A DNA stretch of 64,000 nucleotides from Bradyrhizobium guangdongense (GTDB taxonomy: Bacteria; Pseudomonadota; Alphaproteobacteria; Rhizobiales; Xanthobacteraceae), in contig NZ_CP030051.1 in NCBI RefSeq assembly GCF_004114975.1, forward strand, positions 6,200,001 through 6,264,000. Reading direction: 5' to 3'. The notes beneath the pieces were generated by a model that saw only the letters and a program-made list of their open reading frames with translations, was not told where the DNA came from and did not search any database. Shown piece by piece: positions 1-64,000 of the stretch (within the stretch, counting starts at the first letter, position 1; each line of letters begins with the position of its first letter). The translations under genes and the position numbers were made by a program.

Positions 1-2
1 AT

Positions 3-665
3 TGGAGCTTGCGGGAATCCGGCTCTGGCCTCGGATCGATGACCGAAGGCAGTGCGCGTGGGCTCGAGCGTCTGCAACGCGACGAGGTGATGGCGGTCGC
101 GATGCACTTCCACAGCCTCGATGCCGAAGGCAATCTCGCCTCCGATGCCAGCGTGACGGCGCTGCGCGACGCGCCGGATTTGCATGATGCGGTGCTGGTC
201 GCGTTCGCGCGCCGCGAGCAGGGCCTCGTGCTTCCGCCGGGCAATCCGAAACGGCTGCGCGGTCTTGCCGACGTGCTCGCACTCGGCGCCCGGATGGCGA
301 CGCGGCAACAGGGCACCGGCGCGCAGATGCTGCTCGACGTGCTGCTGACGCGCGCGGGCGCCTCGATGCGTGATCTGCGGCGGGTGGAGACGCCAGCCCT
401 CACCGGCCCCGATCTTGCCGAGGTCGTCCGTGCCGGCCAGGCCGATTGCGGCGTGGCGACGCGCGCCGCGGCACGCTCCGCCGGGCTCGATTTCGTGCCG
501 CTGGTCTGGGAGAATCTTGATCTCGCGATGCGGCAGCGCAGCTATTTCCGCCCACCCATGCAGGCCCTGATTCGGTTTCTCGGCGAACGGCGGCTGCGCC
601 AGCGCGCCGAGGAGCTGACCGGCTACGATCCCTCGCCCGCCGGGCAGATCCGCTTCGCCGCCTGA
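3..665 (+). CDS. PBP-domain regulator, C-terminal part (5' truncated)
   Basis: The frame is open to the left edge of the window, so the N-terminus is missing; a TTG at 9 and an ATG at 39 are only internal candidates. The visible 220 residues look like the C-terminal periplasmic-binding-protein-like domain of excisionase-type HTH regulators (PF12727-like). Supporting stretches are LQRDEVMAVAMHFHSLD, LTGPDLAEVVRAGQADCGVA and LVWENLDLAMR. In this family the domain is thought to bind a small ligand in the cytoplasm and control a neighbouring transporter, with an HTH in front of it. It is followed 104 bases downstream by a receptor gene on the same strand, which fits. The HTH itself cannot be seen. 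The family assignment is by recall of motifs, not by search. Confidence 0.6.
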   Translation, partial: WSLRESGSGLGSMTEGSARGLERLQRDEVMAVAMHFHSLDAEGNLASDASVTALRDAPDLHDAVLVAFARREQGLVLPPGNPKRLRGLADVLALGARMATRQQGTGAQMLLDVLLTRAGASMRDLRRVETPALTGPDLAEVVRAGQADCGVATRAAARSAGLDFVPLVWENLDLAMRQRSYFRPPMQALIRFLGERRLRQRAEELTGYDPSPAGQIRFAA

Positions 666-769
666 GATTGACGCCCACCCCAGAATAGTTGCAAAAGAAA
701 CCAATTCAGCCGGGCTGTACCCGGCACAGGCAACTTTCGGCCAACGCGCCGGATCAGGGGAGGACAAAC

Positions 770-1984
770 GTGAATCCAAAAAGATTTGGACTACCGGTCG
801 CGGCCGCCTTGACGGCGGCGCTGCTGTCGGGCTCCGCCATGGCGCAGGTGTCCGACGATGTCGTCAAGATCGGCGTGCTCACAGACATGAACGGCCCCGC
901 CTCCGCGCCAACCGGCCAGGGCTCGGTGACCGCGGCGCAGATGGCGATCGACGATTTCGGCGGCACCGTGCTCGGCAAGCCGATCAGCATCGTGATCGGC
1001 GACCACCAGCTCAAGGCCGACATCGGCGCCGCGATCGCGCGGCGCTGGTACGACGTCGAGCAGGTCGATCTGATCGTCGACGTGCCGGTCTCGGCCGTCG
1101 GCCTTGCAGTGCAGAACATCGCCAACGAGAAGAAGCGGCTGTTCATCACCCATTCCACGGGTACTGCAGATTTCCACGGCAAGTTCTGCTCGCCTTACGC
1201 GATCCAGTGGGTGTTCGACACCCGCGCGCTCGCGGTCGGCACCGCGGACGCCGTGGTCAAGCGCGGCGGCGACAGCTGGTTCTTCATCACCGACGATTAC
1301 GCCTTCGGCCATTCGCTGGAGCGTGACGCTTCGAGCGTCATCACCGCCAATGGCGGCAAGGTGCTGGGCTCGGTGAAGCCGCCGCTGGCAACGCCCGACC
1401 TCTCCTCCTTCGTGCTGCAGGCGCAGGCCTCCAAGGCCAAGATCATCGGCATTGCCGCAGGCCCTCCCAACAACATGAACGAAATCAAGACCGGCTCGGA
1501 GTTCGGCGTGTTCAAGGGCGGTCAGCAGATGGCGGCGCTGCTGGCCCTGATCACCGACATTCACGGGCTCGGACTGCAAGCCGCGCAAGGCCTGTTGCTG
1601 ACGACCTCGTTCTACTGGGACATGGACGACAAGACCCGCGAATGGTCGAAGCGCTATTTTGCCAAGATGAACAAGATGCCAACGATGTGGCAGGCCGGCG
1701 TCTATTCCAGCGTGATCCACTACCTCAACGCCATCAAGGCTGTCGGCACCGACGATCCGCTCAAGGTCGCAGCGAAAATGCGCGAGACGCCGGTCGAAGA
1801 TTTCTTCGCCCGTAACGGCAAGCTGCGCGACGACAATCTGATGGTGCACGACCTCTGGCTGGTGCAGGTGAAGACGCCGGAGGAGAGCAAATATCCGTGG
1901 GACTATTACAAGATCCTCAGCACCATTTCCGGCGACAAGGCCTTCGGGCCGCCGGACCCGGCATGTGCGATGGTGAAGAAGTGA
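770..1984 (+). CDS. ABC transporter substrate-binding protein, branched-chain amino acid (Liv) type
   Basis: Periplasmic receptor of about 404 residues with a type I Liv/AmiC fold. The GTG at 770 is chosen because AGGGGAGG lies just upstream and it gives a clean signal peptide (NPKRF, then an Ala/Leu core ending SAMAQ); the frame is open further upstream to 689. After cleavage the protein begins VSDDVVKIGVLTDMNGPAS, typical of the family. A later segment, RRWYDVEQVDLIVDVPVSAVG, and FFITDDYAFGHSLERD match receptors annotated for amides, urea or aromatic acids rather than leucine. No permease or ATPase gene lies beside it in the window, so its partner is unknown. The regulator fragment upstream on the same strand may be linked to it. 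Confidence 0.85.
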   Translation: MNPKRFGLPVAAALTAALLSGSAMAQVSDDVVKIGVLTDMNGPASAPTGQGSVTAAQMAIDDFGGTVLGKPISIVIGDHQLKADIGAAIARRWYDVEQVDLIVDVPVSAVGLAVQNIANEKKRLFITHSTGTADFHGKFCSPYAIQWVFDTRALAVGTADAVVKRGGDSWFFITDDYAFGHSLERDASSVITANGGKVLGSVKPPLATPDLSSFVLQAQASKAKIIGIAAGPPNNMNEIKTGSEFGVFKGGQQMAALLALITDIHGLGLQAAQGLLLTTSFYWDMDDKTREWSKRYFAKMNKMPTMWQAGVYSSVIHYLNAIKAVGTDDPLKVAAKMRETPVEDFFARNGKLRDDNLMVHDLWLVQVKTPEESKYPWDYYKILSTISGDKAFGPPDPACAMVKK

Positions 1985-2011
1985 GAGCGTGACGGTCGCG
2001 TCCAGCGACCG

Positions 2012-2986
2012 TCACTTCACCACCCCGATCTCGCGAAAATATTTCATCACGCCCGGATGGATCAGCTCGGGCTTCGGCGCCGCGGCGACGGTGTTCGCCG
2101 CCGTGGTCTCGCAGGCCTGGGCGAGCTTCCTGCAGAAGGTCGGCTCGAGGCCGTGCAGCGTCTTCGCCAGGCGATAGCCGATATCGTCGGGCAGGTCCTC
2201 GCGGGTCAGCACAAAGCTCCAGGAGCCGAGCGAGGCGATCGGTTCGGACTGTCCTGGATAGGAGCCGGCCGGCACGGTCAGCGGCTTCAGGAACGCGTGC
2301 TTGGCGCGGATGCGGGCGATCTCCTCCGCGTCTGGCGCGATGAAGCGCGCCCCTGTCGCGCTCGAAGCCACCGCCGCAAAGCCGGGCCAGCCGATGCCGG
2401 CGCCCCACAGCGCCGCGACGCGGCCATCCTCGACCATCGCAGGGCCGTCGCCGGCACGGTCGAGATAGACGGCCTTGAAATCCTCGTCCTGCCTCAACCC
2501 GAGGCCGTCGAGCACATAGCGCGCCAGGATCGGCAGGCCCGAGCCCTTGGCGCCGAACGCGACCGGCTGGCCCACGAGATCGTGGATGGTCCGGTAGGGA
2601 CTGTCCGCCCTCACCACGAACATGCCGGGGTTGGAATAGATCGCGGTGAGAATCTTCAGCCGCACCTTCGCACGGCCGATGCCGGCGAAGGCCTCATAGG
2701 CCGGCTCGCCCGCGACCAAAGCGAGATCGAGCTCGCCCTTCTCCAGCAGCGGAATGTTCTCGTTGCTGCCCTTGGTGTTGCGCGGGGTGATGGTGAGCGC
2801 GCTATCAGCCGCATTCATCACCTCGGCAAAGGCGTTGCCATAGAGAGGGAAGCCGCCGCCCGGTGTCGCGGTGCCCAGGCTGATCGTGGTGCTCGAAATG
2901 GCGTTGCCTCCGGTTTGAGCGGCGGCGGGGCCTGCAAGGTGATTTGCAAGCAACGCCGCGGCGAGAAGGGTGAGAGCGAATTTCAT
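2012..2986 (-). CDS. TAXI-family TRAP transporter solute receptor
   Basis: A periplasmic receptor of about 324 residues in the TAXI (TRAP-associated extracytoplasmic immunogenic, NMT1-like) family, which delivers small carboxylates or amino acids to TRAP membrane subunits. The ATG at 2986 starts MKFALTLLAAALL, a normal signal peptide ending PAAAQ; the open frame extends upstream to 3079 but without a signal-like start. Family features include ISLGTATPGGGFPLYGNAF near the mature N-terminus, ELDLALVAGEPAYEAFAG, and the C-terminal HPGVMKYFREIGVVK. The usual TRAP permease (DctQM fusion) is absent on both sides. It is convergent with the receptor ending at 1984 and divergent from the Bug receptor starting at 3091, so this corner holds three unrelated binding proteins with no membrane partners. 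Confidence 0.85.
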   Translation of the reverse strand: MKFALTLLAAALLANHLAGPAAAQTGGNAISSTTISLGTATPGGGFPLYGNAFAEVMNAADSALTITPRNTKGSNENIPLLEKGELDLALVAGEPAYEAFAGIGRAKVRLKILTAIYSNPGMFVVRADSPYRTIHDLVGQPVAFGAKGSGLPILARYVLDGLGLRQDEDFKAVYLDRAGDGPAMVEDGRVAALWGAGIGWPGFAAVASSATGARFIAPDAEEIARIRAKHAFLKPLTVPAGSYPGQSEPIASLGSWSFVLTREDLPDDIGYRLAKTLHGLEPTFCRKLAQACETTAANTVAAAPKPELIHPGVMKYFREIGVVK

Positions 2987-3090
2987 GGTCGGTCCGGCTG
3001 CGCCTGCGTCAACATCGACTTGCGGCGATGTAGGCAGCGGGCGGAATTTGTGAAAGCATGCGCTCCAACAATAAGGCAATGGGAGGCGTC

Positions 3091-4065
3091 ATGTTGCGAA
3101 TTTTGCGTAACGGTGTGTTCGGGCTGGTCTTGCTGTCGGGTCTTTTCGCCGCCGCCCCTCCCGCCTCCGCCGCCTACCCCGACCGCCCCGTGCACTGGCT
3201 GATCGGCTTTGCGGCCGGCGGCCCCGTCGACATCGTCGCCCGCATCATGGCGCAATGGCTGTCGGACCATCTCGGCCAGCAGTTCATCGTCGAGAACCGG
3301 ACCGGCTCCGGCGGCAACATCGCGGCCGCCGCGGCTATCAACTCGCCGCCCGACGGCTACACGCTGCTGTTCGTCGCGCCCAACAACGCGATCTCGACCT
3401 CGCTCTACAAGAAGCTGCCGTTCGACTTCCTGCGCGACACGGTGCCGGTCGCGAGCATCATGCAGCTCACCAACATGCTGGTCGTCTCCAACGCGTTTCC
3501 CGCCAAGACGGTTCAGGAGTTCATCGACTATTGCAAGGCCAATCCCGGCAAGATCTCGTTTGCCTCGTCCGGCAACGGCACCTCGGTGCACATGTCGGCC
3601 GAACTGTTCAAGGCGATGACCAAATGCGACATGGTGCACGTGCCCTATCGCGGCTCGGCGATCGCCTTCCCCGACATCATCTCCAACAAGGTGCAGCTGA
3701 TCTTCGACAACCTGCCCTCCGCGATGGAGCAGGCCAGGGGCGGCAACGTCCGCGCGCTCGGCGTGACCTCGCCGCAGCGCTGGCCGAGCGTGCCCGACGT
3801 GCCCGCGATCGCCGAGACCGTGCCCGGCTTCGAATCCGTCGGCTTCTACGGCATCTCCGCGCCGAAGGGCACGCCGAGCGAGGTGGTCGAGATCCTCAAC
3901 AAGGCCGTCGGCGAAGCGCTGAAGGACCCGAAGCTGGTGGCGCGCCTCGCCGAGACCGGCGGCATCCCCAAGCCGATGACGCCTGCCGAGTTCGGCAAGC
4001 TCGTCGCTGACGAGACCGAGAAGTGGCGCAAGGTCGTGGAGTTCGCCGGGGTCTCGGTGGACTAG
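3091..4065 (+). CDS. Bug-family tripartite tricarboxylate receptor protein
   Basis: A 324-residue periplasmic receptor of the TctC/Bug family (PF03401), which binds carboxylates for TctAB-type transporters or for sensing. The ATG at 3091 has GGGAGG four bases upstream and encodes a signal peptide (LRILRNGVFGLVLLSGLF, cleaved near ASA). The mature start YPDRPVHWLIGFAAGGPVDI is diagnostic, as are VENRTGSGGN and PPDGYTLLF. The C-terminal region DVPAIAETVPGFE is also typical. An upstream ATG at 3058 in the same frame lacks a ribosome site. No tctA or tctB is nearby, which is common for this greatly expanded family. It is divergent from the TAXI receptor, with 104 bases between the starts. Ligand unknown. 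Confidence 0.9.
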   Translation: MLRILRNGVFGLVLLSGLFAAAPPASAAYPDRPVHWLIGFAAGGPVDIVARIMAQWLSDHLGQQFIVENRTGSGGNIAAAAAINSPPDGYTLLFVAPNNAISTSLYKKLPFDFLRDTVPVASIMQLTNMLVVSNAFPAKTVQEFIDYCKANPGKISFASSGNGTSVHMSAELFKAMTKCDMVHVPYRGSAIAFPDIISNKVQLIFDNLPSAMEQARGGNVRALGVTSPQRWPSVPDVPAIAETVPGFESVGFYGISAPKGTPSEVVEILNKAVGEALKDPKLVARLAETGGIPKPMTPAEFGKLVADETEKWRKVVEFAGVSVD

Positions 4066-4102
4066 AGCAGCGGCGCGCCACGGGCCTGTCGCCGACGAGA
4101 CG

Positions 4103-4125
4103 GAGGGGACCTCCCGGGTCCCCTC
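4103..4125 (+). terminator. Stem-loop after the Bug receptor gene
   Basis: Perfect 9-bp inverted repeat GAGGGGACC / GGTCCCCTC with a 5-base loop, 38 bases after the stop codon of the Bug receptor. No T-run follows on the + strand (the next bases are GCCTGAAAAATC), so it may act as a transcript-end stabiliser rather than a classical terminator. Confidence 0.4.
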
Positions 4126-4404
4126 GCCTGAAAAATCGAAAACAACCCCATGCACAGTAGAAAGAACACGAAATTACAATGAGTTACGGAACGGATAGGC
4201 GAAGTTCGCGGAAAATCGTTTGACTCGTCGGGCAAAACAGGAGCATAAGGGCATCATCGCCGATTTCGGTAATTCGAAAATTTTGGATCTGGGTGCGCAC
4301 CGGGCTTTCGTCCGCGTGCGCCAGCATTGCACCCCCGCCTCCATCCCTGTAAACGAACCGCGCACCGTTGCCGGCCCGCGCGTTCCCGCGGGGCCGCCGC
4401 GGCG
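4126..4404. other. Non-coding interval before the tRNA
   Basis: With the preceding hairpin this is a gene-free stretch of about 340 bases. I see no convincing gene. A TTGACT hexamer at 4220-4225 and CATAAG at 4244-4249, 18 bases apart, could be a sigma-70-type promoter for the tRNA about 155 bases downstream, but this is weak. The last 40 bases are very GC-rich. Confidence 0.3.
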
Positions 4405-4480
4405 GGGCCTGTAGCTCAATGGTTAGAGCCGGCCGCTCATAACGGTCTGGTTGCAGGTTCGAGTCCTGCCGGGCCCACCA
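4405..4480 (+). tRNA. tRNA with CAU anticodon, probably tRNA-Ile2 (lysidine type)
   Basis: A full cloverleaf folds by eye. The acceptor GGGCCTG (4405-4411) pairs with CGGGCCC (4470-4476). The D-stem is GCTC/GAGC. The anticodon stem GGCCG/CGGTC carries the loop CTCATAA. The T-stem GCAGG/CCTGC carries TTCGAGT. The 3' ACCA is encoded. The anticodon CAT would normally mean Met, but the body (TCAATGGTTAGAGC, then CTCATAA and a TGGT variable loop) resembles E. coli tRNA-Ile2, whose C34 is changed to lysidine by TilS to read AUA. It lacks initiator features because 1-72 is a G-C pair. Elongator Met is the alternative. Confidence 0.9.
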
Positions 4481-4552
4481 GCCTTCGCTCGCTTCGCGAG
4501 CTTCGGCTCGGCAAGCCAGTGCCGCACATCAAGAGCGAGACGAGCGAAGGCT
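4480..4552. repeat. Inverted repeat element directly after the tRNA
   Basis: AGCCTTCGCTCG (4480-4491) and CGAGCGAAGGCT (4541-4552) are perfect 12-base inverted arms. Inside them lies a smaller hairpin, GCTCG-CTTCG-CGAGC (4486-4500). The element starts at the last base of the tRNA CCA. It could act as the tRNA terminator or be a dispersed palindromic element; similar tRNA-proximal sequences are recalled from Bradyrhizobium genomes but were not searched. Confidence 0.45.
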
Positions 4553-4791
4553 GCCGCGCCGAAGACCTGAGAGGGCCAAGGCGGGCGCCCGGGCACGCGA
4601 GTTCCGCATCGGACCTCACCCCGCCGCGCCTCCGGATTGCATCTCAGGCGGAGCCTTTCGGTCCGACGACATGAAAGCAAACGCGGAAGAGCAGCCTTCC
4701 CCAACGAACCGCTCAATTCCGCTAGGCGCCGCAATGCCTAAACTCGTCAGTTGAGTGCATTTGTTACGGTAGTGAGGACGCATCCTGCCAG
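4553..4791. other. Non-coding interval after the tRNA element
   Basis: About 240 bases without a convincing gene; together with the repeat it makes a gene-free stretch of just over 310 bases. Overlapping open frames on the minus strand run through the tRNA and have no ribosome site. Nothing else recognised. Confidence 0.3.
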
Positions 4792-4956
4792 CTATCTCGG
4801 CGGACGATATTCAGGAGGACAGACCGTCTCTCCGGTGGCCGCTCTGCTGCACGGACCGGTCGCTACGGAGCCCTGCTGAGGCCAGGTGAGCACGAGATAA
4901 GCCAGCACGACCGCAACAGCGGCAGCTACACCCGCGATCAGCCATCGCAACCTCAT
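4792..4956 (-). CDS. Small single-pass membrane protein, hypothetical (54 aa)
   Basis: A short ORF of 54 residues on the minus strand. ATG at 4956 has GGGGAC a few bases upstream. The product begins MRLRWLIAGVAAAVAVVLAYL, a clear N-terminal membrane anchor or uncleaved signal with positive charges first. It is followed by a short polar tail holding two cysteines (GPCSRAATGETVCPPEYRPPR). The tail could sit in the periplasm with the two Cys forming a disulfide; this is inference. It is divergent from the secreted protein at 5134. No family is recognised. The charge pattern, hydrophobic block and ribosome site support a real gene, but homologue searches would be decisive. Confidence 0.55.
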   Translation of the reverse strand: MRLRWLIAGVAAAVAVVLAYLVLTWPQQGSVATGPCSRAATGETVCPPEYRPPR

Positions 4957-5133
4957 GACCGTCCCCGACGGTGTTCCCCGAGCGGCATGTCAGCGGCCTT
5001 ATGGTTCGCATTCCTCCGATCTGCTCAAGATTTGTCGATCCCGCCGGGGTTCCGGGATGCCTCGTCTCACCCCGCGCGGCCGGAACGTCGAAAGCTGCGG
5101 GTCGTTGACCCCTGCTGAAACTGGAGGACAGAG

Positions 5134-5451
5134 ATGAAAATTGTTCCAAGCATTGGATTGATTGCAGCGTCGCTCGTCGCGGCTACGGTGGCTTCTCCGA
5201 GCTTTGCTCAAGGGCCGGGTCCCGGACCCTGCACAAGTTCGGGCAACAGCGCAGTCGGCGTGGAAGGCCCCGCGATGAACGGCGGTCAGTTGATGGCCGG
5301 CGTCGGAAACTGTCGTCATCGCCACGCCAGGTGGCGCGACAGCTACGGCTATTATCGGGCGCCGGCCCGCACCGTTTATGATCGCGACTATTACGATCGA
5401 GGATATGACGGCCCCGGTGTCACCATCGGCGTCGGACCCGATCGCTGGTAA
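5134..5451 (+). CDS. Small secreted protein, Arg/Tyr/Gly-rich, hypothetical (105 aa)
   Basis: The ATG at 5134 is preceded by CTGGAGGACAGAG, a strong ribosome site. The first 25 residues form a signal peptide (MKIVPSIGLIAASLVAATVA, ending PSFAQ). The mature part has two Cys (PGPCTSSGNS, GVGNCRHRH) and a basic, Tyr-rich tail (SYGYYRAPARTVYDRDYYDRG) ending GVTIGVGPDRW. Small exported proteins with such low-complexity Tyr/Arg/Gly tails are common in Bradyrhizobium and relatives, where they are of unknown function. It is followed at once by a strong hairpin and converges with the GGDEF-EAL gene. I cannot assign a function. Confidence 0.75.
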   Translation: MKIVPSIGLIAASLVAATVASPSFAQGPGPGPCTSSGNSAVGVEGPAMNGGQLMAGVGNCRHRHARWRDSYGYYRAPARTVYDRDYYDRGYDGPGVTIGVGPDRW

Positions 5452-5461
5452 AGCCCAAGCG

Positions 5462-5485
5462 GAGGCCGCCCCTGGAGGCGGCCTC
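5462..5485. terminator. Bidirectional stem-loop between convergent genes
   Basis: Perfect 9-bp stem GAGGCCGCC / GGCGGCCTC with loop CCTGGA, 10 bases after the stop of the secreted protein and about 60 bases beyond the end of the convergent GGDEF-EAL gene. TCTCC follows, which is not a full T-run. Its position and GC-rich stem fit a shared terminator. Confidence 0.55.
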
Positions 5486-5546
5486 TCTCCTAATGACGTT
5501 CGGAGCTAATTGTCGGTCGAGGATGGAGTCTTCCCTCGCCGGTCGT

Positions 5547-8500
5547 TCAGGACACCGCTCGTATCGGGATATTCCGGTTGCGATCGGACGACTCGAGCCG
5601 TTGCGGGCGGCCGAGCAGATAGCCCTGCATCTCGTCGCAGCCTTCCTCGACGAGCAGCGACATCTGGGCTTCGGTCTCGATGCCCTCGGCGAGAACCGGG
5701 ACTCCGAGCCCATGGGCAAGCCCGATCACCGCCCGGACGATGGCGAGCGAGCGCTCGCTCTGTCCGAGCGCGGCGACGAAAGACCGATCGACCTTGATCC
5801 TGTCGAGCGGAAACGCTTCGAGGTAGGACAGGGACGAATATCCCGTGCCGAAATCGTCGAGCGCAATCAGGATTCCGAGCGCCTTGAGCGAGGCCATCGT
5901 CCGCTTGGCGCGGGACATGTCCTCGATCAGCACGCCCTCGGTGATTTCGAGCTCGAGACGCGTGGCCGCAAGCCCGCTCTCCCGCAGCGCCCGGCGAACC
6001 TCGCCGTCGAGGTTTTCCCGGCGGAACTGCGCGGCCGAGACGTTCACGGCGATGCGCAGCGGCCGGTCCCATGACGCCGCTTCCCTGCATGCTTCCATCA
6101 GCACCCAATCGTCGATCTGCGCAATGGTGCCGCTTTGCTCCGCGATCGGAATGAACTCTCCCGGCGGAATGACACCGCGCACCGGATGCCGCCAGCGCAC
6201 CAGCGCCTCGTAGGCGACAAGAGTGCCGTCCCGATGCTGCTGCGGCTGGTACTCCAGATAGAGCTCCCCGCGCTCCACGGCGAGGCGCAGATCGTGCTCC
6301 AGCGCACGGCGGTCCCGCAGCTGCTGGTCCATGGCACTGGTGAACAGGCGTATCCCGCCCCTGCCCTCGTGCTTGGCGCGGTAAAGGGCGGCATCGGCGT
6401 TCGCCAGCAGCGAAACGGCATTGTCCGCGTCGCGGGGATACATCGCCGCTCCGACACAGAGGTCGATCTTCAGGGCGTGACCATCGACCTCGATCGGACG
6501 CTCGAACTCGGCCCGCATCCGCGTAGCGAGCAGCTCGGCCGCTGCAGGAAGGGGCAAGCGGTCGGTGATGCCGACGAACTCGTCGCCGCCGACACGCGCC
6601 ACATACGAGCCTTGCGCGGCGTCCTGCAGGCGTCGCGAAGCTTCGCGGAGCACGGCATCGCCGACGGCATGGCCGAAACGATCGTTGATCGCCTTGAAGT
6701 GGTCGAGATCGATACAGAGCACGGCGAACGGACTGTCGGTGATGTCCGCGCGTTCGATCGCGGCGCCGATCTGCTGGTCCAGGGCCGCCCTGTTGGGCAG
6801 TTCGGTGAGCGCGTCGTGGCCGGCGAGATAGCTCACCCGCTGCTGTGCCCGGTTGCGTTCGGTGACGTCGAAGGCCACGCAGACATGAGCCGGCCGCCCC
6901 TCGTAGATGAGCGGCCGTGATTCGATCACGACCTCGATCGCCTCACCGTCGGCCGTCCTGTGCAATCCGTGATCGCTTTCGGTGTCCTGCTGCTCGCCAT
7001 ATTCGAGCTGATGTTCGAACATCGCCAGCAGCTCCTGGCGCGAATAGCCGTAGTGCCGGCACATCGCGCCGTTCACGGCAATGAGGTGCCGCGTCTTCGC
7101 ATCCACCACCCACATCGGAAGCGGATTCTCCTCGAACAGGAGGCGGAAGGAAGCCTCACGGCGCTTGAGGTCGGTGATATCGATGCGAACCCCGATGCTG
7201 CCTCCATCAACGGTGCGTCTTTCCTCGACGCGAATCCAGCGGTCGCCCGCCAGATGCTGCTCGTGCGAGTGATGGGGAAGCGCGTGGTGGGCCATGCGCT
7301 CCGCGAACCACTCCGCCTCGCGCCCGGCGGCATCAGGATATTGTCCCCCGGCGAGGCCAGTCCGGAGGATGGTTTCGAACAGCGTGCCGACCGCAAGCGC
7401 CTGCCGGCTTGCCGAGTAGAATTCGGCGTATTGATGATTCCAGAGGACCAGGCGATCGTCCTTGTCGAACACGGCCAGGCCTTCGGGGACGACATCGAGA
7501 GCTTCGGTCAGGTGAGCATGAGCGGCGCGCGCGGCAGCTTCCGCCTGCTCGGCCGCCGCTTTCGCTTCCGCAAGGGCCCTCTCGGTCCGGTGACGATCCG
7601 TGATGTCCTCGTGGGTGGCGACCCAGCCGTTGCCCTGCATGGGGCGATGCCGGATGCGGACGATGCGTCCATTGGTCAGTTCGACCGTCGTGTCCGACGG
7701 CGCGGCAATCACAGCGGCGCTGTTTCGCCAGACCAGGTAGTCCTGCTTTTCCATCTTCGGCGCGCTGCCGACGGAGTAGCGAAGATCGACGATCTCGTTC
7801 AGCTGCATGCCCGGCCGGACCAGCTTCGGATCGAGATCATAGACCTCGAGATACTGCCTGTTGCAGACGATCAGGCGCTGATCCTCGTCGAAGAAGCAAA
7901 GCCCCTGGGACATGTTGTTGAGCGCCCTGTCGAAGCGCTCGGCGAAGGCGGTCGCGGTCTGCTCGGCGGCGCGGGCGCGGTCGCCCTCCTCGGACAGCCG
8001 GGCGTGGGTCTCGACCAGCTTCACGAAAGAACGGAAATTGGTGCTGATCATCCGGGCAAGCAGGACAAGCAGCGCCAGCAGATTGATCCCGACCGAGACC
8101 AGCATCCCCTCGCCCGAGAGCAGCAGCAGCGTGCCGATCGGCACGCCGGCGATCAGCATCGCCAGCCTGGACGAGGGCGGGAAACTGCCGAGGCAATAGG
8201 CGGTCCCGACGCATCCCATGAAGAGCAGCAGGGCGATCGAGGCGCGCAGGGCGGGATCGACCACCATGAACAGCGCCAGGATCCAGATCACGAAGCCGGA
8301 GCTGATCACCACCGTGGCGAGGCGAACCCTTGCAAGCTCCCGATGCGCCTCCTCGGCGGTGAACTCGGCCTTCTTCAGCCGGAGCCACTGCGCCAGCCTG
8401 AAGAGACAGGCCGTCAGGAGAGCGCCCGGCAAGGCAAATCTCAGCCAGGGCGAAACCGTGTTGGGGAGAAACAGCCCTACGCTGATACTGTTGACGAGCA

Positions 8501-8624
8501 GCACGGCATAGAGAACCGGCACCTGCTCCCGCAGCACCCGGAACTGCTCGACGAGCAGCGAACGACCGAGCGGATCGGTCGTATCACCCACGGAGAAAGA
8601 GTTGCGAAGCCGCGCGAAGCCCAT
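5547..8624 (-). CDS. Membrane PAS-PAS-PAS-GGDEF-EAL cyclic-di-GMP protein
   Basis: A cyclic-di-GMP signalling protein of about 1025 residues. ATG at 8624 is preferred; an in-frame TTG at 8660 has no ribosome site. Residues about 30-220 hold several membrane helices (VPVLYAVLLVNSISVGLFL, TVVISSGFVIWILALFM, LVSVGINLLALLVLLARM). Three PAS-like segments follow (near NNMSQGLCFFDEDQRLIV, LDVVPEGLAVFDKDDRLV and ENPLPMWVVDAKTRHLI). The GGDEF signature is intact (VARVGGDEFVGI), but the upstream RxxD inhibitory site is replaced by QGSY. The EAL part keeps EALVRW, ALDDFGTGYSS, IKVDRSF and VLAEGIET, so phosphodiesterase activity is likely. It is probably a membrane-located bifunctional enzyme or a PDE with a regulatory GGDEF. 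The ligand sensed is unknown. Confidence 0.9.
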   Translation of the reverse strand: MGFARLRNSFSVGDTTDPLGRSLLVEQFRVLREQVPVLYAVLLVNSISVGLFLPNTVSPWLRFALPGALLTACLFRLAQWLRLKKAEFTAEEAHRELARVRLATVVISSGFVIWILALFMVVDPALRASIALLLFMGCVGTAYCLGSFPPSSRLAMLIAGVPIGTLLLLSGEGMLVSVGINLLALLVLLARMISTNFRSFVKLVETHARLSEEGDRARAAEQTATAFAERFDRALNNMSQGLCFFDEDQRLIVCNRQYLEVYDLDPKLVRPGMQLNEIVDLRYSVGSAPKMEKQDYLVWRNSAAVIAAPSDTTVELTNGRIVRIRHRPMQGNGWVATHEDITDRHRTERALAEAKAAAEQAEAAARAAHAHLTEALDVVPEGLAVFDKDDRLVLWNHQYAEFYSASRQALAVGTLFETILRTGLAGGQYPDAAGREAEWFAERMAHHALPHHSHEQHLAGDRWIRVEERRTVDGGSIGVRIDITDLKRREASFRLLFEENPLPMWVVDAKTRHLIAVNGAMCRHYGYSRQELLAMFEHQLEYGEQQDTESDHGLHRTADGEAIEVVIESRPLIYEGRPAHVCVAFDVTERNRAQQRVSYLAGHDALTELPNRAALDQQIGAAIERADITDSPFAVLCIDLDHFKAINDRFGHAVGDAVLREASRRLQDAAQGSYVARVGGDEFVGITDRLPLPAAAELLATRMRAEFERPIEVDGHALKIDLCVGAAMYPRDADNAVSLLANADAALYRAKHEGRGGIRLFTSAMDQQLRDRRALEHDLRLAVERGELYLEYQPQQHRDGTLVAYEALVRWRHPVRGVIPPGEFIPIAEQSGTIAQIDDWVLMEACREAASWDRPLRIAVNVSAAQFRRENLDGEVRRALRESGLAATRLELEITEGVLIEDMSRAKRTMASLKALGILIALDDFGTGYSSLSYLEAFPLDRIKVDRSFVAALGQSERSLAIVRAVIGLAHGLGVPVLAEGIETEAQMSLLVEEGCDEMQGYLLGRPQRLESSDRNRNIPIRAVS

Positions 8625-8767
8625 CACCTGTTGTCCCAGCCGCCCGAAGGCTAGGGGCAAGAGGCGAAGGACCCGTAAAAGCGCTTGGTGTCTCGGAGCT
8701 TAACGGAGTGCTGAAATTATGGAGAGAGCGAGTTCCATGCCCTCCGTCTCTTCGAGGAGGCGACGGA

Positions 8768-8998
8768 TCAGGACGCCCGCTCCCGCCGATCCAACTGCGC
8801 TCGTGCGAGGCGACCGTGGCTCTCGTCAGCCAGCAGCTTGCCGGTCGCGCTATTGACGAAGTGGACCGAGCCGCAGGCGAGGCACGTGACGGAAAGATGC
8901 GAGTTCCCCGCCTCGGATATGTCGGCAGACGGACCCGAAAGCCGGTGTTGCACGTTCATGCCCGTGCGAGGGCACTTGAAGAGGATGTTGCGATCCAT
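8768..8998 (-). CDS. Small putative zinc-ribbon-like protein (76 aa), hypothetical
   Basis: A 76-residue cytoplasmic protein starting MDRNILFKCPRTGMNVQH. It has one N-terminal Cys in CPRTG and a CLACG pair followed by SVHFVNSATGKLL. This resembles half of a small zinc-ribbon or rubredoxin-like knuckle, although only three cysteines are visible. The C-terminus (RRERAS) is basic. It is divergent from the 70-residue protein at 9122, with about 120 bases between the starts. Short proteins beginning with this CPRTG motif are recalled as conserved hypotheticals in Bradyrhizobium; no function is known to me. The alternative plus-strand frame over this region lacks domains and a ribosome site. Confidence 0.7.
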   Translation of the reverse strand: MDRNILFKCPRTGMNVQHRLSGPSADISEAGNSHLSVTCLACGSVHFVNSATGKLLADESHGRLARAQLDRRERAS

Positions 8999-9121
8999 GG
9001 ACCCAATATGCGCCTTCGCACGCGGCAGCGAAATTGCGGAGCAGTACGTAAGGGCTTGGCCGGATTCCGGGGACGCCTTTGCCAGAGACGCAGAACGTCA
9101 CGTGAAGGAACAGTAGCCACC

Positions 9122-9334
9122 ATGACCCGCTTCATCGTTCGCTTCATGAAGGAGGTGCTCGGCGAAAGAGGGCAGAGCTCGGAAGTCTGTCAGACTGCCG
9201 TCGAGCTGGACGCTCGCAATGCGGAAGAAGCCGAGCAAAAGGCCAAGGATCGCTTCTGTCGAATGCACGGCACGGAGGAGTGGTCTCTGCATGCCGATCA
9301 CATCAAAGTGGACCCGGCCGATTTTCCATCCTGA
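9122..9334 (+). CDS. Small hypothetical protein (70 aa)
   Basis: ATG at 9122 gives a 70-residue acidic protein starting MTRFIVRFMKEVLGERGQ. GAAGGA lies about 10 bases upstream. The frame is open much further upstream, to 8708, but that part has no coding character and overlaps the opposite-strand zinc-ribbon-like gene. The middle (CQTAVELDARNAEEAEQKAK) is predicted helical, followed by RFCRMHGTEEWSLHADHIKV, so a compact alpha/beta domain is possible. It reads towards the monohaem cytochrome gene 81 bases downstream and may be cotranscribed with it. No family is recognised. Confidence 0.65.
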   Translation: MTRFIVRFMKEVLGERGQSSEVCQTAVELDARNAEEAEQKAKDRFCRMHGTEEWSLHADHIKVDPADFPS

Positions 9335-9415
9335 TCTCGAGCGGAAGGTCTCACCATGGGTCGAAGTCCCGAGCGGCCCGGCCCCATTTCTCTCCCCCAA
9401 GCCCGGAGGTCTGGC

Positions 9416-9727
9416 ATGTCGAAAGCGCTGAGTCTCTTGATCCTTGCCGTGGTCGTGTTCGCGCCTCCCAAACCGGCGGCCGCAGCCGATGCACTTCATG
9501 GCAAGGACATCGCGACGCGCTGGTGCGCGAGCTGCCACATCGTCGAGAAAGGCCAAACGAACGCGACAGACCAGGCTCCGCCATTCTCCTACCTGGCAAG
9601 ATCGCCTGATTTCGATCAGAACAAGCTTGCGTTCCTGCTGCTCAAGTCGCACCCGAACATGCCGCAGGTCTCGCTCAACAGGGCCGAAATTTCCGACCTG
9701 GCCGACTACATCCGCTCGCTGAAATGA
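9416..9727 (+). CDS. Monohaem c-type cytochrome (103 aa)
   Basis: Small class I cytochrome c acting in the periplasm as an electron carrier. The ATG at 9416 follows CCGGAGG and starts MSKALSLLILAVVVFAPP, a signal peptide ending AAA. The mature protein carries one haem site, CASCH, about 35 residues in. A likely distal Met ligand lies in HPNMPQVSL, and the C-terminal helix LADYIRSLK is typical of cytochrome c. Its short length (about 80 mature residues) fits soluble cytochrome c5/c551-like carriers or subunits of dehydrogenases. No dehydrogenase partner is adjacent. It is convergent with the DASS permease gene. Confidence 0.9.
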   Translation: MSKALSLLILAVVVFAPPKPAAAADALHGKDIATRWCASCHIVEKGQTNATDQAPPFSYLARSPDFDQNKLAFLLLKSHPNMPQVSLNRAEISDLADYIRSLK

Positions 9728-9749
9728 CCCCGGCAAGGCCGCAGCGCAA

Positions 9750-11246
9750 TCACTTCCACAACCCGACGAACGGCCAGTAAGTGAACATGAACAGCATGAT
9801 GAGGCCGTACATGATGACGGCGAGCGGCAGACCGAGCCGCATCATGTCGCGCGTCGTGAAGCCGCCGGCGCCGTAGGCGATCATGGCAGGAGCCGAGGTC
9901 ACCGGGATGATCGAAAGACATTGGGCGATGAGCGCCACAGCGAGCACGATGCCGACGATCGGCAGGTCCGGATTATGCAGCGAGACCAGGAAGCCGATGA
10001 TCGCCGGTGTGATCGCGGTGAGGCATGAGGTGATGCTGGTGAAGCAGAAGCGGACGAAGAACACGACGACGAAGATCATGATCGCCAGTGCCGTGACCGA
10101 CAGGCCTCCCATCCCGGATTCGACGAACGCCACCTTGGACAGCCACGCCGCACCGCCGGTCCTGGTCAGCATCTCCGCCATCGAAATACCCGCGCCGAAC
10201 AGCAGGATCGAGTTCCAGTCAATTCGCTTGTAGAGCTCGTTGCAGGTGATGACGCCGACACCCGGCAAGACGAGCAGGAGCACGCAAAGCACCGAAATGG
10301 CGGATGCCTCGACATGGTGGATCTTGTCGGTCGCCCAGAGCAGGATCGTCAGCGCCATGATGAACGACGCCCGCTTCTCCGCCGTCGACATCGGCCCGAT
10401 CTCGGCGATGCGCGCGGCGATGTAGTCAGGGCCTCCCGGCAATTCGGCAAACTCAAACTTGAAGAGCCGCGTCGCCAGGAAGTACAGCCCGATCGAAAAC
10501 ACCACCGTGTAGGGAAAGAGGTCGATCAGCCAGTCGAGATAGCCGACCTGAGGCTGACCGGCCCCGGTCAGGAAGTTGACCATCACCGGGTTGGGTGCGG
10601 CCCCGGTGAGCACGCCGACACCGGTCACCGACGGCAGGATGCCGGCAAGCAGGAGCATGGCCCTGCCGATCTGGCTGTTGCGGGGAAGACCGAAGGCCTC
10701 GGTCAAGCCGATCACGATCGGAACGAGCGTCGCCGCGCGGGCGATCACCGAGGGAATGAAGAAGGTGAGCGCAAAGGCGGTCAGGATGATCCCAAACATG
10801 ATCGCATGGGTGTTCGCGCCGACCAGCTTGAGGATCAGATAGGCCACCCTTTTCTCGAGCCCCGTGCTGGTGATCGCCGCCGCCATGGCCAGACCCGCCG
10901 CGACGAACAGCCAGCCGCTGTTCGAGAAGCCGCTGAGTGCGAGCGGAATGGCCTTTGCCGTTCCGAGCATGGCGCCGGTGCCGCCTGCCGGGGGCGAAAA
11001 GCCGAGCGCAAGGATCAGCAGGAAGACGAGCGCGACCGCGCTGACGCCGTACGGAATCGCCTCAGTGATCCACATCAGCACGACGAAAGCCATTACGGCG
11101 ATGACGCGCTGGCCCGCCGGTGAGAGACCGGCCGGAGACGGCGCCATGATGATCGCCATCGTGATTGCGAGGCCGATCAGCACCGTCAGGAATTTCCTCG
11201 TGCCCGGTCCGGTCGTTTCGGACGCAGCATGAACCAGCGTCGACAT
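9750..11246 (-). CDS. DASS (SLC13) family anion/dicarboxylate permease
   Basis: A 498-residue inner-membrane transporter with about 11-12 hydrophobic helices, in the divalent anion:Na+ symporter family that imports succinate-type dicarboxylates, sulfate or other carboxylates. Family-like features include MWITEAIPYGVSAVALVF near the N-terminus, two SNS/TSS-like re-entrant regions (GFSNSGWLFVAAGLAMAAAI; FTSITSCLTAITPAI), TGAAPNPVMVNFL and the second-half FGAGISMAEML. The gene lies downstream of, and on the same strand as, an ADP-forming acyl-CoA synthetase and an enoyl-CoA hydratase-like gene (44-base gap). It probably brings in the acid those enzymes use. The substrate cannot be read from the sequence. 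Confidence 0.85.
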   Translation of the reverse strand: MSTLVHAASETTGPGTRKFLTVLIGLAITMAIIMAPSPAGLSPAGQRVIAVMAFVVLMWITEAIPYGVSAVALVFLLILALGFSPPAGGTGAMLGTAKAIPLALSGFSNSGWLFVAAGLAMAAAITSTGLEKRVAYLILKLVGANTHAIMFGIILTAFALTFFIPSVIARAATLVPIVIGLTEAFGLPRNSQIGRAMLLLAGILPSVTGVGVLTGAAPNPVMVNFLTGAGQPQVGYLDWLIDLFPYTVVFSIGLYFLATRLFKFEFAELPGGPDYIAARIAEIGPMSTAEKRASFIMALTILLWATDKIHHVEASAISVLCVLLLVLPGVGVITCNELYKRIDWNSILLFGAGISMAEMLTRTGGAAWLSKVAFVESGMGGLSVTALAIMIFVVVFFVRFCFTSITSCLTAITPAIIGFLVSLHNPDLPIVGIVLAVALIAQCLSIIPVTSAPAMIAYGAGGFTTRDMMRLGLPLAVIMYGLIMLFMFTYWPFVGLWK

Positions 11247-11290
11247 GCGTTTCCTCCATCCTTTTTTTGTTCGGCGAGGTGCCGGTGGCG

Positions 11291-13390
11291 TCAGGTTCGA
11301 CCTGCCGCGCCCAGCATCACGACGCCATCGGCGGCGCGCACACCCTGGCCCGCCGGCAGGACGAAGACCGGGTTGATCTCGGCCTCGATCAGGCGCTCGC
11401 CGAGCTGCGCCGTCATCAGCGAAAACGCCACGATGGCAGACTCCAATGCCTCGACGTCCAGCTTCGGCCGTCCGCGAAATCCGTCGAGCAGCGGCCAGGT
11501 GATCAGGTCATGCAGCATCGCGAGCGCCTCCTCGCGGCTGAGGCCGCCCATCGGCGGCAGCAGGCGCATGGTCGTGTCCTTGAAGAGCTCCGCGGTGACG
11601 CCGCCCATGCCAAGCAGGACCGCCGTGCCGAGCGCATCGCGGTGCATGCCGAGAATCAATTCAGTGCCGCCCGCGACCATCTCCTGAACCAGGAAGCGTT
11701 GCGGGCGCTGGCCGGTCGCCTTCTCCACGTCGTTTGCCATGGCGATCAATCGCTCGCCGATCGTATCGGGCGTCAGATTGACGGCGACGCCGCCGACCTC
11801 GCTCTTGTGCGTGATCTCTCCGGACAGGATCTTCAGGACGACTTTTCCGCCGAGCTCGGCCGCCGCCGATGCCGCCTCGTTCGGCGTCTGGACAATCCGC
11901 TCGCTCACCCCCGGGATGCCGAAGCGCGCGAACAACGCCTTGGCCTCGGCCTCGTCGAGCGAGCCTTCCGGCAGGTCGGCGATGTCAACCTGCCGCTCTA
12001 GCAACGAAGCCACTTCGCCCCGCGCGGACCGGCTGGCCTGCAGCAAGCCGGAGAATGCGGAGGCGCAGCTTTCGGCCGATGTGTAAGCCGGCACGCCGCG
12101 TGCGGTGAGGACCGCGCCGACATCAGGCGCGTGCGGGCTGACATAGGCGATGACAGGCTTGTCGGATTCGTGCAGACAGTCATGGACGGCGTCTGCCAGC
12201 AACGCTGGAGATCCGACCGCCGACGATCCCGCGATCACGACGAGCGCATCATAGGACGGGCTCGCGAGCAAGGCGCGGATCGCACCCCGCAGGATATCCG
12301 GATGCAAGCCGGCCAGGGTCAGGTCGACCGGATTGCGGTCGAAATTGGCGTGGGAGCCCGATTGCAGAGCGGCGAGCCGCGCGGCGGTCTTCGCGTCGGG
12401 CGCGGGCGTCTCGAAACCGGCGACACCAAGACTGTCCGAGACGATGGTTCCGGCGCCGCCAGTGGACGTGAGGATCGCCACGCGCCTGCCGCCGAGCTTC
12501 CGCCCGGCAGCGAGCGCCGCCGGAATATCGAGCAGCTCCTCGAACGTCTTCGCGCGGATCACGCCCACCTGCCTGAACAGCGCATCGTACATCCGATCAG
12601 AGCCGGCGAGCGCGCCGGTGTGCGACACCGCCGCCTTGGCGCCGGCCTCGGAGCGGCCGATCTTGAAAGCCACCACCGGTTTGCCGGTTTCGCGCGCCTT
12701 TCGTACCGCCTCGCGGAAACGGCCCGGGTGCCTGATTGCCTCGACATACAGCGCGATCACTTTGGTGGCTTCGTCCGCGGCCAGAAACTCGATGAAGTCC
12801 GAAAGATCGAGATCGGCTTCGTTGCTGGTGGAGACCAGCTTCGACAAACCGATGCCGCGCGCCGCCGCGCGAGACAGCAGGGCACCGAGAATGCCGCCGC
12901 TTTGCGATACCAGCCCGATGGAACCAGCAGGGAAATGATCCATCGCCAGCGCGCCCGAGGCAGACAGCACGATGTTGTCGGTCAGGTTGACGAGACCAAT
13001 CGTGTTGGGGCCAAGGATGCGCATCGAGCCGGCGGCTTCCAGAAGCACTTTCTGCCGCAGCGCCCCCTCCTCGCCGGTCTCGGTATAGCCGGCGGCAAGG
13101 ACGATCGCCGCAGCGGCGCCTTTCCTGGCGAGCTCCCGTACGGCGAGATGCGCGCGCTCAGCGGCCAACAGGACAATCCCGACGTCGGGTACACAGGGGA
13201 GTGCCTCGATATCGCGGTAGCAGGTCAGCTCCCCGATGCGTTCCACCTTCGGGTTGACGGGGTAGATGGCGCCCGCAAAGCCGTGCTTCTGCAGGAACGA
13301 CACCGGCCGCCCCGAGGTCTTGTTCGGATCGGCCGAGGCGCCGATGACGGCCACGCTCCGCGGCCGAATGAGACGTGCGACGGCGTTCAT
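11291..13390 (-). CDS. ADP-forming acyl-CoA synthetase (acetate--CoA ligase family), fused subunits
   Basis: A 699-residue enzyme that makes an acyl-CoA from a carboxylic acid, CoA and ATP, releasing ADP and phosphate through a phospho-His. Domains in order: CoA-binding Rossmann fold (residues about 1-130, SVAVIGASADPNKTSG), succinyl-CoA-ligase-like region (about 140-450) with the phosphorylated His in AAVSHTGALAGSD, and a C-terminal ATP-grasp domain (about 480-690; VVLKILSGEITHKSEVGGV, EAEINPVFVL). The alpha and beta parts are fused, as usual for bacterial members. It overlaps the upstream hydratase gene by four bases (translational coupling) and is followed by the permease gene. Acid specificity is unknown; the DASS neighbour suggests a dicarboxylate or hydroxy acid. 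Confidence 0.9.
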   Translation of the reverse strand: MNAVARLIRPRSVAVIGASADPNKTSGRPVSFLQKHGFAGAIYPVNPKVERIGELTCYRDIEALPCVPDVGIVLLAAERAHLAVRELARKGAAAAIVLAAGYTETGEEGALRQKVLLEAAGSMRILGPNTIGLVNLTDNIVLSASGALAMDHFPAGSIGLVSQSGGILGALLSRAAARGIGLSKLVSTSNEADLDLSDFIEFLAADEATKVIALYVEAIRHPGRFREAVRKARETGKPVVAFKIGRSEAGAKAAVSHTGALAGSDRMYDALFRQVGVIRAKTFEELLDIPAALAAGRKLGGRRVAILTSTGGAGTIVSDSLGVAGFETPAPDAKTAARLAALQSGSHANFDRNPVDLTLAGLHPDILRGAIRALLASPSYDALVVIAGSSAVGSPALLADAVHDCLHESDKPVIAYVSPHAPDVGAVLTARGVPAYTSAESCASAFSGLLQASRSARGEVASLLERQVDIADLPEGSLDEAEAKALFARFGIPGVSERIVQTPNEAASAAAELGGKVVLKILSGEITHKSEVGGVAVNLTPDTIGERLIAMANDVEKATGQRPQRFLVQEMVAGGTELILGMHRDALGTAVLLGMGGVTAELFKDTTMRLLPPMGGLSREEALAMLHDLITWPLLDGFRGRPKLDVEALESAIVAFSLMTAQLGERLIEAEINPVFVLPAGQGVRAADGVVMLGAAGRT

Positions 13391-14187
13391 GGCGTCACTC
13401 CTTCAAGGACCGATTTTGCAAGGAACGCCATCACCGCTTCACGATGCTCGGCGCTGGTGTAGCAGATGGCCTGGGCCTGGCTGCCGAGATCGAAGATCTC
13501 GTGCGCCGAACGCTCGAAGGTCTGGTTCAGGATCTTCTTGCTCAGCGCCAGCGCGGTGGGCGATCCCTGTGCGAGCTCGACCGCCCATGCCTGTGCTGCC
13601 GATAGCAGCTCGCCGGAAGCGACCTTGCGATCGAGAATGCCGAGCGCGAGAGCCTCTTCCGCCTCCACCATCCGCCCGGTGAAAATCAGCTCCTTGGCCC
13701 TGGGGAGCCCGACCCGGCGCGGCAGAAAATAGGATCCGCCGCCGTCGGGGATCAGTCCACGTTTGATGTAGGACCAGGTGAATTTCGAACGCTCCGAGCC
13801 GATCAGGAAATCGCATGCGAGCGCGGTATCGGCGCCGAGACCGGCCGCCGCGCCGTTGACAGCGGCGATGGTCGGCTTCGGCAGGTTGAGCAGCATGGAT
13901 TGCACCCGATGCACGCCCTGCTGCCGGCTCCAGCCATTGAACGCGACTTCGCCCTGCGGAGCTTCCAGGCGCCGCTTCATGCCGCTGATGTCACCGCCTG
14001 CACAAAACGCCGAGCCCCGCCCTGTCAAGACCAGCGCCCGGATCGCGTTGTCGCTCGTGACCGCCTGGAGCGCATCCACGAACTCGGTGCGCATGTCGTC
14101 GCTCATGGCGTTGCGGCGATCGGGCCTGTTCAACGCGATCGTCGCAACGCCGGCGTCGACCGAGAATTCGATGAGTTGATAGGTCAT
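13387..14187 (-). CDS. Enoyl-CoA hydratase/isomerase family protein
   Basis: A crotonase-fold protein of 266 residues. ATG at 14187 has GAAGG seven bases upstream and is preferred over the ATG at 14220, which has none. The oxyanion-hole regions are present: AFCAGGDISGMK and AAVNGAAAGLGADTALACD. The two catalytic Glu of classical hydratases are not conserved: where rat hydratase has GGGCE there is GLGAD, and the second site reads WSYIKRG. The stretch GLIPDGGGSYFLPR keeps the Asp seen in PaaG-type isomerases, so an isomerase or another crotonase reaction is as likely as hydration. It is the first gene of a three-gene operon with the acyl-CoA synthetase and permease, divergent from an IclR regulator. 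Confidence 0.85.
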   Translation of the reverse strand: MTYQLIEFSVDAGVATIALNRPDRRNAMSDDMRTEFVDALQAVTSDNAIRALVLTGRGSAFCAGGDISGMKRRLEAPQGEVAFNGWSRQQGVHRVQSMLLNLPKPTIAAVNGAAAGLGADTALACDFLIGSERSKFTWSYIKRGLIPDGGGSYFLPRRVGLPRAKELIFTGRMVEAEEALALGILDRKVASGELLSAAQAWAVELAQGSPTALALSKKILNQTFERSAHEIFDLGSQAQAICYTSAEHREAVMAFLAKSVLEGVTP

Positions 14188-14462
14188 GTGCAGGCCTTCG
14201 ATCGTTGTTGGTGCATTCATCGTAGAGGACGCATCATTCCGGCCGCGCCGGCGGTGCCGACCCGGGTCTTGCGGCGCGCTTGCGCCGGGAGATCAACGAT
14301 GTATCGATTTCAAGCCGGACTCCGTCGCGTCCAAATCGACGAGCCGGGCCGGAAATTATCCAGCAGGACTATGAGACAGCGTTTCGTGCTCCCGAGATGC
14401 TTTGCGCTTGGTTTTATGGCTTGCGTCTATAGCGAACTGTCATAGAAAGGTGCAGCCTACGT

Positions 14463-14477
14463 TTCCATTAAGTGGAA
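14463..14477. promoter_or_regulatory. Candidate IclR-family operator (TTCCA-N5-TGGAA)
   Basis: TTCCATTAAGTGGAA is a perfect 5-base inverted repeat with a 5-base spacer. It lies 19 bases before the IclR start codon in the 309-base divergent region shared with the hydratase operon. IclR-family operators often have TGGAA/TTCCA-type half sites, so autoregulation is plausible. Confidence 0.4.
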
Positions 14478-14496
14478 TTTGCTCGAGGAGAGGCGG

Positions 14497-15273
14497 ATGG
14501 CTCTGACGCGGCAATATGCCGGCGGCGCAAATGGAAACCGATCGCTGGAGCGCGGCATCGAAATCCTGCGCGCGTTCCGGCCCGGCGTCGATACGCTCGG
14601 GAATGGCGAGATCGCCGAGCGGACCGGTCTGCCTCGCTCCACGGTCAGCCGCCTGACCAAGACGCTGGTCGCGTTCGGCGTGCTCGACGAAGTCCGGACC
14701 GAGCGGACTTATCGATTGGCCGCCGCCGTCCTCAGCCTCGGCCACGCCGTTCGGATGGGATCGCCGGTGCTCAAGGTGCTGGGTCCGCTGATGCGCGCCG
14801 AATCCACGCGGCGCCGGCTCAACGTCGGTCTGGCGACGGCCGATCGTGCGATGATGGTCTATCTGGAATCCATCCGCTACAGCCCGCGCCCGACGCTGCG
14901 CAGCATCGTGGCGGGTCAACAGGTGCCGATGGAACTGACCTCGCTCGGACGCGCCTATCTCGCGGGGCTTTCGGACGAGAGGCGCGAGAGGCTGCTCGCA
15001 CAGTTCAGACGCCGCAATGCCGCCGCGACCAGGACCCTGATCGCCGAGGTGCAGAAGTCGATCCGCTCGGTCAGGCGCGACGGCTATTGTGCGGTCTCCT
15101 GGCAGCCCGGCGTCCTCGCCGTCGCCACGCCGGTCGTCCTCGAAGGTCTACCGGTTTACGCGCTCAACATGAGCGTGCAAGACATTGAGCCGACCGAAGC
15201 CCTTGGTGCGGAGATCGGCAGCTACCTCATCGCGTTCGCCGCGCGATGCAAGGGAGCACTCGCGGGGCGGTGA
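14497..15273 (+). CDS. IclR family transcriptional regulator
   Basis: A 258-residue regulator. ATG at 14497 directly follows GAGGAGAGGCGG. The N-terminal winged HTH is clear: SLERGIEILRAFRPG, then GNGEIAERTGLPRSTVSRLTK with the recognition helix, then the wing LDEVRTERTYRLAAAVLSLG. The C-terminal effector-binding domain (about residues 85-250) includes LTSLGRAYLAGL, RRDGYCAVSWQPGVLAVATPV and a final IGSYLIAFAAR. Such proteins usually sense an aromatic or small organic acid. Divergence from the hydratase/acyl-CoA synthetase/permease operon, with a TTCCA-N5-TGGAA palindrome between them, makes that operon its likely target. It ends two bases before the convergent LysR gene. Confidence 0.9.
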   Translation: MALTRQYAGGANGNRSLERGIEILRAFRPGVDTLGNGEIAERTGLPRSTVSRLTKTLVAFGVLDEVRTERTYRLAAAVLSLGHAVRMGSPVLKVLGPLMRAESTRRRLNVGLATADRAMMVYLESIRYSPRPTLRSIVAGQQVPMELTSLGRAYLAGLSDERRERLLAQFRRRNAAATRTLIAEVQKSIRSVRRDGYCAVSWQPGVLAVATPVVLEGLPVYALNMSVQDIEPTEALGAEIGSYLIAFAARCKGALAGR

Positions 15274-15275
15274 TC

Positions 15276-16223
15276 TCACGTCGCCGCGGCCGCCTGGTAG
15301 AGCCGATCGCGCAGCCAGGCGTGACCTGCATCCTCCTGGTTGCGCGGGTGCCACAGCGCGACGATGCGGGCGGGCGGCAGATCGAGCGGCGGAGGCGTGA
15401 GGTCGAGCTCGTGGGCGAAGCGCATCAGGAAGCGCCGCGGCAGCGTGCAGATGCAATCGCTGTGCGCGAGGATGACCGGGGCGAGCGCATAGGTCTGGAT
15501 CGAGACGGCAACGCGCCTGGAACGGCCGAGCGCAGCCAGCGCGTCGTCGACCAGGCCTGCGAAGCCGCCGCCATCCGCGGAGATCAGCAGATGGTCGGAT
15601 GCGCAAAACTTGTCGAGATCGAGAGCACCTGTTCCGCGCGGGTGGCCCTTCCGCTGCGCGGTCAGGAAGCTGTCCTCGAACAGTGGACGCTGCATCAGCT
15701 CGCCGCTGGTCCGGTCGGGCCCTGTGACCAGAACATCGATCTCGCCGCGTTCGAGGCGATCGACGATATCGGGCGTGGGGTGGACAAGCGCGAGCCGCGT
15801 GCGCGGAGCCATCGCGGTCAGTTGGGCGACGAACCCGGGCGCCAGCGTCACCGCCGGATTCTCGTGAATGGCAACGACGAAGGTGCGCTGGTCCCGCGCA
15901 GGGTCGAATACCGCCGGTCCCTCGACCATGCGGCGCAGCCGGCCGAGCACCTCTGCGAGCTCCGCCTGCAGCTCTACGGCCCGCGTCGTCGGCACTACGC
16001 CCCGCCCCGACGCTGCGGGCACGAACAGCGGGTCGGCGAACACCTGCCGCAGCCGGTTCAGCCGGGCCGACAGCGCCGGCTGCCCGATGTTCAGCCTTAA
16101 CGCCGCACGGGTGACGTTGCGCTCGCGCAGCAGCGCCTCCAAAGCGAGCAGCAGGCCGAGGTCGATCTCGGCGAGGTCGGAATCGTCGACCGGCCGGCCC
16201 GGACCACGTTCGACATCCGTCAT
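15276..16223 (-). CDS. LysR family transcriptional regulator
   Basis: A 315-residue LysR-type regulator. ATG at 16223 has GGAGA seven bases upstream; the frame is open to 16403 but the extra 60 residues are not conserved-looking. The N-terminal HTH lies at about residues 20-75 (DLGLLLALEALLRERNVTRAALRLNIGQPALSARLNRLR), followed by DPLFVPAASGRGVVPT as in NodD/LeuO-like members. The ligand-binding region includes RTFVVAIHENPAVTL and RGEIDVLVTGPD. The ending ALWHPRNQEDAGHAWLRDRLYQ is the usual NodD/SyrM-like C-terminus. It is divergent from the metallo-beta-lactamase-fold and alpha/beta hydrolase pair, so those genes are the likely target. The 243-base intergenic region presumably holds its site, which I could not pick out. 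Confidence 0.9.
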   Translation of the reverse strand: MTDVERGPGRPVDDSDLAEIDLGLLLALEALLRERNVTRAALRLNIGQPALSARLNRLRQVFADPLFVPAASGRGVVPTTRAVELQAELAEVLGRLRRMVEGPAVFDPARDQRTFVVAIHENPAVTLAPGFVAQLTAMAPRTRLALVHPTPDIVDRLERGEIDVLVTGPDRTSGELMQRPLFEDSFLTAQRKGHPRGTGALDLDKFCASDHLLISADGGGFAGLVDDALAALGRSRRVAVSIQTYALAPVILAHSDCICTLPRRFLMRFAHELDLTPPPLDLPPARIVALWHPRNQEDAGHAWLRDRLYQAAAAT

Positions 16224-16466
16224 CGAGACATCTCCATTTACGCAGACGAGCGCGGCCGGATGAGCCGCGGAGACACAGTTAGGGCTTTCGCGCCGGCATG
16301 AAAAGGCAGGCCGCCAGCCCGCGGCATCACCGGCATCGATGTGACCTATCGAGCTCGCGGTACTCCCGGCGGCGCAGCCCGGCTCGTACCTCACGGCCAC
16401 CACGGCGGGTCCGGGACGTCGGCAATTACGCCGCGTCCGGCCTCAAGCGAAGCGAAGGAGGCCTCG

Positions 16467-17390
16467 GTGACGCAGGAGACGAAGACCTACCACATTGGTG
16501 ATGCAGCTATCACGCGGATCGACGAACTGGCGCTGGCGGCCTTTCAGTTCGGCACGCTCTATCCCGGCGCGGATCCGGAGGCGCTGGAACGCCAGCGGGG
16601 GCGGCTCGAAGCCGGATCGTTCGATCCTGCGACCGGCACATTCATCCAGAGCATCCACAGCTGGCTGGTCAGAACGCCGCACCACACCATCCTGATCGAT
16701 ACCGCAACCGGCAACGACAAGGACAGACCCGACATTCCGCCGCTGCACCGGCTCAACCAACCCTTCCTCGCGCGGCTGGCTGCTGCGGGCGTCACGCCGG
16801 AGGACATCGACTATGTGCTGCTCACCCATGTCCATGCCGATCACGTCGGCTGGAACACGCGCCTTGTCGACGGTCGCTGGGTCCCGACGTTCCCCAACGC
16901 GACCTACATCTTCTCGCGCGTCGAGCAGGCCTATGGCGAGAGCCTGGCCAAGGGCGCGGAGCCGGACACGAATCCGGCGCTCGGCCCTGCCCTGCGCAAG
17001 CCCGCCGATCGCGTCTATGACGACAGCGTGCGGCCGGTGATCGATGGCGGCCTGGCCCGGCCTATCACCGTGGACGGCGGCGAGGTCCTGGAGGGAATTT
17101 CGTTCATCCCGACGCCGGGCCACAGCGTCGACCACGCCTCGATCCGCCTCGTCTCGCGCGGCGAGACAGCGCTGTTCGCCGGCGACGTGATGCATCATCC
17201 GCTCCAGGTCTACGAGCCCTCGCTCAACTCCTGCTTCTGCGAATTCCCGGAAGCAGCGCTCCGTTCGCGCAAATTCGCGCTGGAGGACGCGGCCGAGCGC
17301 GGCGCTGCCGTCTTCACCACCCATTTCGCGCAGTCCTCCGCCGGGCGCATCACGCGCAACGGCGAGCGCTTCGCCTGGCAATTCCTTTGA
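16467..17390 (+). CDS. Metallo-beta-lactamase-fold hydrolase
   Basis: A 307-residue MBL-fold enzyme. GTG at 16467 has GAAGGAGG just upstream; the frame is open to 16341 without a better start. The zinc signature is intact: LLTHVHADHVGW (HxHxDH) at about residue 120, a further His in PTPGHSVDHAS near 215, Asp in ALFAGDVMHHP, and a last His in FTTHFAQSS. The family hydrolyses esters, lactones or phosphoesters; the N-terminal region FQFGTLYPGADPEAL and long insertions resemble lactonase/quorum-quenching-like members, but specificity is unknown. It is followed by an alpha/beta hydrolase gene after 16 bases, so the two probably act on one substrate in the cytoplasm. No signal peptide. Confidence 0.85.
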   Translation: MTQETKTYHIGDAAITRIDELALAAFQFGTLYPGADPEALERQRGRLEAGSFDPATGTFIQSIHSWLVRTPHHTILIDTATGNDKDRPDIPPLHRLNQPFLARLAAAGVTPEDIDYVLLTHVHADHVGWNTRLVDGRWVPTFPNATYIFSRVEQAYGESLAKGAEPDTNPALGPALRKPADRVYDDSVRPVIDGGLARPITVDGGEVLEGISFIPTPGHSVDHASIRLVSRGETALFAGDVMHHPLQVYEPSLNSCFCEFPEAALRSRKFALEDAAERGAAVFTTHFAQSSAGRITRNGERFAWQFL

Positions 17391-17406
17391 TCGGGGAAGA
17401 ACGACG

Positions 17407-18402
17407 ATGGACCAGTACGTTCCTGCACATGAATACAGCGCCGATCTCGTCGTCGAGGATTTCATGATCCCAAGCGACAGCGCCGGCATTTCGCTTCACC
17501 TTCGCAACAAGCGCGCCGCCGCGCAAAAGGCTTGCTCCGCCGAGCGGACCATCCTGATGGTCCATGGCGCAACCTATTCGTCGACGAGCCTGTTCGATGT
17601 GCCGCTCGGCGGCACCTCCTTCATGGATCATCTCGCCGCGCAGGGCTACGATGTCTTCGCGCTCGACGTGCGCGGCTATGGCGGATCGACCCGGCCACCG
17701 GAGATGGACGCGCCGGCGGAGGCTTCGCCGCCGCTCGTTCGTACCGATGTCGCGGTGCGCGACCTCGCCAGTGCGGTCGCGTACATCCTCGAGCGTCGCG
17801 GCATCCCGCGGCTCAATCTCGTCGGCATGTCCTGGGGCGGCTCGGTCGCCGGCGCCTACACCGCCGACAACAACGACAAGATCGAGAAGCTCGCGTTGAT
17901 CGCGCCGCTGTGGCTGCTGGACACTCCGGCTCCGATCGATTCCGGCGGCGCGCTCGGCGCCTATCGCAAGGTTCCCGTGCTCGGTTTCAGGGAGCGCTGG
18001 CTCGCGGCGGCGCCGGAGGCGGCGCGCGCGAGCCTCATTCCGGAGGGCTGGTTCGAGCGCTGGGCGGAAGCCTCGCTCGCGACGGATCCGCAAGGCAACA
18101 CCGAACGCCCCCGCGTGATGCGCGCGGTGAACGGTCCGATCCAGGACATCCGCGACTACTGGGCCGCCGGCAAGCCGCTCTATGACGCCAGCGACATTCG
18201 CGTCCCCGTGCTGCTCGTCCACGCCGAATGGGACCGCGACGTGACCACGTCCTCGACGCAGGATCTCTTCCTCTCGCTCAAACGGGCACCGTACCGACGA
18301 TGGGTGGAAATCGGCGAAGGCACCCACATGGTGCTGCTCGAGAAGAACCGGCTGCAGGCTTTCAATGCCATCAGTCAGTTCCTGGCCGAACGCTGCACAT
18401 GA
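17407..18402 (+). CDS. Alpha/beta hydrolase
   Basis: A 331-residue serine hydrolase starting MDQYVPAHEYSADLV. Alpha/beta-fold landmarks are an oxyanion-hole region TILMVHGATYSSTS near residue 50, YDVFALDVRGYGGSTRPP near 85, the nucleophile elbow NLVGMSWGGSVAG with Ser142, the acid in VHAEWDRDV, and the His in IGEGTHMVLLE. No signal peptide is visible, so it should be cytosolic. It sits 16 bases after the MBL-fold gene and is probably cotranscribed with it under the divergent LysR regulator. Substrate unknown; ester, lactone or C-C hydrolase roles are all possible. Confidence 0.85.
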   Translation: MDQYVPAHEYSADLVVEDFMIPSDSAGISLHLRNKRAAAQKACSAERTILMVHGATYSSTSLFDVPLGGTSFMDHLAAQGYDVFALDVRGYGGSTRPPEMDAPAEASPPLVRTDVAVRDLASAVAYILERRGIPRLNLVGMSWGGSVAGAYTADNNDKIEKLALIAPLWLLDTPAPIDSGGALGAYRKVPVLGFRERWLAAAPEAARASLIPEGWFERWAEASLATDPQGNTERPRVMRAVNGPIQDIRDYWAAGKPLYDASDIRVPVLLVHAEWDRDVTTSSTQDLFLSLKRAPYRRWVEIGEGTHMVLLEKNRLQAFNAISQFLAERCT

Positions 18403-18526
18403 AGGACACCGCTGATTGCCGGCGGCCAAAAACGTCTGCAAGGCTGTCCTATGATGCTTGATTGAGCAGGTATCCACGCGCTGCAAGCCGGCTTGGCCAT
18501 GATCCCGGCAACTCGCAGCCATGCAA

Positions 18527-18630
18527 CTGATGCACCGACGCCGCGTGCAAATTTGCGCGAAATCAACCTGTGCATCAGGAGCCGGGACTACGCTTCGCGG
18601 CGACCGGAATGGTCGACCGCGAAAGGAGAG
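18527..18630 (+). promoter_or_regulatory. Structured 5' leader of the hsp20 gene, possible RNA thermometer
   Basis: Nested inverted repeats lie directly upstream of the Hsp20 start. CTGATGCAC (18527-18535) pairs with GTGCATCAG (18570-18578). Between them is the palindrome GCAAATTTGC (18547-18556). TTCGCGGCGACC (18594-18605) pairs with GGTCG-A-CCGCGAA (18611-18623), with one bulged A, ending exactly at the ribosome site AGGAGAG (18624-18630). Rhizobial small heat-shock genes are often controlled by ROSE thermometers in this position. The ROSE anti-SD consensus is not obvious here, so the role is inferred. Confidence 0.4.
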
Positions 18631-18631
18631 C

Positions 18632-19156
18632 ATGATCATGGCAACCGAGACCAAATTACCCGTCACCAAAACCTCCGCCGCCCCCGCGACCGGCGAGGCG
18701 TGGCAGCCGTTCCAGGCGCTGAGAAACGAAATCGACCAGATCTTCGACGATTTCGGCAACGGCTTCTGGAAGCGGCCGTTCCGCTCGCTGGCCCGGCTCG
18801 AGCGTGACCTGTCCAGGAATTTCAATGCGCCGGCCGTCGACATCGCCGAAAGCGAGAAGGCCTACGAGATCACGGCTGAGCTTCCCGGCCTCGACGAGAA
18901 GAACATCGACGTCAAGCTCGTCAACGGCGGCCTCACCATCCGCGGCGAGAAGAAGGAAGAGACCGAAGAGAAGAAGAAGGACTATTACGTGTCCGAGCGT
19001 CGCTACGGCTCTTTCGAGCGCTACTTCGCGCTACCGGAAGGCGTCAACGCCGACAAGATCGAGGCGACCTTCAAGAACGGCGTGCTCAAGGTCGTCCTGC
19101 CGAAGACCGAAGAGGCCCAGAAGCCGGCCAAGACCATCGACGTGAAGGCCGCCTGA
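18632..19156 (+). CDS. Hsp20/IbpA-type small heat-shock protein
   Basis: An ATP-independent holdase chaperone of 174 residues. ATG at 18632 follows AAAGGAGAGC; a second ATG two codons later would serve equally. The alpha-crystallin domain spans about residues 65-170: NFNAPAVDIAESEKAYEITA, ELPGLDEKNIDVKLVNGGL and RYGSFERYFALPEGV, with the closing FKNGVLKVVLPK signature. The N-terminal arm has WQPFQALRNEIDQIFDDF. Length and motifs match the rhizobial class of Hsp20 that prevents aggregation. It leads a same-strand group of CBS-BON and small membrane proteins, suggesting a shared stress response. The leader is strongly structured, which fits heat or post-transcriptional control. Confidence 0.93.
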   Translation: MIMATETKLPVTKTSAAPATGEAWQPFQALRNEIDQIFDDFGNGFWKRPFRSLARLERDLSRNFNAPAVDIAESEKAYEITAELPGLDEKNIDVKLVNGGLTIRGEKKEETEEKKKDYYVSERRYGSFERYFALPEGVNADKIEATFKNGVLKVVLPKTEEAQKPAKTIDVKAA

Positions 19157-19226
19157 GGCCCACCGACGCGAGGCTGCGGCCATCGCAGCCTCGCCTCACC
19201 CATTCGCCGGCGAACAAGGATCGAAC

Positions 19227-19949
19227 ATGCGCGCGCATCATATCATGACGAAAGACGTCGTTTCCGTAACACCGCACACCACGATCGAGGAGGCGGCCAA
19301 GATCATGCTCCAGATGCACATCAGCGGTCTGCCGGTGATCGACGATGCGGGCAATCTCGTCGGCATGGTCTCGGAAAGCGACTTCCTGCGTCGCAGCGAG
19401 ATCGGCACCGGCCGCAGGCACGCTGCATGGTTGAAATTCTTCATGGGACCGGGACGGGCAGCTGCGGAGTTCGTTCACGAGCGCGGCCGCAAGGTCGAGG
19501 ACGTCATGACCAAGCAGGTGGTCGCGGTGCAGGAAGATACCGGTCTGGCCGAACTCGTCGACCTCATGGAGAAGAACGACATCAAGCGCGTCCCCGTCCT
19601 GCGCGGCAAGGCGCCGGTCGGAATTGTCACGAGGACGAATATGCTGCAGGCCGTGGCGAGCCTGGTGCACGAAATTCCCGATCCGACCGCCGATGACGAG
19701 CACATCCGCGAACGCATCACACGCGCCGTCAACGCTACCGACTGGCGCCCGATCGGCTTCGAAGTGAATGTCCGCGAGGGTGTGGTGCATCTGCACGGCC
19801 TGATTACCACCGATGAGGCCCGTCAAGCCGCAATCGTCGCCGCCGAGAACACCTCCGGCGTCAAGAAGGTTCACGACCATCTCTGCCTCGTCGACACCTA
19901 TTCCGGATTCTATGTGGAATCGCCCGACGACATGAAGGCCGCGGGCTGA
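19227..19949 (+). CDS. CBS-CBS-BON domain protein
   Basis: A 240-residue cytoplasmic protein with two CBS domains (residues about 8-60 and 95-150) and a C-terminal BON domain (about 155-225). The first CBS motif is MTKDVVSVTPHTTIEEAAKIM with HISGLPVIDDAGNLVGMVSESD; the second is MTKQVVAVQEDTGLAELVDLM with IKRVPVLRGKAPVGIVTRTN. The BON part has EVNVREGVVHLHGLITTDEAR and ending TSGVKKVHDHL. CBS pairs bind adenosyl ligands and sense energy state; BON usually binds lipids or partners. It follows hsp20 by 70 bases. A paralogue lies at 20809-21567 on the opposite strand. Similar CBS proteins are known in rhizobial stress or low-oxygen regulons; regulation here is inferred. Confidence 0.9.
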   Translation: MRAHHIMTKDVVSVTPHTTIEEAAKIMLQMHISGLPVIDDAGNLVGMVSESDFLRRSEIGTGRRHAAWLKFFMGPGRAAAEFVHERGRKVEDVMTKQVVAVQEDTGLAELVDLMEKNDIKRVPVLRGKAPVGIVTRTNMLQAVASLVHEIPDPTADDEHIRERITRAVNATDWRPIGFEVNVREGVVHLHGLITTDEARQAAIVAAENTSGVKKVHDHLCLVDTYSGFYVESPDDMKAAG

Positions 19950-19959
19950 ACGCCCGCGG
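19939..19959 (+). terminator. Hairpin spanning the CBS-BON stop codon
   Basis: Perfect 8-bp stem CCGCGGGC / GCCCGCGG with loop TGAAC. The TGA stop is in the loop. There is no T-run. It may attenuate transcription before the small membrane gene at 19972 or stabilise the upstream mRNA. Confidence 0.4.
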
Positions 19960-19971
19960 AGCGAAGCGACA

Positions 19972-20151
19972 ATGCTTGGATGGATCGTTCGGATTCTCTT
20001 TGCCATAGCAGCGCCGATCACGGCGCTGTTCGTGGCACGTGATGCCCTGAACTTCGGCTTGATCCAGACCATCGTGACCATGTTGCTGGTCACCGGCCTG
20101 GTCGGGCTGGTAGCCGCCTTCTCCGGGCGAGACCGACAAGCCCCCCGGTAA
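19972..20151 (+). CDS. Small two-helix membrane protein (59 aa), hypothetical
   Basis: A 59-residue ORF starting with ATG at 19972. The product reads MLGWIVRILFAIAAPITALF, then VARDALNFG, then LIQTIVTMLLVTGLVGLVAAF, and ends SGRDRQAPR. This is two membrane helices joined by a short loop with a basic tail. GCGGAG lies about 10 bases upstream. It sits 22 bases after the CBS-BON gene on the same strand, so it is probably cotranscribed. Similar tiny proteins are recalled from Bradyrhizobium genomes as conserved hypotheticals. A role in membrane stress or as a partner of the CBS-BON protein is only a guess. Confidence 0.65.
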   Translation: MLGWIVRILFAIAAPITALFVARDALNFGLIQTIVTMLLVTGLVGLVAAFSGRDRQAPR

Positions 20152-20372
20152 CGGCCGGCGGGACGCGGCGGCCTCCTCATTCCCGACCCGTTGGTTCTCC
20201 GGCTGCTGCCGAACCGATTGAGTGTCCACGGTCCGGCGGGATTCGAGGACGTGACGGCTGCTGTCTCTCCCGTGCAGCTACGGATATCCCCTTAGGTGAT
20301 GCTCCCAAATTTCGGCCAGAGAATTTATGCGTTAGAAATGATTCATCAGCACGCACCAGCAAGGGGCCTGCA

Positions 20373-20573
20373 ATGAATCACTCGATGCACACGGCGGACA
20401 GGGCAACACATCTGAAGGTAGTCGTGGCCGGGCTGATTGCCGGCACCGCGATCCTCACGACAGCGCTGGCTTTGCACCTGACCTATCCTGACATGGACGT
20501 GCAGAAGCCGACGACGGTGGCGGTCCACCAGCCTCACCCGGCCCATGTTTTGACCAGGATCGCACAACGCTAG
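20373..20573 (+). CDS. Small single-pass membrane protein (66 aa), hypothetical
   Basis: ATG at 20373 has AAGGGG upstream. The product starts MNHSMHTADRATHLKVVVAG and has one membrane helix (VVVAGLIAGTAILTTALALHL), then a short outer tail with TYPDMDVQKPTTVAVHQPHP ending VLTRIAQR. It lies 221 bases after the preceding small gene, so it may have its own promoter, and 28 bases before the next small gene. No known family is recognised. The clear hydrophobic block, His-rich tail and adjacent coexpressed small genes support it as real. Confidence 0.65.
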   Translation: MNHSMHTADRATHLKVVVAGLIAGTAILTTALALHLTYPDMDVQKPTTVAVHQPHPAHVLTRIAQR

Positions 20574-20601
20574 CAGAGAAGGCCTTGCGGAGGATATCCA
20601 G

Positions 20602-20766
20602 ATGACCAACGAAGCAATCAAGGCGCTGATGGTTCTCGCGATGTTTGGCATCCTCGAGCTTGCGCTTTATTTTTCGTCGATGACCAGACCTGCCAGGCAG
20701 CCGGTCCGCTCGAACAAAGGCCGGGGCCCGACCCGCCCTTTCAGCCGTCGCGCATCCGTAGACTAG
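20602..20766 (+). CDS. Small single-pass membrane protein (54 aa), hypothetical
   Basis: A 54-residue ORF with a strong ribosome site, CGGAGGATATCCAG, before the ATG at 20602. The product has one hydrophobic segment, IKALMVLAMFGILELALYF, followed by a very basic tail (SSMTRPARQPVRSNKGRG, then TRPFSRRASVD). It is 28 bases downstream of the 66-residue membrane protein and points at the second CBS-BON gene, ending 43 bases from its 3' end. No family is recognised. The positively charged tail suggests a cytoplasmic C-terminus. Confidence 0.6.
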   Translation: MTNEAIKALMVLAMFGILELALYFSSMTRPARQPVRSNKGRGPTRPFSRRASVD

Positions 20767-20808
20767 GCGATCGCTCACCTGATCAATCGCAGTATCGGGA
20801 CAGGCAGG

Positions 20809-21567
20809 TTACAGCGGCTCATCATCCAGCGTGGATGGCTCCGCCTGCACCGAAACGAAGTCCCCACCGCCATACTCGTCCTCCGGATCGGGGCGGGTCG
20901 ACTGAAGGCACAGGCGGTCATCGACTTCGCGAACGCCTGAAGCGTTCTCACATGCCACGATCGCCGCCTGGCGCGCATTGTCGCCGTTCACGACGCCTCG
21001 CAGCGTCACCACGCCGTTCCTGACGCTGACGTTCAAGCCGAGGGGCTGCCAGGACTTCCCCGCCATCGCCGCGAGAACCGTTCGGCGAATCTGGTCGTCG
21101 TCCTCCGAATAGCCGGAAGCGCCGGTCAGCGGACCGGCAACCGCAGACAGGAAGTCAGAGCGGGTAATGATGCCGACGATGTGCTCATCGCGCATGATCG
21201 GGACGTGGTTGAGATGCCGGCGCTCCATCAGATCGGCAATCTCCTCGAGGGACGCGTCCTCCCCGACCGTCGCGAGATCGCGCGTCATCACCTGCTCGAC
21301 CTTGCGCCCATGCTCCTTCACGAACTCGCGCGCGATCCGGTCCGCGCCAAGCAGGACGCTCAGCAGCCGGTTGTGGCTGTGCTCCGTTTCCAGCTCCGCC
21401 CGCCTGAGAAAGTCGCTTTCGCAGATGATGCCGACCAGCTTTCCCGCCGGATCCGTGACCGGCAGACCACTGATGTGATGCGCCAGCATGATCTTGATGG
21501 CCTGAGCGATGGAGGCTTCAGGCCGAATAGTTATGACCCGCCGGGACATTATCTGGTGCGCGCGCAT
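20809..21567 (-). CDS. CBS-CBS-BON domain protein, paralogue of 19227-19949
   Basis: A 252-residue protein with the same order as its neighbour: CBS1 (MSRRVITIRPEASIAQAIKI, then HHISGLPVTDPAGKLVGIICESD), CBS2 (VMTRDLATVGEDASLEEIAD, then HIVGIITRSDFL) and BON (VSVRNGVVTLRGVVNGDNAR, then ASGVREVDDRLCL). ATG at 21567 has GGAG eight bases upstream; a GTG three codons earlier is possible. The acidic C-terminal tail (PEDEYGGGDFVSVQAEPS) is not in the paralogue. Its promoter region is shared with the dihaem cytochrome gene and contains a perfect FixK/FNR-type box 52 bases from its start. Regulation by low oxygen is therefore likely. The exact role of such CBS-BON proteins is not established. Confidence 0.9.
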   Translation of the reverse strand: MRAHQIMSRRVITIRPEASIAQAIKIMLAHHISGLPVTDPAGKLVGIICESDFLRRAELETEHSHNRLLSVLLGADRIAREFVKEHGRKVEQVMTRDLATVGEDASLEEIADLMERRHLNHVPIMRDEHIVGIITRSDFLSAVAGPLTGASGYSEDDDQIRRTVLAAMAGKSWQPLGLNVSVRNGVVTLRGVVNGDNARQAAIVACENASGVREVDDRLCLQSTRPDPEDEYGGGDFVSVQAEPSTLDDEPL

Positions 21568-21618
21568 GTCTTCCACTCCGCAGAGAGCCTACAGGTAGTT
21601 GCTGGCTCCAACGGGGTC

Positions 21619-21632
21619 TTGATTGAGATCAA
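21619..21632. promoter_or_regulatory. FixK/FNR-type box TTGAT-N4-ATCAA
   Basis: TTGATTGAGATCAA is a perfect match to the FNR/FixK consensus (TTGAT-N4-ATCAA). It sits midway between two divergent genes, about 52 bases from both the CBS-BON ATG (21567) and the cytochrome ATG (21684). In Bradyrhizobium this motif is bound by FixK-type regulators under oxygen limitation. Dual control of both genes is inferred from position. Confidence 0.75.
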
Positions 21633-21683
21633 CTCCCGGCCGCGATCGACTGTCATGCTGCCGTGAAATCCGGGATATTGGCC

Positions 21684-22406
21684 ATGCGTCTGCCAGCTTT
21701 GCTCATCGCTGCGATCTTGACGGCAGTGGCCGCATCGAGCGTCGAGGCGCCGGCTCAAGGCACGTCCGTCGGCGGCTCCGCCGCGCTTTCCGACCTCATG
21801 ACCCGGCTTCAGCTGCAGCATGCCAAGCTGTGGTTTGCGGGCAAGCTCAGCAATTGGAGCCTGGCGAACTACGAAACCCTGCAATTGGACGACGGCCTTG
21901 AAAGGGCGAGCAAGCTCTTGCCTGATCCGGCACGCACCGCGCCGGCCAAGCTTCAGCTGCAAGCCGTGCGACAAGCGATACAGCAGAAAGATGTAGCCGG
22001 GTTCATCAAAGCCTATTCGGCCTTGACGGACGAATGCAACAGCTGCCATCGGGCCAGCGGATTCGCCGCGATCACAATCCAGGTACCGCTTCGGCCGCCG
22101 GTCGAGAACCAATTGTTCGTCGATCAGATTGCGGAAGGCCGGGCGCAGGCCCATGGGTTCTGCGGAACGTGCCATATCGTGGAGGATGCCGCCAAGGAAT
22201 CGCCGGCGTACCGCCCCTCGCCACCGAGCTTCCTTGAGATCATCAATCGTCCCTCGTTCTCCCCCGATGCCATCAGGCAATTCCTGACGTCGAGCCATCG
22301 CAGGCTTGGACCCGACCAGGCCATGCCCAACCCGCGACTTGCGGATTACCAGATCGACGCGATCGTGGCGTATCTCGAAACATTGAAGGCCCGCTCGTCG
22401 CGCTAG
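21684..22406 (+). CDS. Dihaem c-type cytochrome-like protein
   Basis: A 240-residue exported protein with two haem-attachment sites. ATG at 21684 starts a signal peptide (MRLPALLIAAILTAVAASSV); a GTG at 21663 is an alternative. The N-terminal part (TRLQLQHAKLWFAGKLSNW, then CNSCH near residue 118) looks like a cytochrome c'/NapB-like helical haem domain. The C-terminal part has CGTCH near residue 160, then PNPRLADYQIDAIVAYLETL, a classic class I cytochrome ending with a Met candidate in DQAMPNPRL. It is probably a periplasmic electron carrier in a low-oxygen pathway, given the FixK/FNR-type box 52 bases upstream. No oxidase gene is adjacent. Confidence 0.85.
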   Translation: MRLPALLIAAILTAVAASSVEAPAQGTSVGGSAALSDLMTRLQLQHAKLWFAGKLSNWSLANYETLQLDDGLERASKLLPDPARTAPAKLQLQAVRQAIQQKDVAGFIKAYSALTDECNSCHRASGFAAITIQVPLRPPVENQLFVDQIAEGRAQAHGFCGTCHIVEDAAKESPAYRPSPPSFLEIINRPSFSPDAIRQFLTSSHRRLGPDQAMPNPRLADYQIDAIVAYLETLKARSSR

Positions 22407-22455
22407 GCCGTGCCTTGCTTCCCAGCGCCCATGGCTCCGCGCCAAAGCCGCGATA

Positions 22456-22473
22456 CTCCTCCGATAGGAGGAG
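22456..22473 (+). terminator. Stem-loop between the dihaem cytochrome and rhodanese genes
   Basis: Perfect 7-bp stem CTCCTCC / GGAGGAG with a GATA loop, 49 bases after the cytochrome stop codon. No T-run follows. It could be a weak terminator or mRNA stabiliser. It also contains a GGAGGAG that might mimic a ribosome site, but no ORF starts there. Confidence 0.35.
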
Positions 22474-22533
22474 GCGAAGCGCGAGCGGTATGCTATCTTC
22501 TCCGGCGGCAACAGAAAGAACCGGAGAGAACCA

Positions 22534-22902
22534 ATGGCCACCAGCGTCAAGCAAATGCTCGAAGCAGCGAATGCGGCAGTTCCCAAGATCACGTCGGAAC
22601 AGGCTTCCGAGATGATCAAGAACGGCAATACGCTTGTCTTGGACGTTCGCGACGCACCGGAGGTCGCGGCCAGCGGCAAGATCGCCGGCGCCGTGAACGT
22701 CTCGCGCGGCATGCTGGAATTTCGCGCCGACCCGGAGTCGCCCTATCACGACAAAGCGTTCGACAAGAGCAAGACCGTGATTCTCTACTGCGCGTCCGGC
22801 GGCAGATCGGCGCTGGCAGGCAAGTTGCTCAAGGACATGGGTTACGAGAAAGTGTTCAACGTCGGCGGATTCAAGGACTGGACCGGGGCGGTCGAGAAAT
22901 AG
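22534..22902 (+). CDS. Rhodanese-like domain protein (122 aa)
   Basis: A single-domain rhodanese of 122 residues, starting MATSVKQMLEAANAAVPKIT. CCGGAGAG precedes the ATG. It has the CH2A-like start NTLVLDVRDAPEVAASGKIAG, the active-site loop YCASGGRSAL with Cys86, and GYEKVFNVGGFKDW at the end. The Cys loop is complete, so sulfur transfer is possible. There is no signal peptide, so it is cytoplasmic. It lies on the same strand as the dihaem cytochrome, 127 bases downstream and behind a stem-loop, so it may have its own promoter. The physiological acceptor is unknown. Confidence 0.9.
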   Translation: MATSVKQMLEAANAAVPKITSEQASEMIKNGNTLVLDVRDAPEVAASGKIAGAVNVSRGMLEFRADPESPYHDKAFDKSKTVILYCASGGRSALAGKLLKDMGYEKVFNVGGFKDWTGAVEK

Positions 22903-22923
22903 GGCGGCGTCACCGCCGCCGGC

Positions 22924-23070
22924 CTATTCCATCCACCTCTTGTCTTTCAGGTCCCGGATCCGTCGCTCGGCCTCTTCCCTGGAGGTGACGATCTCGGACT
23001 CGTCCGGCACGCGCGCTTCCCTGCTCAATTTCCTGAGCTCGGCCAGTTGTTCCTGGGTGGGCTTTTCCAT
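22924..23070 (-). CDS. DUF3072-like small protein (48 aa)
   Basis: A 48-residue charged protein. ATG at 23070 has AAGG upstream; the frame is open to 23160 but the extra residues are not conserved-looking. The sequence MEKPTQEQLAELRKLSREAR followed by VPDESEIVTSREEAERRIRD and LKDKRWME matches my recollection of the DUF3072 pattern, a tiny SAP-like helical unit (two or three helices) found alone in many bacteria. Nucleic-acid binding has been suggested for SAP-like folds, but no function is known. It is convergent with the rhodanese gene (21-base gap). Confidence 0.75.
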   Translation of the reverse strand: MEKPTQEQLAELRKLSREARVPDESEIVTSREEAERRIRDLKDKRWME

Positions 23071-23309
23071 CGCTCGAACCTTGTCGTAATGCATGGAGGA
23101 TGACCCGCTTCGCCCACCGGCGGAGCGGCCTTTCGGCAGGCGTGCCGAGCGAACCAGCAAGCCAAGCCTTGGTTCCTAGCGGACGCAGATGCGTGCGAAA
23201 GCACCACCTGCGCCAGCCTCACACCAGCTTCGCACCAGAAACTGCGTCGACCGGGATGCCACAATTGCGCTCGGCAGCAACCCGATATCCTCCAGTTTCT
23301 GATCAGCCT

Positions 23310-26297
23310 ATGAACCGTCAAGAGCGCCGGTCTGCGGCCAGGCCATCCCGGAACGTCGCAGCGCCAAGTCTCGCCGCCGTGCAGCAAAGTCTGGAAGCCG
23401 CGAAAAAAGGCCAATCGCTCTTCAATCTCGGCCGGTATGCGGAAGCGCTGGAATGCTTCAACGCATTCGACAAGCTCAATCCCGGCGTCGCCCCTCTGTA
23501 TCAGACGCGCGGACTTTGCTTGCAGCGGCTGGGCCGGTTCGACGAGGCGCAGGCCGACTTCGAGAGATCGATTGCGCTGTACCCCCGCGAGTCGGAGACG
23601 CACAAGAATCTCGGCACGCTTCATGCGAGATTGGAGCGGATGGAGCAGGCCTTCGCGTGCTTCGATCGCGCGCTCGCGCTCCGTCCGAATTTCCCCGCGG
23701 CGCTCAACGAAAAGGCGCGGGCGTTGTGGAGCCAGCTCCTGCTGGACGAGGCTTTTGCGATCTTTCACCAATCGCTGGCCGTCGACCCCGGCAATGCGGA
23801 CACGATCTGGAATCTGGCGCTGCTCCAGATGCTGACTGGCGATTTCGAGCGGGGTTGGCGCGGACGCGAGGTCCGGTGGAAGGCGTCGTCTCTCGGCCTC
23901 GCCGGTCGCAGCTTTTCCCAGCCGCTCTGGCTTGGGGAGCAGTCTATCGAAGGCAAGACCATATTGCTTCATGCCGACGAGGCACTGGGCGACTCGATCC
24001 AGTTTGCGCGCTATGTGCCAATGGTGGCCGCGCTGGGGGCCCGGGTGGTCCTGGAGGTCAGGCCTGCAGTCAGGTCGCTGCTGGCCGGGATGCCCGGCGT
24101 TGCAACCTGCATCGACCGGTCGTCGACGCCCTCGCTGGCATTCGACCTGCATTGCCCTCTCGGCAGCCTGCCGCTGGCATTCGAAACGCGGCTCGACACG
24201 ATCCCGTTGGCAGAATCGTATGTCCCCCCGCCGTCCGCGGCGCGCGTGAAGGCGTGGGACGACCGGCTCGGCCCGCACACGCGCTTGCGTGTCGGCCTGG
24301 TCTGGTCGGGGGATCCGGGTCACAAGAACGACCACAACCGGTCGATCCTCCTGCGCATGCTTGCGCCTGTGCTGGATTGCGACGTCCAGTTCGTCTCCCT
24401 GCAGAAGGGCGTCCGCGATCAGGACCGCGCCTTCCTCAGCGAACGCCATGACATCGTCGACCTGACCGAGCAGCTCACGGATTTCAGCGAGACGGCCGCG
24501 CTGGTGTCCTGCCTTGATCTCGTGATCTCTGTCGACACCAGCGTCGTCCACCTCGCGGGCGCACTGGGCGCGCCGGTCTGGACGCTGTTGCCCTTCAATC
24601 CGGACTGGCGCTGGCTGCTCAACCGCAACGACAGTCCGTGGTATCAGTCCATGAGGCTGTTCAGGCAGCCCAAGCGAGGCGACTGGGCCAGCGTCGTGGA
24701 CAGCGTTCGCTGCGAACTCGAAGGGCTGGTTTCCGCCTGGCGACCGGGAGCACGGCAGCACCAGAGCAAATCCGCGACCGCCAAACCACAGGAGGCGGTC
24801 CTCTCGAATTGCCTCGGCCATCTGTTCTGGCAACGCAAGCGCATGGAAGAGGCTGTGCTGCATTTCCAGCGGGCGCTGCAACTTGATCCGCAATACCTGG
24901 AAGCTGCGAACAGCTGCGGCTGCCTGCTCTTCAACCTCGGCCGTTATGCGGAAGCGCTGGAATGTCTCGATATCGCCGAGAAGCTGGATCCGAATTCCGC
25001 AGCCCTGTATCAAATGCGCGGCGCCTGCCTCCAGGAAGCGAACCGGTTCGAGGAAGCAGAGGCCGATTACGAGAAGTCCATTGCGCTGGACTCCGGCCTG
25101 GCGGAGACGCACAACAATCTCGGCCTGCTTCATTCGCGGCTTGGCCGGTTCGAGCAGGCCATTGCATGCTTCGATCGGTCGCTTGAACTTCGTCCGGATT
25201 TCTCTGCCGTGCTCAACAACAAGGCGCTGGCCTTGATGAATCTGCAGTTGCTGGATGACGCTTCGGCGACTTTTCACAGATCGCTGACGGTCGAGGCGGG
25301 CAATGCGCCGGCGACCTATAATCTGGCGACGCTTCAGCTCATGACCGGAGACTTCGAGCGCGGCTGGCTTGGACGCGAAGCGCGCTGGAAGCTTCCTGTC
25401 GGTTTGCCCGAACGCGGCTTTGCCCAGCCCCTTTGGCGCGGCGACCAGCCGATCGAGGGCAAGACCCTGTTGCTCCATTCCGAAGAGGGATTGGGCGATG
25501 CCATTCAGTTCGCGCGCTATGCGCCCATGGCCGCCGCACTCGGGGCACGTGTCATTCTGGAGGTTCAGGCGCCGATCCGGCAGCTCCTGGCCGGGGTGTC
25601 CGGCGTCGCCCATTGTGTCACTCGGCCGTCTGCAACGTCGCTGGCATTCGACCTGCACTGCCCTCTCGGAGGCCTGCCACTGGTGTTCGGAACGCGGCTC
25701 GATACGATCCCCTTCGCGGACTCGTATGTTCCGGCGGCGACCGCGGCGCAGGTGAAGGCCTGGGACGAGAGGCTCGGTCCCCGCAATCGTCTCCGCGTTG
25801 GTCTCGTCTGGTCGGGAAATCCAGATCACAAGAACGATCACAACCGCTCGGTCCCATTGGGCACACTCGCGCCGCTGCTGGATTGCGACGTCCAGTTCGT
25901 CTCCTTGCAAAAAGGCGCCCGACATCAGGACAAGGCCTTCCTCCGCGAACGTCCTGAGATCATCGACCTGACGGAGCAGCTCGCGGATTTCAGCGATACA
26001 GCCGCGCTGATCGGCTGCCTCGACCTGGTGATATCGGTCGACACCAGCGTCGTGCACCTTGCCGGTGCGCTTGGCGCGCCGATCTGGACGATGTTGCCGT
26101 TCACCCCGGACTGGCGCTGGCAGCTCCGCCGCGACGATAGTCCGTGGTATCAGTCCATGCGGCTGTTCAGGCAACCCAAGCGAGGCGACTGGGTCGGCGT
26201 CGTGGATGTTGTCAGGCGCGAACTCCAGGAGCTCGCTTCGGGGCGGCGCAACCGCGACAAAGCGAACGGCGTACGCGTCAGCCATCCAACGCGCTGA
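23310..26297 (+). CDS. Tandem-duplicated TPR-glycosyltransferase (two complete modules in one ORF)
   Basis: A 995-residue protein made of two near-identical modules (about 1-490 and 491-995). Each has TPR helices followed by a GT-B, GT9-like glycosyltransferase region. ATG at 23310 is chosen because MNRQERRSAAR is the usual start of such proteins; the frame runs open to 23100. TPR units: SLFNLGRYAEALECFNAF in copy 1 and LLFNLGRYAEALECLDIA in copy 2. Catalytic-region marks shared by both: SIEGKTILLHADEALGDSIQ-like, RVGLVWSG, NDHNRS, DLVISVDTSVVHLAGALGAP and SPWYQSMRLFRQPKRGDW. Single-module versions are common in Bradyrhizobium. The acceptor is unknown; protein or surface glycan modification in the cytoplasm is plausible. 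Confidence 0.85.
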   Translation: MNRQERRSAARPSRNVAAPSLAAVQQSLEAAKKGQSLFNLGRYAEALECFNAFDKLNPGVAPLYQTRGLCLQRLGRFDEAQADFERSIALYPRESETHKNLGTLHARLERMEQAFACFDRALALRPNFPAALNEKARALWSQLLLDEAFAIFHQSLAVDPGNADTIWNLALLQMLTGDFERGWRGREVRWKASSLGLAGRSFSQPLWLGEQSIEGKTILLHADEALGDSIQFARYVPMVAALGARVVLEVRPAVRSLLAGMPGVATCIDRSSTPSLAFDLHCPLGSLPLAFETRLDTIPLAESYVPPPSAARVKAWDDRLGPHTRLRVGLVWSGDPGHKNDHNRSILLRMLAPVLDCDVQFVSLQKGVRDQDRAFLSERHDIVDLTEQLTDFSETAALVSCLDLVISVDTSVVHLAGALGAPVWTLLPFNPDWRWLLNRNDSPWYQSMRLFRQPKRGDWASVVDSVRCELEGLVSAWRPGARQHQSKSATAKPQEAVLSNCLGHLFWQRKRMEEAVLHFQRALQLDPQYLEAANSCGCLLFNLGRYAEALECLDIAEKLDPNSAALYQMRGACLQEANRFEEAEADYEKSIALDSGLAETHNNLGLLHSRLGRFEQAIACFDRSLELRPDFSAVLNNKALALMNLQLLDDASATFHRSLTVEAGNAPATYNLATLQLMTGDFERGWLGREARWKLPVGLPERGFAQPLWRGDQPIEGKTLLLHSEEGLGDAIQFARYAPMAAALGARVILEVQAPIRQLLAGVSGVAHCVTRPSATSLAFDLHCPLGGLPLVFGTRLDTIPFADSYVPAATAAQVKAWDERLGPRNRLRVGLVWSGNPDHKNDHNRSVPLGTLAPLLDCDVQFVSLQKGARHQDKAFLRERPEIIDLTEQLADFSDTAALIGCLDLVISVDTSVVHLAGALGAPIWTMLPFTPDWRWQLRRDDSPWYQSMRLFRQPKRGDWVGVVDVVRRELQELASGRRNRDKANGVRVSHPTR
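23409..24733 (+). repeat. Copy 1 of a 1.3-kb intragenic direct repeat
   Basis: Covers the first TPR-glycosyltransferase module. It matches copy 2 at an offset of about 1506-1509 bases, for example GCGGAAGCGCTGGAATG at about 23440 and again at about 24949. Near the end GTGGTATCAGTCCATG recurs. Divergence is spread along the copies, so the duplication is not very recent. Confidence 0.8.
24918..26239 (+). repeat. Copy 2 of a 1.3-kb intragenic direct repeat
   Basis: Covers the second TPR-glycosyltransferase module, in frame with copy 1. The offset changes by three bases between the ends, showing at least one codon-sized indel. A linker of roughly 60 residues, partly low-complexity (about 24734-24917), separates the copies. 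Confidence 0.8.
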
Positions 26298-26351
26298 CCA
26301 GGGCTGACCTCGCCTCAGAAGTGGACCAGTTGCGCAGGGGGCATGGCCCCT

Positions 26352-27149
26352 TCAGTCCTCGACCCGATACAGCCGCCACCGCGCCGGTACGCCCTTGAGC
26401 TGGTGGCTGCCGTGATCCCTCAGACGAATCTGTGATTGCGCGGCGAGCAGATCCTTGACCGCGCTCGAGACCAGGACTTCGCCGGCGCGCGCCTTCGCGG
26501 CGACGCGGGTGCCGATATGGAAGGCGAGACCGACCATCTCGCCACCGCTCATCGCATATTCGCCGGCGTGCAGGCCGACCCTGATGTCCAGGCCGAGCGT
26601 GCGCACGGCCTTTTGGATCGCGGTCGCGCAATTGATGCCGGCTGCCGGCGCCTTGAAGGTCGCGAGCACGCCATCTCCGGTCGTGACGACCTCCTTGCCG
26701 CGCGAGGACTTCAGCTCTTTGCGGACCGCCGCGTAATAGAGGCCCATCACCTTGGTCCAGCGCGCATCGCCGAGCTTTGCCGCTTTTGCCGTGGAGCCGA
26801 CGATGTCGACGATCAGGATCGTGGCGAGTGCCTGCTTGAGCTCGGCGCTGCCATTGGCGGATTTGCGCCGCGCCAGAATGGCGCCTGTCAGCGGCTCATA
26901 ATCATGGCTGCGCCGCCGTGCGATCGCGGATCTGGTGTAGTCCTGGGCGCGCTGCGCCGTGCCGCAGCGGATCGTTTTCTCCTGCGGCAGACGCGTCCAA
27001 TAAACCTTACGGCTCTTGCCGGCGCCCTGGACCTCGACAGCGCCCCATTTCAGATACACCGCCGAGCCGACCCGCCGCACGCACCATGCCTTCGACGTGT
27101 ATCCCGATACGTTCGACTGATGCAGGCCGATGCGGAGGAATTTGGGCAT
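26352..27149 (-). CDS. Class III nucleotide cyclase with N-terminal WGR-like domain
   Basis: A 265-residue protein. ATG at 27149 gives MPKFLRIGLHQSNVSGYTSK; a TTG at 27236 is less likely. Residues about 20-85 look like a WGR domain (KAWCVRRVGSAVYLKWGAVE, then KVYW and ARRRSHDYEPL), a fold known from PARP regulators. Residues about 110-265 are a class III cyclase: ILIVDIVGSTAKAAKLGD with the first metal Asp, GKEVVTTGDGVLATF with the second, and GLHAGEYAMSGGEMVGLAFH. It probably makes cAMP in the cytoplasm. The fusion suggests nucleic-acid or ligand control. It is 83 bases downstream of another cyclase gene on the same strand. Confidence 0.8.
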   Translation of the reverse strand: MPKFLRIGLHQSNVSGYTSKAWCVRRVGSAVYLKWGAVEVQGAGKSRKVYWTRLPQEKTIRCGTAQRAQDYTRSAIARRRSHDYEPLTGAILARRKSANGSAELKQALATILIVDIVGSTAKAAKLGDARWTKVMGLYYAAVRKELKSSRGKEVVTTGDGVLATFKAPAAGINCATAIQKAVRTLGLDIRVGLHAGEYAMSGGEMVGLAFHIGTRVAAKARAGEVLVSSAVKDLLAAQSQIRLRDHGSHQLKGVPARWRLYRVED

Positions 27150-27232
27150 GAATTTACGGCCAATCGCTGGACCATCTTGGCGGACCTGAACGAAACGTAG
27201 TTGGACGTTTGCGGCTTGGCAACAGCGCGCGA

Positions 27233-28453
27233 TCAAGCAACCCGGTCGTTGAGCCCGGCGCCCGGCTGAAATGCGAACAGCTCGATCGGTTCGCTGAAGC
27301 CGCGCACGGCGTGCTGACCGACGCGCTCCAGCTCGAACTCCGGCGCCACCAGTTCGGCAAAATCGCGCGACAGCAGCACCGGCTTGCCGATCTGCTTGGT
27401 GAGCGCCTCGAGGCGCGAGGCCATGTTGACGGCAGGGCCGATCACGGTGAAGTCCAACCGGCTGCTCGAGCCGATATTGCCGTACATGACGTCGCCGACA
27501 TGAACGCCGATGCCATAATTCAGCGGCGCGCGGCCTGTGCCCTTGTTCCGCTCGTTCAGCGCGACCATGGCATCGCGGGCCTCGGTGACGGCACGCAGGA
27601 GGTTGGCACAGGCATTGGGCTGGCTCAGCGGGAAGATGGCGAGCAGCCCGTCGCCGATGAATTTCAGGATCTCGCCGCCGTGCCGAGCGATCGGTTCGGA
27701 CATCGCGTCGAAATAATCGTTGAGGAGATCGATGACGTCATCGCGCGGCCAATTATCGGAGATCTTGGTGAAATCCCTGAGGTCGCAGATCATGATCGCG
27801 GCGCGCACCGTGGTTCCGGTGCCGCGCCTGGTGGCGCCGGCGAGGATCAGCTCGCCGGCATGGGAGCCGACATAGGTCTCCAGCAGCGTGCGCGCCAGGC
27901 GATTCTTGACGCGGATCTCGCTGACCAGCGCCAGCACCGGCAGCACCTTCTTAAGCGCCGCGATATGCGCATCGTCAAAACCGCCGCTTCGGTCCGTCGC
28001 GAAGGTGATGAGATGGCGCTTGCCGAGGGTGTGATAGAGCGGCCAGGCGACATAGTCGGTCAGGCCCTTGGCCCGCATCTCGTCATAGAGTGCGTGCTTG
28101 CGGCCGAGCGCGGGATCTCGTTCGAGGTTCTCGCGGACTTCAGTGGCGCCGTCCTGCATCTCGTTGGCGGGACTGCCGATATATTCGGAACGCCCCCTCA
28201 CGTCGAAATCGACCCGCCCAATCTCGGCCTCGCGCATGCCGTCGGACCACATGATACGGGCCCCCAGCCATTGCGGATGCTGGATCTGGACATGAAGCGT
28301 CGAGCGCTTGAGCGGAATGCCCGCCTGCTGCAGGCGGATGCACATCTCGGCAAAGATGTTGTCGATGAAACGCTGGTCGCGCGTGCCGTTGGTCAGCCAA
28401 TCGATGACGCCGTCGGAAAGCGTGGCAGCGGGATTGTTGTCGGGCGCGTTCAT
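27233..28453 (-). CDS. Class III adenylate cyclase with N-terminal sensory region
   Basis: A 406-residue protein. ATG at 28453 follows CCAGGAC; an in-frame ATG at 28492 is possible. Residues about 1-200 form an unassigned sensory region (WLTNGTRDQRFIDNIFAEMC, then DYVAWPLYHTLGKRHLITFA) found in many rhizobial cyclases. The catalytic domain (about 215-385) has AAIMICDLRDFTKISDNW, GGEILKFIGDGLLAIF with the adenine-selecting Lys, HVGDVMYGNIGSSSRLDFTV with the matching Asp, and NMASRLEAL. All key residues are present, so active adenylate cyclase is likely. It sits upstream of the WGR-cyclase and convergent genes are absent, so the two may be cotranscribed. Confidence 0.88.
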   Translation of the reverse strand: MNAPDNNPAATLSDGVIDWLTNGTRDQRFIDNIFAEMCIRLQQAGIPLKRSTLHVQIQHPQWLGARIMWSDGMREAEIGRVDFDVRGRSEYIGSPANEMQDGATEVRENLERDPALGRKHALYDEMRAKGLTDYVAWPLYHTLGKRHLITFATDRSGGFDDAHIAALKKVLPVLALVSEIRVKNRLARTLLETYVGSHAGELILAGATRRGTGTTVRAAIMICDLRDFTKISDNWPRDDVIDLLNDYFDAMSEPIARHGGEILKFIGDGLLAIFPLSQPNACANLLRAVTEARDAMVALNERNKGTGRAPLNYGIGVHVGDVMYGNIGSSSRLDFTVIGPAVNMASRLEALTKQIGKPVLLSRDFAELVAPEFELERVGQHAVRGFSEPIELFAFQPGAGLNDRVA

Positions 28454-28566
28454 GTCCTGGCCATCTAACTTGCCTTGGGCGGCGGTCCGCATCGCCGCAG
28501 ATATCGTATTCCGAATGGGTTGCGTCAACCTAGCCAGTTGCACGGATTGTGCGCAGCGGCCGCCGC

Positions 28567-29151
28567 CTAGCCGACGAGCCGGATCGAGCCCAGCACGGCA
28601 AGGCCGGAAACGAAGCTCAGCTTCGAGGCCGCAGACAGCTCCATCTTCAATGTGCAGCCGCTTGAAACGACGTATTCCTTGCCCTCGAGTTGAATGCAGC
28701 AATCACCGGAAACCGCATAGATGAGGTGCGTGCCTGACAGCAATGGCCGCTCGCGGGGTTCCTTGAGTGCCAGGAGCTCGATCTCCGCCGCCCCGCGCCG
28801 CGCCATCAGGTTGACGACCTCGACCGGGCCGGCTTCGAGCTCGGTCACGATCTCCATCTCGCCGGTGAAACGGACGGTCATGAAGGGCTCGCGCTCGTCG
28901 AACTCCTGCCCGGGCGCCCTCAGTACCAGCCCGCGCCCGCCTGTCACCATCTGCAGGCGATCAATGCCGGGCATGTGAGAGAACGGTCCCGGCGCCACAA
29001 TCGGCGTGGACGCGAAGCGCCACAGCAGGCTGTCCCAATCCCTGGTCGTCACACCGGGACGATGCTCGTCCGCGATATCGGTAAAGACGCCGCCGCCGTT
29101 CTTCCAGGGCGAGCGGGTATAGTCTTCGGATTTCAGAAGCGTGGCTTTCAT
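28567..29151 (-). CDS. hutD: HutD/Ves family protein
   Basis: A 194-residue cupin-like protein of the HutD (DUF886) family. It starts MKATLLKSEDYTRSPWKNGG with the family signature PWKNGGG, then DWDSLLWRFASTPIVAPGPF and DRLQMVTGGRGLVL. The second cupin half has GTHLIYAVSGDCCIQLEG. HutD is linked to histidine utilisation, where it may buffer formiminoglutamate; the homologue Ves in E. coli is an environment-induced protein. No hut genes are adjacent here, so a hut role is unproven. A short palindrome (29175-29190) lies 24 bases upstream of its start. Confidence 0.85.
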   Translation of the reverse strand: MKATLLKSEDYTRSPWKNGGGVFTDIADEHRPGVTTRDWDSLLWRFASTPIVAPGPFSHMPGIDRLQMVTGGRGLVLRAPGQEFDEREPFMTVRFTGEMEIVTELEAGPVEVVNLMARRGAAEIELLALKEPRERPLLSGTHLIYAVSGDCCIQLEGKEYVVSSGCTLKMELSAASKLSFVSGLAVLGSIRLVG

Positions 29152-29174
29152 GTCCGGGGACTATGTTAGCACAT

Positions 29175-29190
29175 CATTGCGGGCGCAATG
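29175..29190. promoter_or_regulatory. Palindrome upstream of hutD
   Basis: CATTGCG-GG-CGCAATG is a perfect 7-base inverted repeat 24 bases upstream of the hutD start, in a 75-base intergenic gap. It could be an operator. No matching regulator gene is adjacent. Confidence 0.3.
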
Positions 29191-29226
29191 TGAATTTGAG
29201 GTCGGCGTGCATCGACAGGCGCGGCG

Positions 29227-30072
29227 CTACATTCCGCTCAGCCCGCTATCCACCGCAAGGGTCTGCGCGGTGACGTAGACGCTTTCATCCGACAGGAAGA
29301 ACAGCACGGCGTAGGCGATCTCCCATGCGGTCGCCTGGCGGCCGAACGGGATGTGGCCCCTGCCGCGGTTGGGACGGCCGGCGCCGGCCTCGCGGCCGTT
29401 CGGCGTGTCGACCAGGCCGGGATAGACGAGATTGGCGCGGATCCCGCGACGCGCTCCGAGATGGGCGATGTTGCGCATCAGGCCGCCAAGCGCGGCTTTC
29501 GAGGAATCGTACACCGCCATCTGCGAACCGGCCTTGAGCGCGGCGATCGAGGAGATGAAGACGATGGCGCCGCCATTGTCGAACTGCGGCATGGCCGCGC
29601 GGCAACACAGCATCGGGCCGCGGACATTGACGTCGTAGATACTGTTCCACTCGTCGGGACTGACATTGTCGAGCCCGGTCTTGCCGAAGGTGCCGACGTT
29701 CAGCACCATGCCGTCGACGCCGCCCATGGCGCGGTGGGCCTCCCCGATCATGCGCTGGACATCCGCCTCCGACGTGACATCGGCCGCGATCGCAAAGCCC
29801 TCGCCGCCTTCGTCGGTGATGCGCTTCACCGTCTGCTCGGCGGATGTGCGATTGAGATCGGCCACCACAACCTTCGCGCCTTCGCGCGCACAAAGGATGC
29901 TCATGGCACGGCCGTTGCCGATCGGATCGGTCGCCGCGTCGAACACGCGCTGGCCGCCACCGACGATCAGGATGCGGCGGCCTTTCAGACGGTCTCTGCC
30001 CGGCGCTTCGCCCAACGACTCCGTGCTGGGCGGGCGGACGTAGCGTTCCGGCTTGCTCTCGGTGTCGGCCAT
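29227..30072 (-). CDS. SDR family oxidoreductase
   Basis: A 281-residue short-chain dehydrogenase/reductase, NAD(P)-dependent and cytoplasmic. The nucleotide-binding motif is stretched: GRRILIVGGGQRVFDAATDP then IGNGRAMSILC, a longer TGxxxGxG loop than usual. Next are VVVADLNR, AADVTSEADV, LNVGTFGKTG (in place of NNAG), the Ser of FISSIAALKAGS and the catalytic YDSSKAALGG. The C-terminal part has NLVYPGLVDTPNGREAG and ends VDSGLSGM. It follows a CMD-family gene by nine bases and a TetR gene, so it is the last gene of a TetR-led operon. The reaction is unknown. Confidence 0.88.
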   Translation of the reverse strand: MADTESKPERYVRPPSTESLGEAPGRDRLKGRRILIVGGGQRVFDAATDPIGNGRAMSILCAREGAKVVVADLNRTSAEQTVKRITDEGGEGFAIAADVTSEADVQRMIGEAHRAMGGVDGMVLNVGTFGKTGLDNVSPDEWNSIYDVNVRGPMLCCRAAMPQFDNGGAIVFISSIAALKAGSQMAVYDSSKAALGGLMRNIAHLGARRGIRANLVYPGLVDTPNGREAGAGRPNRGRGHIPFGRQATAWEIAYAVLFFLSDESVYVTAQTLAVDSGLSGM

Positions 30073-30081
30073 CTCGGCTAC

Positions 30082-30633
30082 CTACTTCTTGCCGCCCTCA
30101 TAGACCTTCATGCCGGCCGCCGGATCGAGATCGGTCTCGGTGGCTTCGGTGACGCGGGCCATCATCATGTAGAAGCCGAGTGCGACGATGGATTCGACGA
30201 TCTCCTGGTCGCTGAAATGTTTCCGGGCAGCGGTGAAGGTTGCCTCGGAAACGCGAACGTTCTCGACCACCTCGCGGCCGAACTTCAGCAGCGCGCGTTC
30301 GGCTTCGCTGAACGCGGCGGCATCGTAGTCGGCGTGCTCCACCGCATCGACCTGAGCTTGGGTGCAGCCGACCCCGAGCGCGATCGGCACGTGCTGGCGC
30401 CATTCATAGGCGCCGCCCTCCAACTGCGCGGCCTGCAAGATCAAGAGCTCGCGGTTCACCGCGCTGAGCTTTTGCTTGTGCAGGATCGAATTGCCGAGCC
30501 GCATCGCCGGAATCATGTTGGCCTCGGCATGCGCCATCATGCGGAAGATGTTCAGCTTGACCGGCATGCGGTCGAACGAGGCGCGGATATCGCCGCTCGT
30601 CGTCTCCGGATCAATCAGGGGCAGCCTTGCCAC
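30082..30633 (-). CDS. Carboxymuconolactone decarboxylase family protein (AhpD-like fold)
   Basis: A 183-residue protein of the CMD family. GTG at 30633 has AAGGGAGAG just upstream; the ATG at 30684 is less likely and would overlap the TetR gene more. Family marks are NRELLILQAAQLEGGAYEWRQHVPIALGVG and SEAERALLKFGREVVENVRV, with the C-terminal FSDQEIVESIVALGFYMMMAR. The redox CxxC of AhpD is absent, so a peroxidase-reductase role is unlikely; a lyase or decarboxylase-like role is possible. It overlaps the upstream TetR gene by 23 bases and precedes the SDR gene by nine bases, so it belongs to that operon. Confidence 0.85.
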   Translation of the reverse strand: MARLPLIDPETTSGDIRASFDRMPVKLNIFRMMAHAEANMIPAMRLGNSILHKQKLSAVNRELLILQAAQLEGGAYEWRQHVPIALGVGCTQAQVDAVEHADYDAAAFSEAERALLKFGREVVENVRVSEATFTAARKHFSDQEIVESIVALGFYMMMARVTEATETDLDPAAGMKVYEGGKK

Positions 30634-31306
30634 GGTTCTCTCCCTTGGGTTTTCGCTTCTTGTTGTTGTCCTTGTCCGCCGCAATCAGCGACAGGAAGAA
30701 GGCGAGATAACGGTCGATCGCCTCGATCACCTTCGCTCGCGGCGAAGGTGCCGCGCCCATCACGTAATGTTCGAGCCTGATATAGATGAGGCCGGCCGCG
30801 AACAGCCGCGCGGTCTCGCGCGCATCAGGCGTCGCGACGAGGCCGGCGAGCGCAAAGCCGCGAAAATAGTCCGTCATCAGACGCTGCTCGCGTGCGTAAA
30901 ACTGGTCGGCGAACTTGGCGCGAATGCCGGGCACGCGGTTACGCTCGGCGGTGATGACCTTCTGGAACTGGTGCTCGCGCGGATCGGACCATTGCTCGAC
31001 GAGATCGAGCGCGAACTGCCGGCAGAACGCGGCGGGCTGGCGCGCCAGCTGCTTGTAGCGCGGCTCCTCCAGCCGGCTCGCCGAGCTTGCAGGACCGTGT
31101 TCGCTGACGATCGCCTCCAGGATCGCCGCCTTGCCGGAGAAGTGATTGTAAAGGCTGCTCTCGCGGATGCCGACGCGGCGCGCCAGCTCGCGCATCGAGG
31201 CGCCGCCATAACCGCTCTGCGCAAACAGATCGAGCGCTTCGTCGAGGATGCGCTCGCGGGTCGTGGGCGCGGCCGCTTCCGGAGCGCTTGTGGTGTGGAC
31301 AGCCAT
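30611..31306 (-). CDS. TetR family transcriptional regulator
   Basis: A 231-residue repressor. ATG at 31306 follows AAGGCGG. The N-terminal HTH is at about residues 17-63: RERILDEALDLFAQSGYGGA, then SMRELARRVGIRESSLYNHF, then SGKAAILEAIVS. The rest is the ligand-binding helical domain, with a lysine-rich tail (KDNNKKRKPKGENRGK). It starts an operon with a CMD-family protein (overlapping by 23 bases) and an SDR. Two palindromes lie upstream, between it and the divergent Bug receptor gene at 31467, so it probably represses both directions. Ligand unknown; it may be the substrate of the SDR and CMD proteins. Confidence 0.9.
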   Translation of the reverse strand: MAVHTTSAPEAAAPTTRERILDEALDLFAQSGYGGASMRELARRVGIRESSLYNHFSGKAAILEAIVSEHGPASSASRLEEPRYKQLARQPAAFCRQFALDLVEQWSDPREHQFQKVITAERNRVPGIRAKFADQFYAREQRLMTDYFRGFALAGLVATPDARETARLFAAGLIYIRLEHYVMGAAPSPRAKVIEAIDRYLAFFLSLIAADKDNNKKRKPKGENRGKAAPD

Positions 31307-31313
31307 GCCGCCT

Positions 31314-31363
31314 TGACTAACGAACGATCGTTCAGTAGTCAACCTGACGAACGATGGTTCGTC
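31314..31363. promoter_or_regulatory. Twin TetR-type operators
   Basis: Two palindromes lie between the divergent TetR and Bug genes. The first is centred on GAACGATCGTTC (31322-31333), extended by outer TGACTA/TAGTCA arms (31314-31341). The second is GACGAAC-GATG-GTTCGTC (31346-31363). Both share the GAACGAT half-site typical of TetR operators, and the first is eight bases from the TetR start codon. Confidence 0.65.
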
Positions 31364-31466
31364 CCGCGGGCGAACGCAATTCGCGGCAGCTACGGCTCTG
31401 CAAAAAAGCGGCCGCATTCAACTCCGCTCGATCTGAGAGGCGGAGAGCAATTTGGGGGACAACGCC

Positions 31467-32474
31467 ATGGCGCTCTTCGCTCGCCTTTTGCCCGCGCGGC
31501 AAACCATCCTGACGCTGCCTATCGTTGCGATGTCGGTGCTCACCCTATCCGCGGCGCTGCCGGCGCGCGCCGAAGATCCCACCGCCTACCCTACTCACAA
31601 GATCAGGATGCTGCTGCCTTACGCGGCCGGTGGCGGCGGCGACGTCATCGGCCGGCTGCTCGCCGACAGGATGGGCAAGACGCTCGGACAGAGCATCTAT
31701 ATCGAGAACCACACCGGAGCTGCGGGCACGCTCGGCACGCAGATGGTCGCGACCTCTGCGAATGACGGCTACACCATCACCGTCGGAGGCATGACCACGC
31801 ATGTGCTGGCGCCGGCGATCTATCCAAAACTACCCTACGATTCGATCAAGGACTTTACGACCATCGGTCGCATCGGAACGTCCTCGATCATGCTGGTGGC
31901 GACCAAGGATTTTGCCGCCAACGACATCAAGGGCCTGATCGCGCTCGCCAGGAAGGGCGAGCCGATTCAGTACGGCAGTTGGGGCATCGGCTCGACCGGG
32001 CAGTTCTGCGCCGAGATCCTGATGCAGCAGAGCGGCATCAAGATGGAGCACGTGCCGTTCAACGGCATCGCAAAACTCGCCGGCGATTTGCTCGGCGGCC
32101 ACATCTCGCTGGCGACACTCGACATGGCGACCGCAACACCGCTGGTGAAGGACGGCTCGATCAAGGCGCTGGCCGCCTGCGGCGAACGTTCGCCGAGCCT
32201 GCCCGGGGTTGCGACCTATCAGGAGCAGGGTGTGCCGTTCGAGCGCAGCCTGTCCTGGGCCATGTATGCGCCCGCGGGCCTCGCCCCACCGATCGCAGCA
32301 AAGCTGTCGGCGGCGCTGAAGGAGGCGCTCGGCGATGCCGAGGTGAAGGAGAAGCTCTTGGGGCTCGGCATCACCCCGCAATTCGTCCCCGGCGACGAGC
32401 AGCGCGACATCAACGCCCGCGACATCGCGGCCTGGAAGCAGGTTGCCAGGGACGCCGGCATCGAGGTCAAGTGA
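31467..32474 (+). CDS. Bug-family tripartite tricarboxylate receptor protein
   Basis: A 335-residue periplasmic receptor of the TctC/Bug family. ATG at 31467 has GGGGGAC seven bases upstream; a TTG at 31452 is in frame but poorer. The signal peptide is long (residues about 1-36, ending LPARAE). The mature protein starts YPTHKIRMLLPYAAGGGGDV and has IENHTGAAGTLGTQMVA and HVPFNGIAKLAGDLLGGHIS, all family-typical. No TctA/TctB neighbour is present. It is divergent from the TetR gene, with the twin operators between, and followed 22 bases later by a VOC-family gene. It is therefore probably part of the same TetR-controlled uptake-and-degradation locus. Confidence 0.9.
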   Translation: MALFARLLPARQTILTLPIVAMSVLTLSAALPARAEDPTAYPTHKIRMLLPYAAGGGGDVIGRLLADRMGKTLGQSIYIENHTGAAGTLGTQMVATSANDGYTITVGGMTTHVLAPAIYPKLPYDSIKDFTTIGRIGTSSIMLVATKDFAANDIKGLIALARKGEPIQYGSWGIGSTGQFCAEILMQQSGIKMEHVPFNGIAKLAGDLLGGHISLATLDMATATPLVKDGSIKALAACGERSPSLPGVATYQEQGVPFERSLSWAMYAPAGLAPPIAAKLSAALKEALGDAEVKEKLLGLGITPQFVPGDEQRDINARDIAAWKQVARDAGIEVK

Positions 32475-32496
32475 TCAGCTTGAGAGGAGCGCGGGC

Positions 32497-33036
32497 ATGA
32501 GCCGCATCTTCGGCGCGGTGCGCCAGAACGGATATGTGGTGCGCGACATCCAGGCCGCGATGAAGCACTGGATCGAGGTCATGGGTGTCGGCCCCTGGTA
32601 CTACATGGACCGCGTCAAGACCGACTGGTTCCGCCATCGCGGCCGGGATTCCGCGGTCGAGATGAGCATTGCGCTGGCGAATTCCGGCGATCTCCAGATC
32701 GAGCTGATCCAGCAGCGCAACGACGCGCCCTCGCTGTACAGGGAGTTTCTGGACGCCGGCCACGAAGGCCTCCAGCACATGTCGTACTGGAGCCACGATT
32801 ATCAGGCGCTCTACGACAAGGCGATCGGGCTCGGCTACAGGATCGGCCACGAAGGCCAGATCGGGGGCGACAAGGGACGCTTCGCCTATTTCGACACGCA
32901 GGCGCATCCGGGCACGATTGTCGAGATCTCCGACATCAGCGGCACCAAGGGTCCGTTCTTCGAGAAGGTCAGGCTGGCGGCTTTGAGCTGGGACGGTACG
33001 CGCCCGATCCGCGAGGTCGGCGGCGCGAAGCCTTAA
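32497..33036 (+). CDS. VOC (glyoxalase/bleomycin resistance-like) family protein
   Basis: A 179-residue protein starting MSRIFGAVRQNGYVVRDIQA after GAGAGGAGCG. It has the two beta-alpha-beta-beta-beta halves of VOC enzymes: VRDIQAAMKHWIEVMGVGPW, then LQIELIQQRNDAPSLYREFL, and later HMSYWSHDYQALYDKAIGLG and GTIVEISDISG. The residues in the second half (YFDTQAHPGTIVEI) include the metal-ligand Glu expected in methylmalonyl-CoA epimerase or lactoylglutathione lyase relatives. The reaction is unknown. It is 22 bases after the Bug receptor, so it is probably an enzyme acting on the imported substrate. Confidence 0.85.
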   Translation: MSRIFGAVRQNGYVVRDIQAAMKHWIEVMGVGPWYYMDRVKTDWFRHRGRDSAVEMSIALANSGDLQIELIQQRNDAPSLYREFLDAGHEGLQHMSYWSHDYQALYDKAIGLGYRIGHEGQIGGDKGRFAYFDTQAHPGTIVEISDISGTKGPFFEKVRLAALSWDGTRPIREVGGAKP

Positions 33037-33135
33037 GCCCTCTGCTTCGCCGGTGCCGGGACGGGTCACGCCGTTGCCGGGCGGAGGATCCGTGCTAGCA
33101 TGTCGCCTCCCGTCCCAGGGTTCAGCGAGGCAAGC

Positions 33136-33948
33136 ATGTCTGCGACTGACAAGGTTTTCGCCGGCTCGGTCCCTAAGCTCTACGACGAATATCTGGTCCC
33201 GCTGATCTTCTCCGTCTACGCCGACGATCTTGCGAGGCGCATCGCTGCGCTGTCGCCCTCGGATCTGCTCGAGGTCGCCGCCGGCACCGGCGCCGTCACC
33301 AGAGCCGTGGCAGCGCTGTTGCCTCCTGACGTCCGCTATGTCGCGACCGACCTCAATGAGCCTATGCTCGCAGTTGCGAAGCAGCGTCAGGGTGAGGATC
33401 CCCGCATGAACTGGCGTCAAGCCGATGCGCTGACGCTGCCCTTCGGCGATTCCACGTTCGACGTCGTCTGCTGCCAGTTCGGTGCGATGTTCTTTCCTGA
33501 TCGCAGCAAGGGCTATGCCGAGGCGAAGCGCGTGTTGAAGCCCGGCGGCACGTACCTGTTCAGCGTCTGGGACCGTATCGAGGACAATGTATTCGCGGAT
33601 GATGCGACCGTCACGCTTGGCAAGATGTTTCCCGACAATCCGCCGCTCTTCATGGCGCGAACGCCGCACGGCTATCACGACAAGGCCGCCATCAAGGCCG
33701 ACCTGGCGCGCGCGGGCTTCCGCGACATCTCGATCGAAACCAAGACGGCAATGAGCCGCGGCCCCTCAGCCGAGTACGTGGCGATCGCGTACTGCCAGGG
33801 AACGCCGCTGCGCGGCGAGATCGAAGCCAGGGATGCGAGCAAGCTCGAGGCCGCAACGGACGCCGTTGCCGAGGCGATTCGAAAACGCCACGGTCCGGGG
33901 CCGATCGAAGCCAAGATTCAGGCCCTGGTCATCACAGCCCGGCCGTAA
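33136..33948 (+). CDS. Class I SAM-dependent methyltransferase
   Basis: A 270-residue methyltransferase. ATG at 33136 has GAGG seven bases upstream and starts MSATDKVFAGSVPKLYDEYL; an ATG at 33100 in the same frame is less likely. Motif I is LLEVAAGTGAVTRAVAAL (residues about 45-62), the acidic ribose-binding part is VRYVATDLNEPMLAVAK, and the post-motif region DALTLPFGDSTFDVVCCQFG is typical of Methyltransf_11 (UbiE-like) enzymes. The cytosolic fold is complete; the acceptor is not known. It follows the VOC gene by about 100 bases on the same strand and ends in a hairpin shared with the convergent L,D-transpeptidase. Confidence 0.88.
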   Translation: MSATDKVFAGSVPKLYDEYLVPLIFSVYADDLARRIAALSPSDLLEVAAGTGAVTRAVAALLPPDVRYVATDLNEPMLAVAKQRQGEDPRMNWRQADALTLPFGDSTFDVVCCQFGAMFFPDRSKGYAEAKRVLKPGGTYLFSVWDRIEDNVFADDATVTLGKMFPDNPPLFMARTPHGYHDKAAIKADLARAGFRDISIETKTAMSRGPSAEYVAIAYCQGTPLRGEIEARDASKLEAATDAVAEAIRKRHGPGPIEAKIQALVITARP

Positions 33949-33955
33949 TGGCCGG
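33939..33955. terminator. Hairpin between convergent genes
   Basis: CCGGCC-GTAAT-GGCCGG, a 6-bp stem spanning the methyltransferase stop codon (33946-33948), 27 bases before the end of the convergent L,D-transpeptidase gene. There is no clear T-run. A bidirectional terminator is plausible. Confidence 0.4.
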
Positions 33956-33981
33956 AGCCGCTGCGCTCCCGGCTTCACGCG

Positions 33982-35544
33982 TTACCAGAAGCTCCGCTGC
34001 ATCGGCTGCGTCGATTGGTAGTACTGGTATTGACCGCCGCGCCGACGCGGATTGGCCGGTTGCACATAGGGATCGCGCGGCTGGAAGAAGAAGCCGAAGC
34101 CGTTGCCGCCGTTATCCCAGCCATCGTCGCTGGCGATCGCCATCGGCGCGGTCGGCTTGCGGGTGATGAAGCCGCCCTGGGGCTGGTTGCTCAGGACCGC
34201 GACGAACTCGGTGCGGTAGTTGGTCTCGGCACTCAAGGGCTCGTCCGAGACGATGATCGACGAGCGCGGCAAGGCGGTCGGCCCGATGCGGTCCCACACC
34301 TCCTGCGGGATGGTGATGCGATCGAGTGCGTCCTTGGCATCGTCCCCCTCGTCGATGCTGACCACGCTCCAGCGCAGGCCCGTGTCGGTCTTGGCCATCG
34401 CCGTGAAGATGTGCGTGCCGAGCGGCTGGTCGGGATTGCGAATGGTGACGGGAACCTCGATGCTGGTGTCGAACACCTCGCCGCCGCCATCCGGCGCGGG
34501 CTTGTGGGTATTGCGACGGACGTAGAGCTTCTGCGTTGCGCGGCTGATGTAGACGGAGACCGGTTCGAGCGCGAGCTTGGCGTCGGTCGCAGCCTTCACC
34601 GCATCGGCCTTCTTGGCGGCGGCGACCTTGGCCGCCTCCTTTGTGGTGGCCACAGCATCGCGCTTGGGCTGTGCGGCGGCCTTGGCGGCGTCGAGCTGGG
34701 TTGCTGCATCCGCGGCCTTGGTCGCGGCCTTCTGCTTCAGTTCGTCGGCCTTTGCCTTGGCCTGGTCGTTCTTGGCATTCGCGACCAGCTTGTCCGCATA
34801 GGCGTTCTCGGCATCTGCGCGGGCCTTCTGCTGTTCGAGCTTGCGCAGCTGTGCCGGGATCGATTGCGCGTCTTTCGCCGCTGCCGCCGCGGCCTTTTTG
34901 GCTTCGTCGGCGGCCTGGGCGACCTCCTCCGCCTCGGCGGAGAGCTTGTCGGCACGCGCAGGCGCCGCCGCAAGGGCCTCCCTGCTCGGCACGAACAGCG
35001 AGGGATGCGAGAAATCGACCGGAGCCGCGTCGTTAGGCGAAATGATCACCCGCATGCCGATGCTGGTCTTGTCGAACAGGCTCTCGGCGAAACCGAACGG
35101 CATGCGCACGCAGCCATGCGAGGCCGCGTAGCCGGGCAGCGGCCCGCCATGCAGCGCGATGCCATTCCAGGTGATGCGCTGCATGTTCGGCATCCAGGCA
35201 TCGTCATACATGGAGGAGTGATGGTCCTTGTCCTTCTCGACGACGGCGAAGACACCGGCGGGCGTCTCGCGCCCGGTCGTGCCGGTCGAGACCGGCGCCC
35301 GCAGGATCCAGCCCTCGGAATCATAGAACGTGACCTTTTGGCTCTTGATCGAGACGATCGCCATGATCGGCTCGCCGGCCTCGCGCGGCGCCACCGCCTC
35401 GGCGGTCTGGCGCGGCTGCTTCGCCGCCATGGCGGCGGAGGTCAGCGTGGTCAGGGCGAGCGCCGCTGCGAACATCACAATTCCGGGAGGCCCCCAACGC
35501 CGCATCGCTCCATTGGATTGCGCCGTCGTCATCAGGTCTTTCAT
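33982..35544 (-). CDS. L,D-transpeptidase (YkuD) with long Ala/Lys-rich linker and second YkuD-like half
   Basis: A 520-residue envelope protein. ATG at 35544 follows GGGGAATGGC; a hydrophobic signal (PPGIVMFAAALALTTLTSAA) precedes the mature region. The first YkuD domain (about 55-195) has the full catalytic pattern: HGGPLPGYAASHGCVRMPFG, with the nucleophile Cys in SHGCVR. Residues about 210-330 form an Ala/Lys-rich coiled-coil-like linker (KADELKQKAATKAADAATQ). Residues about 335-470 look like a second, degenerate YkuD start (VYISRATQKLYVRRN, then TIRNPDQPLGTHIFTAMAKT) but no catalytic Cys is seen. It probably crosslinks peptidoglycan or attaches proteins to it in the periplasm. The Gly/Gln-rich tail is low complexity. 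Confidence 0.85.
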   Translation of the reverse strand: MKDLMTTAQSNGAMRRWGPPGIVMFAAALALTTLTSAAMAAKQPRQTAEAVAPREAGEPIMAIVSIKSQKVTFYDSEGWILRAPVSTGTTGRETPAGVFAVVEKDKDHHSSMYDDAWMPNMQRITWNGIALHGGPLPGYAASHGCVRMPFGFAESLFDKTSIGMRVIISPNDAAPVDFSHPSLFVPSREALAAAPARADKLSAEAEEVAQAADEAKKAAAAAAKDAQSIPAQLRKLEQQKARADAENAYADKLVANAKNDQAKAKADELKQKAATKAADAATQLDAAKAAAQPKRDAVATTKEAAKVAAAKKADAVKAATDAKLALEPVSVYISRATQKLYVRRNTHKPAPDGGGEVFDTSIEVPVTIRNPDQPLGTHIFTAMAKTDTGLRWSVVSIDEGDDAKDALDRITIPQEVWDRIGPTALPRSSIIVSDEPLSAETNYRTEFVAVLSNQPQGGFITRKPTAPMAIASDDGWDNGGNGFGFFFQPRDPYVQPANPRRRGGQYQYYQSTQPMQRSFW

Positions 35545-35777
35545 GCCATTCCCCGATTGCCTGTCCGCACTTTCGATCATCGGTCAGATTGCGCTGTTTG
35601 GATTAAGAATTCGCAGCCACCATCTGTTCCGTTTCCGGCGATATTGGGTCCGTTCCGCCGGCGAAACTCTCATATACGACGGTCCGCGCAGGCGGAAGGG
35701 CGGCTCGCCGCCGGGGCTGGCCAGGAGCTGGCGGCGGCACTGCGGCAGAATGCCCGCCGCTAGAGCGGCGGCAGGGG

Positions 35778-35793
35778 TGTGACCCGAATCACA
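35778..35793. promoter_or_regulatory. CRP-type palindrome TGTGA-N6-TCACA
   Basis: TGTGACCCGAATCACA matches the classical CRP consensus exactly at both half-sites. It lies 234 bases upstream of the L,D-transpeptidase start and 41 bases before the 3' end of the livF gene, in a 289-base gap. The distance is long for a simple activator site, so the target is unclear. Three class III cyclases in the window make cAMP control conceivable. Confidence 0.45.
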
Positions 35794-35833
35794 GAGAATT
35801 GGTTCACTGAGGCGCCGATGCGCTGGTCAGTGC

Positions 35834-36529
35834 TTAGACTTCGAGCCATTCCTGCCGCACGGCGGCGTTGGCCTTGAGATCATCAGGCGTGCCTTCGAAC
35901 ACGACGCGGCCGTGGCCCATGATGTAGACGCGCTTGGAGATGCGCATCGCGATCGACAGCTTCTGCTCGACGAGGAGAATGGCGACGCCGGCCTCCGCAA
36001 TGCGGGCGATGAGATCGCCGACCTGCTGCACGATCAGCGGCGCGAGCCCTTCGGTCGGCTCGTCGATCATGATCAGATCGGGATCGCCCATCAACGTCCG
36101 GCACGTCGTGAGCATCTGCTTCTCGCCGCCGGACAGCACGCCGGCAGCCGTGTCGGCGCGGGCGGCGAGATTGGGGAACATGTCGAGCATGTCCTGAAGC
36201 CGCCACTTGCCGGGACGGCGCGTGTCCTTGATGCCGAGCAGCAGATTCTGCCGCACCGTCAGGCTCGGAAAGATATCACGATGTTCAGGCACGTAGCCAA
36301 GGCCGAGACGCGCGATCTTGTAGCTGGGCAGGCCCGCGATGTCCTTGCCCTTGAAGCGGATCGTGCCTTGCGGGGCGACCTCGCCCATGATCGCCTTGAC
36401 CGTCGTGGAACGCCCGACGCCGTTGCGGCCGAGCAGGCTCACGACCTCACCGGCGGCGACGTCGAGATCGACGCCCTGGAGGATGTGGCTCTTGCCGTAA
36501 TAGGCGTGGAGATCCCTGACCTCGAGCAT
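35834..36529 (-). CDS. livF: Branched-chain amino acid ABC transporter ATP-binding protein LivF, atypical Walker A
   Basis: A 231-residue ATPase subunit of the LivF type. Signature VLSGGEKQMLTTCRTLMGDP and Walker B DLIMIDEPTEGLAPLIVQQV are intact, as are the H-loop region LLVEQKLSIAMRISKRVY and the end VRQEWLEV. The Walker A is GRNGVGRST, with Arg40 where the nucleotide-binding Lys is expected. Either Arg substitutes or this subunit is weakened while LivG carries catalysis. It is the last gene of the liv operon (livK-H-M-G-F), sharing one base with livG. Confidence 0.92.
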   Translation of the reverse strand: MLEVRDLHAYYGKSHILQGVDLDVAAGEVVSLLGRNGVGRSTTVKAIMGEVAPQGTIRFKGKDIAGLPSYKIARLGLGYVPEHRDIFPSLTVRQNLLLGIKDTRRPGKWRLQDMLDMFPNLAARADTAAGVLSGGEKQMLTTCRTLMGDPDLIMIDEPTEGLAPLIVQQVGDLIARIAEAGVAILLVEQKLSIAMRISKRVYIMGHGRVVFEGTPDDLKANAAVRQEWLEV

Positions 36530-37278
36530 CAGTGCGCTTCCTCGCCGAGATAGGCTTCCTTGACCTTGGGATCACGCCGGATCTCTTCCGGCGTGCCCGA
36601 GGCGATGATATGGCCGTAGACCAGCACCGAGATGCGGTCGGCAAGGCCGAACACCACGCTCATGTCGTGCTCGACGATGACGAGCGTCTTGCCCTCGGTC
36701 AGCCGGCGGATCAGCGACACCGCGCGGTCGGTCTCGGCGTGACTCATGCCCGCGGTCGGCTCGTCCAGCATGACGACGGTGGCACCGCTGGCGATGGTGA
36801 TGCCGATCTCGAGCTCGCGCTGTTCGGCGTAGGTCAAGAGACCAGCCGGCACGTCACGCCGATGCGTGAGATGAATATCGTCCAGGATCTGCGCGGTGCG
36901 TTCGCGCACCTCGGGCAGACTGTCGACATTCTTCCAGAACGCGTAGCGATGCCCCGTCGCCCAAAGCACGGCGCAGCGCACGTTCTCCCAGACCGTCATG
37001 CGCGCGAACACGTTGGTGACCTGGAACGAACGCGACAAGCCACGACGATTGATCTCGAAGGGCCGCAGGCCCGAGATCACGTCGCCGTTCAGCCTCACCT
37101 CTCCCGAGGTCGGCTTGATGTGGCCGCTAATCAAGTTGAACGTCGTGGACTTGCCGGCGCCGTTGGGGCCGATGATGGCGTGACGCTCACCTTTGGCGAC
37201 GGTGAGATTGAGGTCGCGGATGATGCTGACATTGCCGAAACGCTTTTCGACGGCGCGGACTTCGATCGCTGCGCTCAT
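36529..37278 (-). CDS. livG: Branched-chain amino acid ABC transporter ATP-binding protein LivG
   Basis: A 249-residue ATPase subunit. Walker A is normal (IGPNGAGKSTTFNLISGHI), the ABC signature region reads LLTYAEQRELEIGITIASGA, a variant of LSGGQ often seen in LivG, and Walker B is TVVMLDEPTAGMSHAET. The Q-loop region is LSRSFQVTNVFARMTVWENV, and the end IRRDPKVKEAYLGEE is typical. It overlaps livM by four bases and livF by one base. With LivF it powers import through LivHM. Substrates of such operons include amino acids, amides and aromatic acids. Confidence 0.95.
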   Translation of the reverse strand: MSAAIEVRAVEKRFGNVSIIRDLNLTVAKGERHAIIGPNGAGKSTTFNLISGHIKPTSGEVRLNGDVISGLRPFEINRRGLSRSFQVTNVFARMTVWENVRCAVLWATGHRYAFWKNVDSLPEVRERTAQILDDIHLTHRRDVPAGLLTYAEQRELEIGITIASGATVVMLDEPTAGMSHAETDRAVSLIRRLTEGKTLVIVEHDMSVVFGLADRISVLVYGHIIASGTPEEIRRDPKVKEAYLGEEAH

Positions 37279-38567
37279 GCCAGATACCCCCGGTCACGGG
37301 CGACCGTCGCAGCCCTGTCCCACGCATCTGCGATCCGTCGCCAGGTCAGCCGCGCGACGAAGAAGCCGCCAACGACGAGAACGGCCGCGGCAATCCAGGT
37401 CACCGGCGAGGTCGGGTTGAAGGCAATGCCAAACAGGTTGATGGGATCGCCGCCGGAGAAACGTGCAACGGTCTCGATTGTCAGGATCACGCCGCACGCC
37501 AGTGCGACCGTGGGTACGATCGCAACGAGATAGGATGGGATCACGGTCCACAGCGTCCCGGCACGGATCAGCGGTCGGTGCATCATCAACAGGCCGGCGA
37601 TGCCGCCGGGCGAGAACATCACGATGCCGATGAAGATGATGCCGAAATAAAGCTGCCAGACGCCGGTGAGGTTGGTCAGCCCGAGTTGCAGGTAGGTCAC
37701 CAGGATGGCGCCGAGGATCGGGCCGAAGAAATAGGCGGTGCCGCCGATAAAGGTCGAGAACAGCACGAGGCCGGACTGGATTGCGCCGAGATAGGCGGAG
37801 TTGGCGATCTCGAAATTGATCGCGGCAAGCCCGCCCGCGACGCCGGCGAAGAACCCGGCGAAACAGAAGGCGAGATAGCGCACCACGTGCGGATCGTAGC
37901 CGATGAACTGGACGCGTTCGGGATTATCGCGGACCGCATTGCTGATCCGTCCCAGCGGCGTCCGGGTCAGCGCGTACATCGCGATTGCCGACAGCACCAG
38001 CCAGAACGCAATGAGATAATAGACCTGAAGCTGCGGCCCGAACGACCAGCCGAGCATCTTCGGCAACGCGGTGCGGTCCGTGGTGATGCCGGACTCGCCA
38101 CCGAACACCGAGCGCAGGATCAGCGATGAGGACGCCACCAATTCGCCGATGCCGAGCGAGATCATCGCAAACACCGTACCGGCGCGCTTGGTCATCACCC
38201 AGCCGATGATAACAGCGAAGACAAGGCCGCCGAGCCCGCCGAACAGCGGGATGAAAGGCAGCGGGATCGGCCAGCCGTGCGACACAACCGCATTCATCAT
38301 GTGGCAGGCGGCGAAGCCGCCGAGGCCGTAATGCACGGCATGACCGAACGACAACAGGCCGGTCTGGCCGAGCAGGATGTTGTAGGACAGCGCGAACACG
38401 ATCGCGATGCCGATCAGGCTGAAGGAGGTGAGCGAGCCGCCGGAGGAGAAGATCATCGGCAGCACGATCAGCGCGGCGATGCCGAGCAGCCAGACGCCGT
38501 AGAAGCGCAGGCTTCCGCCGGACGCATCCGCCGCCACCTTGGAAGTCGAAGTCGGGGCCGTGGTCAT
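37275..38567 (-). CDS. livM: Branched-chain amino acid ABC transporter permease LivM
   Basis: A 430-residue inner-membrane permease with about 9-10 helices, starting MTTAPTSTSKVAADASGG. LivM marks are FALSYNILLGQTGLLSFGHA, FAMISLGIGELVASSSLILR, RTPLGRISNAVRDNPERVQF and a closing region with FSPGGIAGLL. The last ~90 residues add two or three extra helices (VIPSYLVAIVPTVALACGV; NPTSPVTWIAAAVLVVGGFF) beyond the usual LivM length. It overlaps livG and livH by four bases each, indicating translational coupling. Confidence 0.94.
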   Translation of the reverse strand: MTTAPTSTSKVAADASGGSLRFYGVWLLGIAALIVLPMIFSSGGSLTSFSLIGIAIVFALSYNILLGQTGLLSFGHAVHYGLGGFAACHMMNAVVSHGWPIPLPFIPLFGGLGGLVFAVIIGWVMTKRAGTVFAMISLGIGELVASSSLILRSVFGGESGITTDRTALPKMLGWSFGPQLQVYYLIAFWLVLSAIAMYALTRTPLGRISNAVRDNPERVQFIGYDPHVVRYLAFCFAGFFAGVAGGLAAINFEIANSAYLGAIQSGLVLFSTFIGGTAYFFGPILGAILVTYLQLGLTNLTGVWQLYFGIIFIGIVMFSPGGIAGLLMMHRPLIRAGTLWTVIPSYLVAIVPTVALACGVILTIETVARFSGGDPINLFGIAFNPTSPVTWIAAAVLVVGGFFVARLTWRRIADAWDRAATVARDRGYLA

Positions 38568-39511
38568 GATTCGCGCGTCCCCATCAGGCCCATGGGGCGT
38601 ACGATCAGAATGATCACGAGCAGAAGATACGGAACGATCGGCGCGACCTGCGCGATCGTGACGTTCCAGATGTCGGTGAGAACCGACGGACCCGCCGACG
38701 GATCGAGCGGCCCGAAGGCGCTCGCGAGCGAGCCATCCAGCGCCACGGCAAAGGTCTGGACCAGGCCGATGACGAGCGAGGCGATGAAGGCGCCCGGCAG
38801 GGAGCCGAGGCCGCCGAACACGATGACCACGAACAGGATGGGCCCGAGCGAGGCGGCCATGTCGGACTGCGTCACCAGCGCGGGACCTGCAATGACGCCG
38901 GCAAGACCGGCCAGCGCGCTGCCGACCCCGAACACGGCCATGAAGACACGCCCGACATTATGGCCGAGATGCCCGACCATGTGCGGATGCGTCAGCGCCG
39001 CCTGCACGATGAGGCCGACGCGGGTGCGCTTGAGCACGACCAGAAGCGCCACGAAAATGACGACCGAGACGGCCAGCATGAAAATCTTGTAGGCCGGATA
39101 GTTGGTCGAGAAGATCGTGAAGGCCGGGAAATCCAGCAAAGCCGGCACGCGGTAATCGAGCGGGCTCTTGCCCCAGATCATCGAGACGATTTCTTCGATC
39201 GCGAATGCCAGACCAAAGGTCAGCAGCAGCTCGGCGACATGGCCGTGCTTGTGGGTGTTGCGCAGGCCGTAGCGCTCCACCGCCATCCCGATCGCGCCGA
39301 CCAGAAGCGGCGCCAGCACCAGCGCCGGCCAGAAGCCGATCCATTTGGTGAGCTGGAAGCCGAAGAACGCGCCGAGCATGTAGAAGCTGGCATGGGCGAA
39401 ATTGAGCACGCCCATCATGCTGAAGATGACGGTGAGCCCGCTCGACAGCAGGAAGAGCAGCATGCCGAACAGCACACCGTTCAGGGTCGAAATGACAACG
39501 AGTTCAAGCAC
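38564..39511 (-). CDS. livH: Branched-chain amino acid ABC transporter permease LivH
   Basis: A 315-residue inner-membrane permease. It begins MLELVVISTLNGVLFGMLLF with LLSSGLTVIFSMMGVLNFAH, the LivH N-terminal pattern, then ERYGLRNTHKHGHVAELLLT and the EAA-like loop RTRVGLIVQAALTHPHMVGH LGHN region. The second half has FGGLGSLPGAFIASLVIGLV, the coupling segment, and ends VIILIVRPMGLMGTRES. Eight or so membrane helices. It is 122 bases downstream of the livK gene and overlaps livM by four bases. Confidence 0.94.
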   Translation of the reverse strand: MLELVVISTLNGVLFGMLLFLLSSGLTVIFSMMGVLNFAHASFYMLGAFFGFQLTKWIGFWPALVLAPLLVGAIGMAVERYGLRNTHKHGHVAELLLTFGLAFAIEEIVSMIWGKSPLDYRVPALLDFPAFTIFSTNYPAYKIFMLAVSVVIFVALLVVLKRTRVGLIVQAALTHPHMVGHLGHNVGRVFMAVFGVGSALAGLAGVIAGPALVTQSDMAASLGPILFVVIVFGGLGSLPGAFIASLVIGLVQTFAVALDGSLASAFGPLDPSAGPSVLTDIWNVTIAQVAPIVPYLLLVIILIVRPMGLMGTRES

Positions 39512-39633
39512 GGCTCACTCATGAATATCCGGGGCCGCATGGCCCCGGCGAACCTCGTCCAGGCGATCAATTGCATTCCGGCCGCCGCCCTCCCGCAACC
39601 GGTCGCGGTGCGGGATGGCGACGTACTCCGTGA

Positions 39634-40866
39634 TTACGGGCGCACCATCTTGCAGGTCGTGGAGACCATGGCCTGCGGCGTATCGACCCGGGAAACCAGA
39701 TGCCAGCCCCAACCGGTGCCCTCCTCGTCGAACGGCTCGTTGGCGGCGAGCTTGCCGAAGGAAGAGACGTAGATCGGCTGGAAGAACTGATGGTCGTCCT
39801 TGCGCATGAAGCCCTGTCCGCCGTCGAGGACGTCGAACTTCATGTCCTCGAGCGCCGCTGCGACCTTTACCGGATCGATCGAATTCGCCTTCTCGGCCGC
39901 AGCCTTGAACATGCGCATCTCGTTGACGGCACGAGGATACCACAGGGATAGGTTCACCTTGGCGCGGAAGGCCTTCTCGAAATCCATCGCGGTCTGATTG
40001 CCGGAGTTGGGGAAACCTTCAGTGATCTGGAAGACCTGGTGATCGAGACCGGTCTGCTTGATCGCGGTCGGACCGCCGGCGCCACCGGCATAATAGGTGT
40101 ACCAGTTGACCTTCAGGCCGGCATCGGCCGCTGCCTTGAGCAGCAGCGCGAAGTCCTGGCCCCAATTGCCGGTGACGACGCTATCGGCGCCCGACGCCTT
40201 GATCTTGGCGATGTAGGGGGAGAAGTCCGTCACCTTGAGCAGCGGGTGCAGCTCGTCGCCGACGATCTGGACGTCAGGCCGCTTCGCGCCCAGCATCTTG
40301 CGCGCATCGGAGCGCACGGACTGGCCGAACGAATAGTCCTGGTTGATCAGATAGACCTTTTTGATCGACGGGACGTCCTTCATGTAGTTGGTGAGCGCCT
40401 CCATCTTGATGTCGGAGCTGGCATCCCAGCGGAAATGCCAGAAGCTGCACTTCTCGTTGGTCAGGCTCGGATCGACAGCGGCGTAGTTGAAGTACAGAAC
40501 TTCCTTGCCGGGATTGCGCGTGTTGTTCTTGGTGACGAAGTCTTCCAGTGCAGCGGCGACGGAGGAGCCGTTGCCTTGGGTGATGTAGTGGGCTCCGGCG
40601 TCGATCGCCTTCTGGGCCTGCACCAGGCTTTCCTGCGGATTGGTCTTGTTGTCCAGCGGCAGGATCTCGACCTTGTGGCCGAGGATGCCGCCCTTGGCGT
40701 TGATCTCGTCGGCCAGATACTGGAACGTCTTGAGGCCGCCCTCGCCGACACTGGCACCGCCGCCGGAAAGCGGATCGATATAGCCGATCTTGATGGTATC
40801 CTCGGCCGACGCTGCTTGGCCGAGCATCGGGGCAATCACGGCAATGGCCAAAGTGAGCTTGCGCAT
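39634..40866 (-). CDS. Branched-chain amino acid ABC transporter substrate-binding protein (LivK type)
   Basis: A 410-residue periplasmic receptor, first gene of the liv operon. ATG at 40866 starts MRKLTLAIAVIAPMLGQAAS, a signal peptide ending ASAE. The mature start DTIKIGYIDPLSGGGASVGE is typical of type I Liv receptors; later INAKGGILGHKVEILPLDNK, ITQGNGSSVAAALEDFV and VVTGNWGQDFALLLKAAADA. It binds the substrate imported by LivHM-GF. Homologous receptors with this start often take amides, aromatic acids or leucine; the ligand is unknown. A palindrome lies 23 bases upstream of the start codon. Confidence 0.92.
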   Translation of the reverse strand: MRKLTLAIAVIAPMLGQAASAEDTIKIGYIDPLSGGGASVGEGGLKTFQYLADEINAKGGILGHKVEILPLDNKTNPQESLVQAQKAIDAGAHYITQGNGSSVAAALEDFVTKNNTRNPGKEVLYFNYAAVDPSLTNEKCSFWHFRWDASSDIKMEALTNYMKDVPSIKKVYLINQDYSFGQSVRSDARKMLGAKRPDVQIVGDELHPLLKVTDFSPYIAKIKASGADSVVTGNWGQDFALLLKAAADAGLKVNWYTYYAGGAGGPTAIKQTGLDHQVFQITEGFPNSGNQTAMDFEKAFRAKVNLSLWYPRAVNEMRMFKAAAEKANSIDPVKVAAALEDMKFDVLDGGQGFMRKDDHQFFQPIYVSSFGKLAANEPFDEEGTGWGWHLVSRVDTPQAMVSTTCKMVRP

Positions 40867-40888
40867 TATTTTGTTTCCTCGCTGGCTA

Positions 40889-40902
40889 TCGACTTTAGTC
40901 GA
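40889..40902. promoter_or_regulatory. Palindrome upstream of the liv operon
   Basis: TCGACT-TT-AGTCGA is a perfect 6-base inverted repeat 22 bases upstream of the liv receptor start codon. It is near where an operator would sit. No cognate regulator is adjacent. Confidence 0.3.
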
Positions 40903-41120
40903 CGGGCTTTTTTGCGCATGATGCAGCGCAATTTCGAAACCCTAATGAGCAGAACGAACCTTGCTTTTCAAGCGCAACGGAGCATGGCTCGGCCCGGCCG
41001 GCATGAAAACTGACACGGTCGCCCGGCTCGTCTGCAACATTCCGCGACAAGGAATAGAACGCAAGGAGAAATAGTGCGCGACAGGCGGCGCTTTGGACCG
41101 GGCTGCGCTGCGTTGGGCGG

Positions 41121-42557
41121 TCAGACGCCCAGTGGCTTGCGATTGAAGGTCCTGAGGAAGCGCAGCGACAGCGTCCGCACGTTCGCGACGTTCAACAGCC
41201 ACGCAGCCGTGATGTAAGCAAGACCGCCTGCAACGCTCACGATGATGAGCGCCACGAAGCCAGTGCCGCTGACCTGCGACCGCGCGACGCAGATCGTCCC
41301 CGCCATGGCCGCGGCCGACGCCGCAACGCCGGCGAGTCTCATCACATCGAATGGCACGGGATAGGCACGATGCATCAGCGCGACGGCGACGACGAAGCCG
41401 ATCGCCTCGGTCGCGAGCGTCGCCAGCGCGGCGCCGTAAATGCCGTAGCCTGCGACCAGTGCGAACATCAACGCGATGCTCACGACCAGCGTCAGGAACG
41501 ACTGCGCCGCCAGCATGAACGGCCGCTCGGCGAGCTGAAAGCTGATCTGGACGTAGAACTGATTGGCGATGCCGAAGAAACGGGCGAGCACCAGGGTCGG
41601 CAGCAGCGCCGAGACGCCGGCGCGGAAATCGACGCCGACCAGCGTGCCGGCGACCTGGTCCGCCGCGAGCGCAAGCCAGACGGCCACGGGCGCGACGACC
41701 ACGAGCAGCAGTTCGAGGCTCTCGGTCAGCCGCTCCCGCGTCGCGTCATTGTTCTTCTCCGAGAGCGAGCGGAACACCAGTGGCACCGTGGCCGCGGCGA
41801 CGCTGGAGGCGATCATGACCATGAACTGGCGCGGCAGGTCGGCGGCAACGCCGAAAATGCCGGCGGCGTCCTTGCCGAGGAGATAGGCGACGATGAGGCG
41901 GTCGCTGGCCGAGTAGACCGCGACCGAAAGTCCGGCCAGCGTCAGCGGCAGACCGTAGCGCGCCAGCTGCATGAACTGGCTGCGCTGGAAAGCGGCGATT
42001 TTGGTGCGATCACCGGCGAGATTGAGAACGATGCCGGTCAGCGAGCCCAGGCCGAACGCCGCGAGCAGGCCCATGCCGCCGAAGCCCAGCCAGATTCCGA
42101 GCAGGCCGAAGCCGACGCTCGACACGCTGCGCACGATCGAGATCGCTGCGAAGCGATAGGGACGCAGCTTGGCGCGCTCGAACTCCTGGCCGACATCGAC
42201 CGCATTCGACATGATCGCGACGAACATGCTGGCGAGCACCAGCTCGACACTGACGTCGCTGCGGAACAGGAACACCAGCGGGGTCGCGGCGCACATGGCA
42301 ACGACTGTGAGCGCGAACGCGACCATCGCCGTCCCGCGAAAATCCACCTCTGCCGACATGGCCTGGTAGCGCGACACCGACAGCTTGATCCAGGCGAAGA
42401 AGATCGCGCCCAAAATGCCGGCAATGCTGATGCCGACGACATAGACGCCATACTCCGCGGGCGTCAGCAGCCGCGTGTAGGCGGTGACGGCGAAGAAGCC
42501 CACCGCCGCGGGCAGGATGTAGGCAACGAGATAAATGGAGAAATGGCGATTCAGCAT
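41121..42557 (-). CDS. Wzx-like polysaccharide flippase (oligosaccharide transporter)
   Basis: A 478-residue inner-membrane protein with about 12 helices of the MOP/Wzx superfamily, which moves lipid-linked glycan units to the periplasm. It begins MLNRHFSIYLVAYILPAAVG with FFAVTAYTRLLTPAEYGVYV, the typical Wzx N-terminus. Later segments include GLPLTLAGLSVAVYSASDRL and AGIFGVAADLPRQFMVMIAS. The C-terminal basic tail is FLRTFNRKPLGV. It stands next to a glycosyltransferase, a GH10 enzyme and a DUF6492 protein, suggesting a surface-polysaccharide locus. There is no Wzy gene in view. Confidence 0.88.
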   Translation of the reverse strand: MLNRHFSIYLVAYILPAAVGFFAVTAYTRLLTPAEYGVYVVGISIAGILGAIFFAWIKLSVSRYQAMSAEVDFRGTAMVAFALTVVAMCAATPLVFLFRSDVSVELVLASMFVAIMSNAVDVGQEFERAKLRPYRFAAISIVRSVSSVGFGLLGIWLGFGGMGLLAAFGLGSLTGIVLNLAGDRTKIAAFQRSQFMQLARYGLPLTLAGLSVAVYSASDRLIVAYLLGKDAAGIFGVAADLPRQFMVMIASSVAAATVPLVFRSLSEKNNDATRERLTESLELLLVVVAPVAVWLALAADQVAGTLVGVDFRAGVSALLPTLVLARFFGIANQFYVQISFQLAERPFMLAAQSFLTLVVSIALMFALVAGYGIYGAALATLATEAIGFVVAVALMHRAYPVPFDVMRLAGVAASAAAMAGTICVARSQVSGTGFVALIIVSVAGGLAYITAAWLLNVANVRTLSLRFLRTFNRKPLGV

Positions 42558-42938
42558 GCGTGCACGGGACCGGCCTTGAAATCGAGCGGCCGTTAATCAG
42601 TTGGACCTTGGCGTGACGATTAGAGGCTTGATGATCGAAGGCTTGGCGATGGACCGCGTCGCAGCATCTCCCAGGATAGTCATTTAAGTCTGCAAATCGG
42701 CGGCCGAATGGGGCCGCCCCACCGCTTTCGCGCGTTAGCGTTAAATTTGCCCTGTCCTTGAACGGGCCGCCGCGATCACCGAAAAGAAACCATGATTTCA
42801 GGAGGTCGCCCGACCTCCAGACAATGCGTGGACGTGACTAAGATGGATGTTGCCGAGCGTATCAGGGCAAATTCGGCCTCCCTGCCCCATGGCGGGACAG
42901 ATGCGTCCCTGGTTCCGGCCGCCCCCGGGGACGAGCGG
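42558..42938. other. Intergenic region between the flippase and the glycosyltransferase
   Basis: A 381-base divergent region if the downstream start at 42939 is right. It holds a 7-bp stem GGCGGCC / GGCCGCC with a 6-base loop (42699-42718) and an A/T-rich stretch TTAGCGTTAAATTTG near 42735 that may be part of a promoter. The glycosyltransferase frame is open from 42792, so the last 147 bases may be coding. Confidence 0.4.
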
Positions 42939-43925
42939 ATGACGCTCAATCTGTTCTTCGAGGAGCGGGATGACCGCTGGTTTCCGGGCGACCGCCACGT
43001 CCGCCCGGTGCTGCGGCGGATGCTGCTCGGCAAGTCCTGGATCAGCGGACAGCGGCGCGTGTTCCTCAATCTCTGTGCGGGGCTCGACCGGGTGGGCATC
43101 CGCTATCGCGTCAACGACTACGGCTATATCCGCAAGCACCCGAACGAGCTCGCCTGCATCATCGGGCGCCCCTTCGTGCTGGACTGGTTCGAATGGAAGA
43201 ACCCGCTCCTGCTCGGCGTTGCCATGTACAACCATCCGGTGGATGCGCCTGGGCACCTGAAAGATCTCCACACCAGGACCATCCTGGTGCCCTGCGATTG
43301 GTATGCGCAGATGTGCCGGCCGTACTGGCCCCATATCGAGGTCTGGCCGGTCGGCATCGAGACCGATCTGTGGACCCCGACACCAACAGCGCAGAAGAGC
43401 ATCGACGTGCTGCTCTATGACAAGGTGCGCTGGGACCACGAGCGCTATGAGAGCGAGCTAATCGGTCCGATCCGCAGGCATCTCGAAGCCAGCGGCCGAT
43501 CGGTCGAGGTGATCCGCTACGGCCGTTACAACGAAGACGGCTACAAGGCGGCGCTGGCCCGTTGCCGCAGCATGGTTTTCCTGTGCGAACACGAGAGCCA
43601 GGGCATTGCCTGCCAGCAGGCGCTATCGAGCGGCGTGCCCGTTTTCGCCTGGGATCGCGGCGGCCCGTGGCAGGACCCGGCGTATTTTCCGGACAAGGTG
43701 CGATACGAAGGCGGCGTGTCCTCGGTGCCCTATTTCGATGCGCGTTGCGGCCGCACCTTCATCGACACAGCCGGCTTCATCTCCGGCTGGAGCGACTTCT
43801 GGTCGCAGGTGACCGCGGGCGGCTTCGCGCCTCGCGACTATGTGATGGACAATCTCACGCTCGAAAAGGGCGCGCTTCATTACTACGGGATCGCTGAAGC
43901 CGTGATGCAGCGTCGGATGCGCTGA
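42939..43925 (+). CDS. Glycosyltransferase family 1-like protein
   Basis: A 328-residue cytoplasmic glycosyltransferase. ATG at 42939 is chosen because it gives MTLNLFFEERDDRWFPGDRH, which I recall as a common start in Bradyrhizobium, and GGGGACGAG lies upstream. In-frame ATGs at 42792 and 42843 would add up to 49 residues. GT-B marks include ISGQRRVFLNLCAGLDRVGI, a UDP-sugar-like region PVGIETDLWTP and the C-terminal pattern VFLCEHESQGIACQQALSSG (the E-x7-E type sugar-donor loop). It is divergent from the flippase and followed by a GH10 gene; likely involved in surface-polysaccharide assembly. Confidence 0.8.
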   Translation: MTLNLFFEERDDRWFPGDRHVRPVLRRMLLGKSWISGQRRVFLNLCAGLDRVGIRYRVNDYGYIRKHPNELACIIGRPFVLDWFEWKNPLLLGVAMYNHPVDAPGHLKDLHTRTILVPCDWYAQMCRPYWPHIEVWPVGIETDLWTPTPTAQKSIDVLLYDKVRWDHERYESELIGPIRRHLEASGRSVEVIRYGRYNEDGYKAALARCRSMVFLCEHESQGIACQQALSSGVPVFAWDRGGPWQDPAYFPDKVRYEGGVSSVPYFDARCGRTFIDTAGFISGWSDFWSQVTAGGFAPRDYVMDNLTLEKGALHYYGIAEAVMQRRMR

Positions 43926-44024
43926 CAGACTGTTCGCAACAATTAACCCAACAACAGGAAACCGCGGCGTCGGAAGGCGCCGCTTGGTACGATGGCGCGT
44001 TGGTTCCGAAAGGACTGCAGCCAC

Positions 44025-45092
44025 GTGACCAAGCTCGACAGACGCGAATTCCTCCTCGGCAGCGCCGCCGCGCTCGCGGCGGGCGCGTCAGTATCCGCGG
44101 CACCAGTATCGAAATTTGCGCAGCGCCATCAGGGCTATGGCGCCGCTGCCACGCTGTGGGATTTGCAAGCCGATCCGCGGCTCGGCGAGGCCATCAGCAC
44201 CTATTGCACCCAAGTGGTGCCGGTGCTCGAACTGAAATGGCCAATGCTGCGGCCGGACCCGCACACCTTCGCCTTCGAGCGTGCCGACGCCATCTATGAT
44301 TTCGCCGAGAAGAACGACCTGAGCATGCGCGGCCACGCGCTCGCCTGGTATCACGACATTCCAGACTGGACCAAGCAGATCAAGGATTCCAAAGGCGTCG
44401 AGCGCGCCTATGTCGATCACATCAACACCGTCGTGTCCTATTACAAGGACAAGCTGACCTCCTGGGACGTCGTCAACGAGCCCATCCCGGACAATCCTAA
44501 AGGCGTCACCGACCGGCGCGATACGTTCTGGACGCAGCACCTCGGTGATCGCTGGATTCCGCTGGCGTTTCGCACCGCGGCCGCGGCCGACCCTTACGTC
44601 AAGCTCGCGATCAACGAATACGACATCGAGTCCGCAAAAGATTCGTTCATCGCCAAGCGCGCGGCCTATCGCAACCTCATCATGAGCCTCCTCGACCAGG
44701 GCGTGCCGCTGCACGCGGTCGGGCTGCAATCGCATCTGCATGCCGAACTCGAGATCGACACCCATGGACTCGCGGAGTTCGTCACCGAGCTGAGATCATG
44801 GGGCCTCGAGGTCTTCGTCACCGAACTCGACGTCGATGATCAGAAGCTCACCGGAACTGCTTCGGAGCGCGACGCCATCGTCGCCAAGCGCGTCGACGAC
44901 CTGCTGACGGCGATCTCGACCAGCGGACCGGTTCGCTCGATCCTGACATGGGGCATCTCGGATCGCTACAGCTGGATCAACGGCACTTTCAAACGCGCGG
45001 ACAAGCAGCCGAACCGCCCGCTGCCGCTCGACGGCGAGTTCAAGCCAAAACCGTTCATGGACGTGATCAGCAAATTCACGAAGGACGCGTAA
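44025..45092 (+). CDS. GH10 endo-beta-1,4-xylanase, Tat-exported
   Basis: A 355-residue secreted glycoside hydrolase of family 10. GTG at 44025 gives a twin-arginine signal (KLDRREFLLGSAAALAAGAS); an ATG at 43992 is possible. The (beta/alpha)8 barrel has the GH10 marks: QADPRLGEAISTYCTQVVPV, ELKWPMLRPDPHTFAFERAD, RGHALAWYHDIPDW, the acid/base Glu152 in WDVVNEPI and the nucleophile Glu267 in VTELDV. Both catalytic residues are present. It would hydrolyse xylan-type beta-1,4 chains in the periplasm or outside; alternatively it trims the cell's own polysaccharide, given its place beside flippase and glycosyltransferase genes. Confidence 0.92.
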   Translation: MTKLDRREFLLGSAAALAAGASVSAAPVSKFAQRHQGYGAAATLWDLQADPRLGEAISTYCTQVVPVLELKWPMLRPDPHTFAFERADAIYDFAEKNDLSMRGHALAWYHDIPDWTKQIKDSKGVERAYVDHINTVVSYYKDKLTSWDVVNEPIPDNPKGVTDRRDTFWTQHLGDRWIPLAFRTAAAADPYVKLAINEYDIESAKDSFIAKRAAYRNLIMSLLDQGVPLHAVGLQSHLHAELEIDTHGLAEFVTELRSWGLEVFVTELDVDDQKLTGTASERDAIVAKRVDDLLTAISTSGPVRSILTWGISDRYSWINGTFKRADKQPNRPLPLDGEFKPKPFMDVISKFTKDA

Positions 45093-45097
45093 AGCCC

Positions 45098-45119
45098 GAC
45101 GCGCGGTTTCTAGCGCGTC
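45098..45119. terminator. Hairpin between convergent genes
   Basis: GACGCGC-N8-GCGCGTC, a perfect 7-bp stem, starting six bases after the xylanase stop and overlapping the last codons of the convergent DUF6492 gene. It probably ends transcription in both directions. Confidence 0.45.
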
Positions 45120-46063
45120 TTCGGCGCCTCGAGTGCGGTCGTATCGCCCATGTGATCGGGAGACAGGCTGGGACCGCGACGGTCCCGCGAATTCAGGCGG
45201 AACACGTCTCTGATGTCGTCGATGGATGTCGACGAATAAGACTGGATGCAGAGCGCGACCTGCTCGGGCGATGCGGCAGCCATCATGGCTTCGATCGCGG
45301 CGCGGTCGAGGCGGGTATCGTCCCAATGCGAGACGGCAATGCTGTCTTCCGTCACGCGATGGGCCGCCAGATGTTTGGGCGAGTTCGCGACGAAGTTTCC
45401 GTAAAGCAGGTACTCGGAGAATTTCTTCTTCCGGCACAGCGCCAGAGCCCAGCTGAGGCCCGTCGCCGATTTGATGGCGTCGGTCATCGCGCGCGCAGCG
45501 TCCTTGTCCCAGACCAGCGCATTGCCGACGTAATCGTCGGCCGGGAACGATCGATCCTTGATCCCGAGAAGCTGATCGATGGTGCGGAGCCACAGCACAT
45601 GCAGGGGATGATCGGCGTCGATGCCGTTGCGCGTCACGAATAATGGCGTCTTCTCGGCGCCGGCATACTGGCCGACGTCGAATTCGCGGAAGAACAGATT
45701 GTCCGAATCCAGAATACAGACGCGTTGCTCGGGAGCGTTGAGCACGCCGGCAATCTTCAGGATCTGCTGGATATGCCAGCCATGAACAGGTGACGACAGC
45801 AGCGACAGCCAGACGCGGCGATTGCTGATGAATTTCAGCGCCGGCGGCAGCGCCCAGAGCCATTTCGGCAGGTAGCGCGAAGCCGGAACGATGACTCGCT
45901 TGTCGGATGCGAACTGCGCAAACAGCGGCACGTCCTCATCGTTAACAAGAACATAATGCCGCGTGTAACCCGAGAGCCAGGTGTCGATGCTCTCGCTGAG
46001 CAGCGAGAAGCGCTCGATATCCTTGGCATAGCTGGCGGTCAGCAGGGCAACGGAATGCATCAT
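45110..46063 (-). CDS. DUF6492 family protein, glycosyltransferase-like
   Basis: A 317-residue cytoplasmic protein resembling DUF6492 proteins found in polysaccharide loci. It begins MMHSVALLTASYAKDIERFS, then LLSESIDTWLSGYTRHYVLV, YLPKWLWALPPALKFI and GWHIQQILKIAGVLNAPEQR. The acidic motif CILDSDNLFFREF looks like the DxD metal site of GT-A enzymes, and FPADDYVGNALVWDKD follows. Glycosyl transfer is plausible but not shown for this family to my knowledge. It lies next to GH10, glycosyltransferase and flippase genes. Start could be either of the first two Met. Confidence 0.8.
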   Translation of the reverse strand: MMHSVALLTASYAKDIERFSLLSESIDTWLSGYTRHYVLVNDEDVPLFAQFASDKRVIVPASRYLPKWLWALPPALKFISNRRVWLSLLSSPVHGWHIQQILKIAGVLNAPEQRVCILDSDNLFFREFDVGQYAGAEKTPLFVTRNGIDADHPLHVLWLRTIDQLLGIKDRSFPADDYVGNALVWDKDAARAMTDAIKSATGLSWALALCRKKKFSEYLLYGNFVANSPKHLAAHRVTEDSIAVSHWDDTRLDRAAIEAMMAAASPEQVALCIQSYSSTSIDDIRDVFRLNSRDRRGPSLSPDHMGDTTALEAPKTR

Positions 46064-46155
46064 GCGTGCTCAAATGGCCATCGGACCGCACTCATACAAG
46101 CGAGGCGATGTATTTGAAACTTCGATTCGCAATCAAGGTAAAACGAAACGAATTA

Positions 46156-46950
46156 TTAGCCATCCGACGGCAGCCCCTGCGCGATGCCGCGAAAGCGCAG
46201 CGGCGCCAGCGACGCTGCTCGCTGCCACCAATCGGCGACGCGATCGTCGAGCGCCGTCACGCCACGGCCATGACCGGGAAAGATCCGGATCTGCTGCACA
46301 GCCTCGGCCTCGAACCCCTTGCCCTTGCGCGTGATCTTGAGGGCGGTACCCTCGCGGTCCCGCTGCGTCAGCGGCACCAGCAGGCGACCGCGCGGGCGGA
46401 GCGCACCGAGCCAGAGCGGATGCGGATGCGAGAAGCCGGCATGCACGATGATGACGTCGACCGGATCGATGATGTCCGTACTGCCGTCAGCATGAATGAC
46501 CTCGACATTGTGATAAGCGCGAAGATAGGCCGCGGCGCGCAAGGCGAGCCGCTCATCGCATTCGATGGCGTGCACCCTGCCCTTCGGACCCACGATCTCC
46601 GACAGGACCGCCGAGAAATAGCCGAGCCCGCATCCGATCTGAACCACGCGATCCTTTTCTCCGACATCGAGCAGATCAATAAAGTGCGCCCACAAGCTCG
46701 GCAGCCCGGTGTCGAGCTTGCGGCGCGCGTCGATGGCGACCAGCACATTGTCGTAGAGATGAATGGGATCGGCGTCGGGCGTCAGCCGATAGCTGCGTGC
46801 CGCCGCGCTCTTGATCCGCCAAGGGCCCTTCGCAAGAAACTCCTCGCGCGGCACCTTCGCCAGAGCTTCGAGCAGGCGTGGCGAGGCAATCCGCTCCCGC
46901 CTGGCAATCAGCGCTGCGTAGCGGGCACGCGCCGCGGACAGCTCACTCAT
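46156..46950 (-). CDS. Protein-L-isoaspartate O-methyltransferase-like protein
   Basis: A 264-residue SAM-dependent enzyme of the PCMT fold. The N-terminal segment SELSAARARYAALIARRERI, then LLEALAKVPREEFL, and the motif I region VVQIGCGLGYFSAVLSEIVG with IECDERLALRA match the family. The usual PCMT substrate loop is only partly recognisable (PDADPIHLYDNVLVAID). The C-terminal half (LWLGALRPRGRLLVPLTQRD) fits. Its start codon overlaps the end of the giant cyclase gene by eight bases, so it is probably cotranscribed with it. It may repair isoaspartyl damage or methylate another target. Confidence 0.82.
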   Translation of the reverse strand: MSELSAARARYAALIARRERIASPRLLEALAKVPREEFLAKGPWRIKSAAARSYRLTPDADPIHLYDNVLVAIDARRKLDTGLPSLWAHFIDLLDVGEKDRVVQIGCGLGYFSAVLSEIVGPKGRVHAIECDERLALRAAAYLRAYHNVEVIHADGSTDIIDPVDVIIVHAGFSHPHPLWLGALRPRGRLLVPLTQRDREGTALKITRKGKGFEAEAVQQIRIFPGHGRGVTALDDRVADWWQRAASLAPLRFRGIAQGLPSDG

Positions 46951-49900
46951 TTCGCGGAATTTGCGGACGAACGGGCGCTTCGCCCCCGAGCTCGTGCACG
47001 AGCTGCATGGCCAGCTTCAGGTCGGGCGTCAAAAACCCCTCGTTGAACTTGCCGACGATCGGCAAGAGCAACAGGCTCGCCTGTTCGCGCTTGCCGGCCT
47101 CGAGCGACAGCCGCGCCAGGCTGACGGCGGTCCTGAGCTCCCACGACAAAGCGCTCTGCTTGCGCGCCGTCTCCAGCGACAGGCCGAACAGGTCTTCGGC
47201 CTCCTGCACCGAGACCGGATCGCCATCCGATAGCGTGATCTCGCCCTGCAGGCGATAGACCTCGGCGAGGTAGGAGTGATCGCCGGTCCGTCTTGCGGTC
47301 GCAAGAGCACCGTCCAGCGCACGCAGGGCGGCATCGCGCATGCCGACCTTGGCGTAGGCCTCCGCGAGCAGGCAGCGGAACCAGCAGCCGGCGAGCCATG
47401 AATCCATCGCCTCGTATTCATCGAGGCCGGAACGCATCTGGGTGATGCCTTCTTCGGCTTCGCCAAGCTGCGCCAGCGCCCAGCCCCGCAGGATCGTGGC
47501 CTGCTGCTTCCAGTGCAGGAAATTGTGCTCGGTGGCGATGATCATGGCGCGATTGGCATGGTCGCGCGTGCCCTCGATGTCGCGCAGATGCTGGCTGAGA
47601 TAGGCGCCGAACACCAATGCGAAGGCGAGCGAGAAAGGATGGCGGATCTTCTCCGCAAGCTGGATTGCCTGTTCGCTGTGCTGGCGCGCCGCGTCAGGCT
47701 GCCCCAGGAACCAGAGGAGATAGCCGAGATAAGACAACGAGACGACGCCGGGATCGGTGCCGTGACGCTCCATCAGATCGGAGTGCAGGTCGGGGCTGTA
47801 GAGATCGATGCAGCGATGCAGATGATGCTGCGCGGCGGCGAAGCGCCCGCGATACAGCATCGTCATCGCGATCGAACGGTGCGCCTCGATCAGATAGCCG
47901 GTCTGCTGCGCCGGCTCCGCCTGCTCGTTCAACCGCTCCCGCTTGGCGAATTTCAGCAGCTCAACGCTGAGATCGTGTGCGCGGGTGAGATCGGCGCGGA
48001 TGAAGTGACAGACCCAGAGGCCGCGGGTGGCTGCAAACGCCTTTTCGTCGTCCTCGAGTTGCTGGCCGAGCTCGAGCGCACGGATATAGTTCTCCTCGAC
48101 CTCCTGCACGGCATAGCCCTTGGCTGCGATCAACGCATTGCCGAGCGCAATGCGCAACTCGAGCTCCATCTCGTCGGCGCCCTGCATACGCGCATTGGCC
48201 TGCACGACGCTCAAGCCCCGGCGCAGATGTCCGATCGCCTCCAGATTGGCGCCGCTCCTCGCCGCCTGCTTGCCGGCCTTGAGCCAGAAGCTGGCCGCGC
48301 CCTCGCTCTGGCCAGATTCGGTGAGGTGATGGGCGAGCAGCTCCGGCTCGCGCTCGGTCTTCTCCGGGTACATCTCGACAAGCACCTGGGCGATACTCGC
48401 ATGCAGCTTGCGCCGTTCGCTGTGCAGCAGGCTCGCATGCGCCGCGTTCTGGATCATGACGTGCTTGAAGGAGTAGAGCGCATCGGGCGGATGACCGCGG
48501 CGCATGATGAGCCCGGCTTCCTCCAGGTGCGTCAGCGCCGCCTCGATCTGCTCCGCCGGCGTGTTGGCGACCGCGTGCAGCGTCTCGTAGGAGAATTCGC
48601 GGCCGATGGTGGCGCCGATCTGTGCGATACGCTTGAAGGGGCCCATCCGGTCGAGACGCGCCATCAGTGAATCCGTCAGCGTTGCCGGGATGGCAAGCTG
48701 CCGCCACGGGCCCGACAGCACATAGCGCCCGTGCCGCTCGGTCAGGAGGTTGGATTCGAGGACCGTCTTCGTCAGCTCCTCCAGGAACAGCGGCACGCCG
48801 TCGGTCTTGACGATGATCTCCTCGACGACCTCCTTGGGAAGCTCGCGCCCTGCGACACGTTCGACCAGCGTCGTGCGCAACGGCCGGCTGAGCCGGTTCA
48901 GCACCAGCGTGGTGATGTGCGAATGCGCGTTCCAGCTCGGCTGGAATTCGGAGCGCGCAGTGAGGATGGCGAGAATCGGCCGGTTCTGCACCCTGTCGAC
49001 CAGGAGGTCGACCACCTCGCGGGAGGTCGGATCGATCCAGTGCAGGTCCTCAAAGACCATCACCAGCGGCATCTCGCGTGCGAGGCCGAGGAAATGGTTG
49101 ACCAGAGCTGCGACCGTGGCGTCTTTCTGCTGCTGCGGCGAGAGGTCGAGCGGCGGATAGCGCTCCCCGGTCGGTATCGACAGCAGCGCGGCAAACAGCG
49201 GCGCCACCTGCTCGACATCGCCGTGCGCGGCGGCGATCGCCGTCTCCAGGCTCGCCAACGACAGCGCGGACGCATCCTCGCGATCGAGGCCGAGCGAGAA
49301 TTTGAGCTGCTCGACGAACGGGTAGAACGCGGTGGAAGTGTAATAGGGCGAGCACTGGAACGAGACCTGACCGTGCCGGTCGCCGGCGATGCGCTCGAAG
49401 ATCTCCCGGATGATGCGGGACTTACCGATGCCGGGCTCGCCGAACTTGACGACGACCTGGCCGTCGCCCTCCTTGACCTGCTGCCAGCGCCCCATCAGCA
49501 GCGCGATTTCCTCCTCGCGATTGACGAGGGGCGTCAGCCGCGTGCCCATGGCGGCGGCAAAGCGGGTCTCCACCCGGGTCGCCCGCACGACGTGCCAGGC
49601 CTGGGTTTTTTCCGAGATACCTTTCAGGGCATGGGTGCCGAGATTGCGGTAATCGAACTTCCCCTTCAGCAGCGATTGCGTCGAGGCGGAGATCACAACG
49701 CCATTGGGCGGCGCCAGCGCCTGCAGACGCGCCGCCAGATTGACGGTCTCGCCGACCGCGGAGTCGCGCTCTTCGGTGCCCTGGCCAACGAGGTCGCCGA
49801 CCACGACGAGACCGGTCGCGATTCCGATACGGACGGCGGGGGCATGGCTGAGCGCCCCGCGCGGCTCGATCGCACGCGCCGTCGAGAGCACCCGCACGAT

Positions 49901-50407
49901 CTCGAGCCCGGCGCGCACCGAGCGCTCGGCGTCGTCCTCGTGTGCGGTCGGATAACCGAAATAGACCAGGATGCCGTCACCGACGAAGCGGGCGGCGAAG
50001 CCTTCGTAATGCTTGACCACGCGCACGCAGGTCTCGCGAAAGCTCGCGATCATGTCGCGCACGTCTTCCGGATCGAACTGGGCCGAGAGCGCGGTGGAAT
50101 CCACCATGTCGCAGAACATGGTGGTGAGCTGGCGCCGCTCGGCGCCGACTTCGGTACGGGCCGGCGGGTGCGCGGGTGCGACCGACGCTTCCGCCGTCTC
50201 GGCCTGGAACAACGCGGCCATAGCACGCTGTAACCGCTTGCGATCGCCGAGCGGCAGGCCGAGCTCGGCGAGGTCTGCCTCGGTGAGGTCCCCAATGACG
50301 TCGAGATCGAGGCGGTGCTGCGCGAACAGGTCGGTGTAGTGGCCGAGGCCGGCGCCTTCGAGCCAGCGCCTCAACCCGGCTTCCGTCTGCGGCTCTTTCT
50401 CCAGCAT
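46943..50407 (-). CDS. SAM-cyclase-AAA-TPR signalling ATPase (1154 aa)
   Basis: A giant of 1154 residues with four parts. A SAM-like domain at about 10-68 (LRRWLEGAGLGHYTDLFAQH, then LTEADLAELGLPLGDRKRLQ). A class III cyclase domain at about 90-265 with LTTMFCDMVDSTALSAQFD, RFVGDGILVYFGYP and GETVNLAARLQ; the usual substrate Lys is replaced by Arg in AARFVGDG. An AAA-type ATPase near 290-560 with Walker A GEPGIGKSRIIREIF and VMVFEDLHWIDPT. Then TPR-like helical repeats to the end. This order is common in Bradyrhizobium. It is likely a cytosolic signalling switch; cyclase activity is uncertain. It overlaps the PCMT-like gene by eight bases and is divergent from the NRPS gene. Confidence 0.88.
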   Translation of the reverse strand: MLEKEPQTEAGLRRWLEGAGLGHYTDLFAQHRLDLDVIGDLTEADLAELGLPLGDRKRLQRAMAALFQAETAEASVAPAHPPARTEVGAERRQLTTMFCDMVDSTALSAQFDPEDVRDMIASFRETCVRVVKHYEGFAARFVGDGILVYFGYPTAHEDDAERSVRAGLEIVRVLSTARAIEPRGALSHAPAVRIGIATGLVVVGDLVGQGTEERDSAVGETVNLAARLQALAPPNGVVISASTQSLLKGKFDYRNLGTHALKGISEKTQAWHVVRATRVETRFAAAMGTRLTPLVNREEEIALLMGRWQQVKEGDGQVVVKFGEPGIGKSRIIREIFERIAGDRHGQVSFQCSPYYTSTAFYPFVEQLKFSLGLDREDASALSLASLETAIAAAHGDVEQVAPLFAALLSIPTGERYPPLDLSPQQQKDATVAALVNHFLGLAREMPLVMVFEDLHWIDPTSREVVDLLVDRVQNRPILAILTARSEFQPSWNAHSHITTLVLNRLSRPLRTTLVERVAGRELPKEVVEEIIVKTDGVPLFLEELTKTVLESNLLTERHGRYVLSGPWRQLAIPATLTDSLMARLDRMGPFKRIAQIGATIGREFSYETLHAVANTPAEQIEAALTHLEEAGLIMRRGHPPDALYSFKHVMIQNAAHASLLHSERRKLHASIAQVLVEMYPEKTEREPELLAHHLTESGQSEGAASFWLKAGKQAARSGANLEAIGHLRRGLSVVQANARMQGADEMELELRIALGNALIAAKGYAVQEVEENYIRALELGQQLEDDEKAFAATRGLWVCHFIRADLTRAHDLSVELLKFAKRERLNEQAEPAQQTGYLIEAHRSIAMTMLYRGRFAAAQHHLHRCIDLYSPDLHSDLMERHGTDPGVVSLSYLGYLLWFLGQPDAARQHSEQAIQLAEKIRHPFSLAFALVFGAYLSQHLRDIEGTRDHANRAMIIATEHNFLHWKQQATILRGWALAQLGEAEEGITQMRSGLDEYEAMDSWLAGCWFRCLLAEAYAKVGMRDAALRALDGALATARRTGDHSYLAEVYRLQGEITLSDGDPVSVQEAEDLFGLSLETARKQSALSWELRTAVSLARLSLEAGKREQASLLLLPIVGKFNEGFLTPDLKLAMQLVHELGGEAPVRPQIPRNE

Positions 50408-50542
50408 GGTGATTCCGCCCGACTTTCCCTCCGTCGAAGGGCTAATGGGCCCTCAACCACAGATTTTGGGGCCCAAACTTCACCTCAGACTGGACGCGTT
50501 CCCTAACTCCGGGGAAGAATAGCCCAATCGGATCAAAAGGGA

Positions 50543-53500
50543 ATGGCATTGTCGGCAATTGCATCCGGAGCACGAGGTGGGTCGGCCGGCACGGGCGGAG
50601 CCGATACCATCGGCGGCCTTCTCGCCTTCCATGCGCGAACCATTCCGGCAGCACCTGCCCTGCTGGCCCCCGGCCGGCCGCCTTTGAGCTATGGCGCGCT
50701 GGGCGCCAGGCTCGAGCATCTCGTCGGTACGCTGCGCGGGCTCGGCATCGCTCCCTCCCACCGGATTGCTGTTGCGCTGCCGCGCGGGGCCGACAGCGCG
50801 TTGGCTCTGATCGCGGTTGCCACGGCCTGCGCCTGCGTCCCCGTCAACCCCGATCTGACGATGGACGAGCTGCAACGCTATTTCAGCGAGATGAAGCCGG
50901 CGGCGCTGGTGACGCGGGCCGACACGAATTCGCCGAGTCGCGACATCGCCAGGACGCTCGACATTCCCCTGATCGACTTCGTGCCGGGGCCGGAGACGGA
51001 TCTCGGCGAGTGTGGATTCTTCGGCCCGACAATCGGTCCGGCCAGCACGGGCGGCGCAGCGAGCGCCGAGGACGATGCGTTCATCCTGCTGACATCGGGC
51101 ACGGCGGCGCGACCGAAAATGGTGCCGCTGACGCATCGCAACGTCTGCCTCTCCGCCCAGAACGCCGGACGCGTGCTGTCGCTCACCCCGCACGATCGCC
51201 TGCTCAACGTCCTGCCGCTGTTTCACGCCCACGGCCTGATCTCCGGCCTGCTGACGGCGCTCGCGGCCGGCTCCAGCGTGATCGTGACCGGGGGGTTCGA
51301 CGCACCGTCCTTTTTCGGTTGGATGCGGGATCTGCAACCGACCTGGTACACGGCAGTGCCGACCATTCATCGCGCATTGCTGACAGCCGCGGAAGCCAGC
51401 CCCGAACGTGTCCGATCGTCATCGCTGCGCGTGATCCGCTCGGCTTCGTCTTCGCTCGCGCCCGCCATCCTCAACGGCCTGGAGGCGGCGTTCGGCGTCC
51501 CCGTGCTCGAGACTTACGGGATGACCGAAGCGGCTTCGCAGATTGCTGCCAATCCGTTCGAGCTGCGCAAGGTCGGATCGGTTGGCCGCGCCGCGGGTCC
51601 TGAGATCGCGATCATGGACGAAACCGGCCGGACGCTCGCGCCCGGCGAGCGTGGCGAGATCGTGCTGCGCGGGCCGAACATGAGCCGCGGCTATCATAAT
51701 GACGAAGCGGCCACCCAGGCCGCGTTCCGCGACGGCTGGTTCCGGACCGGCGATCTCGGCTACCTCGATGCCGACGGCTATCTCTTCATCGTCGGCCGCA
51801 TCAAGGACATCATCAACCGCGGCGGCCAGAAGGTGTCGCCGCTGGAGGTCGAAGAGGTGCTGCTGGCCCACCCGGCAGTGCTGGAAGCCGGAGTCTTCCC
51901 AATTCCGCACGCAAAGCTAGGCGAGAACGTTGCCGCCCTCGTGGTTCTGCGTCCCGATTCCGAGGTAAGCTCGGATCGGTTGCGCCAATTCGCACGCAAG
52001 CGTCTTGCCGCCTACAAGGTGCCGAGCCTGATCCGCAGCGTGGCCGCTCTGCCGAAGGGCGCGAGCGGCAAGGTCAAGCGCAATGCGCTGGCCGAGCTGA
52101 TTTCGGTTGCCCATGACGACGACGATACGCAGCTGCCGCGCAACGCGCTGGAGACCCAGCTCGCGGAGATCTGGGCCAGTCTGCTCGAGCTTCCGCAAGT
52201 CGGCGTCGATCAGGACGTGTTTGCGCTCGGCGCCGACTCGCTCGCGGTCACGCAAATGCGTTCGCGCCTGCGCGAGCGCTTCAACGTGGACTTCTCGTTC
52301 GAGGACATCTTCGATTGCGCCACCGTCGGTGGTCTTGCGGCCCGGATCGAGGCCACGACGCATCGCGACGGGATGCTACCAGCATGGCGCCACATGGCTT
52401 CCGACGAAGACGCGCCGCTCTCGTTCCAGCAGCAGCGGATGTATGTGCTCTCGCGGCTGGATCCGACGCGCTACAATTACAACGTGGTCGAGGTCGCTCT
52501 CCTCAGGGGCGAGGTGGACCTCGCCGCGCTCGAGGCGGGCCTTGCTGCGATCTGCGCGCGTCACGAGGCGCTCCGCTCGGTCTTCGTCGAATGCGAGGGC
52601 GCACCTGTGCAGCGCGTGCTTCAGGCACGCCCGCGGCTCGAGCGGATCAAGCTCAAAGCCTGCCCTGCGCACCGGCGGGCTGCGCTCATTCGGCGCGAGG
52701 CGCTGAAGCTCGCGCAATACGCATTTGATCTGGCCCGGGAGCCGCCGCTCAAGGTGACGCTGCTCTCGTTCGACAGATCCAGCCATGCGCTGGTTGTCAA
52801 CGTCCATCACCTCGTCACCGACGGCTGGTCGCAGCGGCTGTTCTGGGAGGCCCTCGCCGCCGCATATTCTGCGGCACGCAAGCAAGGCACGGCGGAGCTA
52901 CCCCCGCCCAGCTTCCAATATCGGGACTTTGCTCGCTGGCAGCTGAGCTGGGCGCAAACGCCCGCAGCAAAGGAGCAGCTCGATTACTGGCGGGCGCAGC
53001 TCGATGGCGTCACCACGCTGCCGCTGCGGACCGACCGGCCGCGGCCGGAGATCTGGAGCGGTCACGGCGCCCGCCACTATTTCGAATTCCCCAGGAGCCT
53101 TTCGGCCGGCATTCGCACGCTGAGTCAGGATCAGGGCGTGACGTCTTTCATGACGCTGCTCACCGTTTTTCAGTGTCTGCTGTTCCGCCATACCGGGCAC
53201 GAGGATGTCGCGACCGGATCGCTGATCGCGAACCGTAACCAGATCGAGAGCGAACGCCTGATCGGGTTGTTTGCCAACACGCTGATCCTGCGCAACGATT
53301 TCGGCGGCGATCCGACCTTCAGCGAAATGCTGCGACGGGTGCGCCAGGTCACGCTCGATGCCTATCGCAACCAGGACCTTCCGATCGAGGAAGTCTTGCG
53401 CGCTTTGCAAATCGCGCGCAGGACGGATGGCAATCCGCTGTTCCGGATCATGTTCATCCTACAGAATGCTTCGATCGAGGCCGCGCGCTTCCCGAGCCTG

Positions 53501-56500
53501 TCGGCACGCCGGCTGGAGGTCGACCCGAAGGTCGCGCGCTTCGATATCACGCTGGAGCTGGTCGAGGCCGAGGGCCGCTTTACCGGCTTCTTCGAATACG
53601 CCACCAACCTGTTCGACGCAGCCACAATCGGGGGCATGGCGGATCAGTTCAAAACTCTGCTCAAGGCCGTCATCGCCAATCCCGAGCAGCGCATCTCGCG
53701 CCTGCCGCTGCTGACGGAGGTGGAACGCCGGCGATTGCCGGCGAAAGGCAGGCCGGCCAATTTCGCCACACGCGGCAATCTCTGCGAACGGTTCGAACGG
53801 CAGGCGAAGAAGACGCCGGACGCCATCGCTATATCCGATGGGCATCTCGCCCTGAGCTATCGCGAGCTGGCGCGCCGCAGCCAGGCGATCGCACGCTGGC
53901 TTAGCCGCGAAGGCGTCGGCGCGGAAAGCGTGGTCGCACTGCTGGCGGACCGGGGGCCGGATCTGCTCGCGGCGATGATCGCGGTGCAGCGCGCAGGCGC
54001 GGCGTTCCTGAATCTCGATCCCGAGCAGCCGCCGGCGCGGCTCGCAACCATCCTGGGATCAAGCTGCGCAACCGTGCTGCTCGTGGGGCGCGCAAGGTCG
54101 GCTATGGTTGATGCCCTGCTCGAACCGCTGGTTGAGCGCATCCTCGTGGCGGAGCTCGAGGACGCGATCGCGCTCGAACCGACGAAGCCCGCCCGTGCGG
54201 CGCAGCGTACAAGCACGAGCCTTGCCTATCTCGTCTACACCTCCGGCTCCTCCGGTGCGCCGAAGGGCGTCATGATCGAGCAGCGCGGGCTGTCCAATCA
54301 TCTGGCGTCGCTGATTTCCGAGCTTCGCCTCACCCCTAGGGACGTGATCGCCCAGACGGCCCCGCAGAGCTTTGTCATCTCGGTCTGGCAGTTCCTGGCC
54401 GGTCCCATGACCGGCGCGCGCGTCCATGTCTGCGGCAATTCGGTCGTGCAGGACCCGATGATGCTGGCGCGGGAGATCGAACGCGAGGGCATCACGGTGC
54501 TCGAGATCGTCCCTTCGCTGCTTCGCGTCATCCTGGAACGCCTCGACGAAGCGCCGATGCTGTGCGCCTTCGCCAAGCTGCGGCTGCTGATCTCGACGGG
54601 CGAGCCGCTGCCGGTCGAGCTCAGCCGGGCCTGGTTCGCACGCTGCCCGAAGGTGCCGCTGATCAACGCCTACGGGGCTTCGGAATGTTCCGACGACGTC
54701 TCGCTGCATCGACTGACCAGGGCGCCGGACACGGCGACGACCAATGTTCCGGTCGGAGCGCCACTACCCAACACCCAGCTCTACGTGCTCGATCCAAATC
54801 TGCAGCCGCAGCCGATCGGCGTCGTCGGCGAGCTCTGCATCGGCGGTGCCGCCGTCGGGCGCGGCTACATCAACGATCCCGCACAAAGCCGGGAACGCTT
54901 CATCCCCGATCCTTTCGCGCGGGCGAAAGGCAGCCGGCTGTACCGCACCGGCGACCTTGCCCGCCGCCGTGCCGACGGCACCATCGAATGCCTCGGCCGC
55001 GCCGACCTGCAGGTCAAGGTCCGTGGCTACCGCCTCGAGCTCAAGGAGATCGAGGCTGCGCTTGCCGACCACGCGAGCGTGCGCGCCGGCATCGTCGAGC
55101 CGCGCCGCGATGCCAATGGCGATGTCAGGCTGATCGCCCATGTCGTCCCCAGAGCCGGCACCCAGATCAGCGCCAGTGAGCTGCGCGACTTCCTCAAGAG
55201 CCGCCTGCCTGTTCATGCGATCCCCTCCGCGTTCCTGTTTCTGGATCAGGTGCCGTTGAATGCCCACGGCAAGCTCGATCGCTCAGCCCTGTTGACCCCG
55301 GTGCAGCAGGAGCCCGCAAGGACCGACGCTTCCGTGCCGGCGCGACGCTTCAGCGAAAAAGTCCTGTCGGACATCTGGATCGACTTGTTGGGGGTCGAGA
55401 GTCTCGGCGTCACCGACAATTTCTTCGACCTTGGCGGCCATTCGCTGCTGGCGGGCCAGGCGATGGCGCGCCTGGCCCGCGCGCTCGGGGTCTCCCTGCC
55501 GATCAAGACCATCTTCGAGGCGCCGACGATCGAGCAGCTCGCCCGACGCGTCGAAGAGGCTGCTGCCACGAAATCGCAAGGTCCAGTGGCCGCGATCCCA
55601 CGCCTGGTCGAGAGCGGACCTTCCACGCTGTCGATCGCGCAGGACCAGATGATGCGGATCGAGCGGAACCTGCCCGATCTGCCGCTGTTCAACCTGCCCT
55701 TCGCCTTCCACCTCGACGGGCCGGTCGATCCGCGACTACTGACGCAGGCCATCGACGACATCGTGCGCCGCCACGACTCGTTGCGGACGGCGTTCGGCTG
55801 GAATGGCGAGGAGCCGGTCGGCCACATCGCCGCGCCCGCTGCGCTCGGCCCGGTGCTGACCATCGAGACCGTCGGTGACGGGCGCCCCCACAACAACAAG
55901 CGGCGCAAAGCGCTCGAAGCGAGGAAGATCGAGCTCCTGATCGCGCAGGAGACCTATACCCCGGTCGACGCCGCCCGGGCGCCGCTGCTGCGGATGCGAC
56001 TGCTGCGGCTGCATGACCTGGAGCACATCCTGCTGCTGACGCTGCATCATGCCATCGCCGATGGCTGGTCGATCGGTGTGCTGTTCGAGGAATTGTCGAG
56101 TCGTTATGCCGCGCTGGCGGGCCGTCCATCGGCGCCTTTGCCAAGAGTGCCGCTCGCATTCTCCGACATCGCACGCTGGCAACGCTGGTGGTGCGGCACC
56201 GAGGCGGCCCGCCGGCAGGCAGCCGACTGGACCGAGAATTTGCGCGGTACAGCCCCCTTGTTCGACGGCGAAGCGCGGCCGGGCGCATCAACAGGCCATC
56301 ATCCGCTCAGCCTGGAGCGCGATCTCGTCGCCCGGCTCACGGCCTATGCACGACAGCACAATGCCACGCTGTTCATCTGCCTGCTCACCGGCCTGAAGGC
56401 CCTGCTGATGGCGCGGACCGGGCGCACCGACATTTCGGTCGCCACGGCCATGGCCAACCGCGCCCAGCCGGACACCGAGCGAATCGTGGGTCCGTTCGAG

Positions 56501-56968
56501 AACACGGTGATCGTCCGTAGCCGAATCACGCCGGATCTGTCGTTCACGCAAGCACTGGCCCGGGTGCGCGAAAGCGTGCTCGAGAGCCATGCGCGACAGG
56601 AGCTGCCGTTCAATATTCTGGCCGACCATCTGGAGCAGGAGGGCATCGATCCCGCGTCGCTGCTCCAAGTCTACTTCACCCTGCAAAATCCGTTGCGCCA
56701 ACCGCTCGACCTGCCCGATGTCGCGGTGCGGTCGATTGGAAACGTCGCGCGCGAGGGCCAACCGGTTTTGCCCGTCGACCAGACCTGGCTGTCACTGATG
56801 CTGAAGGAGCGCCCGAGCGGGATCACCGGTTCATGCAATTACAAGTGCGAGCTGCTCGACGGCGGCATGGTCGGCACGTGGATGGAGGATCTCGTCGCAC
56901 TGCTGGCGGGGGCCCTCTCCCAGCCCCATACAGCGCTCCATCGGCTACTCGACCGCCGCGCGGCATGA
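50543..56968 (+). CDS. Non-ribosomal peptide synthetase, A-T-C-A-T-C (2141 aa)
   Basis: A two-module NRPS with a terminal condensation domain and no thioesterase or reductase. A1 (about 25-530) resembles acyl/oxalyl-CoA ligases: FILLTSGTAARPKM, PLFHAHGLISGLLTA, YGMTEAASQIA, final Lys in KGASGKVKRN. T1 has GADSLAVTQM with Ser566. C1 (about 620-1050) has HHLVTDG with H755, H756, D760. A2 (about 1075-1580) has VYTSGSSGAPKG and YGASECSDD, but the D235-equivalent site reads SFVISVWQ with Val1278. T2 has DLGGHSLLAGQ with Ser1634. C2 (about 1690-2120) has HHAIADG, H1835-D1840. The start at 50543 has AAAAGGGA directly upstream; a TTG at 50549 is possible. A dedicated phosphopantetheinyl transferase and a flavin monooxygenase follow. 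An acyl-aminoacyl amide product is inferred. Confidence 0.92.
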   Translation: MALSAIASGARGGSAGTGGADTIGGLLAFHARTIPAAPALLAPGRPPLSYGALGARLEHLVGTLRGLGIAPSHRIAVALPRGADSALALIAVATACACVPVNPDLTMDELQRYFSEMKPAALVTRADTNSPSRDIARTLDIPLIDFVPGPETDLGECGFFGPTIGPASTGGAASAEDDAFILLTSGTAARPKMVPLTHRNVCLSAQNAGRVLSLTPHDRLLNVLPLFHAHGLISGLLTALAAGSSVIVTGGFDAPSFFGWMRDLQPTWYTAVPTIHRALLTAAEASPERVRSSSLRVIRSASSSLAPAILNGLEAAFGVPVLETYGMTEAASQIAANPFELRKVGSVGRAAGPEIAIMDETGRTLAPGERGEIVLRGPNMSRGYHNDEAATQAAFRDGWFRTGDLGYLDADGYLFIVGRIKDIINRGGQKVSPLEVEEVLLAHPAVLEAGVFPIPHAKLGENVAALVVLRPDSEVSSDRLRQFARKRLAAYKVPSLIRSVAALPKGASGKVKRNALAELISVAHDDDDTQLPRNALETQLAEIWASLLELPQVGVDQDVFALGADSLAVTQMRSRLRERFNVDFSFEDIFDCATVGGLAARIEATTHRDGMLPAWRHMASDEDAPLSFQQQRMYVLSRLDPTRYNYNVVEVALLRGEVDLAALEAGLAAICARHEALRSVFVECEGAPVQRVLQARPRLERIKLKACPAHRRAALIRREALKLAQYAFDLAREPPLKVTLLSFDRSSHALVVNVHHLVTDGWSQRLFWEALAAAYSAARKQGTAELPPPSFQYRDFARWQLSWAQTPAAKEQLDYWRAQLDGVTTLPLRTDRPRPEIWSGHGARHYFEFPRSLSAGIRTLSQDQGVTSFMTLLTVFQCLLFRHTGHEDVATGSLIANRNQIESERLIGLFANTLILRNDFGGDPTFSEMLRRVRQVTLDAYRNQDLPIEEVLRALQIARRTDGNPLFRIMFILQNASIEAARFPSLSARRLEVDPKVARFDITLELVEAEGRFTGFFEYATNLFDAATIGGMADQFKTLLKAVIANPEQRISRLPLLTEVERRRLPAKGRPANFATRGNLCERFERQAKKTPDAIAISDGHLALSYRELARRSQAIARWLSREGVGAESVVALLADRGPDLLAAMIAVQRAGAAFLNLDPEQPPARLATILGSSCATVLLVGRARSAMVDALLEPLVERILVAELEDAIALEPTKPARAAQRTSTSLAYLVYTSGSSGAPKGVMIEQRGLSNHLASLISELRLTPRDVIAQTAPQSFVISVWQFLAGPMTGARVHVCGNSVVQDPMMLAREIEREGITVLEIVPSLLRVILERLDEAPMLCAFAKLRLLISTGEPLPVELSRAWFARCPKVPLINAYGASECSDDVSLHRLTRAPDTATTNVPVGAPLPNTQLYVLDPNLQPQPIGVVGELCIGGAAVGRGYINDPAQSRERFIPDPFARAKGSRLYRTGDLARRRADGTIECLGRADLQVKVRGYRLELKEIEAALADHASVRAGIVEPRRDANGDVRLIAHVVPRAGTQISASELRDFLKSRLPVHAIPSAFLFLDQVPLNAHGKLDRSALLTPVQQEPARTDASVPARRFSEKVLSDIWIDLLGVESLGVTDNFFDLGGHSLLAGQAMARLARALGVSLPIKTIFEAPTIEQLARRVEEAAATKSQGPVAAIPRLVESGPSTLSIAQDQMMRIERNLPDLPLFNLPFAFHLDGPVDPRLLTQAIDDIVRRHDSLRTAFGWNGEEPVGHIAAPAALGPVLTIETVGDGRPHNNKRRKALEARKIELLIAQETYTPVDAARAPLLRMRLLRLHDLEHILLLTLHHAIADGWSIGVLFEELSSRYAALAGRPSAPLPRVPLAFSDIARWQRWWCGTEAARRQAADWTENLRGTAPLFDGEARPGASTGHHPLSLERDLVARLTAYARQHNATLFICLLTGLKALLMARTGRTDISVATAMANRAQPDTERIVGPFENTVIVRSRITPDLSFTQALARVRESVLESHARQELPFNILADHLEQEGIDPASLLQVYFTLQNPLRQPLDLPDVAVRSIGNVAREGQPVLPVDQTWLSLMLKERPSGITGSCNYKCELLDGGMVGTWMEDLVALLAGALSQPHTALHRLLDRRAA

Positions 56969-57107
56969 CCAGCCGTTCGTCGGCGCCGAACGGATATCCA
57001 CTCGCCAAAGCTGTGCATGGTGAAGTTGCATCTTGATTCTTTGGCGCCAGCGCGCAAGATTATTCCCGTGTTTTGATTTGGACGATATTTTAAACCGGGG
57101 GAGTGTT

Positions 57108-57275
57108 ATGGGTTTCATCAAATTTACCAAAGGCACCTCGCTGAGCGACAAGGACCGCAAGGCCCTGCAAAAACTGCTGACCGACGAGAAGAAGAAGCTC
57201 CAGTCGGCCCTGAAGGAAGTCGATGCCAGCCTTTCGGTGCTGGGTGGCTCGAAGAAGGCCAAGAAGAAGAAGTAG
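57108..57275 (+). CDS. Small Lys-rich protein (55 aa), hypothetical
   Basis: A 55-residue protein. ATG at 57108 follows GGGGGAG. It reads MGFIKFTKGTSLSDKDRKAL, then QKLLTDEKKKLQSALKEVDA, then SLSVLGGSKKAKKKK, so a helical, coiled-coil-prone middle and a poly-Lys tail. It lies 139 bases after the NRPS stop and 229 bases before the PPTase gene, on the same strand. It is too small for an MbtH protein and lacks its motifs. A role in binding nucleic acid or as a scaffold is possible; there is no known family I recognise. The frame extends upstream to 57033, but the ribosome site favours 57108. Confidence 0.6.
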   Translation: MGFIKFTKGTSLSDKDRKALQKLLTDEKKKLQSALKEVDASLSVLGGSKKAKKKK

Positions 57276-57503
57276 GACTCGGCGGCCGGGACGCCGCACG
57301 AATCTTCCGATCTAATTCTTGAATTGGGCCGCTCGCCTGTCGAGTTGGGGTCTCGCACAAGCTTGCGGCTGTAATCCGGCCAGCGATCGACAAGAATTTG
57401 CCCGGGTGGACCGCTAGAAGCGATCCGCTCAGTCGCTTCCTGTTCGGTTGATTCTTCAGTCAGGGCCGGATTTGGCCTCCACCTGGCGCTATGGGCCCAT
57501 TTG

Positions 57504-58235
57504 ATGCCAAACGACGGAATTGAACTGTTTGTCGGACTGATCGAGAGCATCGATACGCCGGGCGCGGTCGATGCGTGCCGGAGGTTGCTCTCCATCGACG
57601 AACGGATCCGCGCCGACCGCTTCAAGTTCGAGCGGCATCAGCGGCAATATATCTTCGCGCACGCAATGTTGCGTATGGCGCTCTCGCACGCGGCACCCGA
57701 TGTCGCCCCCACCGAATGGTCGTTTTCGACCGGCCGCTACGGACGGCCCTTTGTCGCATCGCCCAGGCAGGCGACGGCCCTCCATTACAGCCTGTCGCAT
57801 GCCGACGGCTGTGTCGCCTGCGTCGTTTCAAAGCACGAGGCCGTCGGCGTCGACGTCGAGACCGTGTCGCGGCGTGTCGCGCCGCTATCGACCGCGCTCC
57901 GCTTCTTTGCGCCGGAGGAGGTCGAAACGCTGCGCGGCCTGCCGGAGCCGGCCGCAATCGAGCGTTTCTTCGACTATTGGACCTTGAAGGAGGCCTATCT
58001 GAAGGCCAGAGGTTTCGGCCTCAATCTGCCGCTCGATGCCTTCGCGATGCGGGTCTCGCGGGAGGCAATCGGGATCAGCTTCAAACCCGACATCGCCGAC
58101 GATCCCGCAGGCTGGCGCTTCTCGCTGTGCTCGCCCTCGCCCTCGCACCGCTTGGCGATCGCCGACGGCTCCCGTGCGGCCGGCGGCCTTCGTATCATCC
58201 GCAACGCCTGGCCGCTCCAGGAAGCGGCGGAATGA
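57504..58235 (+). CDS. Sfp-type 4'-phosphopantetheinyl transferase
   Basis: A 243-residue cytoplasmic enzyme that arms NRPS carrier proteins with phosphopantetheine. ATG at 57504; a TTG just before it is possible. Signature motifs are GVDVETVSRRV (about residue 116) and FFDYWTLKEAYLKARGFGL (about 155), with FSLSHADGCVACVVSKHE-like central HxxxC region LHYSLSHADG. Length and motifs match Sfp/EntD-type PPTases with two ferredoxin-like halves. It overlaps the next gene by four bases (ATGA), so the two are translationally coupled. Its place 0.5 kb from the NRPS suggests it activates both T domains. Confidence 0.92.
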   Translation: MPNDGIELFVGLIESIDTPGAVDACRRLLSIDERIRADRFKFERHQRQYIFAHAMLRMALSHAAPDVAPTEWSFSTGRYGRPFVASPRQATALHYSLSHADGCVACVVSKHEAVGVDVETVSRRVAPLSTALRFFAPEEVETLRGLPEPAAIERFFDYWTLKEAYLKARGFGLNLPLDAFAMRVSREAIGISFKPDIADDPAGWRFSLCSPSPSHRLAIADGSRAAGGLRIIRNAWPLQEAAE

Positions 58236-59212
58236 TGCCGGCGCGGCTGCGCATCTTTCCCGCAATCTCGCGCAACCGCGATCCGAAGAAATATGTCGGC
58301 GAGCTGATGCGCGTGGCGGAGTTCGCCGACCACAACGGCTTCGAGGGCATTCTGCTGTTCGAAGGCAACGACGTGTTTGTCGAGCCTTGGGCGATGGCCC
58401 AGCACATCATGGCCGCAACGAAGCGATCTTCGCCGCTGATCGCGGTCAATCCGGTCTACATGCACCCGTTCACGGCGGCGAAGTTCGTGTCGTCCCTGGC
58501 GCAGCTCTACGGCCGCAAGGTCTATCTCAACATGATCACGGGCACCGCGATCAGCGACCTGCAGGGACTCGGCGACCAGCAGTCGCATGCCGACCGCTAT
58601 ATCAGGCTCGGCGAGTTCGTCACCCTGGTGCGCCAGCTGCTCGCGAACCCCCGCCCGGTGAATGTCAGCGGCCGGTTCTACCGCGCCAGCAATCTGCAAC
58701 TGCGGCCACGACTGCCGCCCGAACTGATGCCTGAATTTCTCGTCGCGGGGCAATCGGATGCGGCGCAGCGCGTCGCAGAGGAGACCGGCTGCATCAAGAT
58801 GCAGATGCTGCCGCCCGATCTCGATCGCGGCCTCGGCGCATCAGGCATGAATTTTGGTATCTTCGCGCGCGAAAGTAGCGAGGAGGCGCGACGGGGCGCC
58901 AAGGCCCGCTTCCGCGACGACCCCGACGACCGCGAGCTGCTCGCACTCACGGTGGAGAACTCGGATTCCGTCTGGAAGCGGCGGCTGTATGAAGGGCAAA
59001 GCGGCGAACTCGCCGCCAATGGCTATTGGCTGCTGCCCTATCTCACTTTCCAGGCCGACTGTCCTTATCTCGTCGGCAGCTATGCCGAAATCGGCGCGAG
59101 GCTGAAGGAATTTGCCGCGAAAGGCCTGACCACCGTCATGCTCGACATGGTCGCCGACGGGAGCGAGATGCGGCACGTCTGCAAGGCGCTGAAAGCAAGT
59201 GGCATATTTTAG
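58232..59212 (+). CDS. LLM-class flavin-dependent monooxygenase
   Basis: A 326-residue member of the luciferase-like monooxygenase family, closest in look to SsuD/alkanesulfonate-type enzymes. It starts MMPARLRIFPAISRNRDPKK with EFADHNGFEGILLFEGND. Family marks are LIAVNPVYMHPFTAAKFVSS, LAQLYGRKVYLNMITGTAIS with RYIRLGEFVTLVRQLL, and FLVAGQSDAAQRVAEETGCI. It would use reduced flavin and O2 supplied by a separate reductase, absent here. Its ATG overlaps the PPTase stop codon, so it should act with the NRPS, perhaps oxidising the acid or the finished product. Such enzymes occur in natural-product clusters as N- or C-hydroxylases. Confidence 0.88.
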   Translation: MMPARLRIFPAISRNRDPKKYVGELMRVAEFADHNGFEGILLFEGNDVFVEPWAMAQHIMAATKRSSPLIAVNPVYMHPFTAAKFVSSLAQLYGRKVYLNMITGTAISDLQGLGDQQSHADRYIRLGEFVTLVRQLLANPRPVNVSGRFYRASNLQLRPRLPPELMPEFLVAGQSDAAQRVAEETGCIKMQMLPPDLDRGLGASGMNFGIFARESSEEARRGAKARFRDDPDDRELLALTVENSDSVWKRRLYEGQSGELAANGYWLLPYLTFQADCPYLVGSYAEIGARLKEFAAKGLTTVMLDMVADGSEMRHVCKALKASGIF

Positions 59213-59222
59213 ATATCCCTCG

Positions 59223-59308
59223 CGTCATGGCCGGGCTTGTCCCGGCCATCCACGCCTTGCCACACAGCACGAAGAACCTGGATGCCCGGGACAAGCCCGG
59301 GCATGACG
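59223..59308. repeat. Palindromic extragenic repeat
   Basis: Arms CGTCATGGCCGGGCTTGTCC (59223-59242, plus CGGCCATCCACG) and CCTGGATGCCCGGGACAAGC (59278-59297, plus CCGGGCATGACG) form a large imperfect hairpin around about 23 bases. This sequence family is recalled as highly repeated in Bradyrhizobium and Rhodopseudomonas genomes. It lies in the gap between the convergent LLM and deacetylase genes. Confidence 0.7.
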
Positions 59309-59334
59309 ACCTCCTACGCGGTGAAGAGCCTGCC

Positions 59335-60360
59335 TCACCGCACCTCTTCAAACCCTGCCAGCACCGAGGTCAGGTTGGCACCGAGAATATCCGAGAGATA
59401 TCCGCCCTCCTGCACGAACACGGTCGGCAGGCCCATCTTCGCGATGGCCTGGCCGATGCGGCGAAAGCCCGGCGTGGTGACGGCAAGTCCCTTCAGGGGA
59501 TCGTGCTCGGAGGCATCCAGGCCGAGCGCGATCACGAGCGCGCCGGGCGCAAAGGATTCGATCGCCTTGCGCGCGACATCCAGGGCTTGAATATAGCCGT
59601 CATCGCCGGTGCCGATCGCCAAGGGAATGTTGAGATTGGTGCCGAGGCCCGGACCTTCACCGCGCTCATGCGCGTAGCCCCACACGAACGGATAGTAGGC
59701 GGTCGGATCGGCGTGGATCGAGATCGTGTAGACATCCGGGCGTGCGTAGAAGATGCCTTGCGTGCCGTTTCCGTGATGGACGTCGACATCGAGGATGACC
59801 ACGCGCTCGTGCTTCTGCCGCAGATGCGCCGCCGCGATCGCGCTGTTGTTGAGGAAGCAGAAGCCGCCGGCCATGTCGCGATAGGCGTGATGGCCGGGCG
59901 GGCGGCAGAGCGCGTAAGTCGCATCCTCGCCGTCCATCACCATCTGCGCTGCGGTGACCGCAACATCCGTCGCGGCACAGGCCGCCGCCCAGGTGCCCGG
60001 ACCAATTGGGGCTGCGGTGTCGGCGGTATGCCAGCCGAGCTTGCCGACGATGTGGGTGGGATAGGTTGCGGCATGGCGCACCGGATGGATGTTGCCGATC
60101 ATCTCCGGGCCGGAATCGCCGAGCGCCGTCCAGGCGTCCCAGGCTTCGCTCAGGAACGACAGATATTCCGGGCTGTGAATGCGCGCGCGCGGGCCCTGGC
60201 CGAATGTGGTCGGCTCGACCAGTTGATGCTTGCCATCCTTCAAGCCCTTGAGCAGACGATCAGCGCGCTCGGGCTGCTCGGTGGTGCGCTTGACGAGCCC
60301 GCGAACCAGGAAGAATTGCGGATCGTGGCTGCGGTGCAGTTCGGTATGGACGGCTTTCAC
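59335..60360 (-). CDS. Histone deacetylase-like protein, probable acetylpolyamine amidohydrolase
   Basis: A 341-residue zinc amidohydrolase of the class II HDAC/APAH fold, starting MKAVHTELHRSHDPQFFLVR. The active-site chain is intact: CRPPGHHAYRDMAGGFCFLN, VVILDVDVHHGNGTQGIFYA with the zinc Asp and His, and LVIALGLDASEHDP with the second Asp. The substrate loop and length match acetylpolyamine amidohydrolases, which cleave N-acetylputrescine or N-acetylspermidine. It is convergent with the NRPS cluster across the palindromic repeat, so a role in that pathway is unproven. It could free a polyamine or amine. Confidence 0.88.
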   Translation of the reverse strand: MKAVHTELHRSHDPQFFLVRGLVKRTTEQPERADRLLKGLKDGKHQLVEPTTFGQGPRARIHSPEYLSFLSEAWDAWTALGDSGPEMIGNIHPVRHAATYPTHIVGKLGWHTADTAAPIGPGTWAAACAATDVAVTAAQMVMDGEDATYALCRPPGHHAYRDMAGGFCFLNNSAIAAAHLRQKHERVVILDVDVHHGNGTQGIFYARPDVYTISIHADPTAYYPFVWGYAHERGEGPGLGTNLNIPLAIGTGDDGYIQALDVARKAIESFAPGALVIALGLDASEHDPLKGLAVTTPGFRRIGQAIAKMGLPTVFVQEGGYLSDILGANLTSVLAGFEEVR

Positions 60361-60490
60361 TCAAACACTCCGTGATCGCGCTCTTTGACAGGGCCACAGA
60401 TGTCTTGATCGCTGCGGCGGCCAGATGCAAGCAAGAAGAATGCCGCACCTGCCGCGCCGCTCTGCGTCGGAAGCAGATCGCCCGAGAAGT

Positions 60491-61432
60491 TCAGCAGCGC
60501 CCACGCTGGAGACAGTTCTCGCGGCCCTGCCTGTCGGTGCGGAAGGACTCGATGAAACCGCCCTGACGCTGGGTGACGAAGACGGTCTTGCCGTCGCTGC
60601 CGCCGAAGGCGAGATTGGTCGGCTCCTTGGCCTTCAGCGCGATCTCGCGCTCGACCGCACCGTTGGGCTTCATCAGCGATATCGTGCCCTTGAGGATGCG
60701 CGCGATGTAGAGGCGGCCGGCGACATCGGTACGGAGGCCGTCGATGGTGTCGGGCTGGAATGCCTTGACGAGCTTTGGGTCGGTGAGCGCGTTGCCGTTG
60801 ATGGTGTAGGACCAGACCTGGCCATTGCTGGATTCGCCGACATAGAGCGTCTTGCCGTCGGGGCTGAGGTCGATGCCGTTGGTGGTGCCCATCGCGCGCG
60901 GCGCCGGCATGATCTGTCCCTGCACCACACCGTCCGCGGCTTTGGCGATACGCCAGATGTGGCCTTCCCGGCCCTTCCAGTTCGGATCGCTCGCATAAAT
61001 CGTACCGTCGCGGGCGATCGTGATGTCGTTGGGCTGGTTCATCTCGTCGGAGTGAAACCAGACGACCGGCTCGGTCGTGCCCTTCGTGATCGCAAAGATG
61101 TTGTGCTTCTTGTAGTCGGCGATGAACATCGTACCATGGGAATCGAAGCGGATCGCATTGCCGATGCTTCCCTCGGGGAGCGTCGTGAAGGCTTCCGACG
61201 CTGCGCCGCCCGCAGGCAATCGACCGATCGTGCCTGATTTGCCGAAATTGACGACAAAGAGGTTGCCGTCGAGATCGGCGGCCGGCCCCTCGATGCCGTG
61301 CGTGTATTCGTCTGAAGGCGTTACCTGCACGCTTTCGAACAGCATGGTCTCGGCGGCGACGAGCGGTGTTGCGACAACAAGCAGAAGGCTACTGCACAGG
61401 CACCAGAAATTCCTGCCGGATGTAATAGCCAT
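60491..61432 (-). CDS. SMP-30/gluconolactonase-like secreted beta-propeller protein
   Basis: A 313-residue exported protein. ATG at 61432 starts a signal peptide (MAITSGRNFWCLCSSLLLVV, ending VAAE); it overlaps the end of the upstream gene by 44 bases. Propeller blades follow the SMP-30 pattern: GIEGPAADLDGNLFVVNFGK, GNAIRFDSHGTMFIADYKKH, NQPNDITIARDGTIYASDPN, TNGIDLSPDGKTLYVGESSN and IDGLRTDVAGRLYIARILKG. The Asn/Asp metal-binding residues of the family are present, so lactonase or esterase activity in the periplasm is plausible. It follows a sorbosone-dehydrogenase-like gene, suggesting a dehydrogenase-then-lactonase pair. Confidence 0.85.
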   Translation of the reverse strand: MAITSGRNFWCLCSSLLLVVATPLVAAETMLFESVQVTPSDEYTHGIEGPAADLDGNLFVVNFGKSGTIGRLPAGGAASEAFTTLPEGSIGNAIRFDSHGTMFIADYKKHNIFAITKGTTEPVVWFHSDEMNQPNDITIARDGTIYASDPNWKGREGHIWRIAKAADGVVQGQIMPAPRAMGTTNGIDLSPDGKTLYVGESSNGQVWSYTINGNALTDPKLVKAFQPDTIDGLRTDVAGRLYIARILKGTISLMKPNGAVEREIALKAKEPTNLAFGGSDGKTVFVTQRQGGFIESFRTDRQGRENCLQRGRC

Positions 61433-63464
61433 CGCCGTCGCCGCACTCGCCATTCAAATAAGGATCGGCCGGCCGGAAGAATCGGCTGAAGCCCGGTTTG
61501 TCTACAGCGTTCCTTTGTGTCACGACAACGACCTTGGCGGCCGGTATTTCGCCGCATTCCTTGTTCGTCTTGCTGAAGAACTTGCGCTGCGGCAGGCCGA
61601 GCCTGATGCGCATCGGCGTTCCCGGAACCATCTTGGCAACGAAGAGATCAGCGGTGTTGAGCAGAGCCTGGTAACCGGGCTCGGTCTTCGGCAGGCCCTC
61701 CCCGCCCGGCGGCATCAGCTTCTCCGCACCGATGCCGCGCAGCCGCGTGCGCAGCCTGCCCGAAGCGGGATCACCCGGATAGATCCAGCCATCCTGCGAC
61801 AGCATGAAGCGAAGCACGGCTACGTCCCTGTCTGCATCAGACTGGCCCGCCTTCAAGCCGAAATCGGAATGGCAGCCGATACAGTGCTTTTCGACGAGGT
61901 TCTTGCGCAGCGTGGTGAGCCGCGCCTTGTTCTGCGCATCCTTGGCGACGAAGGCGGCAAGCTGGTCGATCAGCGCCTGACTGCGCGTGTCGCAGGGCAG
62001 CGGGGGCGGTGCATCGCCGGCAGTGCGGTCGATGCGGATGATCGTCTGGTTCTTGTCCTCGACCAGCCAGATCGCACCGTCCTCCGCGACTGTCATGCCA
62101 GCCGGCGCGCCTTGCGGCCGCGCGCCATTGACGCGGTGCCAGCCGGCGATCAATTCCTCGAATGGCGCAGCGGCAACATCGCCGGCGTCGGTTTGAAAAT
62201 TGTGAGTTGGATCTGCCGCGCAACTGACGTGGTAACGCACCGGCGCCGGCGCTGGCTTGGGAAAACCGTGGTCGTCAACGTCGTAGATCAGCATGCGGCT
62301 GCCGGTCGGGCGATAGCCGTGCAGGCCCACCAAGAGCTTGCCTTCGAGTTCAGGAAATTTTGTGCCGTGATAATACAGCATCGCAAGCGGCGCGCCGTGC
62401 GGCGGCAGCAGCGAAAGCGGCGCCTTGTACAGCGCATTGCCGGTGCAAAGCGATTTGTAGACGCCCGATTGCAGCACGAGCTTGAACTCGGGGCTCGGCG
62501 TCGACAGGTCGTAGCAATAGGGCCAGCCATAGTGCCGGCCCTGTTCGATCGCATTGATCTCCTCGTTCGGCTTGAAAATATCGGGCAGGTCGCGGCCATT
62601 CTCGCCTTGCAGGAAAGCGTAGCCGGCGTCCGGAAAATTCGGGTGCAGTGCCAGCGCCATCGAGTTGCGCAAGCCCCGCGCGTAGATCGTGTGCGGCGGA
62701 TCGGAATCGTTCGGCTTCAACGCCGGAAAGATGCCGCCTGACGGCGGTGTGAACAGCCAGATCGCGGCCATCGCGGAGGCGCCTTCGGCTGCCGCGCAAG
62801 GCTTCGTGATCGGTGCCGGCGTGATGCAATCGTCGTTGTGGGCCCCGATGTTGACGAACAGCCGCCCGATGCGATCGAACACGAACTGCTTCAGCGGATG
62901 CGCCGCCTCGTCGAGCTTCGTCCCATCAGGTAGCGTGATGCGCCGGCCCGGCATGTGACGGACGATGGTCTCCACCGTGCCGCGCGGATTGTCCGCAAGA
63001 GGATCGAAACGGAAGATGGTCTCTGCGGTCGACGCATAGAGTTTCTTGTCCGGCCCGACCACGAGGCCGAACGGATATTCGACGCCGGTCAGGAGTTCCT
63101 TGAACCGCTGGCCACTGGGCGCATGGGGGTCGAGCAGCAGCAGCCGTCCGTCGGCGTGACCCCAGCCCCCCATGTCGGCAACCACGAACATGTCGCGACC
63201 GGGCAGCTGGATGATCGAGCGCGGAAATTTCAGATGGTCCTCCTCGCTCGCGACAAGGCCAGCGCAGAAGCCCGCCTTCATGTCGATCTGGAGCCTGGGA
63301 AAGGCGAGATCGCCGCTGCCGCAAGTCTCCGTTCCCAGCGCATAGCCGCTTTTTCTGACCGGTTCGGACGCGGCGGGCGAAGCGACGCCGAGAATGATCG
63401 CGGCCAGGGCGGCAACACCCACGCGCAAGCTTCGGCGTCTATCCTGCAATGTGACCTGATTCAC
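61389..63464 (-). CDS. Secreted PQQ/sorbosone-dehydrogenase-like beta-propeller with C-terminal haem c site
   Basis: A 691-residue exported protein. After a signal peptide (residues about 10-33, VGVAALAAIILGVASPAAS) comes a six-bladed propeller like sorbosone or soluble glucose dehydrogenases: FPRSIIQLPGRDMFVVADMG, FGLVVGPDKKLYASTAETIF, YARGLRNSMALALHPNFPDA and QGRHYGWPYCYDL. Near residue 528 is a haem motif CIGCH in EKHCIGCHSDF, with likely Met ligands in AEKLMPPGGEG or the tail. It is probably a periplasmic sugar or alcohol dehydrogenase delivering electrons to a fused cytochrome. PQQ binding is inferred from the fold. It is upstream of the SMP-30-like gene, on the same strand. Confidence 0.85.
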   Translation of the reverse strand: MNQVTLQDRRRSLRVGVAALAAIILGVASPAASEPVRKSGYALGTETCGSGDLAFPRLQIDMKAGFCAGLVASEEDHLKFPRSIIQLPGRDMFVVADMGGWGHADGRLLLLDPHAPSGQRFKELLTGVEYPFGLVVGPDKKLYASTAETIFRFDPLADNPRGTVETIVRHMPGRRITLPDGTKLDEAAHPLKQFVFDRIGRLFVNIGAHNDDCITPAPITKPCAAAEGASAMAAIWLFTPPSGGIFPALKPNDSDPPHTIYARGLRNSMALALHPNFPDAGYAFLQGENGRDLPDIFKPNEEINAIEQGRHYGWPYCYDLSTPSPEFKLVLQSGVYKSLCTGNALYKAPLSLLPPHGAPLAMLYYHGTKFPELEGKLLVGLHGYRPTGSRMLIYDVDDHGFPKPAPAPVRYHVSCAADPTHNFQTDAGDVAAAPFEELIAGWHRVNGARPQGAPAGMTVAEDGAIWLVEDKNQTIIRIDRTAGDAPPPLPCDTRSQALIDQLAAFVAKDAQNKARLTTLRKNLVEKHCIGCHSDFGLKAGQSDADRDVAVLRFMLSQDGWIYPGDPASGRLRTRLRGIGAEKLMPPGGEGLPKTEPGYQALLNTADLFVAKMVPGTPMRIRLGLPQRKFFSKTNKECGEIPAAKVVVVTQRNAVDKPGFSRFFRPADPYLNGECGDGDGYYIRQEFLVPVQ

Positions 63465-63671
63465 AGCGGCCTCCGCGACTTTCGGTCGAAGCTTGTTCCA
63501 TGCCGTGCGGGCCTCGTCCAGTTGAACATCACCGGCCTGTGATCAAACCCGCCAGGCGCGTGGTGCCGACCAACTTCCGTAGATTCCCTTACCGGGGTTG
63601 GCCCGAATGTTTTTCGCTTCGTTGGGGTGGTACCGATGTGCCGTCCAGTTCGCTTTCCAGAGGAGGCGTCT

Positions 63672-63905
63672 ATGGTTCAGATGTATTTCCACTGCTCGAA
63701 TGCTGAAGGCACGTTGATCGATCGCTACGGCACCGCAGTCGCCAACCTCACCGAGGCGCGCGATCGCGCCGCCCAGATCATGCGCTCGATGATCCTGACG
63801 CCCGGCGCCGAAGACTGGCGCGATTGGGTGATTCACATCAGCGACGACGACGGCGAAGAGATTCTGGACCTTCCCTTCACGGCCATGCTCGGCAAGCCGC
63901 ATTGA
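63672..63905 (+). CDS. DUF6894-like small protein (77 aa)
   Basis: A 77-residue cytoplasmic protein. ATG at 63672 follows AGAGGAGGCG. It reads MVQMYFHCSNAEGTLIDRYG, TAVANLTEARDRAAQIMRSM and ILTPGAEDWRDWVIHISDDD, then GEEILDLPFTAML. The aromatic-first strand (MYFHCSN), an AR-x-x-A helix and the ending DDDGEEILDLPF match the DUF6894 pattern, a small family very abundant in rhizobia with unknown function. It is divergent from the sorbosone-dehydrogenase-like gene (207-base gap). Confidence 0.78.
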   Translation: MVQMYFHCSNAEGTLIDRYGTAVANLTEARDRAAQIMRSMILTPGAEDWRDWVIHISDDDGEEILDLPFTAMLGKPH

Positions 63906-63914
63906 GGTGATGCC

Positions 63915-64000
63915 GTGCTGTTCGCTTCCCTAACCCTGCTCCGCCAGCCCCTCACCTTCGTCGCCAGTAAATGGCAGACGCTGATCCGGGTCGCCGGCGA
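63915..64000 (+). CDS. Possible 3'-truncated ORF at the window edge
   Basis: A GTG at 63915, with GAGG six bases upstream, opens a frame that stays open to the right edge (28 complete codons, then two bases): LFASLTLLRQPLTFVASKWQ followed by TLIRVAG. There is too little sequence to assign a family; it may be a cytoplasmic or membrane protein. It could also be a chance frame. Confidence 0.35.
   Translation, partial: MLFASLTLLRQPLTFVASKWQTLIRVAG

Follow-up and report, generated by a model that had tools for sequence, protein, structure and literature searches.

Gene content and conservation of the locus

The window, i.e. the whole 64,000-nucleotide stretch of DNA that was analysed, contains a small biosynthetic locus built around an NRPS. 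The preliminary description of this gene as a 2141-residue synthetase of A-T-C-A-T-C order is borne out by the ORF call and by Pfam, which detects two domains each of the AMP-binding, PP-binding and Condensation families and, as also described, neither TE nor reductase. The Lys-rich protein, phosphopantetheinyl transferase (PPTase) and LLM flavin monooxygenase-like protein reported after it on the same strand are all present as ORFs, the last two also by Pfam, and the LLM ATG does overlap the PPTase TGA (ATGA). Leftwards, the unit extends to a divergent regulator-like gene. The features are:

46156-46950, minus strand: PCMT-family methyltransferase gene
46943-50407, minus strand: divergent gene for a likely regulator of 1154 aa (SAM - nucleotide cyclase - AAA ATPase - TPR)
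50408-50542, no strand: shared divergent upstream region
50543-56968, plus strand: whole NRPS gene, 2141 aa (ORF call, Pfam)
50600-52096, plus strand: A1, acyl-adenylating starter domain from the oxalyl-CoA-synthetase (AAE3) clade, NRPS residues 20-518
52157-52348, plus strand: T1 carrier domain, motif FALGADSL
52406-53737, plus strand: C1 condensation domain, HHLVTDGWS
53792-55312, plus strand: A2 adenylation domain without Asp235, pocket code VIWEITADDK; approximate end
55340-55582, plus strand: T2 carrier domain, motif DLGGHSLL; ends approximate
55625-56944, plus strand: terminal C domain, HHAIADGWS intact, followed by neither TE nor reductase
57108-57275, plus strand: Lys-rich small protein, 55 aa
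57504-58235, plus strand: Sfp-type PPTase, 243 aa (PF01648)
58232-59212, plus strand: LLM flavin monooxygenase-like protein, 326 aa, with SsuD/MsuD fold, in an NRPS-linked subfamily of its own (PF00296)

The locus is conserved and widespread in Bradyrhizobium, a genus that nodulates soybean and other legumes. It is full length in 29 of the 71 genomes of the genus that were examined, a count based on three candidates scored per genome that may therefore miss some. A scan with two peptide patterns of the LLM protein, in which own-genome records may be absent, returned 68 Bradyrhizobium-type loci, 67 with Bradyrhizobium names and one (L140) labelled Frankia. The NRPS lies beside the LLM gene in all 68, counting two interrupted copies (L109, L130) and one cut by a contig end (L132), and the Lys-rich and PPTase genes are each found at 62. 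The proposed compact unit thus holds for an NRPS with its own PPTase and LLM, but its four genes are unequally bound. The full-length NRPS is kept and the LLM lost in G059, while the NRPS is interrupted and the LLM retained in G046 and G040. After discounting a weak cross-hit in L132 for A1, and matches in L143-L145 that belong to a neighbouring NRPS for the terminal C domain, these domains occur at 67 and 65 of the 68 loci, respectively. All four ORFs evolve as coding genes under purifying selection, with median Ka/Ks of 0.16 for the NRPS (15 pairs), 0.13 for the Lys-rich gene (35), 0.14 for the PPTase (54) and 0.14 for the LLM (66); the window copy is one side of every pair, which makes the pairs non-independent.

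The PPTase (PF01648, 59.5 bits against a cut-off of 25 when the ORF is read from 57501) is larger than AcpS and distinct from the acpS locus, as expected for the Sfp type. The second PF01648 match of the genome lies between ORFs reading as PdxJ and signal peptidase, which we take to be the usual place of acpS (all three names given by eye), and the PPTase of the locus seems to be the only Sfp-type one in the genome. The Lys-rich protein matched no family above cut-off and no paralogue was found in the genome. No transporter or precursor gene was recognised within the unit, no RNA element reached gathering score in 40000-64000, and consensus promoters and terminators were no more frequent than in shuffles. 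A plasmid origin was considered and dropped, since the search for near matches in plasmids gave just a repeat of about 45 bases downstream of the LLM gene. The literature search gave, among the matches listed, no cluster of this layout, in line with the preliminary description, and no paper on the locus, its product or an oxalate-loading NRPS.

The preliminary description mentions neither the wide occurrence in the genus nor the divergent cyclase-ATPase gene. This gene, a likely regulator, is missing at five of the 68 loci, two of these misses being at contig ends. Among close orthologues, the upstream region that it shares with the NRPS varies less than 4-fold sites do, as measured in 60 of the 68 loci with a cut of 78% that is our own choice; in the eight loci below this cut the region is no longer alike, and in four of them it differs more than 4-fold sites. 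The methyltransferase gene stays beside the NRPS in two cyclase-less variants (L059, L060) and was not found in L051, so that its place in the unit is uncertain. Cyclase genes of this kind also lie at several unrelated-looking places, which makes their association with A-T-C paralogues weak evidence.

Adenylation, carrier and condensation domains

Scores and phylogeny place the first activating domain among ANL enzymes of the acyl-CoA-ligase type and not among amino-acid A domains. Plant oxalyl-CoA synthetases match A1 along its whole length (385 and 378 bits) and the yeast enzyme matches it over residues 165-521 (286 bits), the next-best family being malonyl-CoA synthetase (206 bits). All three solved enzymes that match A1 best go by the name of oxalyl-CoA synthetase or oxalate-CoA ligase. 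The motifs TWYTAVP, IRSxSxSL and YGMTEA are common to A1 and its stand-alone bacterial relatives, and both group at 97/97, apart from the three next-best ligases of the genome, in a tree of 25 domains that carries a long-branch warning. Relatives of A1 were found in 94 of 385 genomes of the class, with a match reaching the carrier region only in G000, G021, G431 and G460. The preliminary description had called A1 a plain A domain and missed this clade.

The pocket of A1 departs from that of its relatives at a few positions. The equivalent of PheA position 330 is His in all 23 distinct stand-alone relatives and in the three solved oxalyl-CoA synthetases, whereas the NRPS has Ser there and also differs at positions 235 and 322. 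Compared with the stand-alone enzymes, most NRPS and A-T-C proteins have Ser/Thr in place of His at the 330-equivalent, Ala/Gly in place of Ile/Val at 235 and Thr in place of Ala/Ser at 322. The A1 code AHITISTSQ is found in 65 of 69 aligned rows, which comprise long ORFs from 65 of the 68 loci (none from L109, L130 or L132), the window, and three loci whose genomes were already in the set. The literature examined yielded no list of the oxalate-binding residues of AAE3. The stand-alone ligases adjoin a PanE-family gene at 22 of 23 distinct loci (17 of the best-scoring set and six from another, L073 and L183 being the same genome), a match to the family and not to Methylobacterium PanE itself. 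The latter is an oxalyl-CoA reductase according to PMC9485241. Judging from the clade of A1, the starter appears to be an oxalate-like small acid, oxalate itself not being proven.

A2 is unusual in another way. Asp235 of A domains normally holds the alpha-amino group of the substrate, and A2, aligned to LgrA, lacks this mark of alpha-amino-acid A domains: position 235 is Val in all 69 rows, and 67 of them carry VIWEITADDK or VIWQITADDK. The nearest A2 domains outside the genus, among 40 proteins from the best 120 of 6383, mostly have DIWExTADDK, and Val235 therefore looks like a change from Asp. This replacement suggests that the A2 unit is probably not an alpha-amino acid. DIWELTADDK and its variants had no match in the literature, and a shorter string gave only unrelated papers among the matches listed. 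Beta-alanine was considered because of its A-domain code, VDWVISLADK, and of PanD genes near three distant LLM genes; we do not claim it, since the closest relatives of A2 lend it no support.

Both C domains retain HHxxxDG and both carriers their Ser motif, those of T1, C1 and T2 being conserved in 69/69 rows. A carrier Ser and a condensing C domain follow the first activating domain, as in acyl-ligase-started NRPSs. The product had been described as acyl-aminoacyl; the acyl start stands, but the term is too generic for an A1 of oxalyl-CoA-synthetase type and an A2 without Asp235.

A candidate assembly line and its alternatives

Our results suggest, with a probability of about one half, an assembly line primed with a very small carboxylic acid, with an oxalate-like start on A1, one A2 unit, release by the terminal C domain and oxidation by the LLM. 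The PPTase would arm both carrier domains. A1, a captured ligase of oxalyl-CoA-synthetase type, would adenylate oxalate or a close small analogue and load it on T1 instead of CoA. A2 would adenylate one further unit that bears both amine and carboxylate and is probably no alpha-amino acid, and load it on T2, and C1 would link the starter to this unit as an amide. The terminal C domain would then free the chain by transfer to a free small amine or alcohol, and not by TE hydrolysis. The LLM would oxidise the carrier-bound or released product, and the divergent cyclase-ATPase protein would control expression through the shared upstream region.

The identity of the starter is the most delicate point. 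We tentatively consider that the NRPS may load oxalate itself, by means of a catabolic oxalyl-CoA synthetase fused to a carrier, and make N-oxalyl compounds oxidised by an NRPS-dedicated LLM. It is a serious possibility, if short of even odds, that the domain of oxalate clade was captured and re-tuned for another small acid, such as glyoxylate, pyruvate, malonate or oxamate. The loss of the His and the changes at 235 and 322 imply that the starter may not be oxalate, yet the other pocket positions and the clade motifs are largely as in the stand-alone enzymes, and the best solved matches all bear an oxalate-based name. Release might also differ from transfer to a free acceptor: a partner enzyme could take over the chain from the terminal C domain, or the line could be iterative. 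Three GTDB loci (L143-L145) lack the domain and have a condensation domain after the LLM; L059 and L060, whose genomes are those of L143 and L145, are followed by a separate NRPS (C-A-T-TE in L059), and the mode of release is therefore variable. The second His is also lost from the C domain of six A-T-C paralogues. We nevertheless find such alternatives unlikely for the locus in the window, because HHxxxDG is intact in all 65 rows possessing the terminal C domain and no second NRPS was found in the genome, whose two Condensation matches both lie in the NRPS gene.

The LLM (PF00296, 94.1 bits, cut-off 27.9) has a predicted SsuD/MsuD fold (top Foldseek match with an E of 3.7e-20 and a TM of 0.77 by query length), its best matches are MsuD/SsuD, and many of its relatives are named alkanesulfonate monooxygenase in one source. 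Common fold aside, it shares 22% identity with SsuD/MsuD, the group that also has SfnG and RutA as relatives, and its 79.9 bits fall far below the curated SsuD family cut-off of 518.2. With this score and a linkage to the NRPS in 68/68 loci we rejected an SsuD role; that it is a sulfur-scavenging enzyme lying next to the NRPS by chance is highly improbable, also given its ATGA coupling to the PPTase and the fact that six of nine distant LLM loci have A and C domains of NRPS type no more than about 10 kb away. Cys277-Pro278 is invariant in 19 aligned LLM members (a comparison without SsuD). A siderophore product is improbable too. Oxalyl or hydroxamate groups would bind iron, and two distant LLM relatives (L153 Novispirillum, L160 Kiloniellales) adjoin an NRPS and a TonB-dependent receptor, but neither TonB receptor nor siderophore exporter occurs in the subset of neighbouring ORFs scanned (about 32.5-63.9 kb). 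Furthermore, PMC12815270 detected no siderophore in five of the six Bradyrhizobium strains it tested, B. diazoefficiens and B. liaoningense among them; NRPS proteins named from these two species, though not necessarily from those strains, belong to the family.

If the starter of the proposed line is oxalate, it would represent, to our knowledge, a new kind of NRPS loading unit, tying an acid abundant in plants to bacterial secondary metabolism, and a conserved family of Bradyrhizobium metabolites would be built on a compound common in the surroundings of plants. With its frozen pockets and few components (three enzymes and one small protein), the system lends itself to direct tests of its chemistry with purified proteins.

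Known systems resemble parts of this line. PvdL-type NRPSs have the order AL-T-C-A-T, in which the ANL acyl ligase is joined to a carrier ahead of C-A-T, and PvdL chains match the C-A-T stretch of the window; here, in contrast, the ligase is of the oxalyl-CoA-synthetase and not the fatty-acyl clade, the protein ends in C, and A2 lacks Asp235. In glidonin-type NRPSs a terminal C domain transfers the product to a free amine, and the T-C end without TE resembles theirs in domain order. Unlike the AAE3/Pcs60 enzymes whose clade, motifs and most pocket positions it shares, A1 is fused to a carrier and an NRPS. According to PMC9935904, AAE3 of grass pea gives the activated oxalate that forms an amide with an amine in beta-ODAP synthesis, as we propose for A1, but in a plant, with the acyltransferase LsBOS (BOS) and without carrier protein or NRPS.

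Conservation and linkage of the unit

Our results show a real, conserved, acyl-starting NRPS locus. Its unusual points are an oxalate-type loading domain and a missing Asp235, and the locus is still a variant of an established kind, the NRPS started by an acyl ligase. ORF calling and domain profile searches bore out the ORFs, domains and spacing of the four genes as set out in the preliminary description. The latter recognised no described cluster, and the literature that we searched likewise gave no description, with nothing on this locus or on any oxalate-loading NRPS.

A search of 120 relatives recovered full-length NRPS orthologues, 53-92% identical, from 29 of the 71 genomes of the same genus. 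The orthologue lacks the terminal C domain in genomes G029 and G064, and the NRPS copies of G046 and G040 (loci L061 and L062) are interrupted, with the adjoining genes retained. Two peptide patterns, matched to the LLM alone, picked out 77 loci in GTDB contigs; 68 belong to the Bradyrhizobium type, and the remaining 9 are distant. The NRPS adjoins the LLM gene in 68/68 of the former, being interrupted in two and, in one, truncated where the contig ends. The Lys-rich gene and the PPTase gene each occur in 62/68, and the divergent cyclase gene in 63/68, contig ends explaining two of its five absences. The downstream histone-deacetylase-like and SGL genes are missing from several loci that retain the core, and the LLM is gone from genome G059. 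A search of 385 genomes of the class at E 1e-40 detected the LLM in 3, one of them the window's own. One Bradyrhizobium-type locus (LLM identity 89%) lies on a contig labelled Frankia sp. RB7 (L140), which is probably mislabelled or contaminated. The most divergent Bradyrhizobium locus, L051, has an extra FAD/NAD(P) oxidoreductase gene (12798-14432) between NRPS and LLM.

Purifying selection acts on all four genes (median Ka/Ks against the window copy of 0.13 to 0.16), and the 55-residue Lys-rich ORF is therefore very likely a real gene. Its product reached no family cut-off in family profile searches and has no paralogue within its own genome at E 0.01. This genome (8.4 Mb, two contigs) has two Condensation matches, both inside the window NRPS gene, and no other NRPS was found there. 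It also has two PF01648 matches, the cluster PPTase and one lying between ORFs that read, by eye, as PdxJ and signal peptidase. Since this is the usual position of acpS, the cluster PPTase seems to be the only Sfp-type one. Genes of a branched-chain amino-acid-type ABC transporter (35834-40866; two ATPases, two permeases and a binding protein) lie about 10 kb to the left of the NRPS; nothing ties them to the unit.

Starter domain and A2 pocket

A1 matched three solved oxalyl-CoA synthetases, from Lathyrus, Arabidopsis and yeast, with 385, 378 and 286 bits, against 206 for malonyl-CoA synthetase. Within its own genome A1 lacks a close paralogue, the next match being at 32%. Relatives at E 1e-90 or better occur in 94 of 385 alphaproteobacterial genomes. 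Nearly all these matches end before the carrier region, which is reached only by those from two Bradyrhizobium genomes and by weaker ones from G431 and G460. In a tree of 25 domains, eight NRPS A1s group with four A-T-C paralogues, shorter proteins with the same kind of starter (100/99), near the stand-alone ligase clade (93/98). Both are separate from the three next-best same-genome ligases (97/97), in a group that also takes in a further two A-T-C proteins and two additional rows with long branches. The PheA 330-equivalent is Ser in the NRPS A1, where all the stand-alone and solved enzymes examined have His; pocket positions 235 and 322 are also changed, and the literature searched gave no list of residues touching oxalate. 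For these reasons, we call the predicted starter oxalate-like rather than plain oxalate. The genome encodes an oxalyl-CoA decarboxylase (1059 bits against a curated cut-off of 739) and thus handles oxalate. In grass pea, an AAE3 can supply activated oxalate for amide formation (PMC9935904).

In Alphaproteobacteria, stand-alone ligases of the oxalyl-CoA-synthetase type repeatedly form a two-gene unit with a PanE-family reductase (L169-L186, L074-L078). The PanE-family gene adjoins the ligase in 22 of 23 distinct stand-alone loci, with 55-65% identity to that of L075. PanE of Methylobacterium converts oxalyl-CoA to glyoxylate and back (PMC9485241), and the unit is a candidate oxalate-to-glyoxylate route.

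The A2 pocket code is VIWEITADDK in 58 of the 69 rows of the NRPS motif table and VIWQITADDK in 9, and it is also present in relatives at 53-66% identity. Outside the genus, the A domains of 40 proteins, from the best 120 of 6383, were compared; the nearest relatives (45-50% identity) mostly carry DIWELTADDK and the like. One compared protein (P0264) has Val235 in two domains, the remainder of the code being of the same kind as in A2. Asp235 normally binds the alpha-amino group, and its absence leads us to predict a non-alpha-amino substrate for A2.

Oxidation, condensation and release

SsuD/MsuD is the best match of the LLM by sequence and by fold (structure model pLDDT 91.8), with a score far below that family's cut-off. 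Residues invariant across 19 members, with identity down to 33%, include Cys277-Pro278. NRPS-type A and C domains lie within about 10 kb of six of the nine distant members, and none near the other three. The simplest reading is that the LLM is a putative dedicated NRPS-linked oxidase. TonB receptors are found near two distant members and PanD genes near three:

L153 768-1244, PanD (aspartate-decarboxylase) gene
L155 11012-11404, PanD gene
L156 7656-8003, PanD gene

L156 additionally carries a gene for methylaspartate mutase, and together the two suggest beta-amino acid precursors at this locus. In L154, the locus of another distant relative, one protein (13520-15955) fuses a condensation domain to a luciferase-like monooxygenase.

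The HHxxxDG motif is intact in both C domains of the NRPS. In six A-T-C proteins (L053-L058, from five genomes of the genus), the motif reads HDxxxDG or HQxxxDG and lacks the second catalytic His, so their C domain may lack condensing activity. These minimal paralogues have a starter domain of the A1 kind, and several adjoin nucleotide-cyclase genes. In L059 and L060, T2 is the last domain of the NRPS; the LLM and another NRPS, which reads C-A-T-TE in L059, come next. From this we infer that the window form probably releases its product via its own terminal C domain. Five of six tested Bradyrhizobium strains are reported to give no detectable siderophore (PMC12815270), which argues against a siderophore function.

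Upstream region and downstream repeats

Between the NRPS and cyclase-ATPase genes lies a region of 135 bases (window 50408-50542). Its median difference from orthologues of 78% protein identity or more is 0.104, against 0.340 at 4-fold sites, and is below the 4-fold-site difference in 52/52 of them. In the eight more distant loci measured the region is not conserved, and in four of these it exceeds the 4-fold-site difference. An eight-sequence alignment has a mean column identity of 92%, and the region is a candidate shared control region. Within it, a near-palindrome around TTTGGGGCCCAAA differs from genome to genome. Lastly, a facing repeat pair (CCGGGCTTGTCCCGGCCATCC) lies 3' of the LLM gene, at window 59231-59300, and five plasmid records from other bacteria contain a similar stretch.
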